This document shows, piece after piece, positions 1 through 64,000 of a stretch of 64,000 bases of DNA (the stretch's first letter is position 1; the number at the start of each line of letters is the position of its first letter). The notes beneath the pieces are model-generated. The model made no database searches and was not told the DNA's origin. It saw only the letters and a list, made by a program, of their open reading frames with translations. Both the position numbers and the translations under genes were made by a program. Origin of the DNA: Lineus longissimus (lineage: Eukaryota; Nemertea; Pilidiophora; Heteronemertea; Lineidae); contig NC_088319.1 in assembly GCF_910592395.1 (NCBI RefSeq), positions 2,048,001 through 2,112,000 on the forward strand. Reading direction: 5' to 3'.

Positions 1-479
1 TGCCCATACCATTGAAGAAATACGCGCATTGTCTGTAAAGCTTAGCAATGTCAATGCATCGAGGGTCAAGATGTATAAACGTGGGCGGAGTCATAGTCTG
101 TCGGGATACCAAGTATGGCCTCTAGAATTTAATCTTGATGGCTACTGACAGAAAGATACTGACTGGGATGGACAGGATAAATCCATGGTGCTAGGAGAAG
201 GCAGTAGACAGATCAGTATTTCACAAGCGGCACGCACACTATGAAGTTAAATTGCCTCGAGGATGCATCATCTCTGTCATGTATTCGTGCCCAAGAATGT
301 GCTAGAGGGGGATGTGAGAGGATATGCTAAAGTCACTATGAGTTTAAAGAATTGATACCAACTGGGAGGTTTGGTTTGCTGACCAATTATGGTGGGGATA
401 AAATGTTGGCCAAAATCAAGATGTCTCTTAGAGGTTTTGGCTGGAGTGGCTGATCCACCCTCAGGGTACTTGGCGAGAC

Positions 480-650
480 AACCTAGACTGACAGCGAGGT
501 ATCAATATCTCTTCTAAAACACCTATAACTAAACGACGAAATCAGATTTTTAACTGCTTTTTGATGGTTTCAATATTTTGCACTAACCCAAGCGGTAACA
601 CCACTTTAGGCGGCAGCAAAGAGGCCCAGTGCATATAAACACTACCACAT
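480..650 (-). repeat. Dispersed repeat family (GGCGGCAGC type)
   Basis: A diverged repeat of about 160-200 bp has copies here, at 23630-23815, 27185-27340 and 34040-34235, and in the B duplicate (about 39865-40025). Shared blocks are a GCCTC..TTTG.GGCAGC end, a middle resembling 'GAAGCAGTCAAAAAGC', and 'GATACCTC..TGTC' at the other end. It is non-coding and I could not assign it to a transposon class. Confidence 0.5.
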
Positions 651-2441
651 TGTAACCCAGGTGTTTGAGAATAGTTTATGAGAGGGTGACAATTGTTTTG
701 CTTCTTTCATATTCATCCAGAACAAACATTTTTGAAACCTGATTGAGAAAATTTTGAAAATTATTTTACAGCAAATGTATCAAAATGTAAAAGTAGACAA
801 CGTTTTTCGTAACACCTTGTAGCTGTAAAACCCAAGGCAGCATTTAACATGAGACAATCTGCACTGGTAGAAATAATAAAAAGGTGCCTTTTATATGTAA
901 ATACATCCATTTTATTACAACAATCATTTATATTTACAGTTCTTATCACATTTCACTAAGATTCTGTATGAAAAATACATATTCTGAGATACAGGCCGTT
1001 TCCATGGCAACAGCTGAGTAACGTCCAGTTTATCATCACAAACTAATTAACTAGTTAACAAAGTTAAGGGTAGCTCTTTACATAATGCACATTTCTAGGC
1101 CCGTAATGGGGTAATTTATAGGCCTTCTTTTCAAGCTCATATTGCTGCTAGTCAATCAAGTATATAGGCCTAATGAAACTCACTCCCGTCGTGGGCCCCC
1201 AAAATGTACACATACACTGGCTTACCACAGTGGAGGTTGGGCGTGCGAAACTAGAGTAATTTCACGCTACATGTATGGTTTGAGTCATAAATTTCTTGGA
1301 TGATTACCCACAAATCATTCTTGGCCATCACTACTAAAGGTATTTGTCACCTAGTTCCTGTATAGGCAGTGCTACAGGTGATACTTCCAAAAGTGTATAC
1401 TGACAGTTGGTGTAATGTTTGTGTACAGTTTCTGATGCAACACAGAGCTGCCCTCTATAGATGATGTCGTATAGCGTCTTGGTCTCAAAACTCGTTTTCT
1501 TTGTTGATACATATTTCTAAATTTCTGGCTTTTCACCACGAGCTTTTGAACTATCTTGAATGCAAATATAACAATGGTCAAATCAAATTTGCACTCCACT
1601 TCTTACTGTCAAGTTTTAGGTGAACAAATTGGGCCAATAATGAACACGAGATATACTGCAACTTTGATGATTAAAATCAATCAATCAATCAATCATTAGA
1701 ATTCTAATACCGCCCTAACTCGAAGGAACTATCCCTCGGATCTTAATCGCTAAAAACTTGAACATTAACTACGGTCAGGAACAAAAATTGAGAGATTTTT
1801 AAGAATATGAAACTTGAGTAATATACACATATCAAAATATAGAACATTCAAGAAACAATAACTTTCTAAAATCTTGAGTATAATCAACGCTATTAATGAT
1901 GTACATGAAATATATTGTGACCACACATTGAATGAATATACAGCTACAGTTCTAGTGATGGCATGCTGATGACGTCACCACAGGAATATATGCCATTCAG
2001 GACGTCAAATTGATGTCATGCGCCCGGCATGCCTCGTCATTGGAGCCAAAATGGAGGTATCGAAAAGTGGCAGCATCAGCGGAGACATTCTTTATAGGTG
2101 GCGCACTTCTTGGGCGATGTCAGAAGGGGCCAACATCCAAAGTGGCTGCCCTACTGGTGTCACTACTGACCTCTATACCCCACCTCAGACATTAATGTTG
2201 ACGAGATACAAACCAGGTTGTCACTAAAGCATTCTTGACTGCAGTTGATTTCAAATGAGATTTATATATATCTATATATTTACTCTTGAAACCATACTTC
2301 ATAACTCTGACAGGAGGAGAAGCGTGCAATAATGTCGATCGCCACTTATGTAGCTTACAGAGTTCCTGTGAGAGGGCAGTTGTTGTGTGCATCACAAAAT
2401 GAGCACAATCATTCTACCAACATTTTGAACACATATTTGGA
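651..2441. other. Non-coding, no gene seen
   Basis: This segment is AT-rich and nearly identical to about 40030-41926 in copy B. Only short open frames occur, and none resembles a known protein. A short ATCA run sits at 1675-1695. Confidence 0.6.
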
Positions 2442-2608
2442 TGTACAGTGGAACCTCTCTATTAAGGACACCCTCTCTATTAAGGACACTAGTTTTGGTC
2501 CCAAATTTAGTGTTTCCATTCTGTTTGACTTTAATCAGGACACCTCTCTATTAAGGACTGCACTTGTCAGTCCCGAGGGTGTCCTTAATAGAGAGGTGCT
2601 ACTGTACA
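2442..2608. mobile_element. Pogo/Tigger-like MITE
   Basis: The element has inverted ends: the left end reads TACAGTGGAACCTCTCTATT and the right end is its approximate reverse complement. TA dinucleotides lie at both outer edges. The interior is a series of partly palindromic 'CTCTCTATTAAGGACAC' blocks. TA target sites with CAGT-initial termini are typical of the Tc1/mariner-pogo superfamily. There is no transposase, so it is non-autonomous. The same element is in copy B at 41927-42093. Confidence 0.65.
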
Positions 2609-5572
2609 TATTTGTAGTTCCCTCTTCACAAGAACTTTGCATTCATCATTAGTGCTGTTCAAGCAGTGACTCTCATAACTCCACTATATGTACAAACCAC
2701 TTCTACAATTGTATGTACATTTCATATATCTGATATAAGGCAACACAAATTTAGTAACTTGGATAGCGGGCTCACCTACGAACCTTTTTCCCCAAAGTTG
2801 AAAATACTTTTTTTTGATACACCCACTGACTAGCACCAAAAGTCACATGTCGACACAAATAAAAATGAAATTTGCATAAAAACACTAGTCTTTTTCGAGT
2901 TATAAGAATAAGTATCAATATATCGTCTGTAGAATGACCTAGATACCATAATTGGAAATCTTTCACTGTCGACAAGAATCATGTCATCCTCTACAACACG
3001 ACTTCTCCTAAGGCATGTTTCCCAATTGAGGAAGTAAGTATGCATCCAGGGAAATGGCCTAATATTGTCCGAGACAAGGGGTATTAATAAACAGAGAAAC
3101 AGAGAAACGAAGAAATCCGGATGGAATCAAGTGTGCTGACACGGTTAATTCACAATACATGGACCTCTTGTAATATAGTCATGTGAGGTTTACTTTCATT
3201 TTTTCCTTCCACTGACAAAGAAAAAACTTCATCCTCATCCGCTATCCAATTAACAAAATTGGTTTGACCAATAGGGCAAAGTTCCTTCCTGGCAGATTTA
3301 TTTCAACTCATATTAACTCTTCAAAATTAACATGGACTACTTTATGGCAAAACCACAGCGATCTATCCCCATCGACCTGCACAGACCTTCTGAATCAAAA
3401 CAGTAACCTGAATATCTTTTTCCTGATACCAAGTACATGTACTTTCTCTTTTTTAGTCATTCACTGTAATAAATATCTTTGACAGGTAAATTTTTTATCT
3501 TTCTGTACGTCTGGTTACTGTTGAGCGGCACTGTTTATTTCTTATTTCCTGTGCCAGTAAATACATTGTACACCAATGGCATTAACAATCATCAAACAGA
3601 CAACATGCAGAATCATACCGACAAATTAGAATACACACAGGTTCTATAAAGCACTGTGCAAATTATGTCACTCTGACCTGACAATTATCGCTGTGATGAG
3701 CAATAAAAGAATAGCTCATCTGCAGGTAAAACTCATAATCCCTTGGTTTGATAAAGGCTGCAGGTATTGACATACAGTTTCATTGCAATAGTGAATTTGA
3801 ATTTATTTGTTTTCGAAGACCAAACCCCTGAAACCTAGCTCAAAATTACTAGCTGGGCTCAAATAAAACATGAGCTGTTAAAACCACTTATACCTTGCAC
3901 GCCCATAGCATATTCGAGTCAAGTCATCCAATGTAATGAGCAGCTGACATGACCATGCTGCCAATAGCTATCCCCCTCCCCCATATGTAGTGAAGATTTA
4001 TAGGCCTTCACTGACCCCATCCCTTGGTATACTCATTTCTAACACCTTACACCCTACGTGCAGTACTCAGCTTGAGATTTTTCTTGCCGAGTTGTCAGGC
4101 TACCTGTCCTCAAATTCTGACTTTTCTATTTGACCACCAAGGGCTGATGGCGTCTGCCGCAAAGCACCTCCTCCTGCTCCGCAAAGGAGATGAAGTTTTA
4201 ACTTCACAACAATGAACCAATATTTCAATCCTAAGTGTCATGAGGCATGCTTCATGTACTATGGACCCAAATTTCTAATGACGTCATGATGTATGGCGGA
4301 ATACATGGCATTACGTCGTCCCAATTACAACCAAGAAACATCTAAGAAGTGGTTGAACAGCGGGAGCCAAACAACAAGAGTCCTTGCCCCCCCCCCCCCC
4401 AGGTAGATAAACCTTCATTGATCCCCCTCGACTCTTAAAACCCTAATGCCTACAATGCAGGCTCAAGCTTTGTACCCAAGGTACTGGCAGTAAACGTAGC
4501 TACAAGAGGCTGACTTGTCAGGCTTGTTTTAAAATCGATCATTGATCATCTGCTACCCGTTGCTGAAAATCACCACCTGGCCTTTCCTCAGATATCAATA
4601 TTTTTCCATTTTCAACTTCCCTCTTCCCTCTTTCCACTTTCCCCTTTTTACATCTTTACCGTAAGTAGAATACAAGTGTATCTCGCCACCTCACCACACC
4701 TCACATTTTTTCACAGGATTCATGGGGGTGCCTGACGGACAGCTATAGTGTTGTGCGAATTCTTTAGAATTGGAGAGCGAACCAATCACCCTGAAAAAAA
4801 ACGAAAGTATGTTAGATTTTTTCCAAGGAAAAGGTGTTGTCGGATTAGGTTTTTAACCATTACTTATCATATGCCAGCAGACACATTGCCAAAAACAAAT
4901 GAAATGGTACAGGGACCATGTGCTCATCTCGAGTAATGTTATGCATGTCATTTGCAGTGGATTTGGGGGGAACAGTTTCAGGCCAGTTTCACCAGTTTTG
5001 AATCTATTGAATAATATTATTCTTCTCGGCTCAATGGCACAAAAGAAAACTTGGCTGACTCACTATAAAGCCTGACTGACTAACTGTGGCTGCTTGCCAA
5101 CTGTGCATAACTTACTATTAACAGTGCTGGACTGACTAACTTTGCCTGCGAGAATAACTGGGCCTGACTTACCTATACTGAGCTGGCGTGTGTGCATCAC
5201 TGACTAACTGTAAATGGTAGGTCTCCTTGGTCGCAATGCTGCACCAAACCTGCAACACAAAACAAACCATGAACAGATGAAATGGCCATGGGCCATTGTG
5301 CTCACCAGATTAAACTTTTGTAAAGCTTAAAAAGATTGTTCTCTAATACCTTGTTTTCAAGGTAATTCAATGCCATCTCGAGAGGGAAACAACCTTCTGA
5401 AAAGATTGTGTGACAAGGGGTTCAGGAGAGCCTGAAGGCTCTTGAAAGTAAATGAAGTTGAAAAACTTTCATACACCTGCACCCTGGAGAATCAATTCCC
5501 CAAATTGCCAAGCATCTTTTCAGGCCTTCCAGTTTGCCGAGCTTGCCTCTCCTAGGAAAATTTTTTTGTGAT
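2609..5572. other. Non-coding, no gene seen
   Basis: This stretch is mirrored in copy B (42094 to about 46000). It contains a C-run near 4387, and short GACTGACT-type repeats near 5050-5180 that are strongly expanded in B. No open frame has recognisable protein similarity. Confidence 0.6.
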
Positions 5573-5738
5573 ATACAGTAGAACCTCTCTAATAATGACA
5601 CCCTCGGGACTGACAATTGTTGTCCTTAATAGAGAGGTGTCCTGATTAAAGCTGTCAAATTGATTGAAAATAACCAATTTGGGACCAATACTAGTGTCCT
5701 TAATAGAGAGTTGTCCGCTAATGGAGGTTCAACTGTAA
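5573..5738. mobile_element. Pogo/Tigger-like MITE, copy A only
   Basis: The ends read TACAGTAGAACCTCTCT and, on the other side, GGAGGTTCAACTGTA, again inverted and TA-flanked. It belongs to the same family as 2442-2608. It has no counterpart at the equivalent place in copy B, so it inserted in A or was lost from B after the duplication. Confidence 0.6.
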
Positions 5739-6232
5739 TAAGGTTCTTCAAGCATGATTTGCATCAAATTATAAAATATGCACCGATGGATGTTATGTGT
5801 TCACCACAGAGTAATCTGCTGGTTAATTTACCTCCAAATTTAGTGCATATTGTCCATGTTACTAGATGGGCACAAGTTATTTTAGAAAATTTACCAACAA
5901 GCGCACATTTTGGATGTTTTTCTTGTGAGGAAGCCGTTCTCCCAGGCCTCAACGAGCACTATCCGGGGCAGTGTGCTTGCTTAGTCGGAAGGCCGGATGT
6001 CATGGGAATACATTCTCCAGGGTGACCTGGATAGATGAATGTTCACAGTCATGCCTAATTTATAGGGCTGATGATGTATCAAGCATCATCCAAACATGAA
6101 CTCGGTTGAATCTGATAAAATATCATTTTTTTTATGGCTTGGCTATATAGGGCATGTGTCATGTTGTCCGGGGCACTTTGGGAGAGGCAGCCACTGGAAG
6201 ATCTGGACGATATTCCCAATTACAATCAGTAG

Positions 6233-6440
6233 GTCTATTGCGGCGAACAACTTGAACATTCAAGAATAGTCGGAAATTTCCTTGCGAACAGCTATTTTTT
6301 GAAGTCACCTAGTCTAAAGTAAGTAGATAATTTGGAAATTTTGGAATAGTGGCCATCTTGAAATTCAAAGACTTTTAGCTTGTCGTGGAATGGGTCATGT
6401 CCTTGACGGCTATAATCTTAAACTTAAGAGGTTCTCATCA
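6233..6440 (+). repeat. About 210-bp dispersed repeat
   Basis: The unit runs from 'CTATTGCGGCGAACAACTTGA' to 'CTTAAACTTAAGAGGTT'. Further copies lie at about 10300-10450, 11767-11960 and 46569-46790. Three of the four are in copy A and bracket the A-only 5.5 kb block, which suggests that block was created or moved by recombination between these repeats. Confidence 0.6.
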
Positions 6441-6608
6441 TTGTTCAAAATATTGGTTTCCTGGCATATTTCCTGGTCCAGCTCCAGCTAGCCTACACTA
6501 CAGCAGAGCTGCCAACCCCTAAATACCCTTTTCAGTATTTTCCCCCTGAATTTGTCACTTTTTCAGTATTTTGGGGGGGTCTTTCAGTAACACATAAATG
6601 ACTCATTA

Positions 6609-6854
6609 TCACAAACTTTCAGTAGGTTTTTTGTTTATATGGCGCCGGCAGTCGTCCCGACCCCCGTGTCCAATGTTAATGTCGATTTGACAAACCGAAC
6701 ATCGCATGAAACTCGGTCCTTTCTCCGAGGGTTTCAGCTCATTCCATTCGTCACTATATTCACTTCGAAATGACTGCTTCCTTTGTTTATTACGGGTAGC
6801 ATCTCCAGCAGCACTACCAGCAGCAGCGGGAGTCCCCTGCTTGCGCTTTGGCAT
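6609..6854 (-). pseudogene. BED-type zinc finger N-terminus of a hAT-like transposase
   Basis: This is an 81-residue open frame starting MPKRKQG, with a lysine/arginine-rich lead. It then has RCSVC..DINIGHGG..DCRRH, a Cys-x2-Cys...His pattern like the BED fingers at the N-terminus of hAT transposases and hAT-derived genes. The frame stops soon after the finger with no catalytic domain following, so this is a broken copy. Its location between hAT-like terminal repeats supports the assignment. Confidence 0.5.
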
Positions 6855-6969
6855 CGGAAAATTGCTTTGAAAATCGCATCAAATTCAAGCCGTCAAAATC
6901 GAAATCCGCCATATTGTAATCTGAGAGTGAGTCGTGCGCAACGCAGGAGAAACGCTGGCAGTATCATAA

Positions 6970-7687
6970 TGCATATGTATTTGGCCAAAAGGGCAAGATT
7001 TTATACTAAGCTTAGAATTAGTGACCACAACCTTGAAATTGAAAGAGGACGCTATTCACGCCCTAAAACCCCCAGAGATGAAAGATTTTGTAACTTTTGT
7101 AAAAATGATTTAAATCAAAACATTATTGGGGACGAAACCCACTTTCTCCTTAGCTGTCTTAAATTTAAGCTTATAAGAACCACTCTGCTGTCTTCACTGC
7201 CAGACAGGGTCCTTGGGCTGGACAAAGAGAAACAGGTCTTCTATATCCTTAATTCTAGTGGTGAAACATTAACCCAAGCAGCCAACTGTATTTATGAAGC
7301 CTCTACATAGCTTTCCATCAAAACTAAAACTTCAATTTAATAGATGTTGTCAATACTTTTCCACATCGTGCCTGCTTCATCTTTTGTAATATACATACAT
7401 GTATTTTATAACGCATTTATTTTGCTGTTAGTGTTATATGATTTCTCTGTAGATTCTAACGCTTTTTTTATTTTTTATTTTTTTATTTTTTTTATTATCA
7501 TTTCTAGTCACGTCACCTCCGCACGCTGATGGTCAGGGTACATTTCCTAAGACATATCCCTGCCTGTTTTACTTTCCTCTGCATCTTCTCTCTATCCCGC
7601 ACCAGTTTATTGTATTTTCTAAACCTATATGAATGTAGTATTCATCTGGCTCAATAAACTGCTTTGAATTTGAATTTGAATTTGAAA
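6970..7687 (+). mobile_element. 5'-truncated LINE, 3' end
   Basis: The reading frame, open to 7310, ends with a region like the C-terminus of non-LTR retrotransposon ORF2. It has a Cys-rich knuckle (FCNFCKNDL) followed by GDETHFLLSC. A 3' UTR follows and ends in CAATAAA and a short (TTTGAA)n tail at about 7664-7687. The reverse transcriptase catalytic core is absent, so this is a dead 5'-truncated insertion nested in the hAT-like remnant. The exact 5' junction and target-site duplication were not resolved. Confidence 0.65.
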
Positions 7688-8080
7688 AAGTTAATGTGAT
7701 TTGCGCGAGACTTGGCGGTGCACAGAAATCAACAAAACGAAATCGACGAAATGAAAAAAAATTGAACTTTTTTTGAAAATCGTAGTTTTGATAGCAATTC
7801 CGTAACGCCGTACTAAAATGCGTTTTTCAGCCAAAATCCGCACTAAATACGGAAAATCGTAACAGGTTGCAGGTCTGCTACAGCAATCTGATGAAAATGC
7901 AACTATTTTGCTGGAACTACTTTCGGCCAGTACAAACCACAAGCCATGATAGATGGGGTCAAACATGTTGAGAGACACATGTTGGGTGCCATGTTCTGTG
8001 AGGCTTACAGTTCAAGACAGTTGATGTATGATACCCATGGGTACATATTGTCCTAACGTATCAAAATATAGTCATCTTAA

Positions 8081-8395
8081 AGGGAACTGGAACCGCCGAG
8101 CGATTTATTCAACTTTTCGACTTTCACCGCCCGAGAAAGTCGAGTTCAGATTTGTAGCTCCGCCCCCAGTGCCCGAGCATGCGCAGCTCAATTTGTTATC
8201 ATTGAGAATCATGTGAGAATCACGTGAGTCATGCGATCTTTCATTCATGAATTTTCGTAGTAAATTCCATAGTAGTGACGTCACTGAATGATTGACAGCT
8301 AGGCGCCATGTTTCAGTCATGCCTCGTTCTGATCACCCGATACGCGGGAAATGAAAACGAGGTCATACGAACTGGCTTGGCGGTTCCAGTTCGCT
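8081..8395. mobile_element. TTAA-flanked piggyBac-type MITE (family 3)
   Basis: The element is flanked by TTAA at 8077-8080 and 8396-8399. The inverted ends are AGGGAACTGGAACCGCC on the left and AGCGAACTGGAACCGCC on the reversed right, one mismatch in 17. At 315 bp with no coding capacity, it fits a non-autonomous element mobilised by a piggyBac-type transposase, which duplicates TTAA. Confidence 0.75.
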
Positions 8396-8399
8396 TTAA

Positions 8400-9360
8400 A
8401 CTGAAATAATTTTGCAAATCAGAGTTAAAACTCAAGGACATGACCTACTTCCTTGATGCACATTCTGTATACCCTGCACTAGTATGCATGTGTCAGTTAG
8501 GCGTTGGTGTAGTGGTTGCTATGGCTAGGGCATTATCACCATTAGTTAAGTTAGTTCATTGTAGAGTTTGAAGTAATTAGTACATATACCTCATTGATAA
8601 TGGCAGTTGATACAGCTTGGAATCAGTGAAACCTTGGAACCAGTGATAAACCTTGGAATAGTCAGTACTAAACCGTGGAATCACTGTGCAAAGTACCGCG
8701 TGAAATCTGGTGCGTTCCTATCACGATTTATACCTTTCCAACTGCCAATCTCGTCCCAGCTGAGTTTAATGATAGCAATTTGCCAGTAGTTCCAGAAAGC
8801 ACCTTTTTGTGGAGGATGACGTCATCATGGAATGCATTTGAAATGCGTTGTTGTCGTCAAAAAATAAACTTATATTCATGACGGGCCGCAATTGCAAATA
8901 TATAATGATTTCTTTTCAATGAAAGCAAAAGAAAGGTTTTGTAATTGTTTTGTATTCCATATATTATTAATATGTTAAGAGCAAGCTCTAGTGAACTCAC
9001 ACAACTGTTTGACATGGGGGAGTTCCCCCAAACCCCCATCCTTCTGACATATTTAGCCAGTACATTGAGGGATGAGTCCCCCAAACCCCCTCCCCCGTTC
9101 TCTGAAAGTGACCGGTTTTAGCCAGTACATTGGGGGAAGGCCCCCCACTTCCCCCCCCCCCATTGGACTCTGAAAATAGAATTCCTTGGAGACGCTGAAC
9201 CACAAGGCCCCACAAAGAAATAGTCCCCGCCCGCCCCGGTAGCTGTATCATATCTGCTGCCAGAAGCAGCTCTTTGTGGTGAAATAATGATTGAATTTTC
9301 CACCTGCTAGCCTAGATAGACCTATTTGTGTATGTTTCTTAAATTAAATGCATCTTGTCA
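8400..9360. other. Non-coding, no gene seen
   Basis: This is part of the A-only block. A direct repeat containing 'AGCCAGTACATTG.GGG' and C-rich runs lies at about 9010-9170. Open frames there are G/P-rich by composition only. Confidence 0.5.
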
Positions 9361-9364
9361 TTAA

Positions 9365-9574
9365 AGAGGGACTATAGGCAGGAGCAGAGGGGCTAATTTG
9401 GCCATCTTCAGGTGACTTATATACACAGTGAGGGCCGTCATGTCAGATTCAGCAATAAATATATTCCTCGTGCAAAGGTGAATCACTTCGACATACTGTG
9501 AGATGTGAGAGACCCGTATTGGCGAATTTGTGTAACTTTATCTTGCCTGCCTAGCTGCTGCCTATATTGTCCCT
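9365..9574. mobile_element. TTAA-flanked MITE (family 1, about 200 bp)
   Basis: TTAA lies at 9361-9364 and 9575-9578. The termini are AGAGGGACTATAGGCAGGAGC and, reversed, AGGGACAATATAGGCAGCAGC. Other members are at 16916-17104, 35511-35724, 51616-51818 and 57178-57366. The consistent TTAA target and imperfect inverted ends indicate a piggyBac-type non-autonomous family. Confidence 0.75.
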
Positions 9575-10460
9575 TTAAGACTCAAACAGATTGCTGCTGC
9601 AGTGTTTGACGTAGGAAGTTAACTAATCCAAGTTAATGGTAGTCGTCAAAGTAAAGACAAACTGTTCATATATGTATAGGCTATTGCAAGCGTAGGGTGT
9701 TTTCGTTTGTGGCCTACATACACTAAAAGCATAACCAGTCCCCCCCCCCCCCACATCCACAAACGGGACATTCTAAGTTAGCAACCAGTTGGCATGCATT
9801 GAGTTCATAGTAAATAAATATCCGCACAACAAACCGAACACTGATGGGATCGAGACCTATTTTAACAAGACAAAACCAAAGGACTGATTCCAAGGTTTAT
9901 CACTGGTTTCGAGGTTTCACTGATTCCAAGCTCAATCAACTACCATTGATAATATGTCCCAAATGTCCACTTATATTAGTTAGCATAGCCCCATAGGTTT
10001 ATAATATTTGTGAATTTTTTTTTTCTTTCACACATGGGTGGATGGAGCCCATGTGGTCAGCATGAGCTAGTAGCTAGTTAGTTGTCCAACAGACAACATG
10101 CTTGGGGTTGTTTCTTTTGGATTGCTATCCAGTCAATCACGGATGCCTCTCCATCCCGGAAATAGTTTATGGCTATATTGAGGGTGTCCTGCCTGCAGCA
10201 GATATGCCACTCAGCGTAAACCAAACCGAGGCCATCAGATAACGCGGGAACTGATATCAATTACATATTCCAGGTCTGGATCGTAGACTGAGTATATAGG
10301 TCTATTGCGGCAAACAACTTGAAAATTCAAGAATATTTGGAAATTTCCTTGCCAACAGCTATATTTTTAAGTCACCTAGTCTAAAGTAATTTGGAAATTT
10401 TGGAATAGTGGCCATCATGAAATTCAAAGGGGTCATGTCCTTGACGGCTATAATTAAGGA

Positions 10461-10608
10461 ATTGAACCCGAGGCGGAGGACCTTGGTTGAGTTACCAAGA
10501 CACTCTCGGGTGGAGCTAAAATACAGTCCAAACCCGAGCGGACGAAATTTTAGCTCCACCCGAGAGTGTCTTGGTAACTCAACCAAGGGCCGAAGCCGAG
10601 GGTTCAAT
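10461..10608. repeat. 148-bp near-perfect palindrome
   Basis: The left arm (10461-10521) begins ATTGAACCCGAGGC. The right arm (10547-10608) ends GCCGAGGGTTCAAT, and the arms are near-perfect reverse complements around a loop of about 25 bases. Mirror-image open frames on the two strands, both containing VELPRHSRVELK, are a by-product of the palindrome. It is probably a foldback element. Confidence 0.85.
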
Positions 10609-11119
10609 TTCTATTCTAAAATACCTCAAACTTAAAAAGATAGGCCAAGAAAATAACTTGAATATGTGCGAATTTGGCAAATTCCATCCATCGCCGGCCC
10701 GGCCGGAGCGCCGGTAGCGCCGTTGTTTACATTATGTTACGGCAACGTTACAGAAAATGAGACATGTACATTTTGTACAGCGCGCATAGGAAGTCCGCAT
10801 CGGCTCGCTCAAGTGATGCTAAAATCCGCGCAAATGGGCTATTTGGAGCGTTTTTCTCGGCAAATATGTGTAGTGCTCATTAAAAAACTTAGGGTGGTTG
10901 ATGCTTCCTTGACTGATTTGTGTTTGAAGCAGTGTTTTGAGAGCCTCAAACTTCTGAAGTGAGCTGAAATTCCATTGACGTGACGTGTGCATGGTTTCCA
11001 CATTTTAGTGCAACCCGAGGGAACTTTGGTAGAGCATCTTGGTTGCGTGTCCAAAACACTCCGCTCTCAGAACGAGGCTTATGCATTTTCCATTTAAAAG
11101 TTGACTTTACGGTACCAAG

Positions 11120-11960
11120 GTATTTTAGAATCTTAAACTTAAGAGGTTCTCATCATTGTTCAAAATATTGGTATCCTGGCATATTTCCTGGCCCAGCTAC
11201 AGCAAATTCTGATGAAAATGCAACTATTTTGCTGGAACTACTTTCGGCCAGTACAAACCATAAGCTATGCTGCACAGCCAGCGTAGCTAAAAAGTAAAAA
11301 GTGCAATATCTCGCTTATCAGTGACTTGTTTTTGATGATATTTTTATGGTAGGTACTCCAAGCAACGATACATCACATGTCATACCGACTTTGGTTTGAC
11401 CTATATACTAAATATGTAGCATGTTTCTTAACCAGGATGAATTCCTAACCACCAAATATCTATACGGTGAGCACAATGGCCCCTGCCCGTTTCATTATCA
11501 CAGTGGACATTGGGACCGTGTATGAGCCTTGGTAGTCTGCAGTAAACTAGGGCAGATATCGAAAGCATGTATTTACCTCCGTAAGGTGCAGTGCATTGTT
11601 GGGGATTCCCCAGAGTATTCCCCAGTTTAAACTTGTGATGGGATGTTTGCCTTGGAGAGTTTTAGTCTGTGATTTACCCTTTTATCTATCTCTCCTCAGC
11701 CATCATCAGCCTCACCAGTTGCGACCCTCGAAGCCAACGGGCTTGTTTATAATTACAAATCAGTCTGTCTATTGCGGTGAACAACATGAAAATTCAAAAA
11801 TACTCGGAACTTTCCTTGTCAATTGCAGTCACAAAGTCTAAATTAAGTACATGTAGATAATTTGGAACAATTTATAGTGGCCATCTTGAAATTCAAAGAC
11901 TTAGCTTGTCGTGGAATGAATCATGTCCTTGACGGCCATAATCTTAAACTTAAGAGGTTT
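11120..11960. other. Repeat-derived spacer
   Basis: The part at 11120-11260 duplicates sequence at 6420-6500 plus 7880-7945, and so shows the hAT site without its insert. The part from 11767 is another copy of the about 210-bp repeat. No gene is seen. Confidence 0.5.
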
Positions 11961-12049
11961 TCATCATTGTTTAGGCCTAGATTGTGTATGTTCATGAAAT
12001 TTTTAAAAATTTTTCAGCAAGTTTGAGTTCAGTCGAGCTCAACCCGCCA

Positions 12050-13640
12050 GATCATCGACACTTAGACTAACACTCCTTGAGAGGACCCTAACGCACACTC
12101 ACTCATGAAGACCTTGTGGCTCTGAATCAACAGGCACTGCAGGACTGAAAATCTGCTCAACACCATAAGAAGAGAGGAGGTAAGCACATGACCTGGGGCC
12201 TTGCAATATTGCACCATCACTAGGGGTTCCAGCAGTCACAGGGACCAGTCAACACTTTAAGCTGCATCCAAAACTTGCCACTCTTGTGTTGCTGAGCCTA
12301 GGTATTCTATCATGCTCCATTCGCCAAAAATTAATGCTGTGAAAATATTTAAGTTCTACAGTTGTCTAAGGTTCCATCATTATTCATCACGCAACTGAAT
12401 ACACAATTTTTTTCTCAACCAGCCAGATCATCGACACTTAGACTAACACTCCTTGAGAGGACCCTAACGCACACTCACTCATAAAGACCTCATGGCTCTG
12501 AATCAACAGGCACTGCAAGACTGAAAATCTGCTCAACACCACATGAAGAGAGGAGGTAAGCACATGACCCGGGGCCTTTCACTAGTGTACCATCACTAGG
12601 GGTTCCAGCAGTCACAGGGACCAGTCAGCAGTTTCAGCTGTATCCCCTACTTGCAACTCTGCAGCCTAGTTATTTCTATCATGCTCCATTCGCCAAAAAT
12701 TAATGCCGTGAAAATATTTAAGGTCTACAGTTGTCTAAGGTTCCATCATTATTCATCACGCAACTCAATACACAATTTTTTTCTCAACCCGGCAGATCAT
12801 CTACACTTAGGCTAACGCACACTCACTCATAAAGACCTCATGGCTCTGAATCAACAGGCACTGCAGGACTGAAAATCTGCTCAACACCTAAAGAAGAGAG
12901 GAGGTAAGCACATGACCCGGGGCCTTGCACTAGTATACCATCACTAGGGATTCCAGCAGTCACAGGGACCAGTCAGCAGTTTGAGCTGTATCCAAAACCT
13001 GCCACTCTTGTGTTGCTGAGCCAAGGTATTCTATCATGCTCCATTCGCCAAAAATTAATGCTGTGAAAATATTTAAGGTCTACAGTTGTCTAAGGTTCCA
13101 TCATTATTCATCACGCAACTCAATACACAATTTTTTTCTCAACCCGGCAGATCATCCACACTTAGGCTAACACTCCTTGAGAGGAACCTCACACTCACTT
13201 ACTCGTGAAGACATCGTGGCTCTGAATCAACAGGCACTGCAGGACTGAAAATCTGCTCAACACCACAAGAAGAGAGGAGGTAAGCACATGACCGGGGCCT
13301 TTCACTAGTGTACCACAACTAGGGGTTCCAGCAGTCACAGGGACCAGTCAGCAGTTTCAGCTGCATCCCCTACTTGAAACACTGCAGCCTATTTATTTCT
13401 ATCATGCTCCATTCGCCAAAAATTAATGCTGTGAAAATATTTAAGTTCTACAGTTTTCTGAGGTTCTATGATACTCAATAAATAATTTTTTTCTTCATTT
13501 TTCAGTAAGTTTGAGCTGAGTCGAGCTCAACCCTGCCAGGTCATCTATGCAGTTCCCATGAGGACCCTCACACGTACTCACTCGCAAAGACCTCATGGAT
13601 CGTACTTCAACAGGCATTGGACTGAAAAAACTGCTCAACA
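12050..13640 (+). repeat. Tandem array of about 365-bp exon-like units (copy A)
   Basis: Four units start near 12050, 12423, 12787 and 13147, followed by a diverged fifth near 13535. Most repeat a pyrimidine tract and a splice-acceptor-like CAG before ATCATC.ACACTTAG. About 140-150 bp later comes a strong donor-like GAGGAG|GTAAGCAC. The exon-like part has no sustained open frame; some units contain a short ATG frame, MALNQQALQD. Position upstream of the ankyrin/cGAS-like gene suggests repeated non-coding 5' exons or a splice-signal-rich satellite. Copy B has the same array at 46868-48495. Confidence 0.7.
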
Positions 13641-13813
13641 CCAAGACATGAGAATAGTGAGTTTTTGATAGAGAGTTTTATATATTGCTTGTCACTGTAC
13701 TGTTTACTGTATGAAACTGCTCTAAAATCGCACACATTGTCATCTAGCCTGTCCAGAGACCTTTCTGGAGAACCAAGGGCAGCCACAATCTAGCGCACAC
13801 AAGGACTTTTCAG

Positions 13814-13846
13814 GTCAGTTGAGAGTTACAAAATGGCTCCGGCCAG
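13814..13846 (+). CDS. Candidate first coding mini-exon of paralog A
   Basis: A CTTTTCAG acceptor is followed by 33 bases ending at a CAG|GTATCG donor. Within it, ATG at 13833 in good context (ACAAAATGG) encodes Met-Ala-Pro-Ala and leaves two bases, AG. The giant exon at 18207 begins in the phase that needs exactly two bases. The join would give Met-Ala-Pro-Ala-Arg-Leu-Lys-Arg. The same signals exist in copy B at 48664-48696. This is an inference from phase and conservation only; the donor is moderate. Confidence 0.35.
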
Positions 13847-14125
13847 GTATCGAAGACGGGACCGCCGCCTGATCACAAGGTTGATGCTCAACTGTTGTGA
13901 CCACGATGCTAAGCACATGACCCCGGCCCTTGCACTAGGGTTTAACCACTAGGGGTTCGAGTAGACACAGGGACAGCCCCTTTAGCTGCCACACAGTGGA
14001 CCCTAGCTATAGCACCCCCAAAATTCCATCAGCCAGGGTGTCGCGCAACTCTCGCTACACACCACCACTCACGCCTAATAAAAGGTTTTAATCACTTTTC
14101 TCAAGGAAAAACAAATATCCCTTTT

Positions 14126-14177
14126 TAGCTCACCTCTTAGCAGAGGTGAGCTTATCCCATACCGTGGCGTCCGTCGT

Positions 14178-14227
<50 letters not shown>

Positions 14228-15260
14228 CGTCGTCCGTTAGCAGGGCACGTTTCGTAACTGTTAGAGCTATTGAGTTGAAACTTGGTACACATGTACCCTT
14301 ATGTAATGACACCTTCGAGACCAAGTTTCGGTCCGATTCGTTTCATGGTTTGGCCACCAGGGGGCCAAACGTTAAAAGTGAAATATGCAATATCTCCCTT
14401 AATAGTAGTCGGGAAATTTTGAAAAAAATATGGTAGGTACTTCTAGCAAAGGTGCATCATATATCCTCCGGGTTTTTGATTTGACCTCCTTTTCAAGGTC
14501 ACAGAGGTCAAATGGTGTAAATTAGCCGTTAGGATGTAATGATGGCACGTTTCTAAACTGCAATGACTATTGATACCAAATTTGGTACACATTTACCCCT
14601 TAGTCAGGTGATCTCAGGGACCGAAGTTTGGTCCAATATGATTCACCACTTGACCACCAGGGGGCAAAATCCAAAAACCTTAAAAATGTGATTATTCCTT
14701 AACTTCTTGCCCGATTGCCACCAATTTGATATCATGGGTACATCTAACCACCATACAGTATATGTCACACAGGTTTTTAATTTGACCTTCTTGTCAAGGT
14801 CACAGAGGTCAAATGGCGTAAATTGGCCGTCAGGCCGTAACTATGGCACGTTTCTTAACTGCAATGACTATTGATCACAAATTAAGTACACATGTACCCC
14901 TTGGTCAGGTGATCTCAGGTACCGAAGTTTGGTGCGATCTGATTTGCCATTTGGCCTCCAGGGAGGGGGCCAAATCCTAAATTCTTCAAAATGCCATTAT
15001 TCCTAGTAATGACTTGCCCGATTGGCACCAATTTTATATCATAGGTACATCTAATTCTAACAACCATTCAATGTGTCACCCGGGTCTTCTTTGATTTGAC
15101 CTACTTTTCAAGGTCACAGAGGTCGAATGTACTGTAAATTGGCCATTTTGGGGAAATTGTAATTGCTTGGACCTACATCAAACCTAACACTACATGACAC
15201 AAGACCATGCTCTTTATCCATCTTTCCTCCACATGAGGTGAGCACAATGGCCCTGGCCAT
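14126..15260. mobile_element. A-only insertion with GTC microsatellite
   Basis: Copy B runs uninterrupted from 'CAAATGTCCCTTTTT' into 'TCAAGGACAAGTTGC' (about 48905-48925). In A this point holds about 1.1 kb, starting TAGCTCACCTC and ending near GAGGTGAGCACAATGGCC, so the ends are short inverted repeats (AGCTCACCT/AGGTGAGC). Inside is a (CGT)n/(GTC)n tract at 14168-14240, then about 300-bp repeats with 'TTGACC...TCAAGGTCACAGAGGTCAAATG'. It carries no transposase; the class is unknown. Confidence 0.55.
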
Positions 15261-15261
15261 T

Positions 15262-16150
15262 TCATTTCAAGGACAAGTTGCAAAAATAACCAATCAAACG
15301 AGCCAAATACTTTCTCAAAATCAATATCACAGATTTCTTACCATTTCTAAAGGACCGATTGGAAAAATTCCCAACCAATTGAGTTAAATGCTTCCTCAAA
15401 ATAAAAATTGTACTGATAAACTAGGGATATTTTTCTACTTCTAAAGGACAAGTTGCAGAAATTACCAATCAACCAAGCCAAATAGGTCTCAAAATTAAGT
15501 TAACTGCTTTGTCACAGTCAAAGTTTACAAATATCTCACAGATTTTTTGCCATTTCTAAAGGACCAGTTGCAAAAATTCCCAACCAATTCTGTTAGATAC
15601 TCTTCCAAAATCAATATCAACTAATATCTCATGGATATTTCTTAATTTCTATCGGCTGAGTTGCAAAAATTCCCCAACGATCAAGTTACTCTGAAACTAA
15701 TGATCCGATTGGAACCAAATTTCATGTAATTTTATATGTATGTACTCTCTACAGCATCCTTGAATTTCAGTAAATATGATAACCAATATAGCCGCCAGGA
15801 GGCCATCTTGAAAATTAAACAAAGTCCTATTTCTCTGAAACTCATATTATTTTGCAACCAAATTTCAGGTGATTGTGTATCTCAGTTCTCTTTACAATAT
15901 CCTTAATTTTCAGTTAAATCTGATGACAAATATGGCCTCCAGGCTGCCATCTTGAAAATTCAACCAAGTCCTATTACTCTTCAACTGTTGAACAGATGTC
16001 AACTAATTTCCATGTGACATGTTCATGTACACTCTACAATAACCCTGAATCTCATGAACAATATGTGAATATGGCCGTTAGGTGGCAATCTTGAAAATTC
16101 GATAAATCTTTAAATTCTCCATAAAAGCTCCACTACCACACCACTTCCCC
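15262..16150 (+). repeat. Degenerate repeats of two families upstream of paralog A
   Basis: The part at 15262-15690 repeats a block containing 'TTTCTAAAGGACCAGTTGCA' at roughly 100-150 bp spacing. The part at 15690-16150 repeats 'ATGGCC.CCAGG..GCCATCTTGAAAAT' about every 140 bp. The same families occur, with more units, in copy B at 48918-49720, 50280-50810 and 52490-53275. No coding signal. Confidence 0.6.
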
Positions 16151-16915
16151 TAAGATTGCAAAATTGACTGTAATGCAGCAGACTAGACTGTCTAATGTCG
16201 CAGTTAGAACTCGTGGCAATTTTTACACAATCTCAAGTCTGTCATTTCTGTGACACCATGTGACAGAGGTTCAATGGTCTGACATGTTCACAGGGATAAA
16301 CACACTCTGCCAAAACTATGACACATATGTGTCAATCCAGATTGGTTAAGTGACCCCCCCCCCTGACTTGAATATATAAAAATAAACTTTTGTCACAATA
16401 AGTTTTTATTAATTTTTCGAAACATGATCTGACTGGTCCACATTGATCTGAAGGGTAAGACATGATGATGTGATCAAACCAGGAATTTGAAGTTTGGTAT
16501 TTCAAATCTTGATTTTCGAATATTGAATTACAAATCTGGAGTAAGCTTTCTAGGCTTTAGTATAAACGACACCTTATTGAACCTGCTGGGGTGCCTTAGT
16601 GATGAAATATGTTAATGGCCTTTGAACGATCAGAAATGCTGGTTTTAATAAGATAAAACAAACTGAAAACAAAAAATACTGATATCAGCTCCATTTGGCC
16701 GCAATTTGTCCAATGTTTTGTCGATATTATAGGAGTTTATGGATACCAGAAGTAGGTTTTTTTTTTTCGTTTCACCTGGTGCCAACTTGATCAAGTTTCA
16801 AGTTGTTGTTTTGGGTCAAAATATCTTAAAGGGCGTGTTTAGGCAAAGCTGTAAGTAGTCCAGGTATTACTGTAAGCATTGGTACTGTACAGACAACGTT
16901 TAGTGATAATGTTAA

Positions 16916-17104
16916 AGGGGGACTATAGGCAGGAGCAGAGGGGGTAATTTGGTCATCTTCAGGTGACTATTAAATATACACAGTAATGGTCCTGGGTCAT
17001 GTCAGATTCAGCACTAAATATATTCCTCGTACAAGCGTGAATCATTTCTGTGAGATGTGAGAGACCCCTATCTTGCCTACCTAGCTGCTGCCTATATTGT
17101 CCCT
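16916..17104. mobile_element. TTAA-flanked MITE (family 1)
   Basis: TTAA lies at 16912-16915 and 17105-17108. The left end reads AGGGGGACTATAGGCAGGAGC and the right reads GCTGCTGCCTATATTGTCCCT. It is present at the equivalent place in copy B (57178-57366), so this insertion predates the segmental duplication. Confidence 0.8.
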
Positions 17105-17175
17105 TTAAAGCCAAATCTAATATGGGTACGAGTGAATTTAGCCCATTGATTTCCTCTCGAAACTGCTATCCTTAA

Positions 17176-17746
17176 AGGCCACGACTCCTGCTTTTATGAT
17201 TGCATGACATGTACAGATCCTCAAAGAGTAGACTTAAAGCTCCGCATTAAATCAAGTTTGATCAAAATTGAAGCACCCAGTCCAGAGATAAAGCAAAACT
17301 GTTTTGTTTACATGTTATGTAACAGCCTTGGTTAGGTATCTAAGTGAAGTCAGGCGGCAAGTTTACTGACATAGATCAGACTGATGTTTGATTTCTTACT
17401 ATAATGGTATAAATTTGTCTGTATTACCTTACCTTATTATAGGGTATATCGAATGTCAATGAAAAACAGACTTCATATATCAATTTTAAGAGCATTCATT
17501 GATATTTGTCCTCCCAAGTAGGGGAATAGCCTGATCTACATCACAACTTTTGCTGAACCCGCCGCCTGGCTCTAACAAGCCAGTTGCTGGCCTGATTAGG
17601 TAATCAAGTTGTCAAACACATAAATGGCTATATCTTCAAAATGGATGGAGCCAATTGCATTGGGTTTTCTGTATTGTATAAAGTGTTAGGTACACTTTTG
17701 AAATCGTCTTCAGCAGAAAATGGCAAAATACCTGGAGTTATGGCCT
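17176..17746. mobile_element. TTAA-flanked MITE (family 2), inserted only in copy A
   Basis: The sequence reads CC-TTAA-AGGCCACGACTCC ... GGAGTTATGGCCT-TTAA-GTAG. Copy B at 57431-57442 shows the empty site, CCTTAAGTAG, with a single TTAA. The ends are inverted (11 of 13 identical). This filled/empty pair shows piggyBac-type TTAA duplication and dates the insertion after the segmental duplication. The 571-bp element has no coding capacity. Confidence 0.9.
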
Positions 17747-18206
17747 TTAAGTAGATTTTCCCACGTTGATGTAAAGGTTTGGGAATTCCTTTTGCTTCAA
17801 AAGTGAAATTATTAAAAATTATGAAGTTATTAATGGTGGGGAAGAACACTGTCACTGAGGAGTGTGCAGTGTCTTTGTTTCTTATGTCGCATTTCAACAA
17901 TTTCATTGATTTATTTTGTTCAGAGAAACTTTCTGCACTTGAATTAAGATCAAACCGGTTAAGATAATTGATTTCGCCAGCAAATGAATATAGTTCATAA
18001 TGTCGGTTATAATTTGTGCACAGGAGGAAACTGACAATACAACCTACAGATATATTGAGAGTTTTGAACCGAAACCTTGAATAAATGACCCTCTTATTCT
18101 TTTCATAGTTTTACCCCCCCCCCCCCCCCTGGTCATTTATTGCCAAATCTTTCATCAATCTTCGCCTGGGAACTTTGCAGTACATGTGTATATCATCATC
18201 TTGCAG

Positions 18207-21200
18207 GTTAAAACGGCATGCAGATGAAAAGAAAAGCCCAGGAGACAGTGAAGCTGGTTCCAGAAAGCGCAAACTCGAGAATAGAAACGACAAGCTTGCT
18301 TCGAACATGGAAGAAAATCAACGAGGACAGAGTGGACTTGGAGCAGACAAGCAGGAGGGTCATGACGCCAAAGTCGATGGAACTGGAACAGGACAGGGTC
18401 ACAGGAAACATAAAGCTGTGGTAACTGGAGATGGAGTTAAAATTGATTTGGAGACTGTTAATAGAGCCTTTCTTGAATTAGCAGAGAAAGGTCGTCCAGA
18501 TACTGTCAAGATATTGATAGATGTTGGGGCTGATGTTAATGCCAAGGACACTAACAATGTCACACCCTTGCTTGCATCAGCATGGGGAGGTCATTCTGAT
18601 ACTGTCAAGATATTGATAGATGCTGGGGCTGATGTTGATGCCAAGGACACTGACAATGCCACACCCTTGCTTGCATCAGCATGGGGAGGTCATTCTGATA
18701 CTGTCAAGATATTGATAGATGCTGGGGCTGATGTTGATGCCAAGGACACTAACAATGTCACACCCTTGCTTGCATCAGCACTGGGAGGTCATTCTGATAC
18801 TGTCAAGATATTGATAGATGCTGGGGCTGATGTTGATGCCAAGGACACTAACAATGTCACACCCTTGCATTATTCAGCATGGGGAGGTCATTCTGATACT
18901 GTCAAGATATTGATAGATGCTGGGGCTGATGTTGATGCCAAGGACACTAACAATGTCACACCCTTGCATTATTCAGCACGGGGAGGTCATTCTGATACTG
19001 TCAAGATATTGATAGATGCTGGGGCTGATGTTAATGCCAAGGACACTAACAATGTCACACCCTTGCATAAATCAGCATTGGGAGGTCATTCTGATACTGT
19101 CAAGATATTGATAGATGCTGGGGCTGATGTTGATGCCAAGGACACTGACAATGTCACACCCTTGCATCAAGCAACTAGAAGAGGGGATTTACAAGTAGTT
19201 GTGGGACTCATACTAAAGGGGGCTAATGTGAATCTTAAGAACAACCGTGGTATGATACCTATTCATCTGGCAGTAGAAGGTAGATACATACAAATCATAA
19301 ATGAACTAATGAACAAAACTGATTTAGCTGACCCTGGTGCACTCTCGATATTACACTCTTTATTACTGGAAACCGATATTGGTATGCTGAAGATTATGTG
19401 CCGCAATTCATCAGTCTACCGTGCTTGTGGCAATTACGGGAGGACCTTACTCCATGTTGCCGGACAACTCGGCTGCCATGAATACATTCAACATTTAACA
19501 ACATGTGATGGAGTCCAGGTTAATCACAAAGATCACTTTGGAAAGAGTTCACTCCACTACGCCGTAGAGATTGGGAATGAAGAGACAATACATGAACTTC
19601 TAGAAGCTGGTTGTGATGTTCATGAATTAGACTTAGCACGGAAGTCAGTTTTGCACCATGCTGCAATAAATGGACACTGCAATCTTATAGGATTTTTCAT
19701 TGAAAAATATAGGTTAGATCCATATCAGGCTGATGTTGATGGCAGGAACTGTCTCCATTATGCTGTGATCTATCGAAATGAGGACGTAGTGGCCCTGTTG
19801 ATGGAGAAATACAGTGATCCTAGGAAGGATGCAAGGGACTATCGAAACAAGACACCGACTGACTACTTGCATCAGTGTGAAGAAGGCAGTTTGACATCAA
19901 AATACCTTCGAGGCTGGACATCAGGAGTTACTGCAATTGAGCTTGGTAACACCGAAAGTGATGATCATACTGCCGGAGAATGCTCTGATATTACAAATAT
20001 TCCTGACTTGTGCAAAATTTCAGAACAACCATACATTGGGTCTGTAATGACAATCACAGGACACGATAATGTAAAATTTGTCAAATATGTTAAAGAAAAG
20101 GTGCAACAAGTTATAAAAGAGGTACTACCACAGATCACGGAAGTGGAGGTTATTGGGGTTGGAAGTTCATTTGAGGCATCAAAGCATGGCATGCCTGATG
20201 AATTTGATTTTTTGGTGAAGTTGGGACATATTTATTTTGAAAAAGATGATAAACATGAAGGATATCAAAATATGAAGAATTTTTTTTTCATAGATAATTC
20301 TAAGGAACCTAAGGTCATTGGGTCATATGGGATGTGGATGTGGAGCAGACTCGTGGAATATTGGAGTGATTGCGTATCAAACAAAAAGGCCACACGAAGT
20401 GATGGTGGTCGCAGCTTCTGTATGTTATCGCCACCACAGAGACATCCTGATCGTAAAACCTGCACGACATGGATCTGGCTGTACAGTGATGAAATGTTTA
20501 CCGACTTGCCAATATCAATAGACTTGGTGCCTGCCATTGAGGTTGACATCGATGAACGGAGAGACTGGGAATTAGCATTGATGATTTTTAAGAGAGAAGA
20601 CTGGAAACGACCAAATAAGTACATAGTTCCTAAAATTCCATACAGGACCAGCACGGTAGCACAAAACATTGAACCAGACAAACTTAATCAGCTTGGGCGA
20701 GTCTCCTACCCAACAATAGAGGTGGAATTCCTCAAAACTTTGGATAAACGGATGAAGGTTGTCTTCATCACAGCAAAATGTGTGAGAAAGGCCGAGGTAT
20801 GTGGCTTCAAAATTAAAAGCAACAAGGGTGATATGGTATGTGGCTACAAAATTAAAAACAACAATGTCAATATTAAGTCGGTCAGTGAGTTAGTAACCAG
20901 CTACAGATTGAAATCTGCATTCTTGCATCTGGTTGAACTGTTCTTGAAGTCAGACATGTCCCTCGGGAAAATGGTCCTGATGGTGTATGAACATTTAGAA
21001 AAGTGTCTCGAGAGAGATAATCTACCAATGCCCATGGATAATAAGGTCAATGTGTTGGCTGGGTCCAAGCTGAGTACAGAAGACAGCCTCCAGGTGACCA
21101 GGATCATGGCAAGGTTTGTCAGGCGTCTGTACGAGAGGGATGTCTCAGCTGAACAACGGGAGAGAGACTCAAGAGAAGAGGCTCAGGGACTAACGAAACT

Positions 21201-21435
21201 AAGAGCAGAGTACGAGCAGGAAATGGATGAATGGACTAAGAGGGATCAACTTTGGGATGGGGAACCAATACTGAATCCAATCCTGTTTCCAAAGCTTGAG
21301 GAAACTTCTTTTTCATCTGATGAAGAAACAGAAACAGAACCTTATGTCTCCTCAAATGCGTGGTTCTGCAATATATTTTGTCTATTGAAGCATTGTAGGT
21401 CTCTGGTAGCGCGCTGCAGACGGAATCAAAACTGA
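18207..21435 (+). CDS. Ankyrin-repeat cGAS-like receptor (Mab-21 nucleotidyltransferase), paralog A
   Basis: This is one giant exon. I start it at the acceptor CATCTTGCAG|GTTAAAACGG, conserved in both copies; the upstream in-frame ATG at 18175 lies in the presumed intron. A basic, NLS-like lead (KRHADEKK, RKRK) comes first. Seven near-identical 33-residue ankyrin units follow (18493-19185), then about six diverged ankyrin repeats. A Mab-21/cGAS-like domain begins near 20030. Catalytic residues are visible: GSSFE at 20161, DEFDF (acidic pair at 20200 and 20206), and a third Asp in SIDLV at 20521. The helix SYRLKSAFLHLV is typical of the family. A charged helical tail ends the protein. All three metal ligands are present, so it should be able to make a (cyclic) nucleotide; ligand and product are unknown. 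The C-terminus differs from paralog B. Confidence 0.9.
18493..19185 (+). repeat. Ankyrin unit array, 7 x 99 bp
   Basis: Seven in-frame 99-bp units encode xxDTVKILIDxGADV.AKDT.N.TPL....A. The helix-encoding segment is identical in DNA across almost all units. Differences fall in the finger and first-helix positions. The homologous array in paralog B has 23 units. Confidence 0.95.
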
Positions 21436-21644
21436 GGTTCCTAATGTAACCAATGGTTAACAACCACAGGCTTCGTCATCAATGATAACTGTTATGAATT
21501 CGGTTCTCATTGACTGATTGAGTTTATTTAGCTCATGTGTAAGTAACTCAAATGAAATGGCTACGGCCGTGTGTGAGGATCGGATCAATCTTTCGCAGAC
21601 AAGTTATAACCATTCTGCTAAAGAAACATACTATATATGGGTAT
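21436..21644 (+). other. 3' flank of paralog A
   Basis: This corresponds to 62787-62996 in copy B. The AATAAA that follows the stop in paralog B (62646) is missing here because the 3' ends differ. No clear polyadenylation signal is seen close by. Confidence 0.5.
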
Positions 21645-21886
21645 GGGGCAGAAGCAGCACAGTGGAAGAGAGTCGGTCTCTGGATCGAGAGGTTGTGGGT
21701 TTGACTCCCAGCTAAGTCACTGCTTGGTTCCCTGACTGGTCGAGTTCAAGTGAGAGTCTTCTGGTTGCTCCTTGAAATCCGTGATTGATTTCTGTGGAGA
21801 CCAGGTAATCATATGGTACCCCAAAAGTGCTTTGAACAGGGAAACATTGAAAAGCGCGATATAAGAACTCAACGTGATATTTTTAT
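21645..21886 (+). mobile_element. tRNA-derived SINE (copy A)
   Basis: The head resembles a tRNA: an A-box-like GTGGAAGAGAG region, then a B-box GGTTTGACTCC. About 180 bp of unrelated body follows, ending GAAAAGCGCGATATAAGAAC, a tail like those of many marine-animal SINEs. In copy B the B-box is the canonical GGTTCGACTCC. It is shared by both duplicates, so the insertion is older than the duplication. Confidence 0.7.
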
Positions 21887-21889
21887 CAT

Positions 21890-22758
21890 AGTTTATACTG
21901 GCTGATTTGCCAAATATCATTTGACTCTTGTGACCTTGAGAAACTGGTCAAATCTAAGGTGCTCAGCTGACAGATTGGAGTGGGCCAATGAAAATGAGCC
22001 TACAGCTACATGTAAATATGGAATTGTGCAAATAGTATTAGAGCTGGTACCTATTAAATATTGCAGACACATTTATACTATATTTACTATATACTTTGTA
22101 CATATTACAGAGAAAATCGGATGACCATAGCTCAAACACTGGGACTATAAGAGCAGTTATGGAAATCAGACATTTTTGATGGTTTGCACAACTATCTTAT
22201 TTTTTTTGTATTTTGATGTATCTTGATCATTCTCGTTCCACAATTTTTCCGCTATTTTTGAATTTCTGTCCCCAGGTGAATTTGTGTTGTAATACAAATG
22301 TAGTAGTTACATGTACTAGATTTCTTTGTGAATCTAATGTTATTATCTTAATTCAGATTTTGGACTCCAGACTGGGAACAAACATAATTAGTTTTCCTCT
22401 CTGTGATGATGAATGCATATTGAATTTATGAAGTTTTTGAAGCCAAATAGCAAACTCATGCCATTTAATCTCTTTGACCTCGAACAGTAGGTCAAATGAA
22501 AAACTTGTATGAGAGGTGCCTATGATGATAATACTGTCATTAATTGAAGATTTGCTGCACTTTTTATTTTTTAAGTTTTGGCCCTCTGGTGGCTAAATTA
22601 AGGGTCAGATTGAACTGAAATTAAGTGTCAAAGGTCATCTGACCGAGGGGATTATGTGTACAAAATTTGAATTTCATAGGAGGCTATCTTGATATCAAAC
22701 ATACCTTATCTCGGTATCACACATCAATTGTACGGTAGAAGAACAAAATGAAACATAC
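21890..22758. other. Non-coding, no gene seen
   Basis: The segment matches copy B to its end at 64000. It contains repeat-like text ('TTTGACCTCGAACAGTAGGTCAAATG'). I looked here on the minus strand for the final exon(s) of the M13 peptidase (RVxG and a C-terminal Cys-x-Trp) and did not find them. Confidence 0.55.
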
Positions 22759-22854
22759 CTGAGCAAACCCAAGATAAAATAACTGATAGTCGGTCATATT
22801 TATCCCAGGCAGGGGGTGCTCTGACCCGTGAACTTTACGCCAGTCCTGATAAGC
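22759..22854 (-). CDS. M13 peptidase exon (LPGINM / LGFAQ)
   Basis: This exon is 96 bp and phase 0. The acceptor is TTTTTCAG|GCTTATC and the donor GCTCAG|GTATGT. It encodes [10 protein letters not shown]...QLFYLGFAQ, matching the M13 region just before the Trp-Cys motif. It lies about 50 bp beyond the last base that can be compared with copy B. Confidence 0.85.
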
Positions 22855-25800
22855 CTGAAAAACAAGACATTTCAGAGTTAGGGCGCATGTCAAATATCAC
22901 GAGGCTGAGAAAATGAACACGCTTGATCTCTCTCCCAGGCCTTTCAATTACATTGACACCCTTACACCTTGTAATTTTTTAACCTTTTTTGGGGACATGT
23001 TTTTTTCACTATTAAGCCTTTGGGGACATTTTGTTGTGGCAAGCCATCGAAATTAGTCAAAAATTCAGTGGGCATTTGAAGTATGTCTCTTTTTTTTGTC
23101 GCCACATGAAAATGACACATTTGGGTGTATCAGGCATTAATTTATGACATTAAGGAACAGAATTAAGCATGTTGAGGCATAGAAAAGGCTTCAGAGGTCA
23201 ATTACCCCTAATATTCACGTCTCTTTTTTCATGATTGGCAAAAATTCATGAAAGAGATAAAAACTTTCATGGTTTTTAGTTTAGTGGATTATGAAATAGC
23301 TTCCAGTTTTTCAAACCAATAAGTATTTTTTCGGATTTTTGATTATTACACATCTACATATAGGTTAATCTAGTTTTTCGGCTTGACCTAGGTTGTATAG
23401 GCTTGACCTAGGTTGTATAGGCTTGACCTAGGTTGTATAGGCTTGACCTAGGTTGTATGGGCTTGACCTAGGTTGTATAATACTATTTCTTATTGGTCAA
23501 AATGAATTCAGGATTCTCTTTATATATTCGTTAAATGCTTTAGGTTTGAAGCACTTTAACTGGGATGTTGATCAATGATAATTCTAAAACACCTTGGTTA
23601 CAATGAACCACAGTTTACAGTGTATAACGCACTCAGTGCCTCATTTTGACGGCAGCAGTTATGATCAGGCAACCGCGGCCTGCGTTGGTGCAAAATATGG
23701 AAGCGGTGAAAAGCAGTCAAAATCTCATTTTTTTGCGTAAATTGGTGTGTTTTATAATAGAAATGGATACCTCACTGATAGAAATGGTTGTCTCTCACCA
23801 AACACTGCTCGTGGAGAAGCGATTTTGCCCAAAATCTCATCTGCCAAATTGGTTTTGGCCAATAATTTAGGTGAGACACCATTGGTATAAATTCCTAAAC
23901 CATTTAACTTGTAAAAAAGAACTTCTCAAACTGGGACCATATTCTCATGTACATGTCCGCCAAACTTAGTATATTTTCTATTTCATGTTGAGTATGTTTC
24001 AACTTCAGTTCTATTGTTTGAGTATTCAGGGGCGGAGCTAGCATTTTGGTTTGGCGGGGGGGGGCAGAAGTGTTTTTGGGTGTGAAATATGACACTGCTT
24101 GAAATTTATGGGCCAAAATCATGGTCAAAAACACATTTTGGTGACTTCATGAGGCTTTTTGCACCTCCCCCCTCGTAGCTACAAACCTGAGATAGGGCGA
24201 TATGTTGGACAAGTTGTAAACAGTTCATATTAGGGAGGTTGAGATCTGGGACTTATCACGGATCGAGTATGGATAAAAACGTACAGAAAATTCGTCCTCT
24301 TTCTACCGAGTATTCTTCGTATATGTATAAGGCTCCTTGATAAGTTGAAGACACTATCAAGGCAGAAATATTTGAATGCCTTTTATGTAGAAAGAGTTTT
24401 GGCTGCAAAAACGAAAATATGATTACTGAGTCTAAATTACCATGGTTACTCAGAGTCGTTGTAAGACCGGTAATTTGGTATAACCACATTCTGGTCTTGG
24501 TGGGTGGGATTGTGTATAGTCCATTCATAAACCTGTTGTCTGTGTTGTTTAGTAGAACCTCTCTATTAAGGACACCATTCGGTGTGACAAGTGTTGTACT
24601 TAATAGAGAGGTGTCTTGATAAGAGAGCTCAAATTGAATGGAAACGATCAATTTGGGTCTAAAACTAGTGTCCTTAATAGAGAAGTTGTATTTAATAGAG
24701 TGGTGTCTGCTTAGGGAGGTCAACCAACTACTGGTATTGGGTGTTATTATGCTATTTCATAAATATGCAAAATTGCAATTTCACGAACTTGCGAAATAAA
24801 AGGTTGACAAATATTTCTGGGTTTACGGTAATGTTGGGCAATAAAATTAGATTTAAGAAAAACTGAACTCTGAAGAAATCGGTCCAGTATCTTTTGCACA
24901 GCGGATCAAAAGGACGCGGACATTTACTTCTGAATAGTATAGTAAACCATGATAAAACTTGTGTATGTTATCTAAATATTTGTATTTCATCATCTTCTAC
25001 TTGTTGTAAGACTTTGACTTTAACTTGGATGTTGTAGATCAATAATAAATTGAATTCTCTACCTGAACCTTATTTACATATTTTACAGATCTTCCTGGTC
25101 CCCCTTCATTAGAGATTTTTACGTGAATTTTCAGCCCCTTTTCATCTCCTCCTCAGGAGTGTACTATGGCACGGCTTGACAAGCCAGCCACGGAGGAATG
25201 CCTTTATGGCCTCATGTTTGGCGTGGGATATTTGCCAGACAGGCTACAACCCGAGCACTTCCAATCAATGACTATTTCTACCCCTCGGTGGAGCAGCAAC
25301 AACTCCCCAAATTGGCTACAACTGGCAAAACAGGGATCTTTGCCAGACAGGCTACAACCCGAGCACTTCCAATCAATGACCATTTCTACCCCTCGGTGGA
25401 GCAGCAACAACTCCCCAAATTGGCTACAACTGGCAACACAGGGATCTTTGCCAGACAGGCTACCGCCAGTAACCATTTATACCCATCGAACCAGGGTCCT
25501 AATGACCACTGTGGTCAGAGACCTGTGCCAATACCGTGGCCCCTCGCAGGGAACCAGGGTCCTAATGACCGCTATGGTCAGACCTGTGCCAATACTGCAG
25601 CCCCTCACATCAAACCAGGGTCCTAATGACCGCTGTGGTCAGAGACCTGTGCCAATACTGCAGCCCCTCACATCAAACCAGGGTCCCAATGACCGCTGTG
25701 GTCAGAGACCTGTGCCAATACTGCAGCCCCTCACATCAAACCAGGGTCCTAATGACCGCTGTGGTCAGAGACCTGTGCCAATACCCCGGCCCCTCACATC

Positions 25801-28800
25801 AAACCAGGGTCCTAATGACCGCTGTGGTCAGAGACCTGTGCCAATACCGCAGCCCCTCCTACCTGATACTTACACTATAAGCAGCCTTTAACCCTCCGTT
25901 GTCGGCTATATTTTCACCAACCGTCTGTTGACCATTTATCTGAAGCGAAGAAGGTTGGTACGATTTACGAAAAAATAGACACGAATCAGCACCTGCTATC
26001 AAATCATGAAATAGTCACAGCTACCGGAGCAAACCTACCATCTGCACTTAAACTAAACGTGAAAAGCAGGGCACGACTAACAGAACTTCCCTCAGGGTTT
26101 TAGCTGGTGCTAACAGTGATGACGCAGCCATACGCACTGAGGCTTCATGGGCGTTTCAGGAGCCATTCTAATCACCTCGACCACAGCAGAGAAAAGGTGA
26201 CACACCACGACGAAATGAGTCGCATGTCGCACAGAAGATGAGCCTAAAATGACACCAGGAAATAACAGAAGAAATTGATGTCGTCAGATTTTACAAAAGG
26301 CGGACAACAGTGAAATGAACAACCAGTCCATCTCAACCTGTCAAGCTCGGAGCGACATGCGACTCTTTTTATCGTGGTTGGTCAAAAATATGAAGCACAT
26401 CACTTTGGTTGTTCTTGGCGTTCGGTGATTTTTCGATCGAGTTGCATTGGATTGGATGGAATGGAGCCAAGCTCGAAGAGTTTTGTGCGGACAAGCTGCT
26501 TAATTGTTGGTAAGTGTGACAGAAATGAATTGGACACCGTACTGTTGTCTCTCTGTACCAAAATAGAGACAGTCGGGTGAAGGTCAAATTCTACTTCAAT
26601 CCTGTTGCCCAGGCTGTAGCATCACCTGGTTTCTGTAACACAGCTTTCAGCGCGGGGATGACTTGTCAGCTCTTGCAGGACGAGATGGATGGACGCAGTG
26701 GCAAGAGATGCTGAGCCAGCAGGTGTAGGGAAGAAACTGCCCAAGAAGGTTGAGAGTTGAGACGTGTCCTTGCATAACGGACGTAGACAGACGCATCATG
26801 TTGCCGCAGTGAGTGAGTGCGAGTGCAGCGCCACCTTCCACCTCTGTCAGAGAATAATCGACAGGTAATCTTCTTTGTCTTTCGCACTTACATGCTCTCC
26901 ATTGATAGTATATGATGAATATTGTTCCTTCATGCATTTCGTTCTCTCTTTGAATCGGGCGATCACATCTTTATTCCACCACGGATGCAGATTACCATTT
27001 TTGTCGTATTCCCGACCTGGAACAGACGGTATCAGCAGTTTAGTAGCGACAGTACAGTAGGACCTCTCTATTAAGGACACCCTCGGGACTGACAACTGCT
27101 GTCCTTGATAGAGAGGTGTCCTGATTAGAGAGGTCAAATTGAATGGAAACCACCAATTTGAGACCAAAAAAACTAGTGTCCTTAATAGAAGCCTCGTTTT
27201 GAGTTCAGCGGTTATGGTTGATATAGGCAATGATAACTTCTTGAGTTGGTGCGAAATATGGAAGCAGTCAAAAAGCATTTAAATTAAACCACAATATTCA
27301 TCACTGTCGGTATCGATTGTCTCTCCCAAACTGCTATTTTTATTATGGAGCTATTTTTAAACCTTGATCATCAGAGCCATGGCAGAGCTCATGACCTATA
27401 AAGACACCAAACTTACCAAAGTTCAGGGACATGGGATGATCCATGCGATGGGGGTTGAGGGACTCGGGTTAGTCCATGTGATTGGAGCTGGGAGGGAGGG
27501 GTGTGATGTATTATTCTAAAAGGCCTTAGTCACAGTATATCATTGTTTCTAATACAAAATACATTACGCCTCGTTTTGATCGGAGCGGTCTTGGTATCGT
27601 AACCAATGACCGCCTGGGTGCGTGACGTCATCTTCACAAGCAACAATATGGCGGAGTTCCGGACACCAGGCTGGATCATTCTTTGACGAAAACGGAACAT
27701 ATATACCTTTCAAATCGTATTTAATTTGTTTAATTTTGAAACCTTTTAGAATAGAAATTAATACCTCGCTGTCGGTCATTGGTTGTATAATCAAGACCGC
27801 TCGGGTAGACCTCAAATTACGTCCAAAACCCTCGGCGAAGCGCCTCGGGTTTTGGACTGCATTTTCGGTCTACCCGAGCGGTCTTGATTATACAACCAAT
27901 GACAGCCAGCTCGGTATTAATTCCTTAAACCTTGATCATCAAAGCCATGACTAAGCTCAAGACCCACAACGACACCTGAACCAAAGTATGGGCTAGTCCA
28001 CGCTGTAGAGGGTGAGAGGGAGGGGTGTGATGTACTTACCTTGATCATGAAAGCCATGGCTAAGCTCATGCCCAACCACGACACCTATACCTCCGAAGTT
28101 CAGCAACATGGGCTAGTCCATGCTGTAGAGGCTGGGAGGGGTGTGATGTACTAACCTTGATCATCAAAGCCATGGCTAAGCTCATGCCCAACCACAACAT
28201 ATATACCTCCGAAGTTCAGCGACATGGGCTAGTCCATGCTGTAAAGGCTGGGAGGGAGGGGTGTGATGTACTTACCTTGATCATCAAAGCCATGGCTGAG
28301 CTCATGCCCAACCACAACATATATACCTCCGAAGTTCAGCGACATGGGCTAGTCCATGCTGTAGAGGCTGGGAGGGGTGTGATGTACTAACCTTGATCAT
28401 GAAAGCCATGACTAAGCTCATGACCCACAATGACACCTATACCTCCAAAGTTCAGCGACATGGGCTAGTCCATGCTGTAGAGGCTGGGAGGGGTGTGATG
28501 TACTAACCTTGATCATCAAAGCCATGGCTAAGCTCATGCCCAGCCACGACACCTATACCTCCGAAGTTCAGCGACTTTGGGTAGTCCTTGTCGTAGAATG
28601 GCATCTGTAGGATTCCGGCCGGGAAAACAATCATGTTTTTTGTTGGCGCGTAGTATGCATTGATTGTTGGAGGCGTCATACTCCACCTTAGAGAGAAGCA
28701 AAAATACTGTCAATGAAGGTGAACTTGTCATCGCCTATTCATTTTAGAATTTGTAAAAAATATTTAATAAAAAGAATAACAAGGATATTGTCATGATATT

Positions 28801-30538
28801 TGTGGTTATTTCTGATATTTTCCAAAACAAATAGTCGCAAAGAATGAGCAGTATACAGTTATCTTGAAGCTGTATGCATTCTACGCTGTGACTGTGACCA
28901 CAGATACTTTCCAACTGGTTTCACACCCTTGACTTCTAGGTTAGAAGTTGGCCACTTTAATCACTATGTCACGGCACTTTTATTAAAGCCGACTCACCTC
29001 TTTTTATCCGGTTTCTTCCTCAACCGTTTCAATTCGCGTATGATATCGAACTGTATCGTACGGAGATTGTTATCAAAGTACTCATTGTCTTCGATGCGGA
29101 CACCTGCATACCGTTCATCCAGAGCTGTTTGGTTCAGGATGTAGTCAGGGAATCCGATCATGTCCACCACACCATCCACCTGCGGAAAGAATATCAATCT
29201 GTCAACAGGGCCTAGTATTTCAAAACAAGTCAGTCACTACCAGTGTTAGTCCTTGAGGTTACACCGCTGGACTACTATTCTTTTTTTTTGTAATTGATAA
29301 TTTTATTCACCAAAAACACAACTGTTACATGAAGTTCTACAGAATAAGAGGGCATGCAAGTACATAATAGTGTTACAATATAAAACGATAGATGGCGACC
29401 TTGTTGTTCAAAACGGTTCAGGGTATAGTAAATATCTTTTGCAGCTACAGATAACAAGGCAAAAGTGGGTCAGCGTGCAATTACTCGACGAAATGTACAG
29501 TGTATGTTATGCTATATTTTCCAGGGCATCTATGAGAAGGCCCCATTTCATCATGAACTTATCGTGTCTGAGATAGATCTTTTCTACTCTCGACGTGAAC
29601 CGTATCATTGATAATAAGTTTCTGAAGAATGGTTGCGATTGTCTGAGTTTACAGTGATACTAGATTGTTTTGCAATTAAATTGATATGCTGGACCAGTTC
29701 CGATGAACGAGGATCTCCCAGAATTACTTCTCGGAGATTTGGTAAAAATTGTTCGCCATGATCCTGTTCTTGTATCAATAGCTGAGGGTGATGACTGGTG
29801 TTATTTGTGGCGCTGGAATGCAGAGGTTGAGACAGAACTACTGATGTCCTCAATCTCATATGACGAACACATCGTCTGAATTATCACGCAGCAATCGGGA
29901 AACATCATACATGCACAAATGGTACACAAATGACACACAAGCACACATGTATCATGCATTATGACTGACTATTGGCATTGGCTGGTGTTAGAAATAGGAA
30001 CTAGATTTACTTTGACCAACAGTTAATATATTTGAACAGTGTACCCCTTTAAAGAAACTGTTTTTCGGGGGCCCTAGTTGATGGTCAAGTAGAATACAAT
30101 ATAATACAACACATGATTTGTAGTGCGCCCTTCCAGGTCACCATGCTCTAAGCGCAAGAAAAACACCTACATGAAAAATAGCCAGGACTTTAGGGCGGAC
30201 TTGAATTGCATCAGATCAGTGATTGATCTGATGGGGGCTGGGAGTTGGTTCCAGAGTTTGGGACCTGCAACAGAGAAGCTTCTGTCACAGTACTGAGATT
30301 TTGTTCGAGGGACAATGAAAGGCTCTGAGCAGGACAACCTGGTGGGAGGCACTCTGGAGTGGTTCTGGAGGCAGCAAGACAGGTATTCAGGAGCGGAACC
30401 ACATCTGGCCTTGAAGCAGCTCTAAAGATTTTCTCCCACCTTCTCATCAGCCTTTCTGATTGTCTCCGCGTCCATCCAACTTAGATTGGGAAGATTTTTC
30501 TTGAAAGACATCTTGATCAGTTTTACCATTTCTTCCGC
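22759..30538 (-). CDS. M13 zinc metallopeptidase (neprilysin/ECE-like), partial gene, six exons
   Basis: Six minus-strand exons (30538-30440, 29179-28998, 28686-28508, 27016-26892, 25939-25874, 22854-22759) join in phase to 249 codons without a stop, all with AG acceptors and GT donors. They cover the catalytic half of an M13 peptidase: [41 protein letters not shown], the zinc motif HELSH, then GENIADNGG with the third zinc ligand, and [15 protein letters not shown]. Family members are type II membrane or secreted peptidases of about 700-800 residues. The N-terminal half and the final exons (RVxG, C-terminal Cys-x-Trp) were not found, so the gene is either partial or has very distant exons. 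LINE remnants, MITEs and minisatellites fill its introns. Confidence 0.85.
23381..23480 (+). repeat. 20-bp tandem repeat, 5 copies
   Basis: The unit GCTTGACCTAGGTTGTATAG is repeated five times head to tail, with two late substitutions. Confidence 0.95.
23630..23815 (+). repeat. Dispersed repeat family (GGCGGCAGC type)
   Basis: This is a plus-oriented copy of the family described at 480-650, with a GCAGCAGTTATG start and GATACCTC then TTGTCTCTC further on. It lies in an M13 intron. Confidence 0.45.
24551..24722. mobile_element. Pogo/Tigger-like MITE
   Basis: This is a member of the AACCTCTCTATTAAGGACAC family (see 2442-2608), with the internal palindromic blocks preserved and diverged ends. 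Confidence 0.55.
25231..25870 (+). repeat. In-frame minisatellite (108-bp then 63-bp units)
   Basis: About two and a third units of 108 bp (starting TTTGCCAGACAGG at 25231, 25339, 25447) are followed by about six units of 60-63 bp starting at CCAGGGTCC. Both periods are multiples of three. As a result a 241-residue plus frame (25166-25891) stays open, and part of the minus strand does too. It abuts the M13 exon at 25874 and lies in that gene's intron. I judge it a satellite, not a gene. Confidence 0.8.
25874..25939 (-). CDS. M13 peptidase exon (GENIADNGG)
   Basis: This exon is 66 bp and encodes 22 residues, [16 protein letters not shown].... The acceptor is TCGCTTCAG|ATAAATGG and the donor AGT|GTAAGT. 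The Glu of ENIAD is the third zinc ligand in M13 enzymes, and the Asp orients the catalytic His. Confidence 0.9.
26892..27016 (-). CDS. M13 peptidase exon (CMKEQY)
   Basis: This exon is 125 bp. The acceptor is GTTCCAG|GTCGGG and the donor GAGCAT|GTAAGT. It encodes [13 protein letters not shown]...[15 protein letters not shown], the segment between the two zinc-site exons in M13 peptidases. Its phase completes the Gly codon split with the HELSH exon. Confidence 0.9.
27053..27188. mobile_element. Pogo/Tigger-like MITE, right end lost
   Basis: It starts TACAGTAGGACCTCTCTATT and ends inside the usual CTAGTGTCCTTAATAG block. A copy of the GGCAGC-type dispersed repeat follows directly (27189-27340). 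Confidence 0.55.
27360..28507 (-). repeat. Tandem partial copies of the M13 HELSH exon 3' end
   Basis: Five units of about 110-120 bp (27929-28507), plus a more diverged one at 27364-27430, each repeat the last about 65 bases of the exon at 28508-28686 (CTGAACTTCGGAGG...HELSHGF) with its donor (CAAG|GTTAGTA) and about 50 bases of intron. Some carry substitutions, such as FDDQ to FHDQ. None has the exon's own acceptor, and in the exon frame a TAG lies just upstream, so they are probably non-coding decoys. Confidence 0.85.
27757..27921. repeat. 165-bp palindrome
   Basis: The left arm (ATTAATACCTCGCTGTCGG..) and right arm (..CAGCCAGCTCGGTATTAAT) are reverse complements with few mismatches. The core is GACCGCTCGGGTAGACC. 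It is a foldback-type element that, with its flank from about 27560, interrupts the tandem array of exon fragments. Confidence 0.85.
28508..28686 (-). CDS. M13 peptidase exon (HELSH zinc motif)
   Basis: This exon is 179 bp. The acceptor is CTCTCTAAG|GTGGAG and the donor CAAG|GTTAGT. It encodes [12 protein letters not shown]..., [20 protein letters not shown] and [15 protein letters not shown] carries the two zinc-binding His and the catalytic Glu, all intact. NAYY is the conserved M13 substrate-backbone contact region. Confidence 0.93.
28998..29179 (-). CDS. M13 peptidase exon (GFPDYILN)
   Basis: This exon is 182 bp. The acceptor is CCGCAG|GTGGATGG and the donor AAGAG|GTGAGTC. It encodes [16 protein letters not shown]..., [13 protein letters not shown] and [12 protein letters not shown]. 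The following codon is split and completes as Arg in the HELSH exon. Confidence 0.9.
29280..29880 (-). mobile_element. LINE-like 3' remnant with poly(A)
   Basis: Read on the minus strand, a broken frame ([13 protein letters not shown]..., then [15 protein letters not shown]) resembles the far C-terminus of LINE ORF2. It is followed by GTGAATAAAATT and a short poly(A) (T-run at about 29279-29289). Frameshifts and stops show it is dead. It sits in an M13 intron. Confidence 0.4.
30085..30437 (-). mobile_element. LINE ORF2 C-terminal remnant
   Basis: The minus frame at 30167-30352 includes [18 protein letters not shown] and [10 protein letters not shown], a signature of the C-terminal end of many non-LTR retrotransposons. 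A 3' UTR rich in ATACAATATAATAC follows. It lies directly beside the M13 exon at 30440, in the intron. Confidence 0.65.
30440..30538 (-). CDS. M13 peptidase exon (AEEMVKL)
   Basis: This exon is 99 bp and phase 0. The acceptor is GATTTCAG|GCGGAAG and the donor GAGAAG|GTGGGA. It encodes [12 protein letters not shown] and [15 protein letters not shown], the conserved M13 stretch before the GFPD exon. The preceding exon (usually containing a GAMxV-like motif) was not found to the right. Confidence 0.88.
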
Positions 30539-32130
30539 CTGAAATCGGGTAAATTAACACAATTATTTCAGTTCACACGCAGTCACATTATTTGTCATTG
30601 TAAAAAGGCACAAAAATTTGGCGGTTAATAGTACACAGATGCTGGCCAAGGATTCAGAGAAAGAACATGACCGCCAGACCCCGTTAGCGAAAGATGAGCA
30701 AAATTGGTGGAATGCCTCTCAGCTGGATGTTTATAATAGGTCAGATAAGCTGATTGATTGCACTCCAAGGCCTTCCTCCTGGACATCTGCTATTGCACTA
30801 CAGACACCACCTGCTGTGTTAGGTTTACCTGTCTTACTGGGTTCATTACACTTGGTGCAATATGGGTATGTGGATTAGATCGAATGCACTCAATGTGTTG
30901 CTGAATTCCTGCCATGAATTGTTATATAATGTTATATAATGATGAGTCATGGATTGGTCAAGGAACAGTTGCTTCAATGATTGTGATGCAGAGAAGCAGT
31001 GTATGCTTCTGCATTGGTTTCTATCTGATGTCCATGAAATTTTCGTTCAAAGTCACTCTACAAACCCTTGGCAGATTTGAAGCAATATTCCTGTTTGTCA
31101 CTGTTACAATACACCTTGGGATTTCACCCCAGACTGACCATAAAATTCCTAGGCCAAGGTCTGCATGGTCTGTGTGTTAACAGAACAGGTAAAGATGAAA
31201 CAGCATGCTTCATGCTAAACTGGACATTGCAGGATAGGCAGTATATCCACACCTGATGCATTGCAATTTTTTTAGCTTAAGTTGAAATTGGACGGATAGT
31301 TCTGACCTGGCTACAGGGAGTCTGTGTCAGTAAGTAGGCCACGCAATAGCATACATTATATAGGTCGCAGGGATGTGTACTATTTTCAAGTTAGGTCGAG
31401 ATAGAGGCAAGGCTCCTCTCCTAAGAGTAAGGGTGGGGGTGGTCAAATTCGGATGGATAACAGTGAGCCCAGGGTAATCTAGTTGTACCCCATTCTGTCC
31501 CACCGCTTTGCACACGATCGCTCTTCGCAGGGCGGAACAATATATTGTTTAAAGCCTTCAAGGCCCCTACATCATTATTGTTTACAGGCCTAACTTAAAA
31601 AGCAAGGTACATGTTTTAACCAGTCTGATGAAAAACTATGAAAAAAAAAATGTTTTTTTCACATAGGCCTGCTATTACTACTATAAACAAACAGTCCGAA
31701 AAAGCAGTTACATCCTGCACCATGATCAACTACAATATTGCAATATAGAAACAAGCATCCGACAGGACCAATCAGGTCTTCATCTGAAGCATTGCCATTA
31801 GGCCTACATTGAGTACACTCTGATTTTGTCAGATGATGTGCCACTTACAGGCAGGAGTAACGATAACAAATTCTGTAACACCTGCTGTGGTAGGTCAGCC
31901 AGACATGCCATAGGAGATTAGGCTAGATTGCGCTAATCTCTGATCACGCCTGATTACCCTAATAACAACATCATCAGGCAATTCAAAGAGAAACTCCAAC
32001 CTCACGGCCTCAAGGCATTTGCCTTTGCAGCCTGAGGTTCGCTTTTTAACCTTCGCTAACGGGATCTGGCTGTAATGAGGGCCACCCTTTTTTTCACTCT
32101 AAAATCAATAGATTTTTGCAAACTTTCAAA
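30539..32130. other. Non-coding, no gene seen
   Basis: Only short unrelated open frames occur on either strand. I searched for upstream M13 exons here without success. Confidence 0.5.
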
Positions 32131-32138
32131 ATTTGATT

Positions 32139-33085
32139 CGTTTTGCTGTCACTGCGGCTGTTTATGGAGTTTTACCGCCCCATTACAACTTGTGACCAGT
32201 TACTTTTACCGTCGTTTTGCTGTCACTGCGTCTGTTTATGGAGTTTTACCGCCCCATTACAACCTGTGACCAGTTACATTTACCGTCGTTTTGCTGTCAT
32301 TGTGGCTGTTTATGGAGTTTTACCGCCCCATTACAACCTGTGACCAGTTACATTTACCGTTGTTTTGCTATCATTGTGGCTGTTTATGGAGTTTTACCGC
32401 CCCCATTACAACCTGTGACCAGTTACTATTACTGTCGTTTTGCTGTCACTGCGGCTGTTTATCGAGTTGTACCGCCCCCATTACACCTTGTGACCAGTTA
32501 CATTTACCGTTGTTTTGCTTTCATTGCGGCTGTTTATGGAGTTTTACCGCCCCATTACAACTTGTGACCAGTTACTTTTACCGTCGTTTTGCTGTCACTG
32601 CGGCTGTTTATGGAGTTTTACCGCCCCATTACAACTTGTGACCAGACACATTTACCGTCATTTTGCTGTCACTGCGGTTGTTTATGGAGTTTTACCGCCC
32701 CATTACAACTTGTGACCAGTTACTTTTACCGTCATTTTGCTGTCACTGCGGCTGTTTATGGAGTTTTACCGCCCCATTACAACTTGTGACCAGTTACTTT
32801 TACCGTCGTTTTGCTGTCATTGCGGCTGTTTATGGAGTTTTACCGCCCCCATTACAACTTGTGACCAGTTACTTTTACCGTCGTTTTGCTGTCACTGCGG
32901 CTGTTTATGGAGTTAACCGCCCCATTACAAGTTGTGACCAGTTACATTTACCGTCGTTTTGCTGTCACTGCGGCTGTTTATGGAGTTTTACCGCCCCATT
33001 ACAACCTGTGACCAGTTACTTTTACCGTCGTTTTGCTGTCACTGCGGCTGTTTATGGAGTTTTACCGCCCCCATTACAATTTGCG
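32139..33085 (+). repeat. 74-bp minisatellite, about 13 copies
   Basis: The unit starts CGTTTTGCTGTCACTGCGGC and includes GGAGTTTTACCGCCCC and CTTGTGACCAGTTAC. Because 74 is not a multiple of three and the unit lacks stops in some frames, overlapping pseudo-ORFs appear in all plus frames. Some units carry an extra C, giving 75 bp. Confidence 0.95.
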
Positions 33086-34727
33086 TTCAAGATCGTTGGG
33101 CCTGGTGGGGGTTGGGTCTGAGTCAGCGTCACTTTCATAAACAAATGCCCTGCATGCGTCTGAGACTGACATGGAATTTATCCAAGTCCTTGAAAAGTTC
33201 TCCGAAATCGGGTTCGCCTGGTGTGGGGCAAAAATTCAGACCTTTGCTCAGAAGAGAGGTCTGAGCTGCGGTAAGAGTTATGTCGGACAAATTGATAACA
33301 TACTCAGTGTTCACTTTCGGGGTGGGTGTCCCCCTGGAGTTTAATAAATGGTCATTATTATTATTTACAGAGTGATGGATTGCAGGAAATTGGTGTGTCC
33401 TTAGTTCATGAAGGCTCTGATCAGCGCTTCTGTAATTAAGCCAAACAGCTACAACCCCCTCTTAGTCCGGTCTCACAGACGCACTACAGCTCCCTCTCAC
33501 CACAAAGAGGAAACTGGACTCACCCAGAAGCGAGTCTTAAAGGGCCCAGCAGGCACACCGTCCTACTACACTCAGTTCTAGTCAAATAGCATCACTGATG
33601 AGGTCACCGCTACACCGAAACCGTTTCATTTGGTAGCGTAAAACCCGGCCAAACAATATCCTGACCCTAAATGACGCTCCAGTGTCATTTTAGCGCCAAA
33701 ACCAACCCTGCCCATATTCCTACTTGACAACCAAACAATGTCAACAAAGGGCCCGTCTCCACAACCGCGGGTAACATCACAAGGGACTTTCGGCGTCTCT
33801 CCTACAAGGCGGAGACGTCAGTCATAACAGTATTATCCACTGACCGAAGAGCACGCAAAACCCGTTCACAGTTCTAAAATGATTGTCCGTACATACATGA
33901 TTGTGACCAAGAATAATGAAAAGCCAATATTTCATACTTTCGTTTTATAACCTACCCCCTTGATTAGAGCTTCAGTTTTATACACAAAATTATCTTGGTT
34001 GCTGCATAACATTGTTTACAGAGTATAATTAATAGTATAAAGCAATGTGCCTCCTTTTTGTGGCAGCGGTTATGGTAACCATAACCATGATAAGTGCTCC
34101 GGTTAGCGAAAAAATATTGAAGTGGTCAAAAAGCAGTAAAAATCACATGGTTATTTCTGAGATATTTTGTAATAGAAATTGATACCCAGGAACCTCTGCA
34201 CTGTTGCTATCGGTTGTCACACCAAGCCTTTATTGTGATGTCTGGCCTATTTCATATGTTCCAAGTGTGACATCTCCATTGTGTGAAACGTAAAGAGGGC
34301 TGACTTGTCCCGTACGCGGATTAGACCGTTGTGATTGAACTTGCGTCAATCAGTGTCAATACCGTTGCATTATCCTAAAGTCGCTGCGTCATCCGTGGAT
34401 TCGGTGACGTCGGGTTGACCCGTGGCGTCGCCCTTCGTGGAGAGACGTTCCCTTCGATGACACAATTTGGCGTCAGATTTGGTGGGAAAACTGGGTTGCG
34501 CATGTGTCCCCATAGGTGGCGACATATAGTGTGTTTGCGCGTTTGGCTCGCCGGGTGATGGTTGCCTTGAAAACGGTTTCGAAAAGGTGTTTTCTCATCA
34601 GTAATCAGTGCGGGAAAGACGGAGTATGGTGCAGGTACCAAAGTGAACCCTGTGACACTCTGCTGGGCTTATTTTGACAACGATGTCTTCCGAAAACTAA
34701 CAATGCTTTTTCATTATGCGACTGGTG
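33086..34727. other. Non-coding, no gene seen
   Basis: This stretch contains a copy of the GGCAGC-type dispersed repeat at 34040-34235. No credible coding region on either strand. Confidence 0.5.
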
Positions 34728-34760
34728 TTAAAGGGACAACTTTGGCATGAGATTTGCATT
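34728..34760 (+). mobile_element. Lone piggyBac-type terminus
   Basis: TTAA at 34728-34731 is followed by AGGGACAACTTTGGCATGAG. It closely matches the reversed right end of the element at 37416-38997 (AGGGACAACTTAGGCATGAG). It may be the left end of a larger 4.3 kb composite ending at 38997, or a solo end. Confidence 0.5.
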
Positions 34761-35510
34761 GTGAAACACGAACTAAGGTGTGGACATATTAACTCTCCTT
34801 AACCCGTTAGCACTCTAGTGTTTTGATTTTTTTTCCATCTGTTCCTCCAGAAAATTGCCTAAAAACTTTGAGTAACAAGACTTAAGTCCGGTTACTCTAA
34901 GCAAAAAATGAGCAATTTCAACATGAAATTTGTAGTGATGGATAACTCAATGACTGAGCAGATGTTTGGCTCCGAACATTGGCTCAAATAGAATGATGTT
35001 TTGGTTCAGCACGTTCACATCAGATGTCACTACTAAATCATAGGTGTTTGAAGGAAAAGCTGCCGGCATCGACGCATGTTTGGAGTGCTAAAGGTTTTAA
35101 GAGGCATGAAAATCTGGCACTTTTCAGCAGCTGGTCGGAACTTTTTGGGGTTTTGTCTTCAATAAGATTAAAGGGGAATACCAGTTCTTGCAGGTGAGAG
35201 GGTTAGATCAAATAACCCGACAAAAAAATAAATTGAAAAACTAAAATTTCTCTCAAAAATTTCTAAACTTAAGGTAAAACCACTCGAGAATTGGCATTTT
35301 CTTTATTTTGGTTCATTTTAAAAACCCTTTTATCAAAATCATCTGAGATGATCCATGATTTCATATCAATTTGTATGTTTTGTATGACAAACCGCATTTA
35401 TGGTTGATAAGTTTATACCAGCTCTTGTGTTTATATGAAACATATATATGTAATAAAAACAATATAAATATATTTGTCGACTTTTTTCTTTTCTTACCGC
35501 AGGACCTTAA

Positions 35511-35724
35511 AGGGACAATATAGGCAGCAGCTAGGCAGAGAGGATAAAGTTACACAAAGTCGCCAATTGGGGTCTCTCACATCTCACAGTACGTTGAAAT
35601 GATTCATTCTTGTACGGGGAATATATTAAGTGCTGAATCTGACATAACCCAAGGCCCTTATTGTGTATATTAGTCACCTGAAGATGGCCAAATTAGCTTC
35701 TCTGCTCCTGCCTATAGTCCCCCT
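35511..35724. mobile_element. TTAA-flanked MITE (family 1), reverse orientation
   Basis: TTAA lies at 35507-35510 and 35725-35728. It starts AGGGACAATATAGGCAGCAGC and ends CCTGCCTATAGTCCCCCT. A degenerate relative without clear ends follows at about 35800-35955. Confidence 0.8.
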
Positions 35725-35955
35725 TTAAAGTGAATTCCGTCCGAGCAATACAATGCCTTTCCCTTGCGTCAGTCGTCATCAGAGCAATTTGTTTATCATC
35801 ATGGAGCAGGGGGTTAAATTGGCCATCTTCATATGACTAATATACACGGTAATGACAGTAGGTCATGCTAGATTCAGCCCTAAATATATTCTTTGTGAAG
35901 CGTAACTGGTTTCGACGTGGTGCGAGATGCTAGAGACCCCTATTGGCATTTAATG

Positions 35956-37034
35956 TAACTATCTTGCCGTGCACTTCAATGCACACCAAGGATTTCGCGG
36001 TGACGTCACGGTTTTTCCAAGATGGCGCTGCAGATTGTAAACAAACCCGATCCACGGCCAAGGGAAAATCAAGTCATCAAATAAAGTTAGATATTTCGCA
36101 TCAAATCAGATTTATTAGTACTTTTCTGCTATGAAATAAGTCTTCAGACAATAAGTTATCATTTGAATAATGGAAAGTGCTGTTTTGATGGGGAAAAATA
36201 GGGTTTTTTTAAACCAAATAGCCGGGCACCGATCTTCCAAAATTAGCGATGGTTTCAAAAACAGTCTCCCAAATATGGGGCAATCTCTTCATTACCATAA
36301 ATGCCATAATGGGATTTGGAGGCGTGGTTACAGATTTTACAGGTTCGAGACCTGTAGAGCCTAAAACTCGCATAGATCCCCATAGATCCCCTCTATTTGT
36401 CGAGTTAGCGCCCCTGTGCTGTAAGATCATGCATTTTCGGACACTAGAACGAAATATTCCTGCGGATATCGCGGTTTCGGTGATGATTTAAGGAGAAATT
36501 GACTGTACTTAGTGTTGTATGGGACAGAAATGAGTTCATACTTCATGAATACATGAATATTTCATGATAATGGGCGGGCTTCCAAGTCTTTTTTATTCGT
36601 GGAAGTTAATCTGCTCTGTAAATTTTATTTTAGACAGGAAGAATTCATACTAGGTATTGCAATATTTCATGTCTATTGGTGTTTTTGTGTACAGGAGCGC
36701 ACCAGACAGTGGGACGTGCAAATATGTTCAGTGCTGGTGCTGTCAGTAGACTGAATCTGATTGGCCATAGCGGTCAGTAATATGGGATGTGATCACGTGA
36801 GGTGACCTCACCCTCGGAATCCTCGTGAAAAGCAGTGTAATTTCAATCTACATGTACTTACTGGTTAAGGATCTGGATGTCTGCCAACAACCAGGGCAGT
36901 CCCTGTGGGCGTGGGAGAGCCGAGACATTGCTTCATTTCACAGCCTGATTCACTGCGCCATGAAGCATATCAATGCTTTCCCTGTTCTCAACACGCCGTC
37001 CAGACTGGCAGAGTTGTCTGAAGGCCAATGATTG
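35956..37034. other. Non-coding, no gene seen
   Basis: Repeat-like unique sequence including 'CAAGATGGCGCTGCAGATTG' near 36020. Open frames are short and unrecognised. Confidence 0.45.
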
Positions 37035-37275
37035 AGAGTTACACCAGTGCCCGTCACCTCGGAGGTCGTGGGTCAGACTCCCCGCTGGTTCACATCTTTA
37101 AGCAACAGAGATTGCGACACTCGGGGACAGCGTGGATTTCCTCCAAGGTATCTGGATTCCTCCCACATCATTACAAATCGTCCAATATTATTTATGGAGC
37201 TAAATGTCCCAGTTAACATATGAATCTGATATTTGATCTTGGAAAGCACTGTAAAACCATCCAAACCAAGATCAT
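37035..37275 (+). mobile_element. Degenerate tRNA-derived SINE
   Basis: A B-box-like GGTCGTGGGTCAGACTCC follows a tRNA-like head. The body contains 'CAGCGTGGATTTCCTCC' and TCTGGATTCCTCCCACATC, and it ends with GAAAGCACTGTAAAACC. The design parallels the SINE at 21645 but the body is different. Confidence 0.45.
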
Positions 37276-37415
37276 CATAGTTTGCTTCGATCATTTTCTC
37301 CTCCACATCGGGCAGAGTAGCTGGGAGAAACCCATGGTGTTCGACTATCGATTCATCTCAAATCAGTCTTATGAGGACAAAGTCACAACCAGAAGACGAG
37401 ACGAGACCATTTTAA

Positions 37416-38997
37416 AGGGACAACTTGGGCACCGGATTTGGGTGGCCAGGAGGATAGTGCGCTCACTCGCCACTATGTGCCACCACCTGTAACATCCTCA
37501 GGCTTATCTCTGATAATAACTTTTGCATGTTTTGGACACGACCCGTCAATGTTAAGTTACATTCTGTTCTAGTATTTATTACGTCCAGCACCCTTCTTGG
37601 GTGCTGGACGTACTGATTTCACTAGGTAGGAAAGATTCTTTTTCTTCTTCTTCTCACCAATTTTTCAATTGGGACGCGAGATTGGCCTAACTACAAAATA
37701 CCATGACTCCTCGCTTCGCTCACATGTCTATCATAGGTATATCTAGGTCTGAGTTGTAAATTCATTAAAAATTTCTGAGCCTCTTCGATGCTTTTGCTAC
37801 ATTTTAGATCTCAAAACTTGCCCGTACTGATTGTAAACAAAGCCACGTGGCATTCAGCGCTGTTGTAGCTTTTGTCATCACTCCCTCATGTCCCTTTAGG
37901 TACCGTATTAATTACATTACCTTTTTGTATTTTCTTCCTAATAAACGCATGAAATGTCACATACTCTACATGATAAAATATCAAAGTGTTGCTAAATTGT
38001 TTTTTTGTGTTTGAATTGGTTGTTTTGCAAAGTTAATTGTTGCAAAGTTAAGTAGCGGCAATGAATGGAAGAGCCATCGTTCACGTGACCAGGATCTTTG
38101 CGCGATAATTTTTTTAGTATTCATGAGCGAACACGAACGTAGTGCCCAATTAAATCAATTATACCGGGGTATATAGAATTTTCTTTGTAATATCATTGAT
38201 TGTAAATATTCTGAACTAAAGTATGATGCTTCTCAGCTATGAAACTGTCTGTAATTTTGATGATACCGTAATAAAAACTAAAAGAAATTATCGTTTCTGG
38301 AAAAATCCTATACACCTTTCCAGAAATGGGACGCTGAGTGTCCGAAATAGTGATGTCATAAGGGGAAACTAGACCTTATGGTGGAGGGACAAAGGAGATA
38401 GTCATGGTTGACCAACACACTTGAATGCCTTTAATGACGGACAAGGGGGAAAGACGTTGCGGAACAGTTTTTGGAACATAATAAATACAGCCAAATCTAC
38501 TCCCCATTATGAATTGGGAAGAAAATTTACAATCCCCGACCGGAAGTGTCGCCAAACAGACATTGTCTGTCCTAGAAGAGGAGGGCAAAAAGATACCTTG
38601 AATTTCCTTGCAATGGTTGTGGACCTGATCTAGGCCTAAACTTCAAGGAAGGCTAATTCCCAAAAAGCATGTGGAAAGCCAAAACAAAGCATGTGCAAAC
38701 CCTTCATGCATGTCAATTGAGATCGCAAACCCTCATTACAGGAATGAGAATGTTCAGGTTTTTCCCCGATTCCAGGTTAACTCACTACAGTTACGTGGCA
38801 AAACATTTGCCGCATTTCTGCAAAACCCTCTATTTCTCCTCTCAGTATCTAAACCCCAATATCTGCACCCTGGTGCTGGACTCAAATTTGCTAAAAGCAA
38901 ATATCAAAACTCTAGTTGCAGTTATGCTTTTCAAAGAGTCACGGTCCTGCAGGAAGCCATTTTTCTACGAAACATATCTCATGCCTAAGTTGTCCCT
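37416..38997. mobile_element. 1.58-kb TTAA-flanked non-autonomous element
   Basis: TTAA lies at 37412-37415 and 38998-39001. The termini are AGGGACAACTTGGGCA and, reversed, AGGGACAACTTAGGCA (15 of 16 identical). Internal open frames are short and show no transposase motifs. It ends a few bases before the minisatellite that borders copy B. Confidence 0.75.
37581..37611. repeat. Perfect hairpin, 13-bp stem
   Basis: ACGTCCAGCACCC, a TTCTT loop, then the exact complement. It lies inside the 1.58-kb TTAA element. It may be the fused ends of a deleted element. Confidence 0.8.
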
Positions 38998-39003
38998 TTA
39001 AAT

Positions 39004-39380
39004 GATATACTGAACTTCCAGTGGTTTTGCCTCCGCCTATACTGAACCTCCAGTGGTATTGTCTCCGTTACCTCCACCCATACTGAACTTCGAGAGGTAT
39101 TGCCTCCGCCCATACTGAACTTCCAGAGGTATTGACTCCGCCCATACTGACCTTCCAGAGGTATTGACTCCACCCATACTGAACTTCCAGAGGTATTGCC
39201 TTCGCCCATACTGAACTTCCAGAGGTAATGACTCTACCCATACTGAACTTCCAGAGGTATTGCCTTCGCCCATACTGAACTTCCAGAGGTATTGCCTCCG
39301 CCCATACTGAACTTCCAGAGGTACTGCCTCCGTTACCTACATCCATACTGAAATTCCAGTGGTGTTACCATTGTTACCTC
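39004..39380 (-). repeat. About 33-bp minisatellite at the edge of copy B
   Basis: Roughly ten units of 'CATACTGAACTTCCAGAGGT' plus ATTGCCTCCGCC-type spacers. Minus-strand frames rich in VQYGRRQYLWKFSMG-like repeats are an artefact. The last unit merges with the first bases shared with position 1. Confidence 0.85.
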
Positions 39381-41926
39381 TGCCCATACCATTGAAGAAA
39401 TACGCGCATTGTCTGTAAAGCTTAGCAATGTCAATGCATCGAGGGTCAAGATGTATAAACGTGGGCGGAGTCGTAGTCTGTCGGGATACCAAGTATGGCC
39501 TCTAGAATTTAATCTTGATGGCTACTGACAGAAAGATACTGACTGGGATGGACAGGATAAATCAATGGTGCTAGGAGAAGGCAGTAGACAGATCAGTATT
39601 TCACAAGCGGCACCCACACTATGAAGTTAAATTGCCTCGAGGATGCATCATCTCTGTCATGTATTCGTGCCCAAGAATGTGCTAGAGGGGGATGTGAGAC
39701 GGGATATGCTAAAGTCACTATGAGTTTAAAGAATTGATACCAACTGGGAGGTTTGGTTTGCTGACCAATTATGGTGGGGATAAAATGTTGGCCAAAATCA
39801 AGATGTCTCTTAGAGGTTTTGGCTGGAGTGGCTGATCCACCCTCAGGGTACTTGGCGAGACAACCTAGACTGACAGCGAGGTATCAATATCTCTTCTAAA
39901 ACACATATAACTAAACGACGAAATCAGATTTTTAACTGCTTTTTGATGGTTTCCGTATTTTGCACTAACCCAAGCGGTAACACCACTTCAGGCGGCAGTA
40001 AAGAGGCCCAGTGCATATAAACACTACCACATTGTAACCCAGGTGTTTAAGAATAGTTTATGAGAGGGTGACAATTGTTTTGCTTCTTTCATATTCATCC
40101 AGAACAAACATTTTTGAAACGTGATTGAGAAAATTTTGAAAATTATTTTACAGCAAATTTATCAAAATGTAAAAGTAGACAAAGTTTTTCGTAACACCTT
40201 GTAGCTGTAAAACCCAAGGCAGGAACCGACAGATGGACAATAGCATTTAACATGAGACAATCTGCACTGGTAGAAATAATAAAACGGTGCCTTTTATATG
40301 TAAATACATCCATTTTATTACAACAATCATTTATATTTACAGTTCTTATCACATTTCACTACGATTCTGTATGAAAAATACATATTCTGAGATACAGGCC
40401 GTTTCCATGGCAACAGCTGAGTAACGTCCAGTTTATCATCACAAACTATTTAACTAGTTAACAAAGTTAAGGGTAAAAGCTAGATATTTCACAGAAATTT
40501 TAAAAAGAATTTTTTTTCCTTCAAATTACTCTAGTTGTTCACTTCTAACGTCCAGCCAGCTCTTTACATAGTGCACATTTCTAGGCCCGTAATGGGGTAA
40601 TTTATAGGCCTTCTTTTCAAGCTGATATTGTCACTGACGCTTCTAGTCAATCAAGTATAGGCCTAATGAAACTCACTCCCGTCGTGGGCCCCCAAAATGT
40701 ACACATACACTGCCTTACCACAATGGACGTTGGGCGTGCGAAACTAGAGTAATTTCACGCTACATTGAGTCATAAATTTCTTGGATGATTACCCACAAAT
40801 CATTCTTGGCCATCACTATTAAAGGCATTTGTCACATAGTTCCTGTATAGGCAGTGCTACAGGTGATACTTCCAAAAGTGTACACTGACAGTTGGTGTAA
40901 TGTTTGTGTACAGTTTCTGATGCAACACAGAGCTGCCCTCTATAGATGATGTCGTATAGCGTCTTGGTCTCAAAACTCGTTTTCTTTGTTGATACATATT
41001 TCTAAATTTCTGGCTTTTCACCACGAGCTTTTGAACTATCTTGAATGCAAATATAACAACGGTTAAATCAAGTTTGCACTCCACTTCTAACTGTCAAGTT
41101 TTAGGTGAAAAAATTGGGCCAATAATGAACACGAGATATACTGCAACTTTGATGATTAAAATCAATCAATCAATCAATCATTAGAATTCTAATACCGCCC
41201 TAACTCGAAGGAACTATCCCTCGGATCTTAATCGCTAAAAACTTGAACATTAACTACGGTCAGGAACAAAAATTGAGAGATTTTTAAGAATATGAAACTT
41301 GAGTAATATACACATATCAAAATATAGAACATTCAAGAAACAATAACTTTCTAAAATCTTGAGTATAATCAACGCTATCAATGATGTACATGAAATATAT
41401 TGTGACCACACATTGAATGAATATACAGCTACAGTTCTAGTGATGGCATGCTGATGACGTCACCACAGGAATATATGCCATTCAGGACGTCAAATTGATG
41501 TCATGCGCCCGGCATGCCTCGTCATTGGAGCCAAAATGGAGGTATCGAAAAGTGGCAGCATCAGCGGAGACATTCTTTATAGGTGGCGCACTTCTTGGGC
41601 GATGTCAGAAGGGGCCAACATCCAAAGTGGCTGCCCTACTGGTGTCACTACTGACCTCTATACCCCACCTCAGACATTAATGTTGACGAGATACAAACCA
41701 GGTTGTCACTAAAGCATTCTTGACTGCAGTTGATTTCAAATGAGATTTATATATATTTATATATTTACTCTTGAAACCATACTTCATAACTCTGACAGGA
41801 GGAGAAGCGTGCAATAATGTCGATCGCCACTTATGTAGCTTACAGAGTTCCTGTGAGAGGGCAGTTGTTGTGTGCATCACAAAATGAGCACAATCATTCT
41901 ACCAACATTTTGAACACATATTTGGA

Positions 41927-42093
41927 TGTACAGTGGAACCTCTCTATTAAGGACACCCTCTCTATTAAGGACACTAGTTTTGGTCCCAAATTTTGTGTTT
42001 CCATTCTGTTTGTCTTTAATCAGGACACCTCTCTATTAAGGACTGCACTTGTCAGTCCCGAGGGTGTCCTTAATAGAGAGGTGCTACTGTACA
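41927..42093. mobile_element. Pogo/Tigger-like MITE (copy B)
   Basis: This is the duplicate of 2442-2608, with a few substitutions. Confidence 0.65.
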
Positions 42094-44989
42094 TATTTGT
42101 AGTTCCCTCTTCACAAGAACTTTGCATTCATCATTAGTGCTGTTCAAGCAGTGACTCTCATAACTCCACTATATGTACAAACCACTTCTACAATTGTATG
42201 TACATTTCATATATCTGATATAAGGCAACACAAATTTAGTAACTTGGATAGCGGGCTCACCTACGAACCTTTTTCCCCAAAGTTGAAAATACTTTTTTTT
42301 GATACACCCACTGACTAGCACCAAAAGTCACATGTCGACACAAATAAAAATGAAATTTGCATAAAAACACTAGTCTTTTTCGAGTTATTAGAATAAGTAT
42401 CAATAAATCGTCTGTAGAATGACCTAGATACCATAATTGGAAATTTGTCACTGTCGACAAGAATCATGTCATCCTCTACAACACGACTTCTCCTAAGGCA
42501 TGTTTCCCAATTGAGGAAGTAAGTATGCATCCAGGGAAATGGCCTAATATTGTCCGAGACAAGGGGTATTAATAAACAGAGAAACAGAGAAACGAAGAAA
42601 TCCGGATGGAATCAAGTGTGCTGACACGGTTAATTCACAATACATGGACCTCTTGTAATATAGTCATGTGAGGTTTACTTTCATTTTTTCCTTCCACTGA
42701 CAAAGATAAAACTTCATCCTCATCCGCTATCCAATTAACAAAATTGGTTTGACCAATTATACAAAGGGCAAAGTTCCTTCCTGGCAGATTTATTTCAACT
42801 CATATCAACTCTTCAAAATTAACGTGGACTACTTTATGGCAAAACCACAGCGATCTACCCCCATCGACCTGCACAGACCTTCTGAATCAAAACAGTAACC
42901 TGAATATCTTTTTCCTGATACCAAGTACATGTACTTTCTCTTTTTTAGTCATTCATGTGAGTGTACATCAATACTATAAACTTCAAAATGTTAAAAAAAA
43001 TTCGGACTGTTCCTATTTTGGTTTTCTATTTTTCGAATAAAAAATAAATATTTGCCATTTTTTTCTCACAAATCGAGTTTAATCTCAAAATCCCCTGAAA
43101 TAATATGCAGGCAAAAATTGGGCTTTTTCAGTTATGAAAGTACGCATTGAATTGAAGACAAAATTTCGACTGTGATGTTGTGTACACTGTAATAAATATA
43201 TTTGACAGGTAAATTTTTTATCTTTCTGTACGTCTGGTTACTGTTGAGCGGCACTGTTTATTTCTTATTTCCTGTGCCACTAGTAAATACATTGTACACC
43301 AATGGCATTGACAATCATCAAACAGACAACATGCAGAATCATACCGACAAATTAGAATACACACAGGTTCTATAAAGCACTGTGCAAATTACGTCACTCT
43401 GACCTGACAATTATCGCTGTGATGAGCAATAAAAGAATAGCTCATCTGCAGGTAAAACTCATAATCCCTTGGTTTGATAAAGGCTGCAGGTATTGACATA
43501 CAGTTTCATTGCAATAGTGAATTTGAATTTGTTCGTTTTCGAAGACCAAACCCCTGAAACCTAGCACGAAATTACTAGCTGGGTTCAAATAAAACATGAG
43601 CTGTTAAAACCACTTATACCTTGCACGCCCATAGCATATTCAAGTCAAGTCATCCAATGTAAATGAGCAGCTGACATGACAATGCTGCCAATAGCTATCC
43701 CCCTCCCCCATATGTAGTGAAGATTTATAGGCCTTCACTGACCCCATCCCTTGGTATACTCATTTCTAACACCTTACACCCTACGTGCAGTACTCAGCTT
43801 GAGATTTTTCTTGCCGAGTTGTCAGGCTACCTGTCCTCAAATTCTGACTTTTTTATTTGACCACCAAGGGCTGATGACGTCTGCCGCAAAGCACCTCCTC
43901 CTGCTCCGCAAAGGAGATGAAGTTTTAACTTCACAACTATGAACCAATATTTCAATCCTAAGTGTCATGAGGCATGTACTACGGACCCAAATTTCTAATG
44001 ACGTCATTATGTATGGCGGAATACATGGCATTACGTCGTTCCCAATGACAACCAAGAAACATCTAAGAAGTGGTTGAACAGCGGGAGCCAAACCACAAGA
44101 GTCCTTGCCCCCCCCCCCCCCCCCAGGTAGATAAACCTTCATTGATCCCCCTCGACTCTTAAAACCCTAATGCCTACAATGCAGTTTCAAGCTTTGTACC
44201 CAAGGTACTGGCAGTAAAAGTAGCTACAAGAGGCTGACTTGTCAGGCTTGTTTTAAAATCGATCATTGATCATCTGCTACCCGTTGCTGAAAATCACCAC
44301 CTGGCCTTTCCTCAGATATCAATATTTTTCCATTTTCAACTTCCCTCTTCCCTCTTTCCACTTTCCCCTTTTTACATCTTTACCGTAAGTAGAATACAAG
44401 TGTATCTCGCCACCTCACCACACCTCACATTTTTTCACAGGATTCATGGGGGTGCCTGACGGACAGCTATAGTGTTGTGCGAATTCTTTAGAATTGGAGA
44501 GCGAACCAATCACCCTGAAAAAAACGAAAGTATGTTAGATTTTTTCCAAGGAAAAAGGTGTTGTCGGATTAGGTTTTCAACCATTACTTATCATATGCCA
44601 GCAGACACATTGCCAAAAACAAATGAAATGGTCCAGGGACCATGTGCTCACCTCGAGTAATGTTATGCATGTCATTTGCAGTGGATTTGGGGGGAACAGT
44701 TTCAGGCTAGTTTCACCAGTTTTGAATCTATTGAATAATATTATTCTTCTCGGCTCAATGGCACAAAAGAAAACTACCGGTACCATCTAAGTATAGCATT
44801 TTTGTTATAAAGTTGACTGAATTTCAGGGCTATTGAAGAATGTACATGTTACATGGAAATTGGTTGACATCTGTTCAACAGTTAAGGAGTAATAGGATAT
44901 CCAAGATGGCGGCCTGGCGGCCATATTTGTCATGGGATTTGACTGAAAATTAGGGATATTGATAAGATTTACTGATTTATTGTGCCTGA

Positions 44990-45560
44990 CTGGCTTGGTG
45001 TGCCTGACTGGCTTGGTGTGCCTGACTGACTTACTGCACCTGACTGGCTTGGAGTGCCTGACTGACTTACTACACCTGACTGGCTTGGTGTGCCTGGCCG
45101 ACTGACTTTGCCTGACTGATAAATGGGCCTAACTGGCTTGGTGTGCCTGACTGACTTGTTGTGCCAGACTGACTTACTGCGCCTGACTGGCTTGGAGTGC
45201 CTGATTGGTTTGGTGTGCCAGACTGACTTACTGCACTTGACTGGCTTGGAGTGCCTGACTGACTTACTGCGCCTGACTGGCTTGGAGTGCCTGACTGGTT
45301 TGGTGTGCCAGACTGACTTACTGCGCCTGACTGGCTTGGAGTGCCAGACTGACTTACTGCGCCTGACTGGCTTGGAGTGCCTGACTGACTTACTGCGCCT
45401 GACTGGCTTGGAGTGCCTGACCAACTGACTTTGCCTGACTGATAAATGAGCCTAACTGGCTTGGTGTGCCTGACTGACCAACCATGCTAACTGTGCTAGA
45501 CTGCTTAACTGTGGCAGACTGACTAACTGTGCCTGACTGACTAACTGAGCATGACTGACT
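44990..45560 (+). repeat. 36-bp and shorter GACTGACT-type minisatellite, expanded in copy B
   Basis: Repeats contain 'CCTGACTGGCTTGGAGTG' and 'CCTGACTGACTTACTGCG'. Copy A has only a short remnant (about 5040-5180). Both strands are open over 100-150 codons (SKPVRRSKSV-like on minus) purely because of the repeat. Confidence 0.9.
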
Positions 45561-46867
45561 ATTACTTTTCCGGACTGGCTGACTGACTATCTAAACCTGA
45601 CTGACTCACTAAGCCTGACTGACTAATCATGCTTTAATCTGAGCCTGATTGACTAACTGAGCATGACTGACTAATGATGCCAGACTGACTAACTGTGCCT
45701 GACTGACTACCTAAACCTGGCTGACTCACTATAAAGCCTGACTGACTAACTGTTGCTGCTTGCCAACTGTGCATAACTTACTAACAGTGCTGGACTGACT
45801 AACTGTGCCTGAGAGAATAACTGGGCCTGACTTACCTATACTGAGCTGGTGTGTGTGCATCACTGACTAACTGTAAATGGTAGGTCTCCTTGGTCGCAAT
45901 GCTGCACCAAACCTGCAACACAAAACAAACCATGAACAGATGAAATGACCATGGGCCATTGTGTTCACCAGATTAAACTTGTGTAAAGTTTAAACAGATT
46001 GTTCTCTGATACCTTGTTGATTTGGGGAAAGGGAGAAAAAGGGAAAAGTGGAAAAGGTTTTTTTTTGAAAAATGACTAGATGACTTTCCTGAGCAATGTC
46101 ACTATTTCTATAGGTGTTAAGAGACCACTTAAACCATGTAGAACAGCAAATAAGCTTCTCCTTCAAATGACTTCTTCCTTGATTTCTTTGGACAATCTTT
46201 TCTCCACTTTAAGGGGGATACAGGCCAGGACTTTTCAAGAAAATTCAATGCCTTCTAGAGAGGAAAACAACTTCCCGAGAAGATCGTGTGACCAGAGGTT
46301 CAGTGAAAGCAGAACGCTTGTGAGAGTAAGTTTCCTTATAAACCAGAGCTAACAAGTCAAAAACTTTCATACACCTGGATAGATAAATCTTCACAGTTAT
46401 GCCTAATTTGGGCTGATGACATATCAAGCATATCCAAACATGAACTTGGTTGAATCTGATAAAATATCGATTTTTTTAATGGCTTGGCTATATAGGGCAT
46501 GTGTCATGTTGTCAGGGGCACTTTGGGAGAGGCAGCCACTGGAAGATCTCAACGATATTCCCAATTACAATCAGTATGTCTATTACAGCGAACAACTTGA
46601 AAATTAAAGAATATTCGGAACTTTCCTTGCCAACAGCTACTTTTTGGAGTCACCTAGTCTAAAGTAAGTAGATAATTTGGAAATTTTGGAACTATTCATA
46701 GTGGCCATCTTGAAATTCAAAGACTTTTAGCTTGTCGTGGAATGGGTCATGTCCTTGACGGCCATAATCTTAAACTTAAGAGGTTTTGATCATGGTTTAC
46801 ATTGTGTATGTTTATGAAATTTTTCTTTATTTTTCAGCAAGTTTGAGTTCAGTCGTGCTCAACCTGC

Positions 46868-48495
46868 CAGATCATCGACATTTAGGCTAACATTCCTTGA
46901 GAGGACCCTCACGCACACTCACTCATAAAGACCTCATGGCTCTGAATCAACAGGCACTGCAGGACTGAAAATCTGCTCAACACCACAAGAAGAGAGGAGG
47001 TAAGCACATGACCCGGGGCCTTGCACTAGTGTACCACCGCTAGGGATTCCAGCAGTCACAGGGACCAGTCATCACTTTAAGCTGCATCCAGAATTTGCCG
47101 CTCTTGTGTTGCTGAGCCAAGGTATTCTATCATTCTCCATTCGCCAAAAAGCAATGCTGTGGAAATATTTAAGTTCTACAGTTGTCTAAGGTTCCATTAT
47201 TATTCATCACGCAACTCAATACACAATTTTTTTCTCAACCCGCCAGATCATCCACACTCAGGCTAACACTCCTTGAGAGGACCCTCACGCACACTTACTC
47301 ATTAAGACCTCGTGGCTCTGAATCAACAGGCACTGCAGGACTGAAAATCTGCTCAACACCATAAGAAGAGAGGAGGTAAGCACATGACCCGGGGCCTTGC
47401 ACTAGTGTACCACCACTAGGGATTCCAGCAGTCACAGGGACCAGTCATCACTTTAAGCTGCATCCAAAATTTGCCACTCTTGTGTTGCTGAGCCTGGGTA
47501 TTCTATCATGCTCCATTCGCCAAAAATTAATGCTGTGAAAATATTTAAGTTCTACAGTTGTGTGAGGTTTCATTATTATTCATCACGCAACTCAATACAC
47601 AATTTTTTCTCAATCTGCCAGATCATCCACACTTAGGCTAACATTCCTTGAGAGGACCCTAACGCACACTTACTCATAAAGACCTCATGGCTCTGAATCA
47701 ACAGGCACTGCAGGACTGAAAATCTGCTCAACACCACAAGAAGAGAGGAGGTAAGCACATGACCCGGGCCCTTTCACTAGTGTACCATCACTAGGGATTC
47801 CAGCAGTCACAATAACCAGTCAGCAGTTTCAGCTGTATCCCCTACTTGCAACTCTGCAGCCTAGTTATTTCTATCATGCTCCATTCGCCAAAAATTAATG
47901 CCGTGAAAATATTTAAGGTCTACAGTTGTCTAAGGTTCCATCATTATTCATCACGCAACTCAATACACAATTTTTTTCTCAACCCGGCAGATCATCCACA
48001 CTTAGGCTAACACTCCTTGAGAGGACCCTCACGCTCACTTAATACTCGTGAAGACATCGTGGCTCTGAATCAACAGGCACTGCAGGACTGAAAATCTGCT
48101 CAACACCACAAGAAGAGAGGAGGTAAGCACATGACCCGGGCCCTTTCACTAGTGTACCATCACTAGGGATTCCAGCAGTCACAGGGACCAGTCAGCAGTT
48201 TCAGCTGCATCCCCTACTTGAAACACTGCAGCCTATTTATTTCTATCAATATCATGCTCCATTCGCCAAATATTAATGCTGTGAAAATATTTAAGTTCTA
48301 CAGTTTTCTTAGGTTCTATGATACTCAATAAATAATTTTTTTCTTCATTTTTCAGTAAGTTTGAGCCGAGTCGAGCTCAACCCTGCCAGGTCATCTATGC
48401 AGTTCCCATGAGGACCCTCGCACGTACTCACTCGTAAAGACCTCATGGATCGTACTTCAACAGGCATTGGACTGAAAAAACTGCTCAACACCAAG
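46868..48495 (+). repeat. Tandem array of about 365-bp exon-like units (copy B)
   Basis: Units start near 46868, 47243, 47616 and 47985, with a diverged fifth from about 48385. They have the same acceptor-like CAG|ATCATC and donor-like GAGGAG|GTAAGCAC signals as 12050-13640. Unit number is the same in both copies, unlike the ankyrin array. Confidence 0.7.
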
Positions 48496-48663
48496 ACATG
48501 AGAATAGTGAGTTTTTGATAGAGAGTTTTATATATTGCTTGTCACTGTACTGTTTACTGTATGAAACTGCTCTAAAATCGCACACATTATCATCTAGCCT
48601 GTCCAAAGACCTTTCTGGAGAACCAAGGGCAGCCACAATCTAGCGCACACAAGGACTTTTCAG

Positions 48664-48696
48664 GTCAGTTGAGAGTTACAAAATGGCTCCGGCCAG
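48664..48696 (+). CDS. Candidate first coding mini-exon of paralog B
   Basis: This has the same structure as 13814-13846: acceptor TTTTCAG, ATG at 48683, donor CAG|GTATCG, leaving two bases that fit the phase of the exon at 57875. The intron would be about 9.2 kb, against 4.4 kb in A. It needs transcript support. Confidence 0.35.
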
Positions 48697-48917
48697 GTAT
48701 CGAAGACGGGACCGCCGCCGGATCACAAGATTGATGCTCAACTGTTGTGACCACGATGCTAAGCACATGACCCCGGCCCTTGCACTAGGGTTTGTAGCCC
48801 CCCCCCCCCAAAATTCCATCAGCCAGGGTGTCGTGCATCTCTCGCTACACACCACCACCGACGCCTAATAAAACGTTTTAATCACTTTTCTCAAGGAAAA
48901 ACAAATGTCCCTTTTTT

Positions 48918-50810
48918 CAAGGACAAGTTGCACAAATAACCAACCAAACGAGCCAAATAGTTTCTCAAAATCAATATCACTGATTTCTTACCATTTCTAA
49001 AGGATCGATTGGAAAAATTCCCAACCAATCGAGTTAAATGCTTCCTCAAAATAAAAATTGTACTGATAAACTAGGGATATTTTTCCTCTTCTAAAGGACA
49101 AGTTGCAGAAATTACCAATCAACCAAGCCAAATAGGTCTCAAAATTAAGTTAACTGCTTTGTCATAGTCAAAGTTTACAAATATCTCAATGATTTTTTGC
49201 CATTTCTAAAGGACCAGTTGCAAAAATTCCCAACCAATTCAGTTAGATACTCTTCCAAAATCAATATCAACTAATATCTCTTGGATATTTCTTAATTTCT
49301 ATGGGCTGAGTTGCAAAAATTCCCCACCGATCAAGTAAAATGCCTTCTCAAAATAAAAATTGTACTACATACTGGGGATATTTTGCCATTTCTAAAGGAC
49401 CAGTTGCAAAAATTACCAATCAACCAAGCCAAATAGTTTCTCAAAATAAATGATTACAGACATCTCACAGATTTGTTTTCCATTTCTAAACGACTAATTG
49501 GAAAAATTCCCCACCAATCGAGTTGAATGCTTTCTCAAAATAAATAATGTACTTATATACTAGGGATATTTTTCCATTTCGAAAGAACCAGTTTAAAAAA
49601 TTACCCATCAACCAATGAGCCCAATAGTTCTTAAAATCAAGTTATAAAGTGCTTTGTCAAAATCAAAATTCACTGATATCTCACAGATTACTTTCCATTT
49701 TTAAAGGACCAGTTGAGTAAATACTTTACCAGGTATATTTTTCATTTTGTATAATAAAATATACCAGATCACAAATCGCAATATGTATATTTGTAAATCT
49801 ACCATCTAAAATTTGTCATGCTCGGACAGAGACAAGACCACAATTGATTTTTTAAGCCTTTCAGCAGTTAAATTGTCAATGTTTGACCGCGACGCATCAA
49901 ATACTGCGTATATGGTTGTGAATTTGAAATTTTTATATGATATTCAGGACAGTGGGGCAAGTAAATGGTGAAAAATAAACTGGTAGTTGACCACGGAAAT
50001 TTTTTGATAATCGACAAATTAGACCGACATTGATATTTCCACTCTTTTCAGCCAACTGGCAGAAAAATCTCAAAACACGCCCCCTATTACCAAATTAGCA
50101 AAATTCGAAATTAATTTTTTCATCAAATAATTTCTTTATATCTGTAGACTTGCCACAACAAATATTTTTTCAATGCCTCTCCAAATATGTACTTGAGAGT
50201 TAAAAACATGCACTCGTCTAATTAATAGGCCTCGACCCTCCAACCTATGAATATTCATTAGTGGTCTTGTCTCGACATCAAATATGGCCACCAGGCAGCC
50301 ATCTTGAAAAGTAAACAATGTCCTTCTACTCTGAAACTAATGATCTGATTGGAACCAAATTTCATGTAATTTTATATGTATGTACTCTCTACAGCATCCC
50401 TGAATTTCAGTCAATATGATAACCAATATGGCCACCAGGAGGCCATCTTCAAAATTAAACAAAGTCCTATTTCTCTAAAACTCATATTCGGATTGCAACC
50501 AAATTTCAGGTGAATGTGTATCTTAGTTCTCTTTACAATATCCTCAATTTTCAGTTAAATCTGAAGACAAATATGGCCTCCAGGCTGCCATCTTGAAAAT
50601 TCATCCAAGTCCTATTACTCTTTAACTGTTGAACAGATGTCAACTAATTTCCATGTGACATGTTCATGTACACTCTACAATAACCCTGAATCTCATGAAC
50701 AATATGTGGATATGGCCGTTAGGTGGCAATCTTGAAAATTCGATAAAATTTTTAAATTCTCCATAAAAGCTGCACTACCACACCACTTCCTCTATGATTG
50801 CAAAATTGAC
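48918..50810 (+). repeat. Degenerate repeats upstream of paralog B
   Basis: This is an expanded counterpart of 15262-16150. It has more 'CTAAAGGACCAGTTGCA' units (48918-49720), a unique AT-rich stretch (49720-50280) with no gene, then 'GGCC.CCAGG.GGCCATCTTGAAAA' units. Confidence 0.6.
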
Positions 50811-51114
50811 TTTAATGACCAAAACTGTTTCCCCATATCCACTGCAGAATACACCCACTAACATTACCTGAGGTGAGCACATGGTCCCTGGACAATTTCA
50901 TTTTGTAAATTGATTATGGCCTGTCTTTGGGATATAGATAACCGGTCTGGGTTTTTCCGAGTTAAATGCCTCAAGCATTAGGTCAAGAAATTATCCCACT
51001 GAACCTTTGGCAATATTTGGCAGTTAACCCCCCATTACCGAGTAATTCTGTCCCACTTCAAGTGTTTCTATACTTCTTTGAGTAATTTTTCCCCACTTCA
51101 AGTGTTTCAGACTA

Positions 51115-52215
51115 GACTTGAATATATGAAAATAACCTTTTGTCACAATAATTTTTTATCAGTTTTTCGAAACATGATCTGACTGGTCCGCATTGATCTG
51201 AAGGGTAAGACATGATGATGTGATCAAACCAGGAATTTTGAAGTTTGTTATTTCAAATCTTGATTTTGAATCTCGAACTACAAATCTGGAGTATGCTTTC
51301 TGGGCTTTAGTATAAACGACACCTTATTGAACCTGCTGGGGTACCTAAGTCTGGAAATATGTCACTGGCCTTTGCACGATCATAAATGCAGATATAAGAT
51401 AAAACAAATTGAAAACAAAAAATTGGTCCAATTTTTTATCGATATTATAGGAATTCATGCGATACCAGAAGTAGGTTGTTTTTTTCGTGTCACCTGGTAC
51501 CAACTTGATCAAGTTTCAAGTTGTTGTTTTGGGTCAAAATATCTTAAAGGGCGTGTTTAGGCAAAGCTGTAAGTAGCCCAGGTACTGTACAGACAACGTT
51601 TAGTGATAACGTTAAAGGGGGACGATAGGCAGGAGCCGAGGGGGTAATTTGGTCATTTTCAGGTGACTTATATACACAGTGAGGGCCGTCATGTCAGATT
51701 CAGCACTAAATGTATTCCTCGTACAAGCGCGAATCATTTCTGTGAGATATGAGAGACCTCTATTGGCGACTTAATGTAACTTTATCTTGCCTACCTAGCT
51801 GCTGCCTATATTGTCCCTTTAAAGCCAAATCTAATATGGGTACAAGTGAATTTAGCCCAATGATTTTCTCTTGAAACTGCTATCCTTAAGTTGATTTTCC
51901 CATGTTGATGTAAAAGTTTGGGAATTTCTTTTGCTTCAAAAGTGCAATCATATTATGAAATTATTAATGGTGGGGAAGAACACTGAGGAGTGTGCAGTGT
52001 CTTTGTTTCTTATGTCGCATTTCAACAATTTCATTGATTAATTTGTGAAAATCAAACCCGGTTAAGATAATTGATTTCGCCAGCAAATGAATATGGTTCA
52101 TAATGTCAGTTATAACCTGTGCACAGTAAAAAACTGCCAATACAACCCACAGATATATTGAGAGTTTTGAACAGTAACCTTGAATAAATGACCCTCTTTT
52201 TCTTTTCACAGTTTT
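51115..52215 (+). repeat. Internal duplication of the paralog B upstream region
   Basis: This is a diverged direct copy of 56620-57790 (and of A 16360-18110), including the family 1 MITE at 51616-51818 and the C-run near 52220. It stops short of the giant exon, so the coding region was not duplicated here. Confidence 0.8.
51616..51818. mobile_element. TTAA-flanked MITE (family 1)
   Basis: TTAA lies at 51612-51615 and 51819-51822, with family ends as at 9365. It was carried along by the internal duplication. Confidence 0.75.
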
Positions 52216-52489
52216 AAGCCCCCCCCCCAAAACACTGATCAAAATGTCAGTTCATCTTAATCCCATACTGCAAGGGTTCTAAGAATTGAAATATTTTTGT
52301 ATGTACTACTAGCAAGGATACGTCACATATTGTACAGGTTTTCGATTTGACCTACTTTTCAAGGTCGCAGAGATCAAAGTTCGCTTAATCACCGTTTGGT
52401 TGCATGTTTCATTTCTATTTGAGCTAGTAGGTTTTAAACATGTGTGGATATGTATCTAGTGACCCAAAAATTTGTCATGCTCGGACATC

Positions 52490-53275
52490 AAATATGGCCA
52501 CCAGGCAGCCATCTTGAAAATTTAACAATGTCGTTTACTCTGAAACAAATGATCGGATTGGAACTAAATGTCATGTAATTTTATATGTATGTACTCTCTA
52601 CAGCATCTTTGAATTTCAGTCAATATCATAACCAATATGGCCGCAAGGAGGCCATCTTGAAAATTAAACAAAGTCCTATTTCTCTGAAACCCACTTTCGG
52701 ATTGCAACCAAATTTCAGGTGATTGTGTATCTTGTCTTTACAATATCCTCAATTTTCAGTTAAATCTGATGACAAATATGGCCTCCAGGCCGCAATCTTG
52801 AAAATTCAACCAAGTCCTATTACTCTTTAACTGTTGAACAGATGTCAACTAATTTCCATGTGACATGTTCATGTACACTCTACAATAACCCTGAATCTCA
52901 TGAACAATAATAAGTATATGGCCTCCAGGCTGCCATCTTGAAAATTCAACCAAGTCCTTTTACTCTTTAACTGTTGAACAGATGTCAGTTAATTTCCATG
53001 TGACATGTTCATGTACACTCTACAATAACCCTGAATCTCATGAACAATAATAAGTATATGGCCTCCAGGCTGCCATCTTGAAAATTCAACCAAGTCCTAT
53101 TACTCTTTAACTGTTGAACAGATGTCAACTAATTTCCATGTGACATGTTCATGTACACTCTACAATAACCCTGAATCTCATGAACATTATGTGGATATGG
53201 CCGTTAGGTGGCAATCTTGAAAATTCAATAAAATCTTTAAATTCTCCATAAAAGCTGCACTACCACACCACTTCC
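52490..53275 (+). repeat. 140-bp tandem repeat (GGCC.CCAGG family)
   Basis: Units start GCCTCCAGG at 52781, 52921 and 53061 with exact 140-bp spacing, inside a longer degenerate stretch of the family also seen at 15690 and 50280. Confidence 0.85.
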
Positions 53276-53443
53276 TCTATGATTGCAAAATTGACTGTAA
53301 TGACCAAAACTGTTTCCCCATATCCACTGCAGAATACACCCACTAACATTACCTGAGGTGAGCACATGGTCCCTGGACAATTTCATTTTGTAAATTGATT
53401 ATGGCCTGTCTTTGGGATATAGATAACTGGTCTGGGTTTTTCC

Positions 53444-54207
53444 AATTTCAATTTCAATTTCAATTTCAACAACTTTATTGAGAACCAACATAAAATTATA
53501 TACATAGTAAAACAACAGTGATGAAAATACAAATAAAACATATGGTCGAAATAACAGTAAAACTAGGTGCCCAAAAGGGAGCGCCAAAGGGTCAATTAAG
53601 ACCCATTCACGGGACCCCTAAAAGAGTATAATAATTTTAATAAAACATGTAAAAGCATTCTTTTAATAGCGGCAAAAAGGACACCTGCAACGCCCAACCC
53701 ATGAGCACGCGTTGTCCGGGTCAAAACGCTCCATCAGCTGGCTTTCATAAAAGGCACACTCATAGGCAGGGCATTCCACGTGCCCTCCACACGATTAAAA
53801 AACGACCGGCAATATGTCTCCGTTCTACATCTAGCACCACGTATAAGAAGTGGGTCACCCCTCCTTTCTCTAAAAGATATATATTTTGAAGTGTCCAAAT
53901 CGATTTTACCGATAAAGCAATTGTGCAAAAAATTGAGGTCAGCCATCTCCCGCCTGTAAGACAAAGGTAACATAGACATAACAGAGAGCCTCTCTTTGTA
54001 ACTTAGTTCTCCACCTAACATATGCCTTGTGGCTCTGCGTTGAACCCTTTCTAGCTTGACCAAGTTTTCCCTCGTGATATGATCCCAAGAAACGGAATTA
54101 TATTCCAATTTTGACCTGACAAGGGATTCAAATAACGCACGCATTAATTTCGGGCTCCTTTTCCTATCAAACACACGCTTAATCGTTGCCCAAGTCTGAT
54201 TTTTTAA
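53444..54207 (-). mobile_element. 5'-truncated CR1/Jockey-type LINE with target-site duplication
   Basis: The minus frame from 54207 to 53734 encodes the C-terminal part of a non-LTR reverse transcriptase ORF: LVRSKLEYNSVSWDH, KLERVQRRATRHMLGG, RLSVMSMLPLSYRREM, RSFFNRVEGTWNALP. It is followed by a 3' UTR ending CTCAATAAAG and a (TTGAAA)n-type tail. A 14-bp duplication, GTCTGGGTTTTTCC, flanks it at 53430-53443 and 54208-54221. A related unfilled site is at about 50945-50965. The catalytic core is missing, so it is inactive. Confidence 0.9.
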
Positions 54208-54496
54208 GTCTGGGTTTTTCCGAGTTAAATGCCTCAAGCATCAGGTCAAGAAATTATCCCACTGAACCTTTGGCAATATTTGGCAGTTAACCCCCCATTC
54301 CCGAGTAATTTTGTCCCACTTCAAGTGTTTCTATACTTCTTTGTTCAATTGTTCCCTTTATATTCTTGACCCTCTTCAGCAGAAAAAGAAACAATTTCAA
54401 TTTGTTCTAAACACCTCTGCTCTTTTATTTAGCGCTTTTAGTAGAACAATTGATTTTTTTCTGGGAATTTAGAATTTCATTTTGACAAGCAGTAGT

Positions 54497-54600
54497 TCTA
54501 TCTATCTATCTATCTATGTATCACATTTATATAGCGCCCTTATCAGTCCTATATTGGGCCGTTCAAAGGCGCTTAACAAAAACAGAGTCTCTATAAGAAG
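54497..54600 (-). mobile_element. SINE/LINE 3' end with TCTA microsatellite
   Basis: A (TCTA)n run, then TATATAGCGCCCTTATCAG and GGCGCTTAACAAA. Reversed, this is the common 'GCGC...TATA' tail of SINEs followed by a GATA-type repeat. Confidence 0.5.
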
Positions 54601-56420
54601 TATATAGTCTTTGACAACAATAAACAATTCTAATGTTCGTAATGTTGTTGAAAAAGGTGTATCATTCAGCTACTAATTTTATTCCTCGAGGTCAGTTTGA
54701 GGAGGAAGTCATTACTTTCTTCACCTTGTTCATGCCATTCTCAGCTTAACTGTGTTTTACAACTTGCTATCATTTATAATTTGCATTAATGTATACAACC
54801 CCATGACCCAATTTGATTTGAGCAATCATAAGAACTATTTCAGTAAAGGCAAATAATGACAGTATTTTACAGATTAAATCATCTTATCACAAGTGTACGT
54901 ATTTGAAATATCACAATACATATGACGGCAGTATTTTGAATAATTCGTATTTGTTCATATTGAGTACTAGCATAGTACCCGTTCTGTGGACGGGTTATTG
55001 AGGGGATTTGTTTCCTGTAATGCATGCCAATTTTAGAAGTCCCCAATACCACTGACGAAATTCAATGTATTGATGTATACATCTTGGCTCGGATTTCCTG
55101 GTCAAATTCGTCTTCCAAGCAATTCCAAGTTTACATATAATTAAAACAACATTCCACATATAACCATAGATGACTTCCTACTACGAAAAACAACCTCTTC
55201 CCTCCCAATTTCGAGAACACTCCGGACAAACCTCACCACTTTCTCCTTTTATTGTATAGATTTCATGAAGCTATAAACAAATCATAGCAAACGACTTAAT
55301 CATGTTTATCTCATGTGGTGCGTTAAGGGAATCAAACACGACGCTTGCAAATACCCATCCAACAGCAACGTGTCTGCATTCTTCATACAACTGAGCAGTT
55401 GTCCATATTTCCGCGCATAAATTTGGACAAGAACGTTGCCAAATGGTCAAATATCAGAATTTTCATCATTATTTAGTCACCACTTTTATTAGATGGTAGA
55501 ATATTAACATCTATAAGTAAGTAAGTACTGAGTAAGTAAGTGAAATCAAATTTGAAAGGTGCTGTTTCCACTAAGAATGTAAATGTTCAAGAGGGCCCCA
55601 CACCCGATAGTCAATAATCAATTAACTCCCGATCATGCCCAAACCTGGCCACAGATGTCAAGTATCTCATTAACACAATCTGCAGAGACAACTGATTTGG
55701 CAATAACCACAGACAGTGCCTTTGTCCTTAAAGGTCATCTCTTTGACATTGAATGCACAAAGTGCAACTATGATGACTTTGTTATTTTTCTCAGCGTTCA
55801 TATTTGTCACTGTCACGTTTTCACAGGTTGATTCATAACCTTGTTGACAGTGAGCACTTATTTTACCCTTGAAGTATTGTGGTAAGATCACAGCAAAAAC
55901 CACTTCACAAAGCAAATAAAAGACAGACAACCCAATTATGTATCACACCCATCAAGATATGTGCCAATGTGGACCGAAACTCCCCCATATGTGATGGAGC
56001 TCAAATGGATAGTTAAAGGTTATTACATGTTTTTGTCTGTATCCTTCGTGAGGCTTAATATTCCCTAAATTTGTAATCGCAGTCTGGTGACCATATTGGG
56101 TTGAGGTTGGTTAGTTGACAGCATTGCCTTGCAAGAGAGCCCTTAAAGAGATCCAGTTGTGACTTAAGTCTGTATTAAAACTAGCTGAACATAGTAAAAA
56201 TAACTAAATTAGTGATTACCTCTTTTGCACTTCATTGACTGGAGTCAGTAATGTTATGCAACGTTATACAACGTTACCCTGATGTCCAGCTCACATAAAC
56301 AACTAGCAGAGGGGAACTTGAAACTGCTGATATTTATGAACGGAAGCTTATTCCAGCCTTAGGTTTTAACTGGGCCGTTCAAAACTCCTCATTTTTATAA
56401 GCGTTGCGCTACAGGGTTCC
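54601..56420. other. B-only spacer, no intact gene
   Basis: This sequence is absent from copy A. A short plus frame at about 55583-55790 includes GHLFDIECTKCNYDDF, which faintly resembles the zinc-binding region of class III sirtuins, but there is no supporting domain context. Otherwise nothing recognisable was seen. Confidence 0.45.
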
Positions 56421-57177
56421 TTTAATGCAGCAGACCAGACTGTCTAATATCGCAGTTAGAACTTGTGGCAATTTTTACACAATCTCAAGTCTGTCATGTC
56501 TGTGACACCATGTGACAGAGGTTCAATGGTCTGACATGATCACAGGGATAAACACACTCTGCCAAAACCATGACACATATGTGTCTATCCAGATTGGTTA
56601 AGTGCCCCCCCCCCCCCCCCCCGACTTGAATATATAAAAATCCTTTTGTCACAATAACTTTTTATCACTAATATCAGTTTTTGAAAACATGACCTGACTG
56701 GTCCGCTTTGATCTGAAGGGTGAGACATGATGATGTGATCAAACTAGGAATTTATAATTTGGTATTTCAAATCTTGATTTTCGAATATTGAATTACAATT
56801 CTGGAGTTAGCTTTCTGGGCTTTTGTATAAACGACACCTTATTGAACCTGCTGGGGTGCCTTAGTGATGAAATATGTTAATGGCCTTTGAACGATCAGAA
56901 ATGCTGGTATTAATAAGATAAAACAAACTGAAAACAAAAAATACTGATATCAGCTCCATTTGGCCGCAATTTGTCCAATGTTTTGTCGATATTATAGGAG
57001 TTTATGGATACAGAAGTAGGTTATTTTTTTTCGTTTCACCTGGTACCAACTTGATCAAGTTTCAAGTTGTTTTGGGTCAAAATATCTTAAAGGGGAGTGT
57101 TTAGGCAAAGCTGTAAGTAGCCCAGGGATTACTGTAAGCATTGGTTCTGTACAGACAACGTTTAGTGATAATGTTAA

Positions 57178-57366
57178 AGGGGGACTTTAGGCAGGAGCAG
57201 AGGGGCTAATTTGGTCATCTTCAGGTGACTATTAAATATACACAGTAATGGTCCTGGGTCATGTCAGATTCAGCACTAAATATATTCCTCGTACAAGCGC
57301 GAATCATTTCTGTGAGATGTGAGAGACCTCTATCTTGCCTACCTAGCTGCTGCCTATATTGTCCCT
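57178..57366. mobile_element. TTAA-flanked MITE (family 1)
   Basis: TTAA lies at 57174-57177 and 57367-57370. It is orthologous in position to 16916-17104. Confidence 0.8.
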
Positions 57367-57874
57367 TTAAAACCAAATCTAATATGGGTACGACTGAATT
57401 TAGCCAAATGATTTTCTCTTGAAACTGCTATCCTTAAGTAGATTTTCCCATGTTGATGTAAAAGTTTGGGAATTCCTTTTGCTTCAAAAGTGAAATTATT
57501 AAAAATTATGAAATTATTAATGGTGGGGAAGAACACTGAGGAGTGTGCAGTGTCTTTGTTTCTTATGTCGCATTTCAACAATTTCATTGATTTATTTTGT
57601 TCAGAGAAACTTTCTGCACTTGAATTAAGATCAAACCGGTTAAGATAATTGATTTCGCCAGCAAATGAATATAGTTCATAATGTCGGTTATAATTTGTGC
57701 ACAGGAGAAAACTGCCAATACAACCTACAGATATATTGAGAGTTTTGAACCGAAACCTTGAATAAATGACCCTCTTATTCTTTTCATAGTTTTACCCCCC
57801 CCCCGTGGTCATTTATTGCCAAATCTTTCATCAATCTTCGGCTGGGAACTTTGCAGTATATCATCATCTTGCAG

Positions 57875-60800
57875 GTTAAAACGGCATGCAGATGAAAAGA
57901 AAAGCCCAGGAGACAGTGAAGCTGGTTCCAGAAAGCGCAAACTCGAGAATAGAAACGACAAGCTTGCTTCGAACATGGAAGAAAATCAACGAGGACAGAG
58001 TGGACTTGGAGCAGACAAGCAGGAGGGTCATGACGCCAAAGTCGATGGAACTGGAACAGGACAGGGTCACAGGAAACATAAAGCTGTGGTAACTGGAGAT
58101 GGAGTTAAAATTGATTTGGAGACTGTTAATAGAGCCTTTCTTGAATTAGCAGAGAAAGGTCGTCCAGATACTGTCAAGATATTGATAGATGCTGGGGCTG
58201 ATGTTAATGCCAAAGACATTAACAATGACATACTCTTGCTTGCATCAGCATCTGGAGGTCATTCTGATACTGTAAAGATATTGATAGATGCTGGGGCTGA
58301 TGTTGATGCCAAGGACATTAACAATGTCACACCCTTGCTTGCATCAGCATCGGGAGGTCATTCTGATACTGTCAAGATATTGATAGATGCTGGGGCTGAT
58401 GTTGATGCCAAGGACATTAACAATGTCACACCCTTGCTTGCATCAGCATCTGGAGGTCATTCTGATACTGTAAAGATATTGATAGATGCTGGGGCTGATG
58501 TTGATGCCAAGGACATTAACAATGTCACACCCTTGCTTGCATCAGCATTGGGAGGTCATTCTGATACTGTCAAGATATTGATAGATGCTGGGGCTGATGT
58601 TGATGCCAAGAACACTGACAATGACACACCCTTGTTTGTATCAGCATGGAGAGGTCATTCTGATACTGTCAAGATATTGATAGATGCTGGGGCTGATGTT
58701 AATGCCAAGAGCACTAACAATGTCACACCCTTGCTTGCATCAGCATTGCAAGGTCATTCTGATACTGTCAAGATATTGATAGATGCTGGGGCTGATGTTA
58801 ATGCCAAGAACACTGACAATGACACACCCTTGCATTATTCAGCATGGGAAGGTCATTCTGATACTGCCAAGATATTGATAGATGCTGGGGCTGATGTTAA
58901 TGCCAAGGACATTAACAATGTCACACCCTTGCTTGCATTAGCATGGGGAGGTCATTCTGATACTGTCAAGATATTGATAGATGCTGGGGCTGATGTTAAT
59001 GCCAAGGACATTAACAATGTCACACCCTTGCTTGCATCAGCATGGGGAGGTCATTCTGATACTGTCAAGATATTGATAGATGCTGGGGCTGATGTTAATG
59101 CCAAGGACATTAACAATGTCACACCCTTGCTTGCAACAGCATCGGAAGGTCATTCTGATACTGTCAAGATATTGATAGATGCTGGGGCTGATGTTGATGC
59201 AAAGGGCACTAACAATGTCACACCCTTGCTTGCATCAGCACAGGGGGGTAATTCTGATACTGTCAAGATATTGATAGATGCTGGGGCTGATGTTAATGCC
59301 AAGAACACTGACAATGTCACACCCTTGCATAAATCAGCATGGGGAGGTCATTCTGATACTGTCAAGATATTGATAGATGCTGGGGCTGATGTTGATGCCA
59401 AGGACACTAACAATGACACACCCTTGCTTGCATCAGTACGGGGAGGTCATTCTGATACTGTCAAGATATTGATAGATGCTGGGGCTGATGTTGATGCCAA
59501 GGACACTAACAATTTCACACCCTTGTTTGCATCAGCAGAGGAAGGTCATTCTGATACTGTCAAGATATTGATAGATGCTGGGGCTGATGTTGATGCCAAG
59601 AACACTTACAATCAAACACCCTTGCATTATTCAGCATCGAAAGGTCATTCTGATACTGTCAAGATATTGATAGATGCTGGGGCTGATGTTGATGCCAAGA
59701 ACACTAACAATGACACACCCTTGCATTATTCAGCATCGGTAGGTCATTCTGATACTGTCAAGATATTGATAGATGCTGGGGCTGATGTTGATGCCAAGAG
59801 CACTAAAAATGTCACACCCTTGCATTATTCTGCATCGAAAGGTCATTCTGATACTGTCAAGATATTGATAGATGCTGGGGCTGATGTTGATGCCAAGAGC
59901 ACTGACAATGACACACCCTTGCATTATTCAGCATGGGAAGGTCATTCTGATACTGCCAAGATATTGATAGATGCTGGGGCTGATGTTGATGCCAAGACCA
60001 CTAACAATGTCACACCCTTGCATGCATCAGCATCGGGAGGTCATTCTGATACTGTCAAGATATTGATAGATGCTGGGGCTGATGTTAATGCCATGGACAC
60101 TGACAATGTCACACCCTTGCTTAGATCAGCACGAAGAGGTCATTCTGATACTGTCAAGATATTGATAGATGCTGGGGCTGATGTTGATGCAAAGGGCACT
60201 AACATTGACACACCCTTGCTTGCATCAGCACGGCAGGGTTATTCTGATACTGTCAAGATATTGATAGATGCTGGGGCTGATGTTGATGCCAAGGACACTG
60301 ACAATGACACACCCTTGCTTGCATCAGCACGGCAGGATTATTTTGATACTGTCAAGATATTGATAGATGCTGGGGCTGATGTTGATGCCAAGGACACTAA
60401 CAATGTCACACCCTTGCATCAAGCAACTAGAAGAGGGGATTTACAAGTAGTTGTGGGACTCATACTAAAGGGGGCTAATGTGAATCTTAAGAACAACTGT
60501 GGTGTGATACCTATTCATCTGGCAGTAGAAGGTAGATACATACAAATCATAAATGAACTAATGAACAAAACTGATTTAGCTGACCCTGGTGCAGTCTCGA
60601 TATTTCACTCTTTATTACTGGAAACTGATATTGGTATGCTGAAGATTATGTGCCGCAATTCATTAGTCCATCGTGCTTGTGGCAATTACGGGAGGACCTT
60701 ACTCCATGTTGCCGGACAACTCGGCTGCCATGAATACATTCAACATTTAACAACATGTGATGGAGTCGAGGTTAATCACAAAGATCACTTTGGAAAGAGT

Positions 60801-62561
60801 TCACTCCACTACGCCGTAGAGATTGGGAATGAAGAGACAATACATGAACTTCTAGAAGCTGGTTGTGATGTTCATGAATTAGACTTAACACGGAAGTCAG
60901 TTTTGCACCATGCTGCAATAAATGGACACTGCAATCTTATAGGATTTTTCATTGAAAAATATAGGTTAGATCCATATCAGGCGGATGTTTATCTCAGGAA
61001 CTGTCTCCATTATGCTGTGATCTATCGAAATGAGGACGTAGTGGCCCTGTTGATGGAGAAATACAGTGATCCTAGGAAGGATGCAAGGGACTATCGAAAC
61101 AAGACACCGACTGACTACTTGCATCAGTGTGAAGAAGGCAGTTTGACATCAAAATACCTTCGAGGCTGGACATCAGGAGTTACTGCAATTGAGCTTGGTA
61201 ACACCAAAAGTGATGATCATACTGCCGGAGAATGCTCTGATATTACAAATATTCCTGACTTGTGCAAAATTTCAGAACAACCATACATTGGGTCTGTAAT
61301 GACAATCACAGGACACGATAATGTAAAATTTGTCAAATATGTTAAAGAAAAGGTGCAACAAGTTATAAAAGAGGTACTACCACAGATCACGGAAGTGGAG
61401 GTTATTGGGGTTGGAAGTTCATTTGAGGCATCAAAGCATGGCATGCCTGATGAATTTGATTTTTTGGTGAAGTTGGGACATATTTATTTTGAAAAATCTG
61501 ACAAACATGAAGGATATCAAAATATGAAGAATTTTTTTTTCATAGATAAATCTAAGGAACCTGAGGTCATTGGGTCATATGGGATGTGGATGTGGAGCAG
61601 ACTCATGGAATATTGGAGTGATTGCGTATCAAACGGAAAGGCCACACAAAGTGATGGTGATCGCAGCTTCTGTATGTTATCGCCACCACAGAGACATCCT
61701 GATCGTAAAACCTGCACGACATGGATCTGGCTGTACAGTGATGAAATGTTTACCGACTTGCCAATATCAATAGACTTGGTGCCTGCCATTGAGGTTGACA
61801 TCGATGGACAGGGAGACTGGACATCAGCATTGATGATTTTTAAGAGAGAAGAGTGGAAACAACCAAAAAAGTACATAGTTCCTAAAATTCCATACAGGAC
61901 CAGCACGGTAGCACAAAACATTAAACCTGACGAACTTAATCAGCTTGGGCGAATCTCCTACCCAACAATAGAGGTGGATTACCTCAAAGCTTTGGATAAA
62001 CGGGTGAAGGTTGTCTTCATCACAGCAAAATGTGTGAGAAAGGCCGAGGTATGTGGCTTCAAAATTAAAAGCAACAAGGGTGATATGGTATGTGGCTACA
62101 AAATTAAAAACAACAATGTCAATATTAAGTCGGTCAGTGAGTTAGTAACCAGCTACAGATTGAAATCTGTATTCTTGCATCTGGTTGAACTGTTCCTGAA
62201 GTCAGACATGTCCCTCGGGAAAATGGTCCTGATGGTGTATGAACATTTAGAAAAGTGTCTCGAGAGAGATAATCTACCAATGCCCATGGATAATGAGGTC
62301 AATGTGTTAGCTGGGTCCAAGCTGAGTACAGAAGACAGCCTCCAGGTGACCAGGATCATGGCAAGGTTTGTCAGGCGTCTGTACGAGAGGGATGTCTCAG
62401 CTGAACAACGGGAGAGAGACTCAAGAGAAGAGGCTCGGGGACTAACGAAACTAAGAGCAGAGTACGAGTGGGAACTGTTAAGATTGACTGGGCCAGACCC
62501 TGCTGTTGATTATAAACCAACACTGAATCCAGTCCTGTTTCCAAAGCTTCCCAGGTGGTGA
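57875..62561 (+). CDS. Ankyrin-repeat cGAS-like receptor (Mab-21 nucleotidyltransferase), paralog B
   Basis: This is one giant exon from the acceptor ATCTTGCAG|GTTAAAACGG to the stop at 62559, with no in-frame stop. It has the same plan as paralog A: an NLS-like basic lead, then 23 near-identical ankyrin units (58161-60437), about six diverged ankyrin repeats, then the Mab-21/cGAS-like domain. GSSFE is at 61413 and DEFDF supplies the first two acidic ligands at 61452 and 61458. The third Asp is in SIDLV, near 61773. SYRLKSVFLHLV is also present. A Cys- and Lys-rich insert (VCGFKIKSNKG, MVCGYKIKNNN) lies where cGAS has its zinc thumb. The protein ends LFPKLPRW, unlike A. All catalytic residues are intact. 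Likely function: nucleic-acid or other ligand sensing coupled to nucleotide second-messenger synthesis; ligand and product unknown. Confidence 0.92.
58161..60437 (+). repeat. Ankyrin unit array, 23 x 99 bp
   Basis: Twenty-three in-frame 99-bp units, 2277 bp in all. The segment encoding SDTVKILIDAGADV is almost invariant in DNA. Variable residues sit at ankyrin positions 1-3, 5, 9-10, 13 and 14. Units 7-8 and 18-19 share TDNDTPLHYSAWEG followed by the rare HSDTAK, a trace of block duplication. Units 11 and 21 share the rare codon string GATGCAAAGGGCACT. Confidence 0.95.
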
Positions 62562-62786
62562 CATTCAGTTACATCACACCAGTTTCTTTCTCGGTGTAGT
62601 TCAACCCTTTCTTCTGGAGACATAACCATGAACCTTTCAAAGCTGAATAAATGATAAATGCACTTAAGTCTATATGCTTGCAGCAAAAAGTCCTTATGTC
62701 TCCTCAAATGCGTGGTTCTGCAATATATTGTGTCTATTCAAGCATTGTAGGTCTCTGGTAGCGCCTTGGGGACGGAATCCAAGCTG
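62562..62786 (+). other. 3' UTR of paralog B with polyadenylation signal
   Basis: AATAAA at 62646-62651 lies about 85 bases after the stop and is the best candidate signal. From about 62690 (TTATGTCTCCTCAAATGCG) the sequence matches what is coding in paralog A. Confidence 0.6.
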
Positions 62787-62996
62787 AGGTTCCTAATGTA
62801 ACCAATGGTTAACAACCACAGGCTTCGTCATCAATGATAACTGTTATGAATTCGGTGCTCATTGACTGATTGAGTTTATTTAGCTCATGTGTAAGTAACT
62901 CAAATGAAATGGCTACGGCCGTGTGTGAGGATCGGATCAATCTTTCGCAGACAAGTTATAACCATTCTGCTAAAGAAACATACTATATATGGGTAT

Positions 62997-63235
62997 GGGG
63001 CAGAAGCAGCACAGTGGAAGAGAGTCGGCCTCTGGATCGAGAGGTCGTGGGTTCGACTCCCAGCTAAGTCACTGCTTGGTTACCTGACTGGTCGAGTTCA
63101 AGTGAGCGTCTTCTGGTTGCTCCTTGAAATCCGTGATTGATTTCTGTGGAGGCCAGGTAATCATATGGTACCCCAAAAGTGCTTTGAACAGGGAAACATT
63201 GAAAAGCGCGATATAAGAACTCAACGTGATTATTT
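62997..63235 (+). mobile_element. tRNA-derived SINE (copy B)
   Basis: The B-box GGTTCGACTCC is intact, and the body and GAAAAGCGCGATATAAGAAC tail match 21645-21886. It is the less mutated of the two copies. Confidence 0.7.
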
Positions 63236-64000
63236 TATCATAGTTTATACTGGCTGATTTGCCAAATATCATTTGACTGTTGTGACCTTGAATATTTGGT
63301 CAAATCTAAGGTGCTCAGCTGACAGATTGGGGGTGGGCCAATGAAAATGAGCCCACAGCTGCATGTAAATATGGAATTGTGCAAATAGTATCAGAGCTGT
63401 TACTTAATTAGCTTCCAACAATCATTTAGCACAGCTTAGTTAAGAATAACATTTAAACAATTTTTTATAATTTGTTTTAATGAGCTTGTTTCATGTGTTA
63501 TTGAGATGTTGGATCAGCCACTCAAAAACATGTTTGTGCTGGGCTATTTTTGAATTTCTGTCCCCAGGTGAATTTGTGTTGTAATACAAATGTAGTTGTT
63601 ACATGTACTAGATTTCTTTGTGAATCTAATGTTATTATCTAAATTCAGATTTTGGACTCCAGACTGGGAACAAACATAATTAGTTTTCCTCTCTGTGATG
63701 ATGAATGCATATTGAATTTATGAAGTTTTTGAAGCCAAATAGCAAACTCATGCCATTTAATCTCTTTGACCTCGAACAGTAGGTCAAATGAAAAACTTGT
63801 ATGAGAGGTGCCTATGATGATAATACTGTCATTGATTGAAGATTTGCTGCACTTTTTATGTTTTAAGTTTTGGCCCTCTGGTGGCTAAATTAAGGGTCAG
63901 ATTGAACTGAAATTAAGTGTCAAAGGTCATCTGACCGAGGGGATTATGTGTACAAAATTTGAATTTCATAGGAGGTTATCTTGATATCAAACATACCTTA

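Follow-up and report, generated by a model that had tools for sequence, protein, structure and literature searches.

Analysis of the window (the whole 64,000-nucleotide stretch of DNA that was analysed) revealed two genes of the same architecture, gene A and gene B. Each encodes an ankyrin repeat array followed by a domain that resembles Mab-21/cGAS-type enzymes. Each lies in one copy of a duplicated segment. The features are as follows.

57875..62561, plus strand: gene A, ankyrin array and Mab-21/cGAS-like domain; single open exon frame, stop at 62559-62561
57975..57977, plus strand: first in-frame ATG of gene A, the candidate start if no exon further upstream provides it
58167..60443, plus strand: 23 tandem 33-amino-acid ankyrin repeats (99-bp units), in register
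60444..61250, plus strand: about eight divergent ankyrin-type repeats (counted by eye) and linker to the enzyme-like domain
61251..62558, plus strand: Mab-21/cGAS-like domain, 436 amino acids (Pfam)
61413..61427, plus strand: GSSFE motif
61425..61529, plus strand: best Mab-21 (PF03281) stretch, EFDF acids included (Pfam)
61449..61463, plus strand: DEFDF, presumed metal-binding acids 1 and 2
61767..61781, plus strand: SIDLV, presumed metal-binding acid 3; 102 residues between EFDF and IDL
62121..62321, plus strand: Mab-21_C (PF20266) stretch, C-terminal helical part (Pfam)
18207..21435, plus strand: gene B, second copy of the same architecture; 7 in-register repeats at 18499-19191, enzyme-like domain at 19999-21306
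1..22708, no strand assigned: left copy of the duplicated segment, with gene B; identity to 39381-64000 is 91-99% in the main pieces and 84-90% in some
39381..64000, no strand assigned: right copy of the duplicated segment, with gene A; similarity persists to the window end

No stop interrupts the reading frame of gene A between 57762 and the one that ends at 62561 (1599 codons). A candidate splice acceptor AG is positioned upstream at 57873-57874, and the ATG at 57975 has an A at -3 and a G at +4. An initial annotation of this DNA had described about 30 ankyrin repeats joined, in one exon, to a domain carrying GSSFE, DEFDF and SIDLV with all metal ligands present. The 23 in-register and approximately eight divergent repeats agree with that count, and all three motifs were located in frame with the array. 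The single exon is supported to the extent that a plausible acceptor precedes the open frame, the start being a candidate and a further exon upstream possible; likewise, the three acids are there, their role as ligands being assigned by motif.

Gene B (18207-21435, plus strand) does not appear in the initial annotation. It has 7 in-register repeats compared to 23 in gene A. Alignment of the two genes revealed no gap over 2,728 coding bases, and both frames are intact, on which grounds a pseudogene was rejected. All six matches of at least 1,000 bases that lie wholly outside the genes contain 17 to 71 gap letters each. As a tentative but serious possibility, genes A and B may represent two haplotypes of one locus that were split by the assembler, in which case the repeat numbers of 23 and 7 would reflect a length polymorphism between alleles. 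The silent divergence between the genes is 1.65%, and most outer flank matches have approximately 1.1 to 1.5% mismatches, a level that is possible between haplotypes of heterozygous marine animals; moreover, the similarity between the copies is open at both ends of the window. However, within approximately 16.7 kb (22708-39381) no match to the other copy exceeds 250 bases (E value of 1e-20), and from one matched piece to the next the offset changes by kilobases. The matches near the genes differ by approximately 3.6 to 4.1% mismatches, and part of the upstream flank occurs in a third, older copy at 51115-52228. These observations favour repeated tandem duplication.

The 33-amino-acid repeats were identified as ankyrin repeats by Pfam (Ank_2, E value of 9e-184 for gene A and 2e-77 for gene B) and by matches to ankyrin and DARPin chains in the PDB, to which the repeat register aligns (e.g., DARPin chain 6mol, E value of 1.6e-141). 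A single-sequence structure model of the ankyrin part of gene B had a mean pLDDT of 56.2, with values below 50 nearly everywhere outside the homogeneous repeats; the latter were modelled as beta strands with block pLDDT values of mostly about 75 to 92. Read literally, this beta-strand model would argue against an ankyrin fold; it was rejected as an artefact, since solved chains of ankyrins and DARPins match the repeats and the prediction method is weak on near-identical repeats supplied without an alignment. Pneumo_ncap, CsrA and VWA_3_C, which exceeded the Pfam cut-offs in or beside the repeats, were also taken as repeat artefacts. Neither NACHT nor NB-ARC was found among the 11 and 9 Pfam families of the two proteins (E value of 0.001). 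The mean pairwise amino acid identity of the repeats is 0.891 in gene B (6 repeats) and 0.797 in gene A (22 repeats, with a mean identity to the consensus of 0.86). With respect to the threshold used for fungal NLRs (repeat identity above 85% over at least 100 amino acids), gene B lies above and gene A below in pairwise identity, a measure that differs from T-reks.

The 436-amino-acid C-terminal domain, scanned as a whole against Pfam, matched Mab-21 with an E value of 0.019 and Mab-21_C with an E value of 0.0029. When the halves were scanned separately, these families were the best match of the respective half (Mab-21, 0.0025; Mab-21_C, 0.0014), and the second half also matched NMD3_OB (0.03) and DUF3337 (0.052). 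Mab-21 is followed by Mab-21_C in the correct order in both gene copies, all matches being under the gathering cut-off of 24.1 bits; the whole-protein Pfam scan at an E value of 0.001 found neither family. One reversed and two shuffled control sequences matched neither family: the reversed and one shuffled sequence had no Pfam match, and the other shuffle matched NDUFV3 at 0.28. In the accessible text of PMC10732462, membership of the cGLR superfamily is defined by the Mab21 Pfam domain (PF03281), for which the domain scores 15.5 to 18.4 bits and thus stays below the cut-off. The cGLR definition in PMC9980059 includes homology across the NTase core and the C-terminal helix bundle, as well as resemblance of AlphaFold2 models to known cGLR or CD-NTase structures. 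The cGLR active-site motif given in the accessible part of PMC9980059 is h[QT]GS X8-20 [DE]h[DE]h X50-90 h[DE]h. The corresponding sequence here (GVGS, X11, EFDF, X102, IDL) departs from it in two points, a V at the place of Q/T and a third gap of 102 instead of 50 to 90 residues. Scanning gaps of 40 to 114 residues revealed hydrophobic-acid-hydrophobic sites only at 47, 102, 108 and 110.

A PDB sequence search with the domain revealed no cGLR, and the only match in a PDB profile search was a carrier protein (E value of 1.1). NCBIfam had no match to copy A and a single unrelated one to copy B (0.25), nothing was found with PADLOC, and PHROGs gave two weak matches to families without assigned function. 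The viral contig collection contained no pattern match and no relative among 32 returned stretches, and no relative was found among 73 stretches returned from the genome contig collection; these two collections thus lend no support to a viral or bacterial origin of the gene. An AlphaFold2 model from a two-sequence input had a mean pLDDT of 31.8 and was unusable. Overall, the sequence matches support the classification of the C-terminal domain as a putative remote, sub-threshold relative of Mab-21/cGAS. The cGAS-like enzyme of the initial annotation is therefore supported as a Mab-21/cGAS-like relative fused in frame to ankyrins, but not as a protein with the strict cGLR motif, and its catalysis and STING-type output stand as proposals. 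Of the checks proposed there, the HMM search was clear for Ank_2 and returned Mab-21 and Mab-21_C as best matches under gathering, whereas structure prediction yielded a usable model for neither the domain nor the array. The sub-threshold Mab-21 matches, the lack of a PDB cGLR match, the motif deviations and the two unsupportive structure models speak against the receptor model described below.

The deviations from the motif are also what would be expected if the Mab-21-like domain were a docking or signalling scaffold instead of a working synthase, with the array binding a target and the domain relaying the signal by protein contact. There is a precedent in shrimp: according to the available text of PMC12928593, no cGAMP synthesis by the shrimp Mab21 proteins was seen under the test conditions, and they bound neither dsDNA nor dsRNA but activated IKK-epsilon directly. 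Against this role, the three presumed metal acids are retained in both gene A and gene B, and the two copies agree at every one of the domain's initial 82 residues, which span the GSS...EFDF stretch, with the differences located elsewhere, although this long identical run is not significant (P = 0.07). We consider the scaffold role unlikely. The domains of the two copies differ by 28 nonsynonymous and 4 synonymous changes, the latter being too few to judge.

To describe the variation of the array, 28 of the 30 units of genes A and B were analysed; each array was used without its final repeat, so that gene A contributed its first 22 repeats and not the 23rd, a boundary repeat. All 28 repeats differ in DNA, and the eight variable positions form 26 distinct residue sets among them. 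The mean entropy was 1.31 bits at the six positions randomised in DARPins, compared to 0.31 bits elsewhere (permutation P = 0.00085). Codon models gave 2dlnL values of 96 when a FastTree topology was used and 191 with a star tree. Omega exceeded 1 at repeat positions 1, 3, 5, 10, 13 and 14, to which the star tree added position 9. The framework codons are nearly invariant and alternate with the variable codons inside the same half-repeat. Such recurrent amino acid change at contact codons within an almost frozen framework is not predicted if the array only targets or scaffolds the protein and the enzyme domain is the actual sensor of dsDNA or dsRNA, as in known cGLRs. In the available text of PMC9980059, dsDNA and dsRNA are the activating ligands named and ankyrin modules are called predicted protein interaction domains, both in line with nucleic acid sensing; the same text also includes a cGLR of unknown ligand. 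Nucleic acid sensing by the domain is judged improbable.

Recombining repeats inflate the codon test, so that its nominal P values are unusable. The test was also run on 60 null arrays simulated under repeat duplication, repeat loss and gene conversion, 20 of them with eight codons mutating eightfold. The statistic exceeded 5.99 in 27 of the 60, but the maximum was 35.8, and none reached the value of 97.5 obtained for the real repeats with the same test code. This set replaced an earlier one that overshot the divergence (identity of 0.73 to 0.85 versus 0.91), in which 10 of 24 simulations exceeded 5.99 and the highest value was 26.6. At equal parameter number, a selection class was superior to a hypermutable neutral class (lnL of -578.75 versus -599.44 and of -780.36 versus -812.97). 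The variable codons alone, by minimum counts, carry 31 nonsynonymous and 5 synonymous changes, a nonsynonymous share of 0.86 compared to 0.78 expected from sites, which is no strong evidence. It is very improbable that the variation has no binding role and arose only through turnover of the array, relaxed constraint or local hypermutation. Recombination is expected among tandem 99-bp units, neutral turnover inflates the test, and codons 13 and 14 are enriched in synonymous changes (5 of the 9 in the minimum count), but omega above 1 is beyond the reach of relaxed constraint, the hypermutable class was worse by 20.7 and 32.6 lnL units, no simulation attained the observed value even with eightfold-mutating codons, and variable and near-invariant codons are interleaved.

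Across the 28 repeats, diversifying selection is strong at codons 1, 3, 5, 10, 13 and 14, and the framework has hardly changed. The selected codons appear to coincide mostly with the expected contact positions of the solenoid, as placed by homology and by repeat numbering; four of the six are at DARPin-randomised positions, codons 1 and 10 being the exceptions. The changes thus lie mostly where ankyrin arrays normally grip their targets, as if recognition were being diversified. The initial annotation had proposed the array as a recognition module, and this part of its proposal gains support from the codon-level pattern and the null simulations.

Whether the gene product is a fast-evolving, probably immune-type intracellular receptor, with the array as variable binding face and a Mab-21/cGAS-like output, is in our estimate evenly balanced. 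In such a receptor, the long ankyrin solenoid would present the variable face and bind a non-self or pathogen-derived protein. Binding would switch on the C-terminal domain, which would have a nucleotidyltransferase fold and provide the output, as an active enzyme with most likely a cyclic nucleotide as product. Through array turnover, in which repeats exchange unequally or convert one another, repeat orders and lengths would be renewed, and new contact residues would be retained by selection. A more specific version is put forward only tentatively: an animal receptor that would carry its specificity in an ankyrin paratope diversified in the germline, much like a DARPin library of natural origin, and would link it directly to a cGAS-like enzyme producing a second messenger. 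Such a protein would be cGLR-like and sense proteins (pathogen effectors or non-self markers) instead of nucleic acid, a strategy of fungal non-self NLRs that would have been reached independently.

The initial annotation was unsure whether this architecture had been characterised. Ankyrin-cGLR fusions, including Stylophora pistillata proteins, are published in PMC9980059, the available text of which gives no function for the ankyrins; it also describes large cGLR sets in some invertebrate genomes, some members having unknown ligands and some having ankyrin arrays. Like gene A, these proteins combine ankyrins with a Mab-21/cGAS-type nucleotidyltransferase and three presumed metal acids, whereas genes A and B differ in the two motif points and the sub-threshold Mab-21 score. 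A long, homogeneous, length-variable array under contact-site selection is not described for cGLRs in that text. The fusion is therefore already known, and what is new here is the evolution of the array, i.e., its length change and contact-codon selection. No cGLR/Mab-21 ankyrin array under selection was reported in the titles and abstract beginnings among the listed matches in open-licence literature, which is weak evidence of absence. The shrimp proteins are likewise invertebrate Mab21 relatives and act in antiviral signalling, but signal by protein contact, and ankyrins are unmentioned in the available text (PMC12928593).

Fungal NLRs with ankyrin, TPR or WD repeats of high internal conservation, discussed in Podospora as non-self recognition (PMC4986451, available part), share near-identical repeats, differences in repeat number and positive selection at the concave face. 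A similar combination was found here, the selected codons being placed on that face by homology, with 23 versus 7 repeats in copies that are possibly paralogues or alleles. In contrast to the fungal proteins, no NACHT/NB-ARC was found, a Mab-21-like domain takes the place of the output module, and the DNA apparently comes from an animal. If the array is a selected recognition surface, the residues to test are named, protein instead of nucleic acid ligands are predicted for the ankyrin cGLR subset, and a second kingdom would use near-identical repeat arrays as rapidly changing immune specificities. The randomised positions of DARPins form the binding surface, which is concave in one account among the excerpts available. 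The array is natural; its variable positions 2, 3, 5, 13 and 14 are among those randomised in DARPins, position 33, also randomised in DARPins, hardly varies, and positions 1, 9 and 10 vary in addition.

Analysis of the frame at 57762-62561 (+) revealed 1599 codons, all open, that carry gene A, an ankyrin array followed by a C-terminal Mab-21/cGAS-like domain. The start at 57875 proposed in the initial annotation, made by a model from sequence alone, fits an AG splice acceptor at 57873-57874; the earliest in-frame ATG is at 57975. The ankyrin repeats were matched in Pfam with an E value of 9e-184. The array consists of 23 repeats in exact 99-bp register, beginning at 58167. Behind these lie about eight repeats of divergent sequence, a number obtained by eye, and then the C-terminal domain of 436 aa. 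Gene B, positioned at 18207-21435 (+), has the same architecture with seven in-register repeats.

The repeat comparison covered 22 units from gene A and 6 from gene B; the boundary repeat that closes each array was set aside. The array data come from two loci. All 28 repeats are distinct in DNA. Positions follow the numbering of designed ankyrin repeat proteins (DARPins); in an alignment check, the register agreed with 6mol and other chains. Variation is found at positions 1, 2, 3, 5, 9, 10, 13, and 14, with N/D changes at 31, and the eight variable positions form 26 distinct residue sets among the 28 repeats. The amino acid is invariant at positions 8, 18, 19, 21-25, 27-30, and 32. Framework codons 4, 6, 7, 8, and 12, located between variable ones, show no synonymous changes and at most one amino acid variant each, and codon 11 shows one synonymous change and two single amino acid variants. 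Mean entropy was 1.31 bits at the six DARPin-randomised positions versus 0.31 at the others (permutation P 0.00085); randomised position 33 is nearly invariant.

Site models M1a and M2a were fitted with our own implementation on a FastTree tree and a star tree. M2a was preferred over M1a with 2dlnL values of 96 and 191, respectively. The omega >1 class contained positions 1, 3, 5, 10, 13, and 14, and the star tree added 9; positions 3, 5, 13, and 14 correspond to DARPin-randomised ones and 1, 9, and 10 do not. A hypermutable neutral class (omega fixed at 1, raised mutation rate) gave a far poorer fit with an equal number of parameters, and a model with both selection and a raised mutation rate brought next to no gain. 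Nominal P values are invalid because the repeats recombine. For the null, 60 simulations were run in which blocks could be duplicated, deleted, or converted, with identity matched to that observed. In 27 of the 60 null sets, the textbook threshold of 5.99 was exceeded; the top value was 35.8 and the top omega 6.0. The same test code applied to the real array gave 97.5 with an omega of 14.4 (16-21 in separate site-model fits). The distance between 97.5 and the null maximum indicates that diversifying selection on the array survives the main known artefact, repeat recombination. Codons 13 and 14 hold 5 of the 9 synonymous changes, a higher density than elsewhere, so selection there may be accompanied by a minor local effect on rate.

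A Pfam scan of the whole gene A protein revealed no Mab-21 family at an E value of 0.001. Scanned by itself, the gene A domain matched Mab-21_C at 0.0029 and Mab-21 at 0.019. The corresponding values for gene B were 0.0061 and 0.0066 with a longer fragment and 0.0035 and 0.0058 with the same 436 aa. The first half of the domain on its own matched Mab-21 as the sole family (0.0025); the second half matched Mab-21_C best (0.0014), followed by NMD3_OB (0.03) and DUF3337 (0.052). The per-model chance for each half is near 1e-7 (E divided by 24,736 models). The reversed domain and one shuffle returned no families in Pfam, and the other shuffle returned one unrelated family at 0.28. The half-domain matches and controls are good evidence for a predicted Mab-21 family domain, as named beforehand in the initial annotation, with all Mab-21 and Mab-21_C scores below the curated Pfam cut-off. 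A sequence search of the PDB found no cGAS-like receptor (cGLR), and the AlphaFold2 model of the domain was uninformative. Three motifs of gene A are relevant here:

61413, + strand: GSSFE
61449, + strand: DEFDF
61767, + strand: SIDLV

The cGLR motif published in PMC9980059 is h[QT]GS X8-20 [DE]h[DE]h X50-90 h[DE]h. The gene A domain reads GVGS, X11, EFDF, X102, IDL; the acids are kept, and the Q/T and the last spacing depart from the requirement. Because of these two departures, the predicted domain is named Mab-21/cGAS-like and not cGLR as defined by that motif.

The left 22.7 kb of the window pairs piecewise with 39381-64000; identity is 91-99% in the main pieces and 84-90% in some others. 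The duplication unit is longer than visible because the match runs on at the right end of the window and the left copy is truncated by its start. Genes A and B may be neighbouring genes or two haplotypes of one locus. Their post-array coding parts (684 codons, minus the last 30 or so) differ with a dS of 0.0165 (N 40, S 7), and the enzyme-like parts with N 28 and S 4 (398 codons). The aligned coding block has no gaps in 2,728 bases; six of six matches of at least 1,000 bases wholly outside the two genes contain 17-71 gap letters, and shorter ones contain none to 50. Starting at the RLKRHAD codons, directly after the acceptor, the two genes are identical over the 294 bases that lead up to the array. 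In a fixed frame, 25 of the 406 leading domain residues differ, compared with 17 of the final 30. The divergent C-termini lie at 62469-62561 (gene A) and 21217-21435 (gene B), and the gene B frame continues into sequence resembling that past the gene A stop. Sequence exchange with a further family member, itself unseen, could account for these ends. The upstream flank of the ankyrin genes recurs at 51115-52228 as a third copy that is partial and older (84-90% identity); tblastn with the gene A protein revealed no gene body beside it.

According to PMC9980059, 87% of about 3,000 cGLRs stand alone, ankyrin or TPR modules are attached to some, and ankyrin-fused cGLRs are named in a coral; on that account, the architecture class is already known. 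In PMC4986451, ankyrin, TPR, and WD repeats of fungal NLRs are reported to be highly conserved within an array, polymorphic in number, and under positive selection, with the selected ankyrin sites mapping mostly to the concave surface; in metazoa, only 0.8% of repeats of these kinds are so highly conserved. The array of genes A and B resembles the fungal repeats described there in this combination of features, with a different output domain. Among the best 60 of 146 matches, the solved chain 6ne1 ("Pfs, NACHT and Ankyrin domain protein") matched the gene B array with an E value of 2.6e-44.

In the proposed mechanism, the array would be a selected surface, with selection shown statistically and surface position taken from homology. 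The pattern of selection, together with the precedent in fungi, suggests that the array binds a protein that varies and is probably of foreign or rival origin. Target binding would switch on the C-terminal domain, which might form a cyclic nucleotide; this is plausible from the three acids and weakened by the two motif departures. STING or a relative is a candidate recipient of the signal. Rival outputs are documented: Mab21 proteins of shrimp pass on a signal with no cGAMP detected (PMC12928593), and cGLRs of choanoflagellates show activity in the absence of nucleic acid (PMC12424679).

Gene content suggests that the DNA is from an animal. Elsewhere in the window, the stretch 26850-28700 on the minus strand holds parts of an M13 (neprilysin-type) peptidase gene (Pfam 2.6e-6 for 26850-27278) next to a tandem array (27928-28587). 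This array repeats the segment with the zinc-site sequence and its variants about five times in 116-bp units; it may supply alternative exons for the active site, or it may have decayed. Reverse-transcriptase-like LINE remnants were recognized by eye at 53737-54240 (-) and 6774-7307 (+), neither with a Pfam match at an E value of 0.01. A tRNA-derived, SINE-like element, also seen by eye, lies around 62995-63100 with the box-B-like GGTTCGACTCC. A tandem array of 376-bp units is present in both duplicated segments (12038-13467 and 46858-48316), and long arrays of 74-bp and 18/54-bp units occupy 32138-33083 and 44981-45478, respectively.
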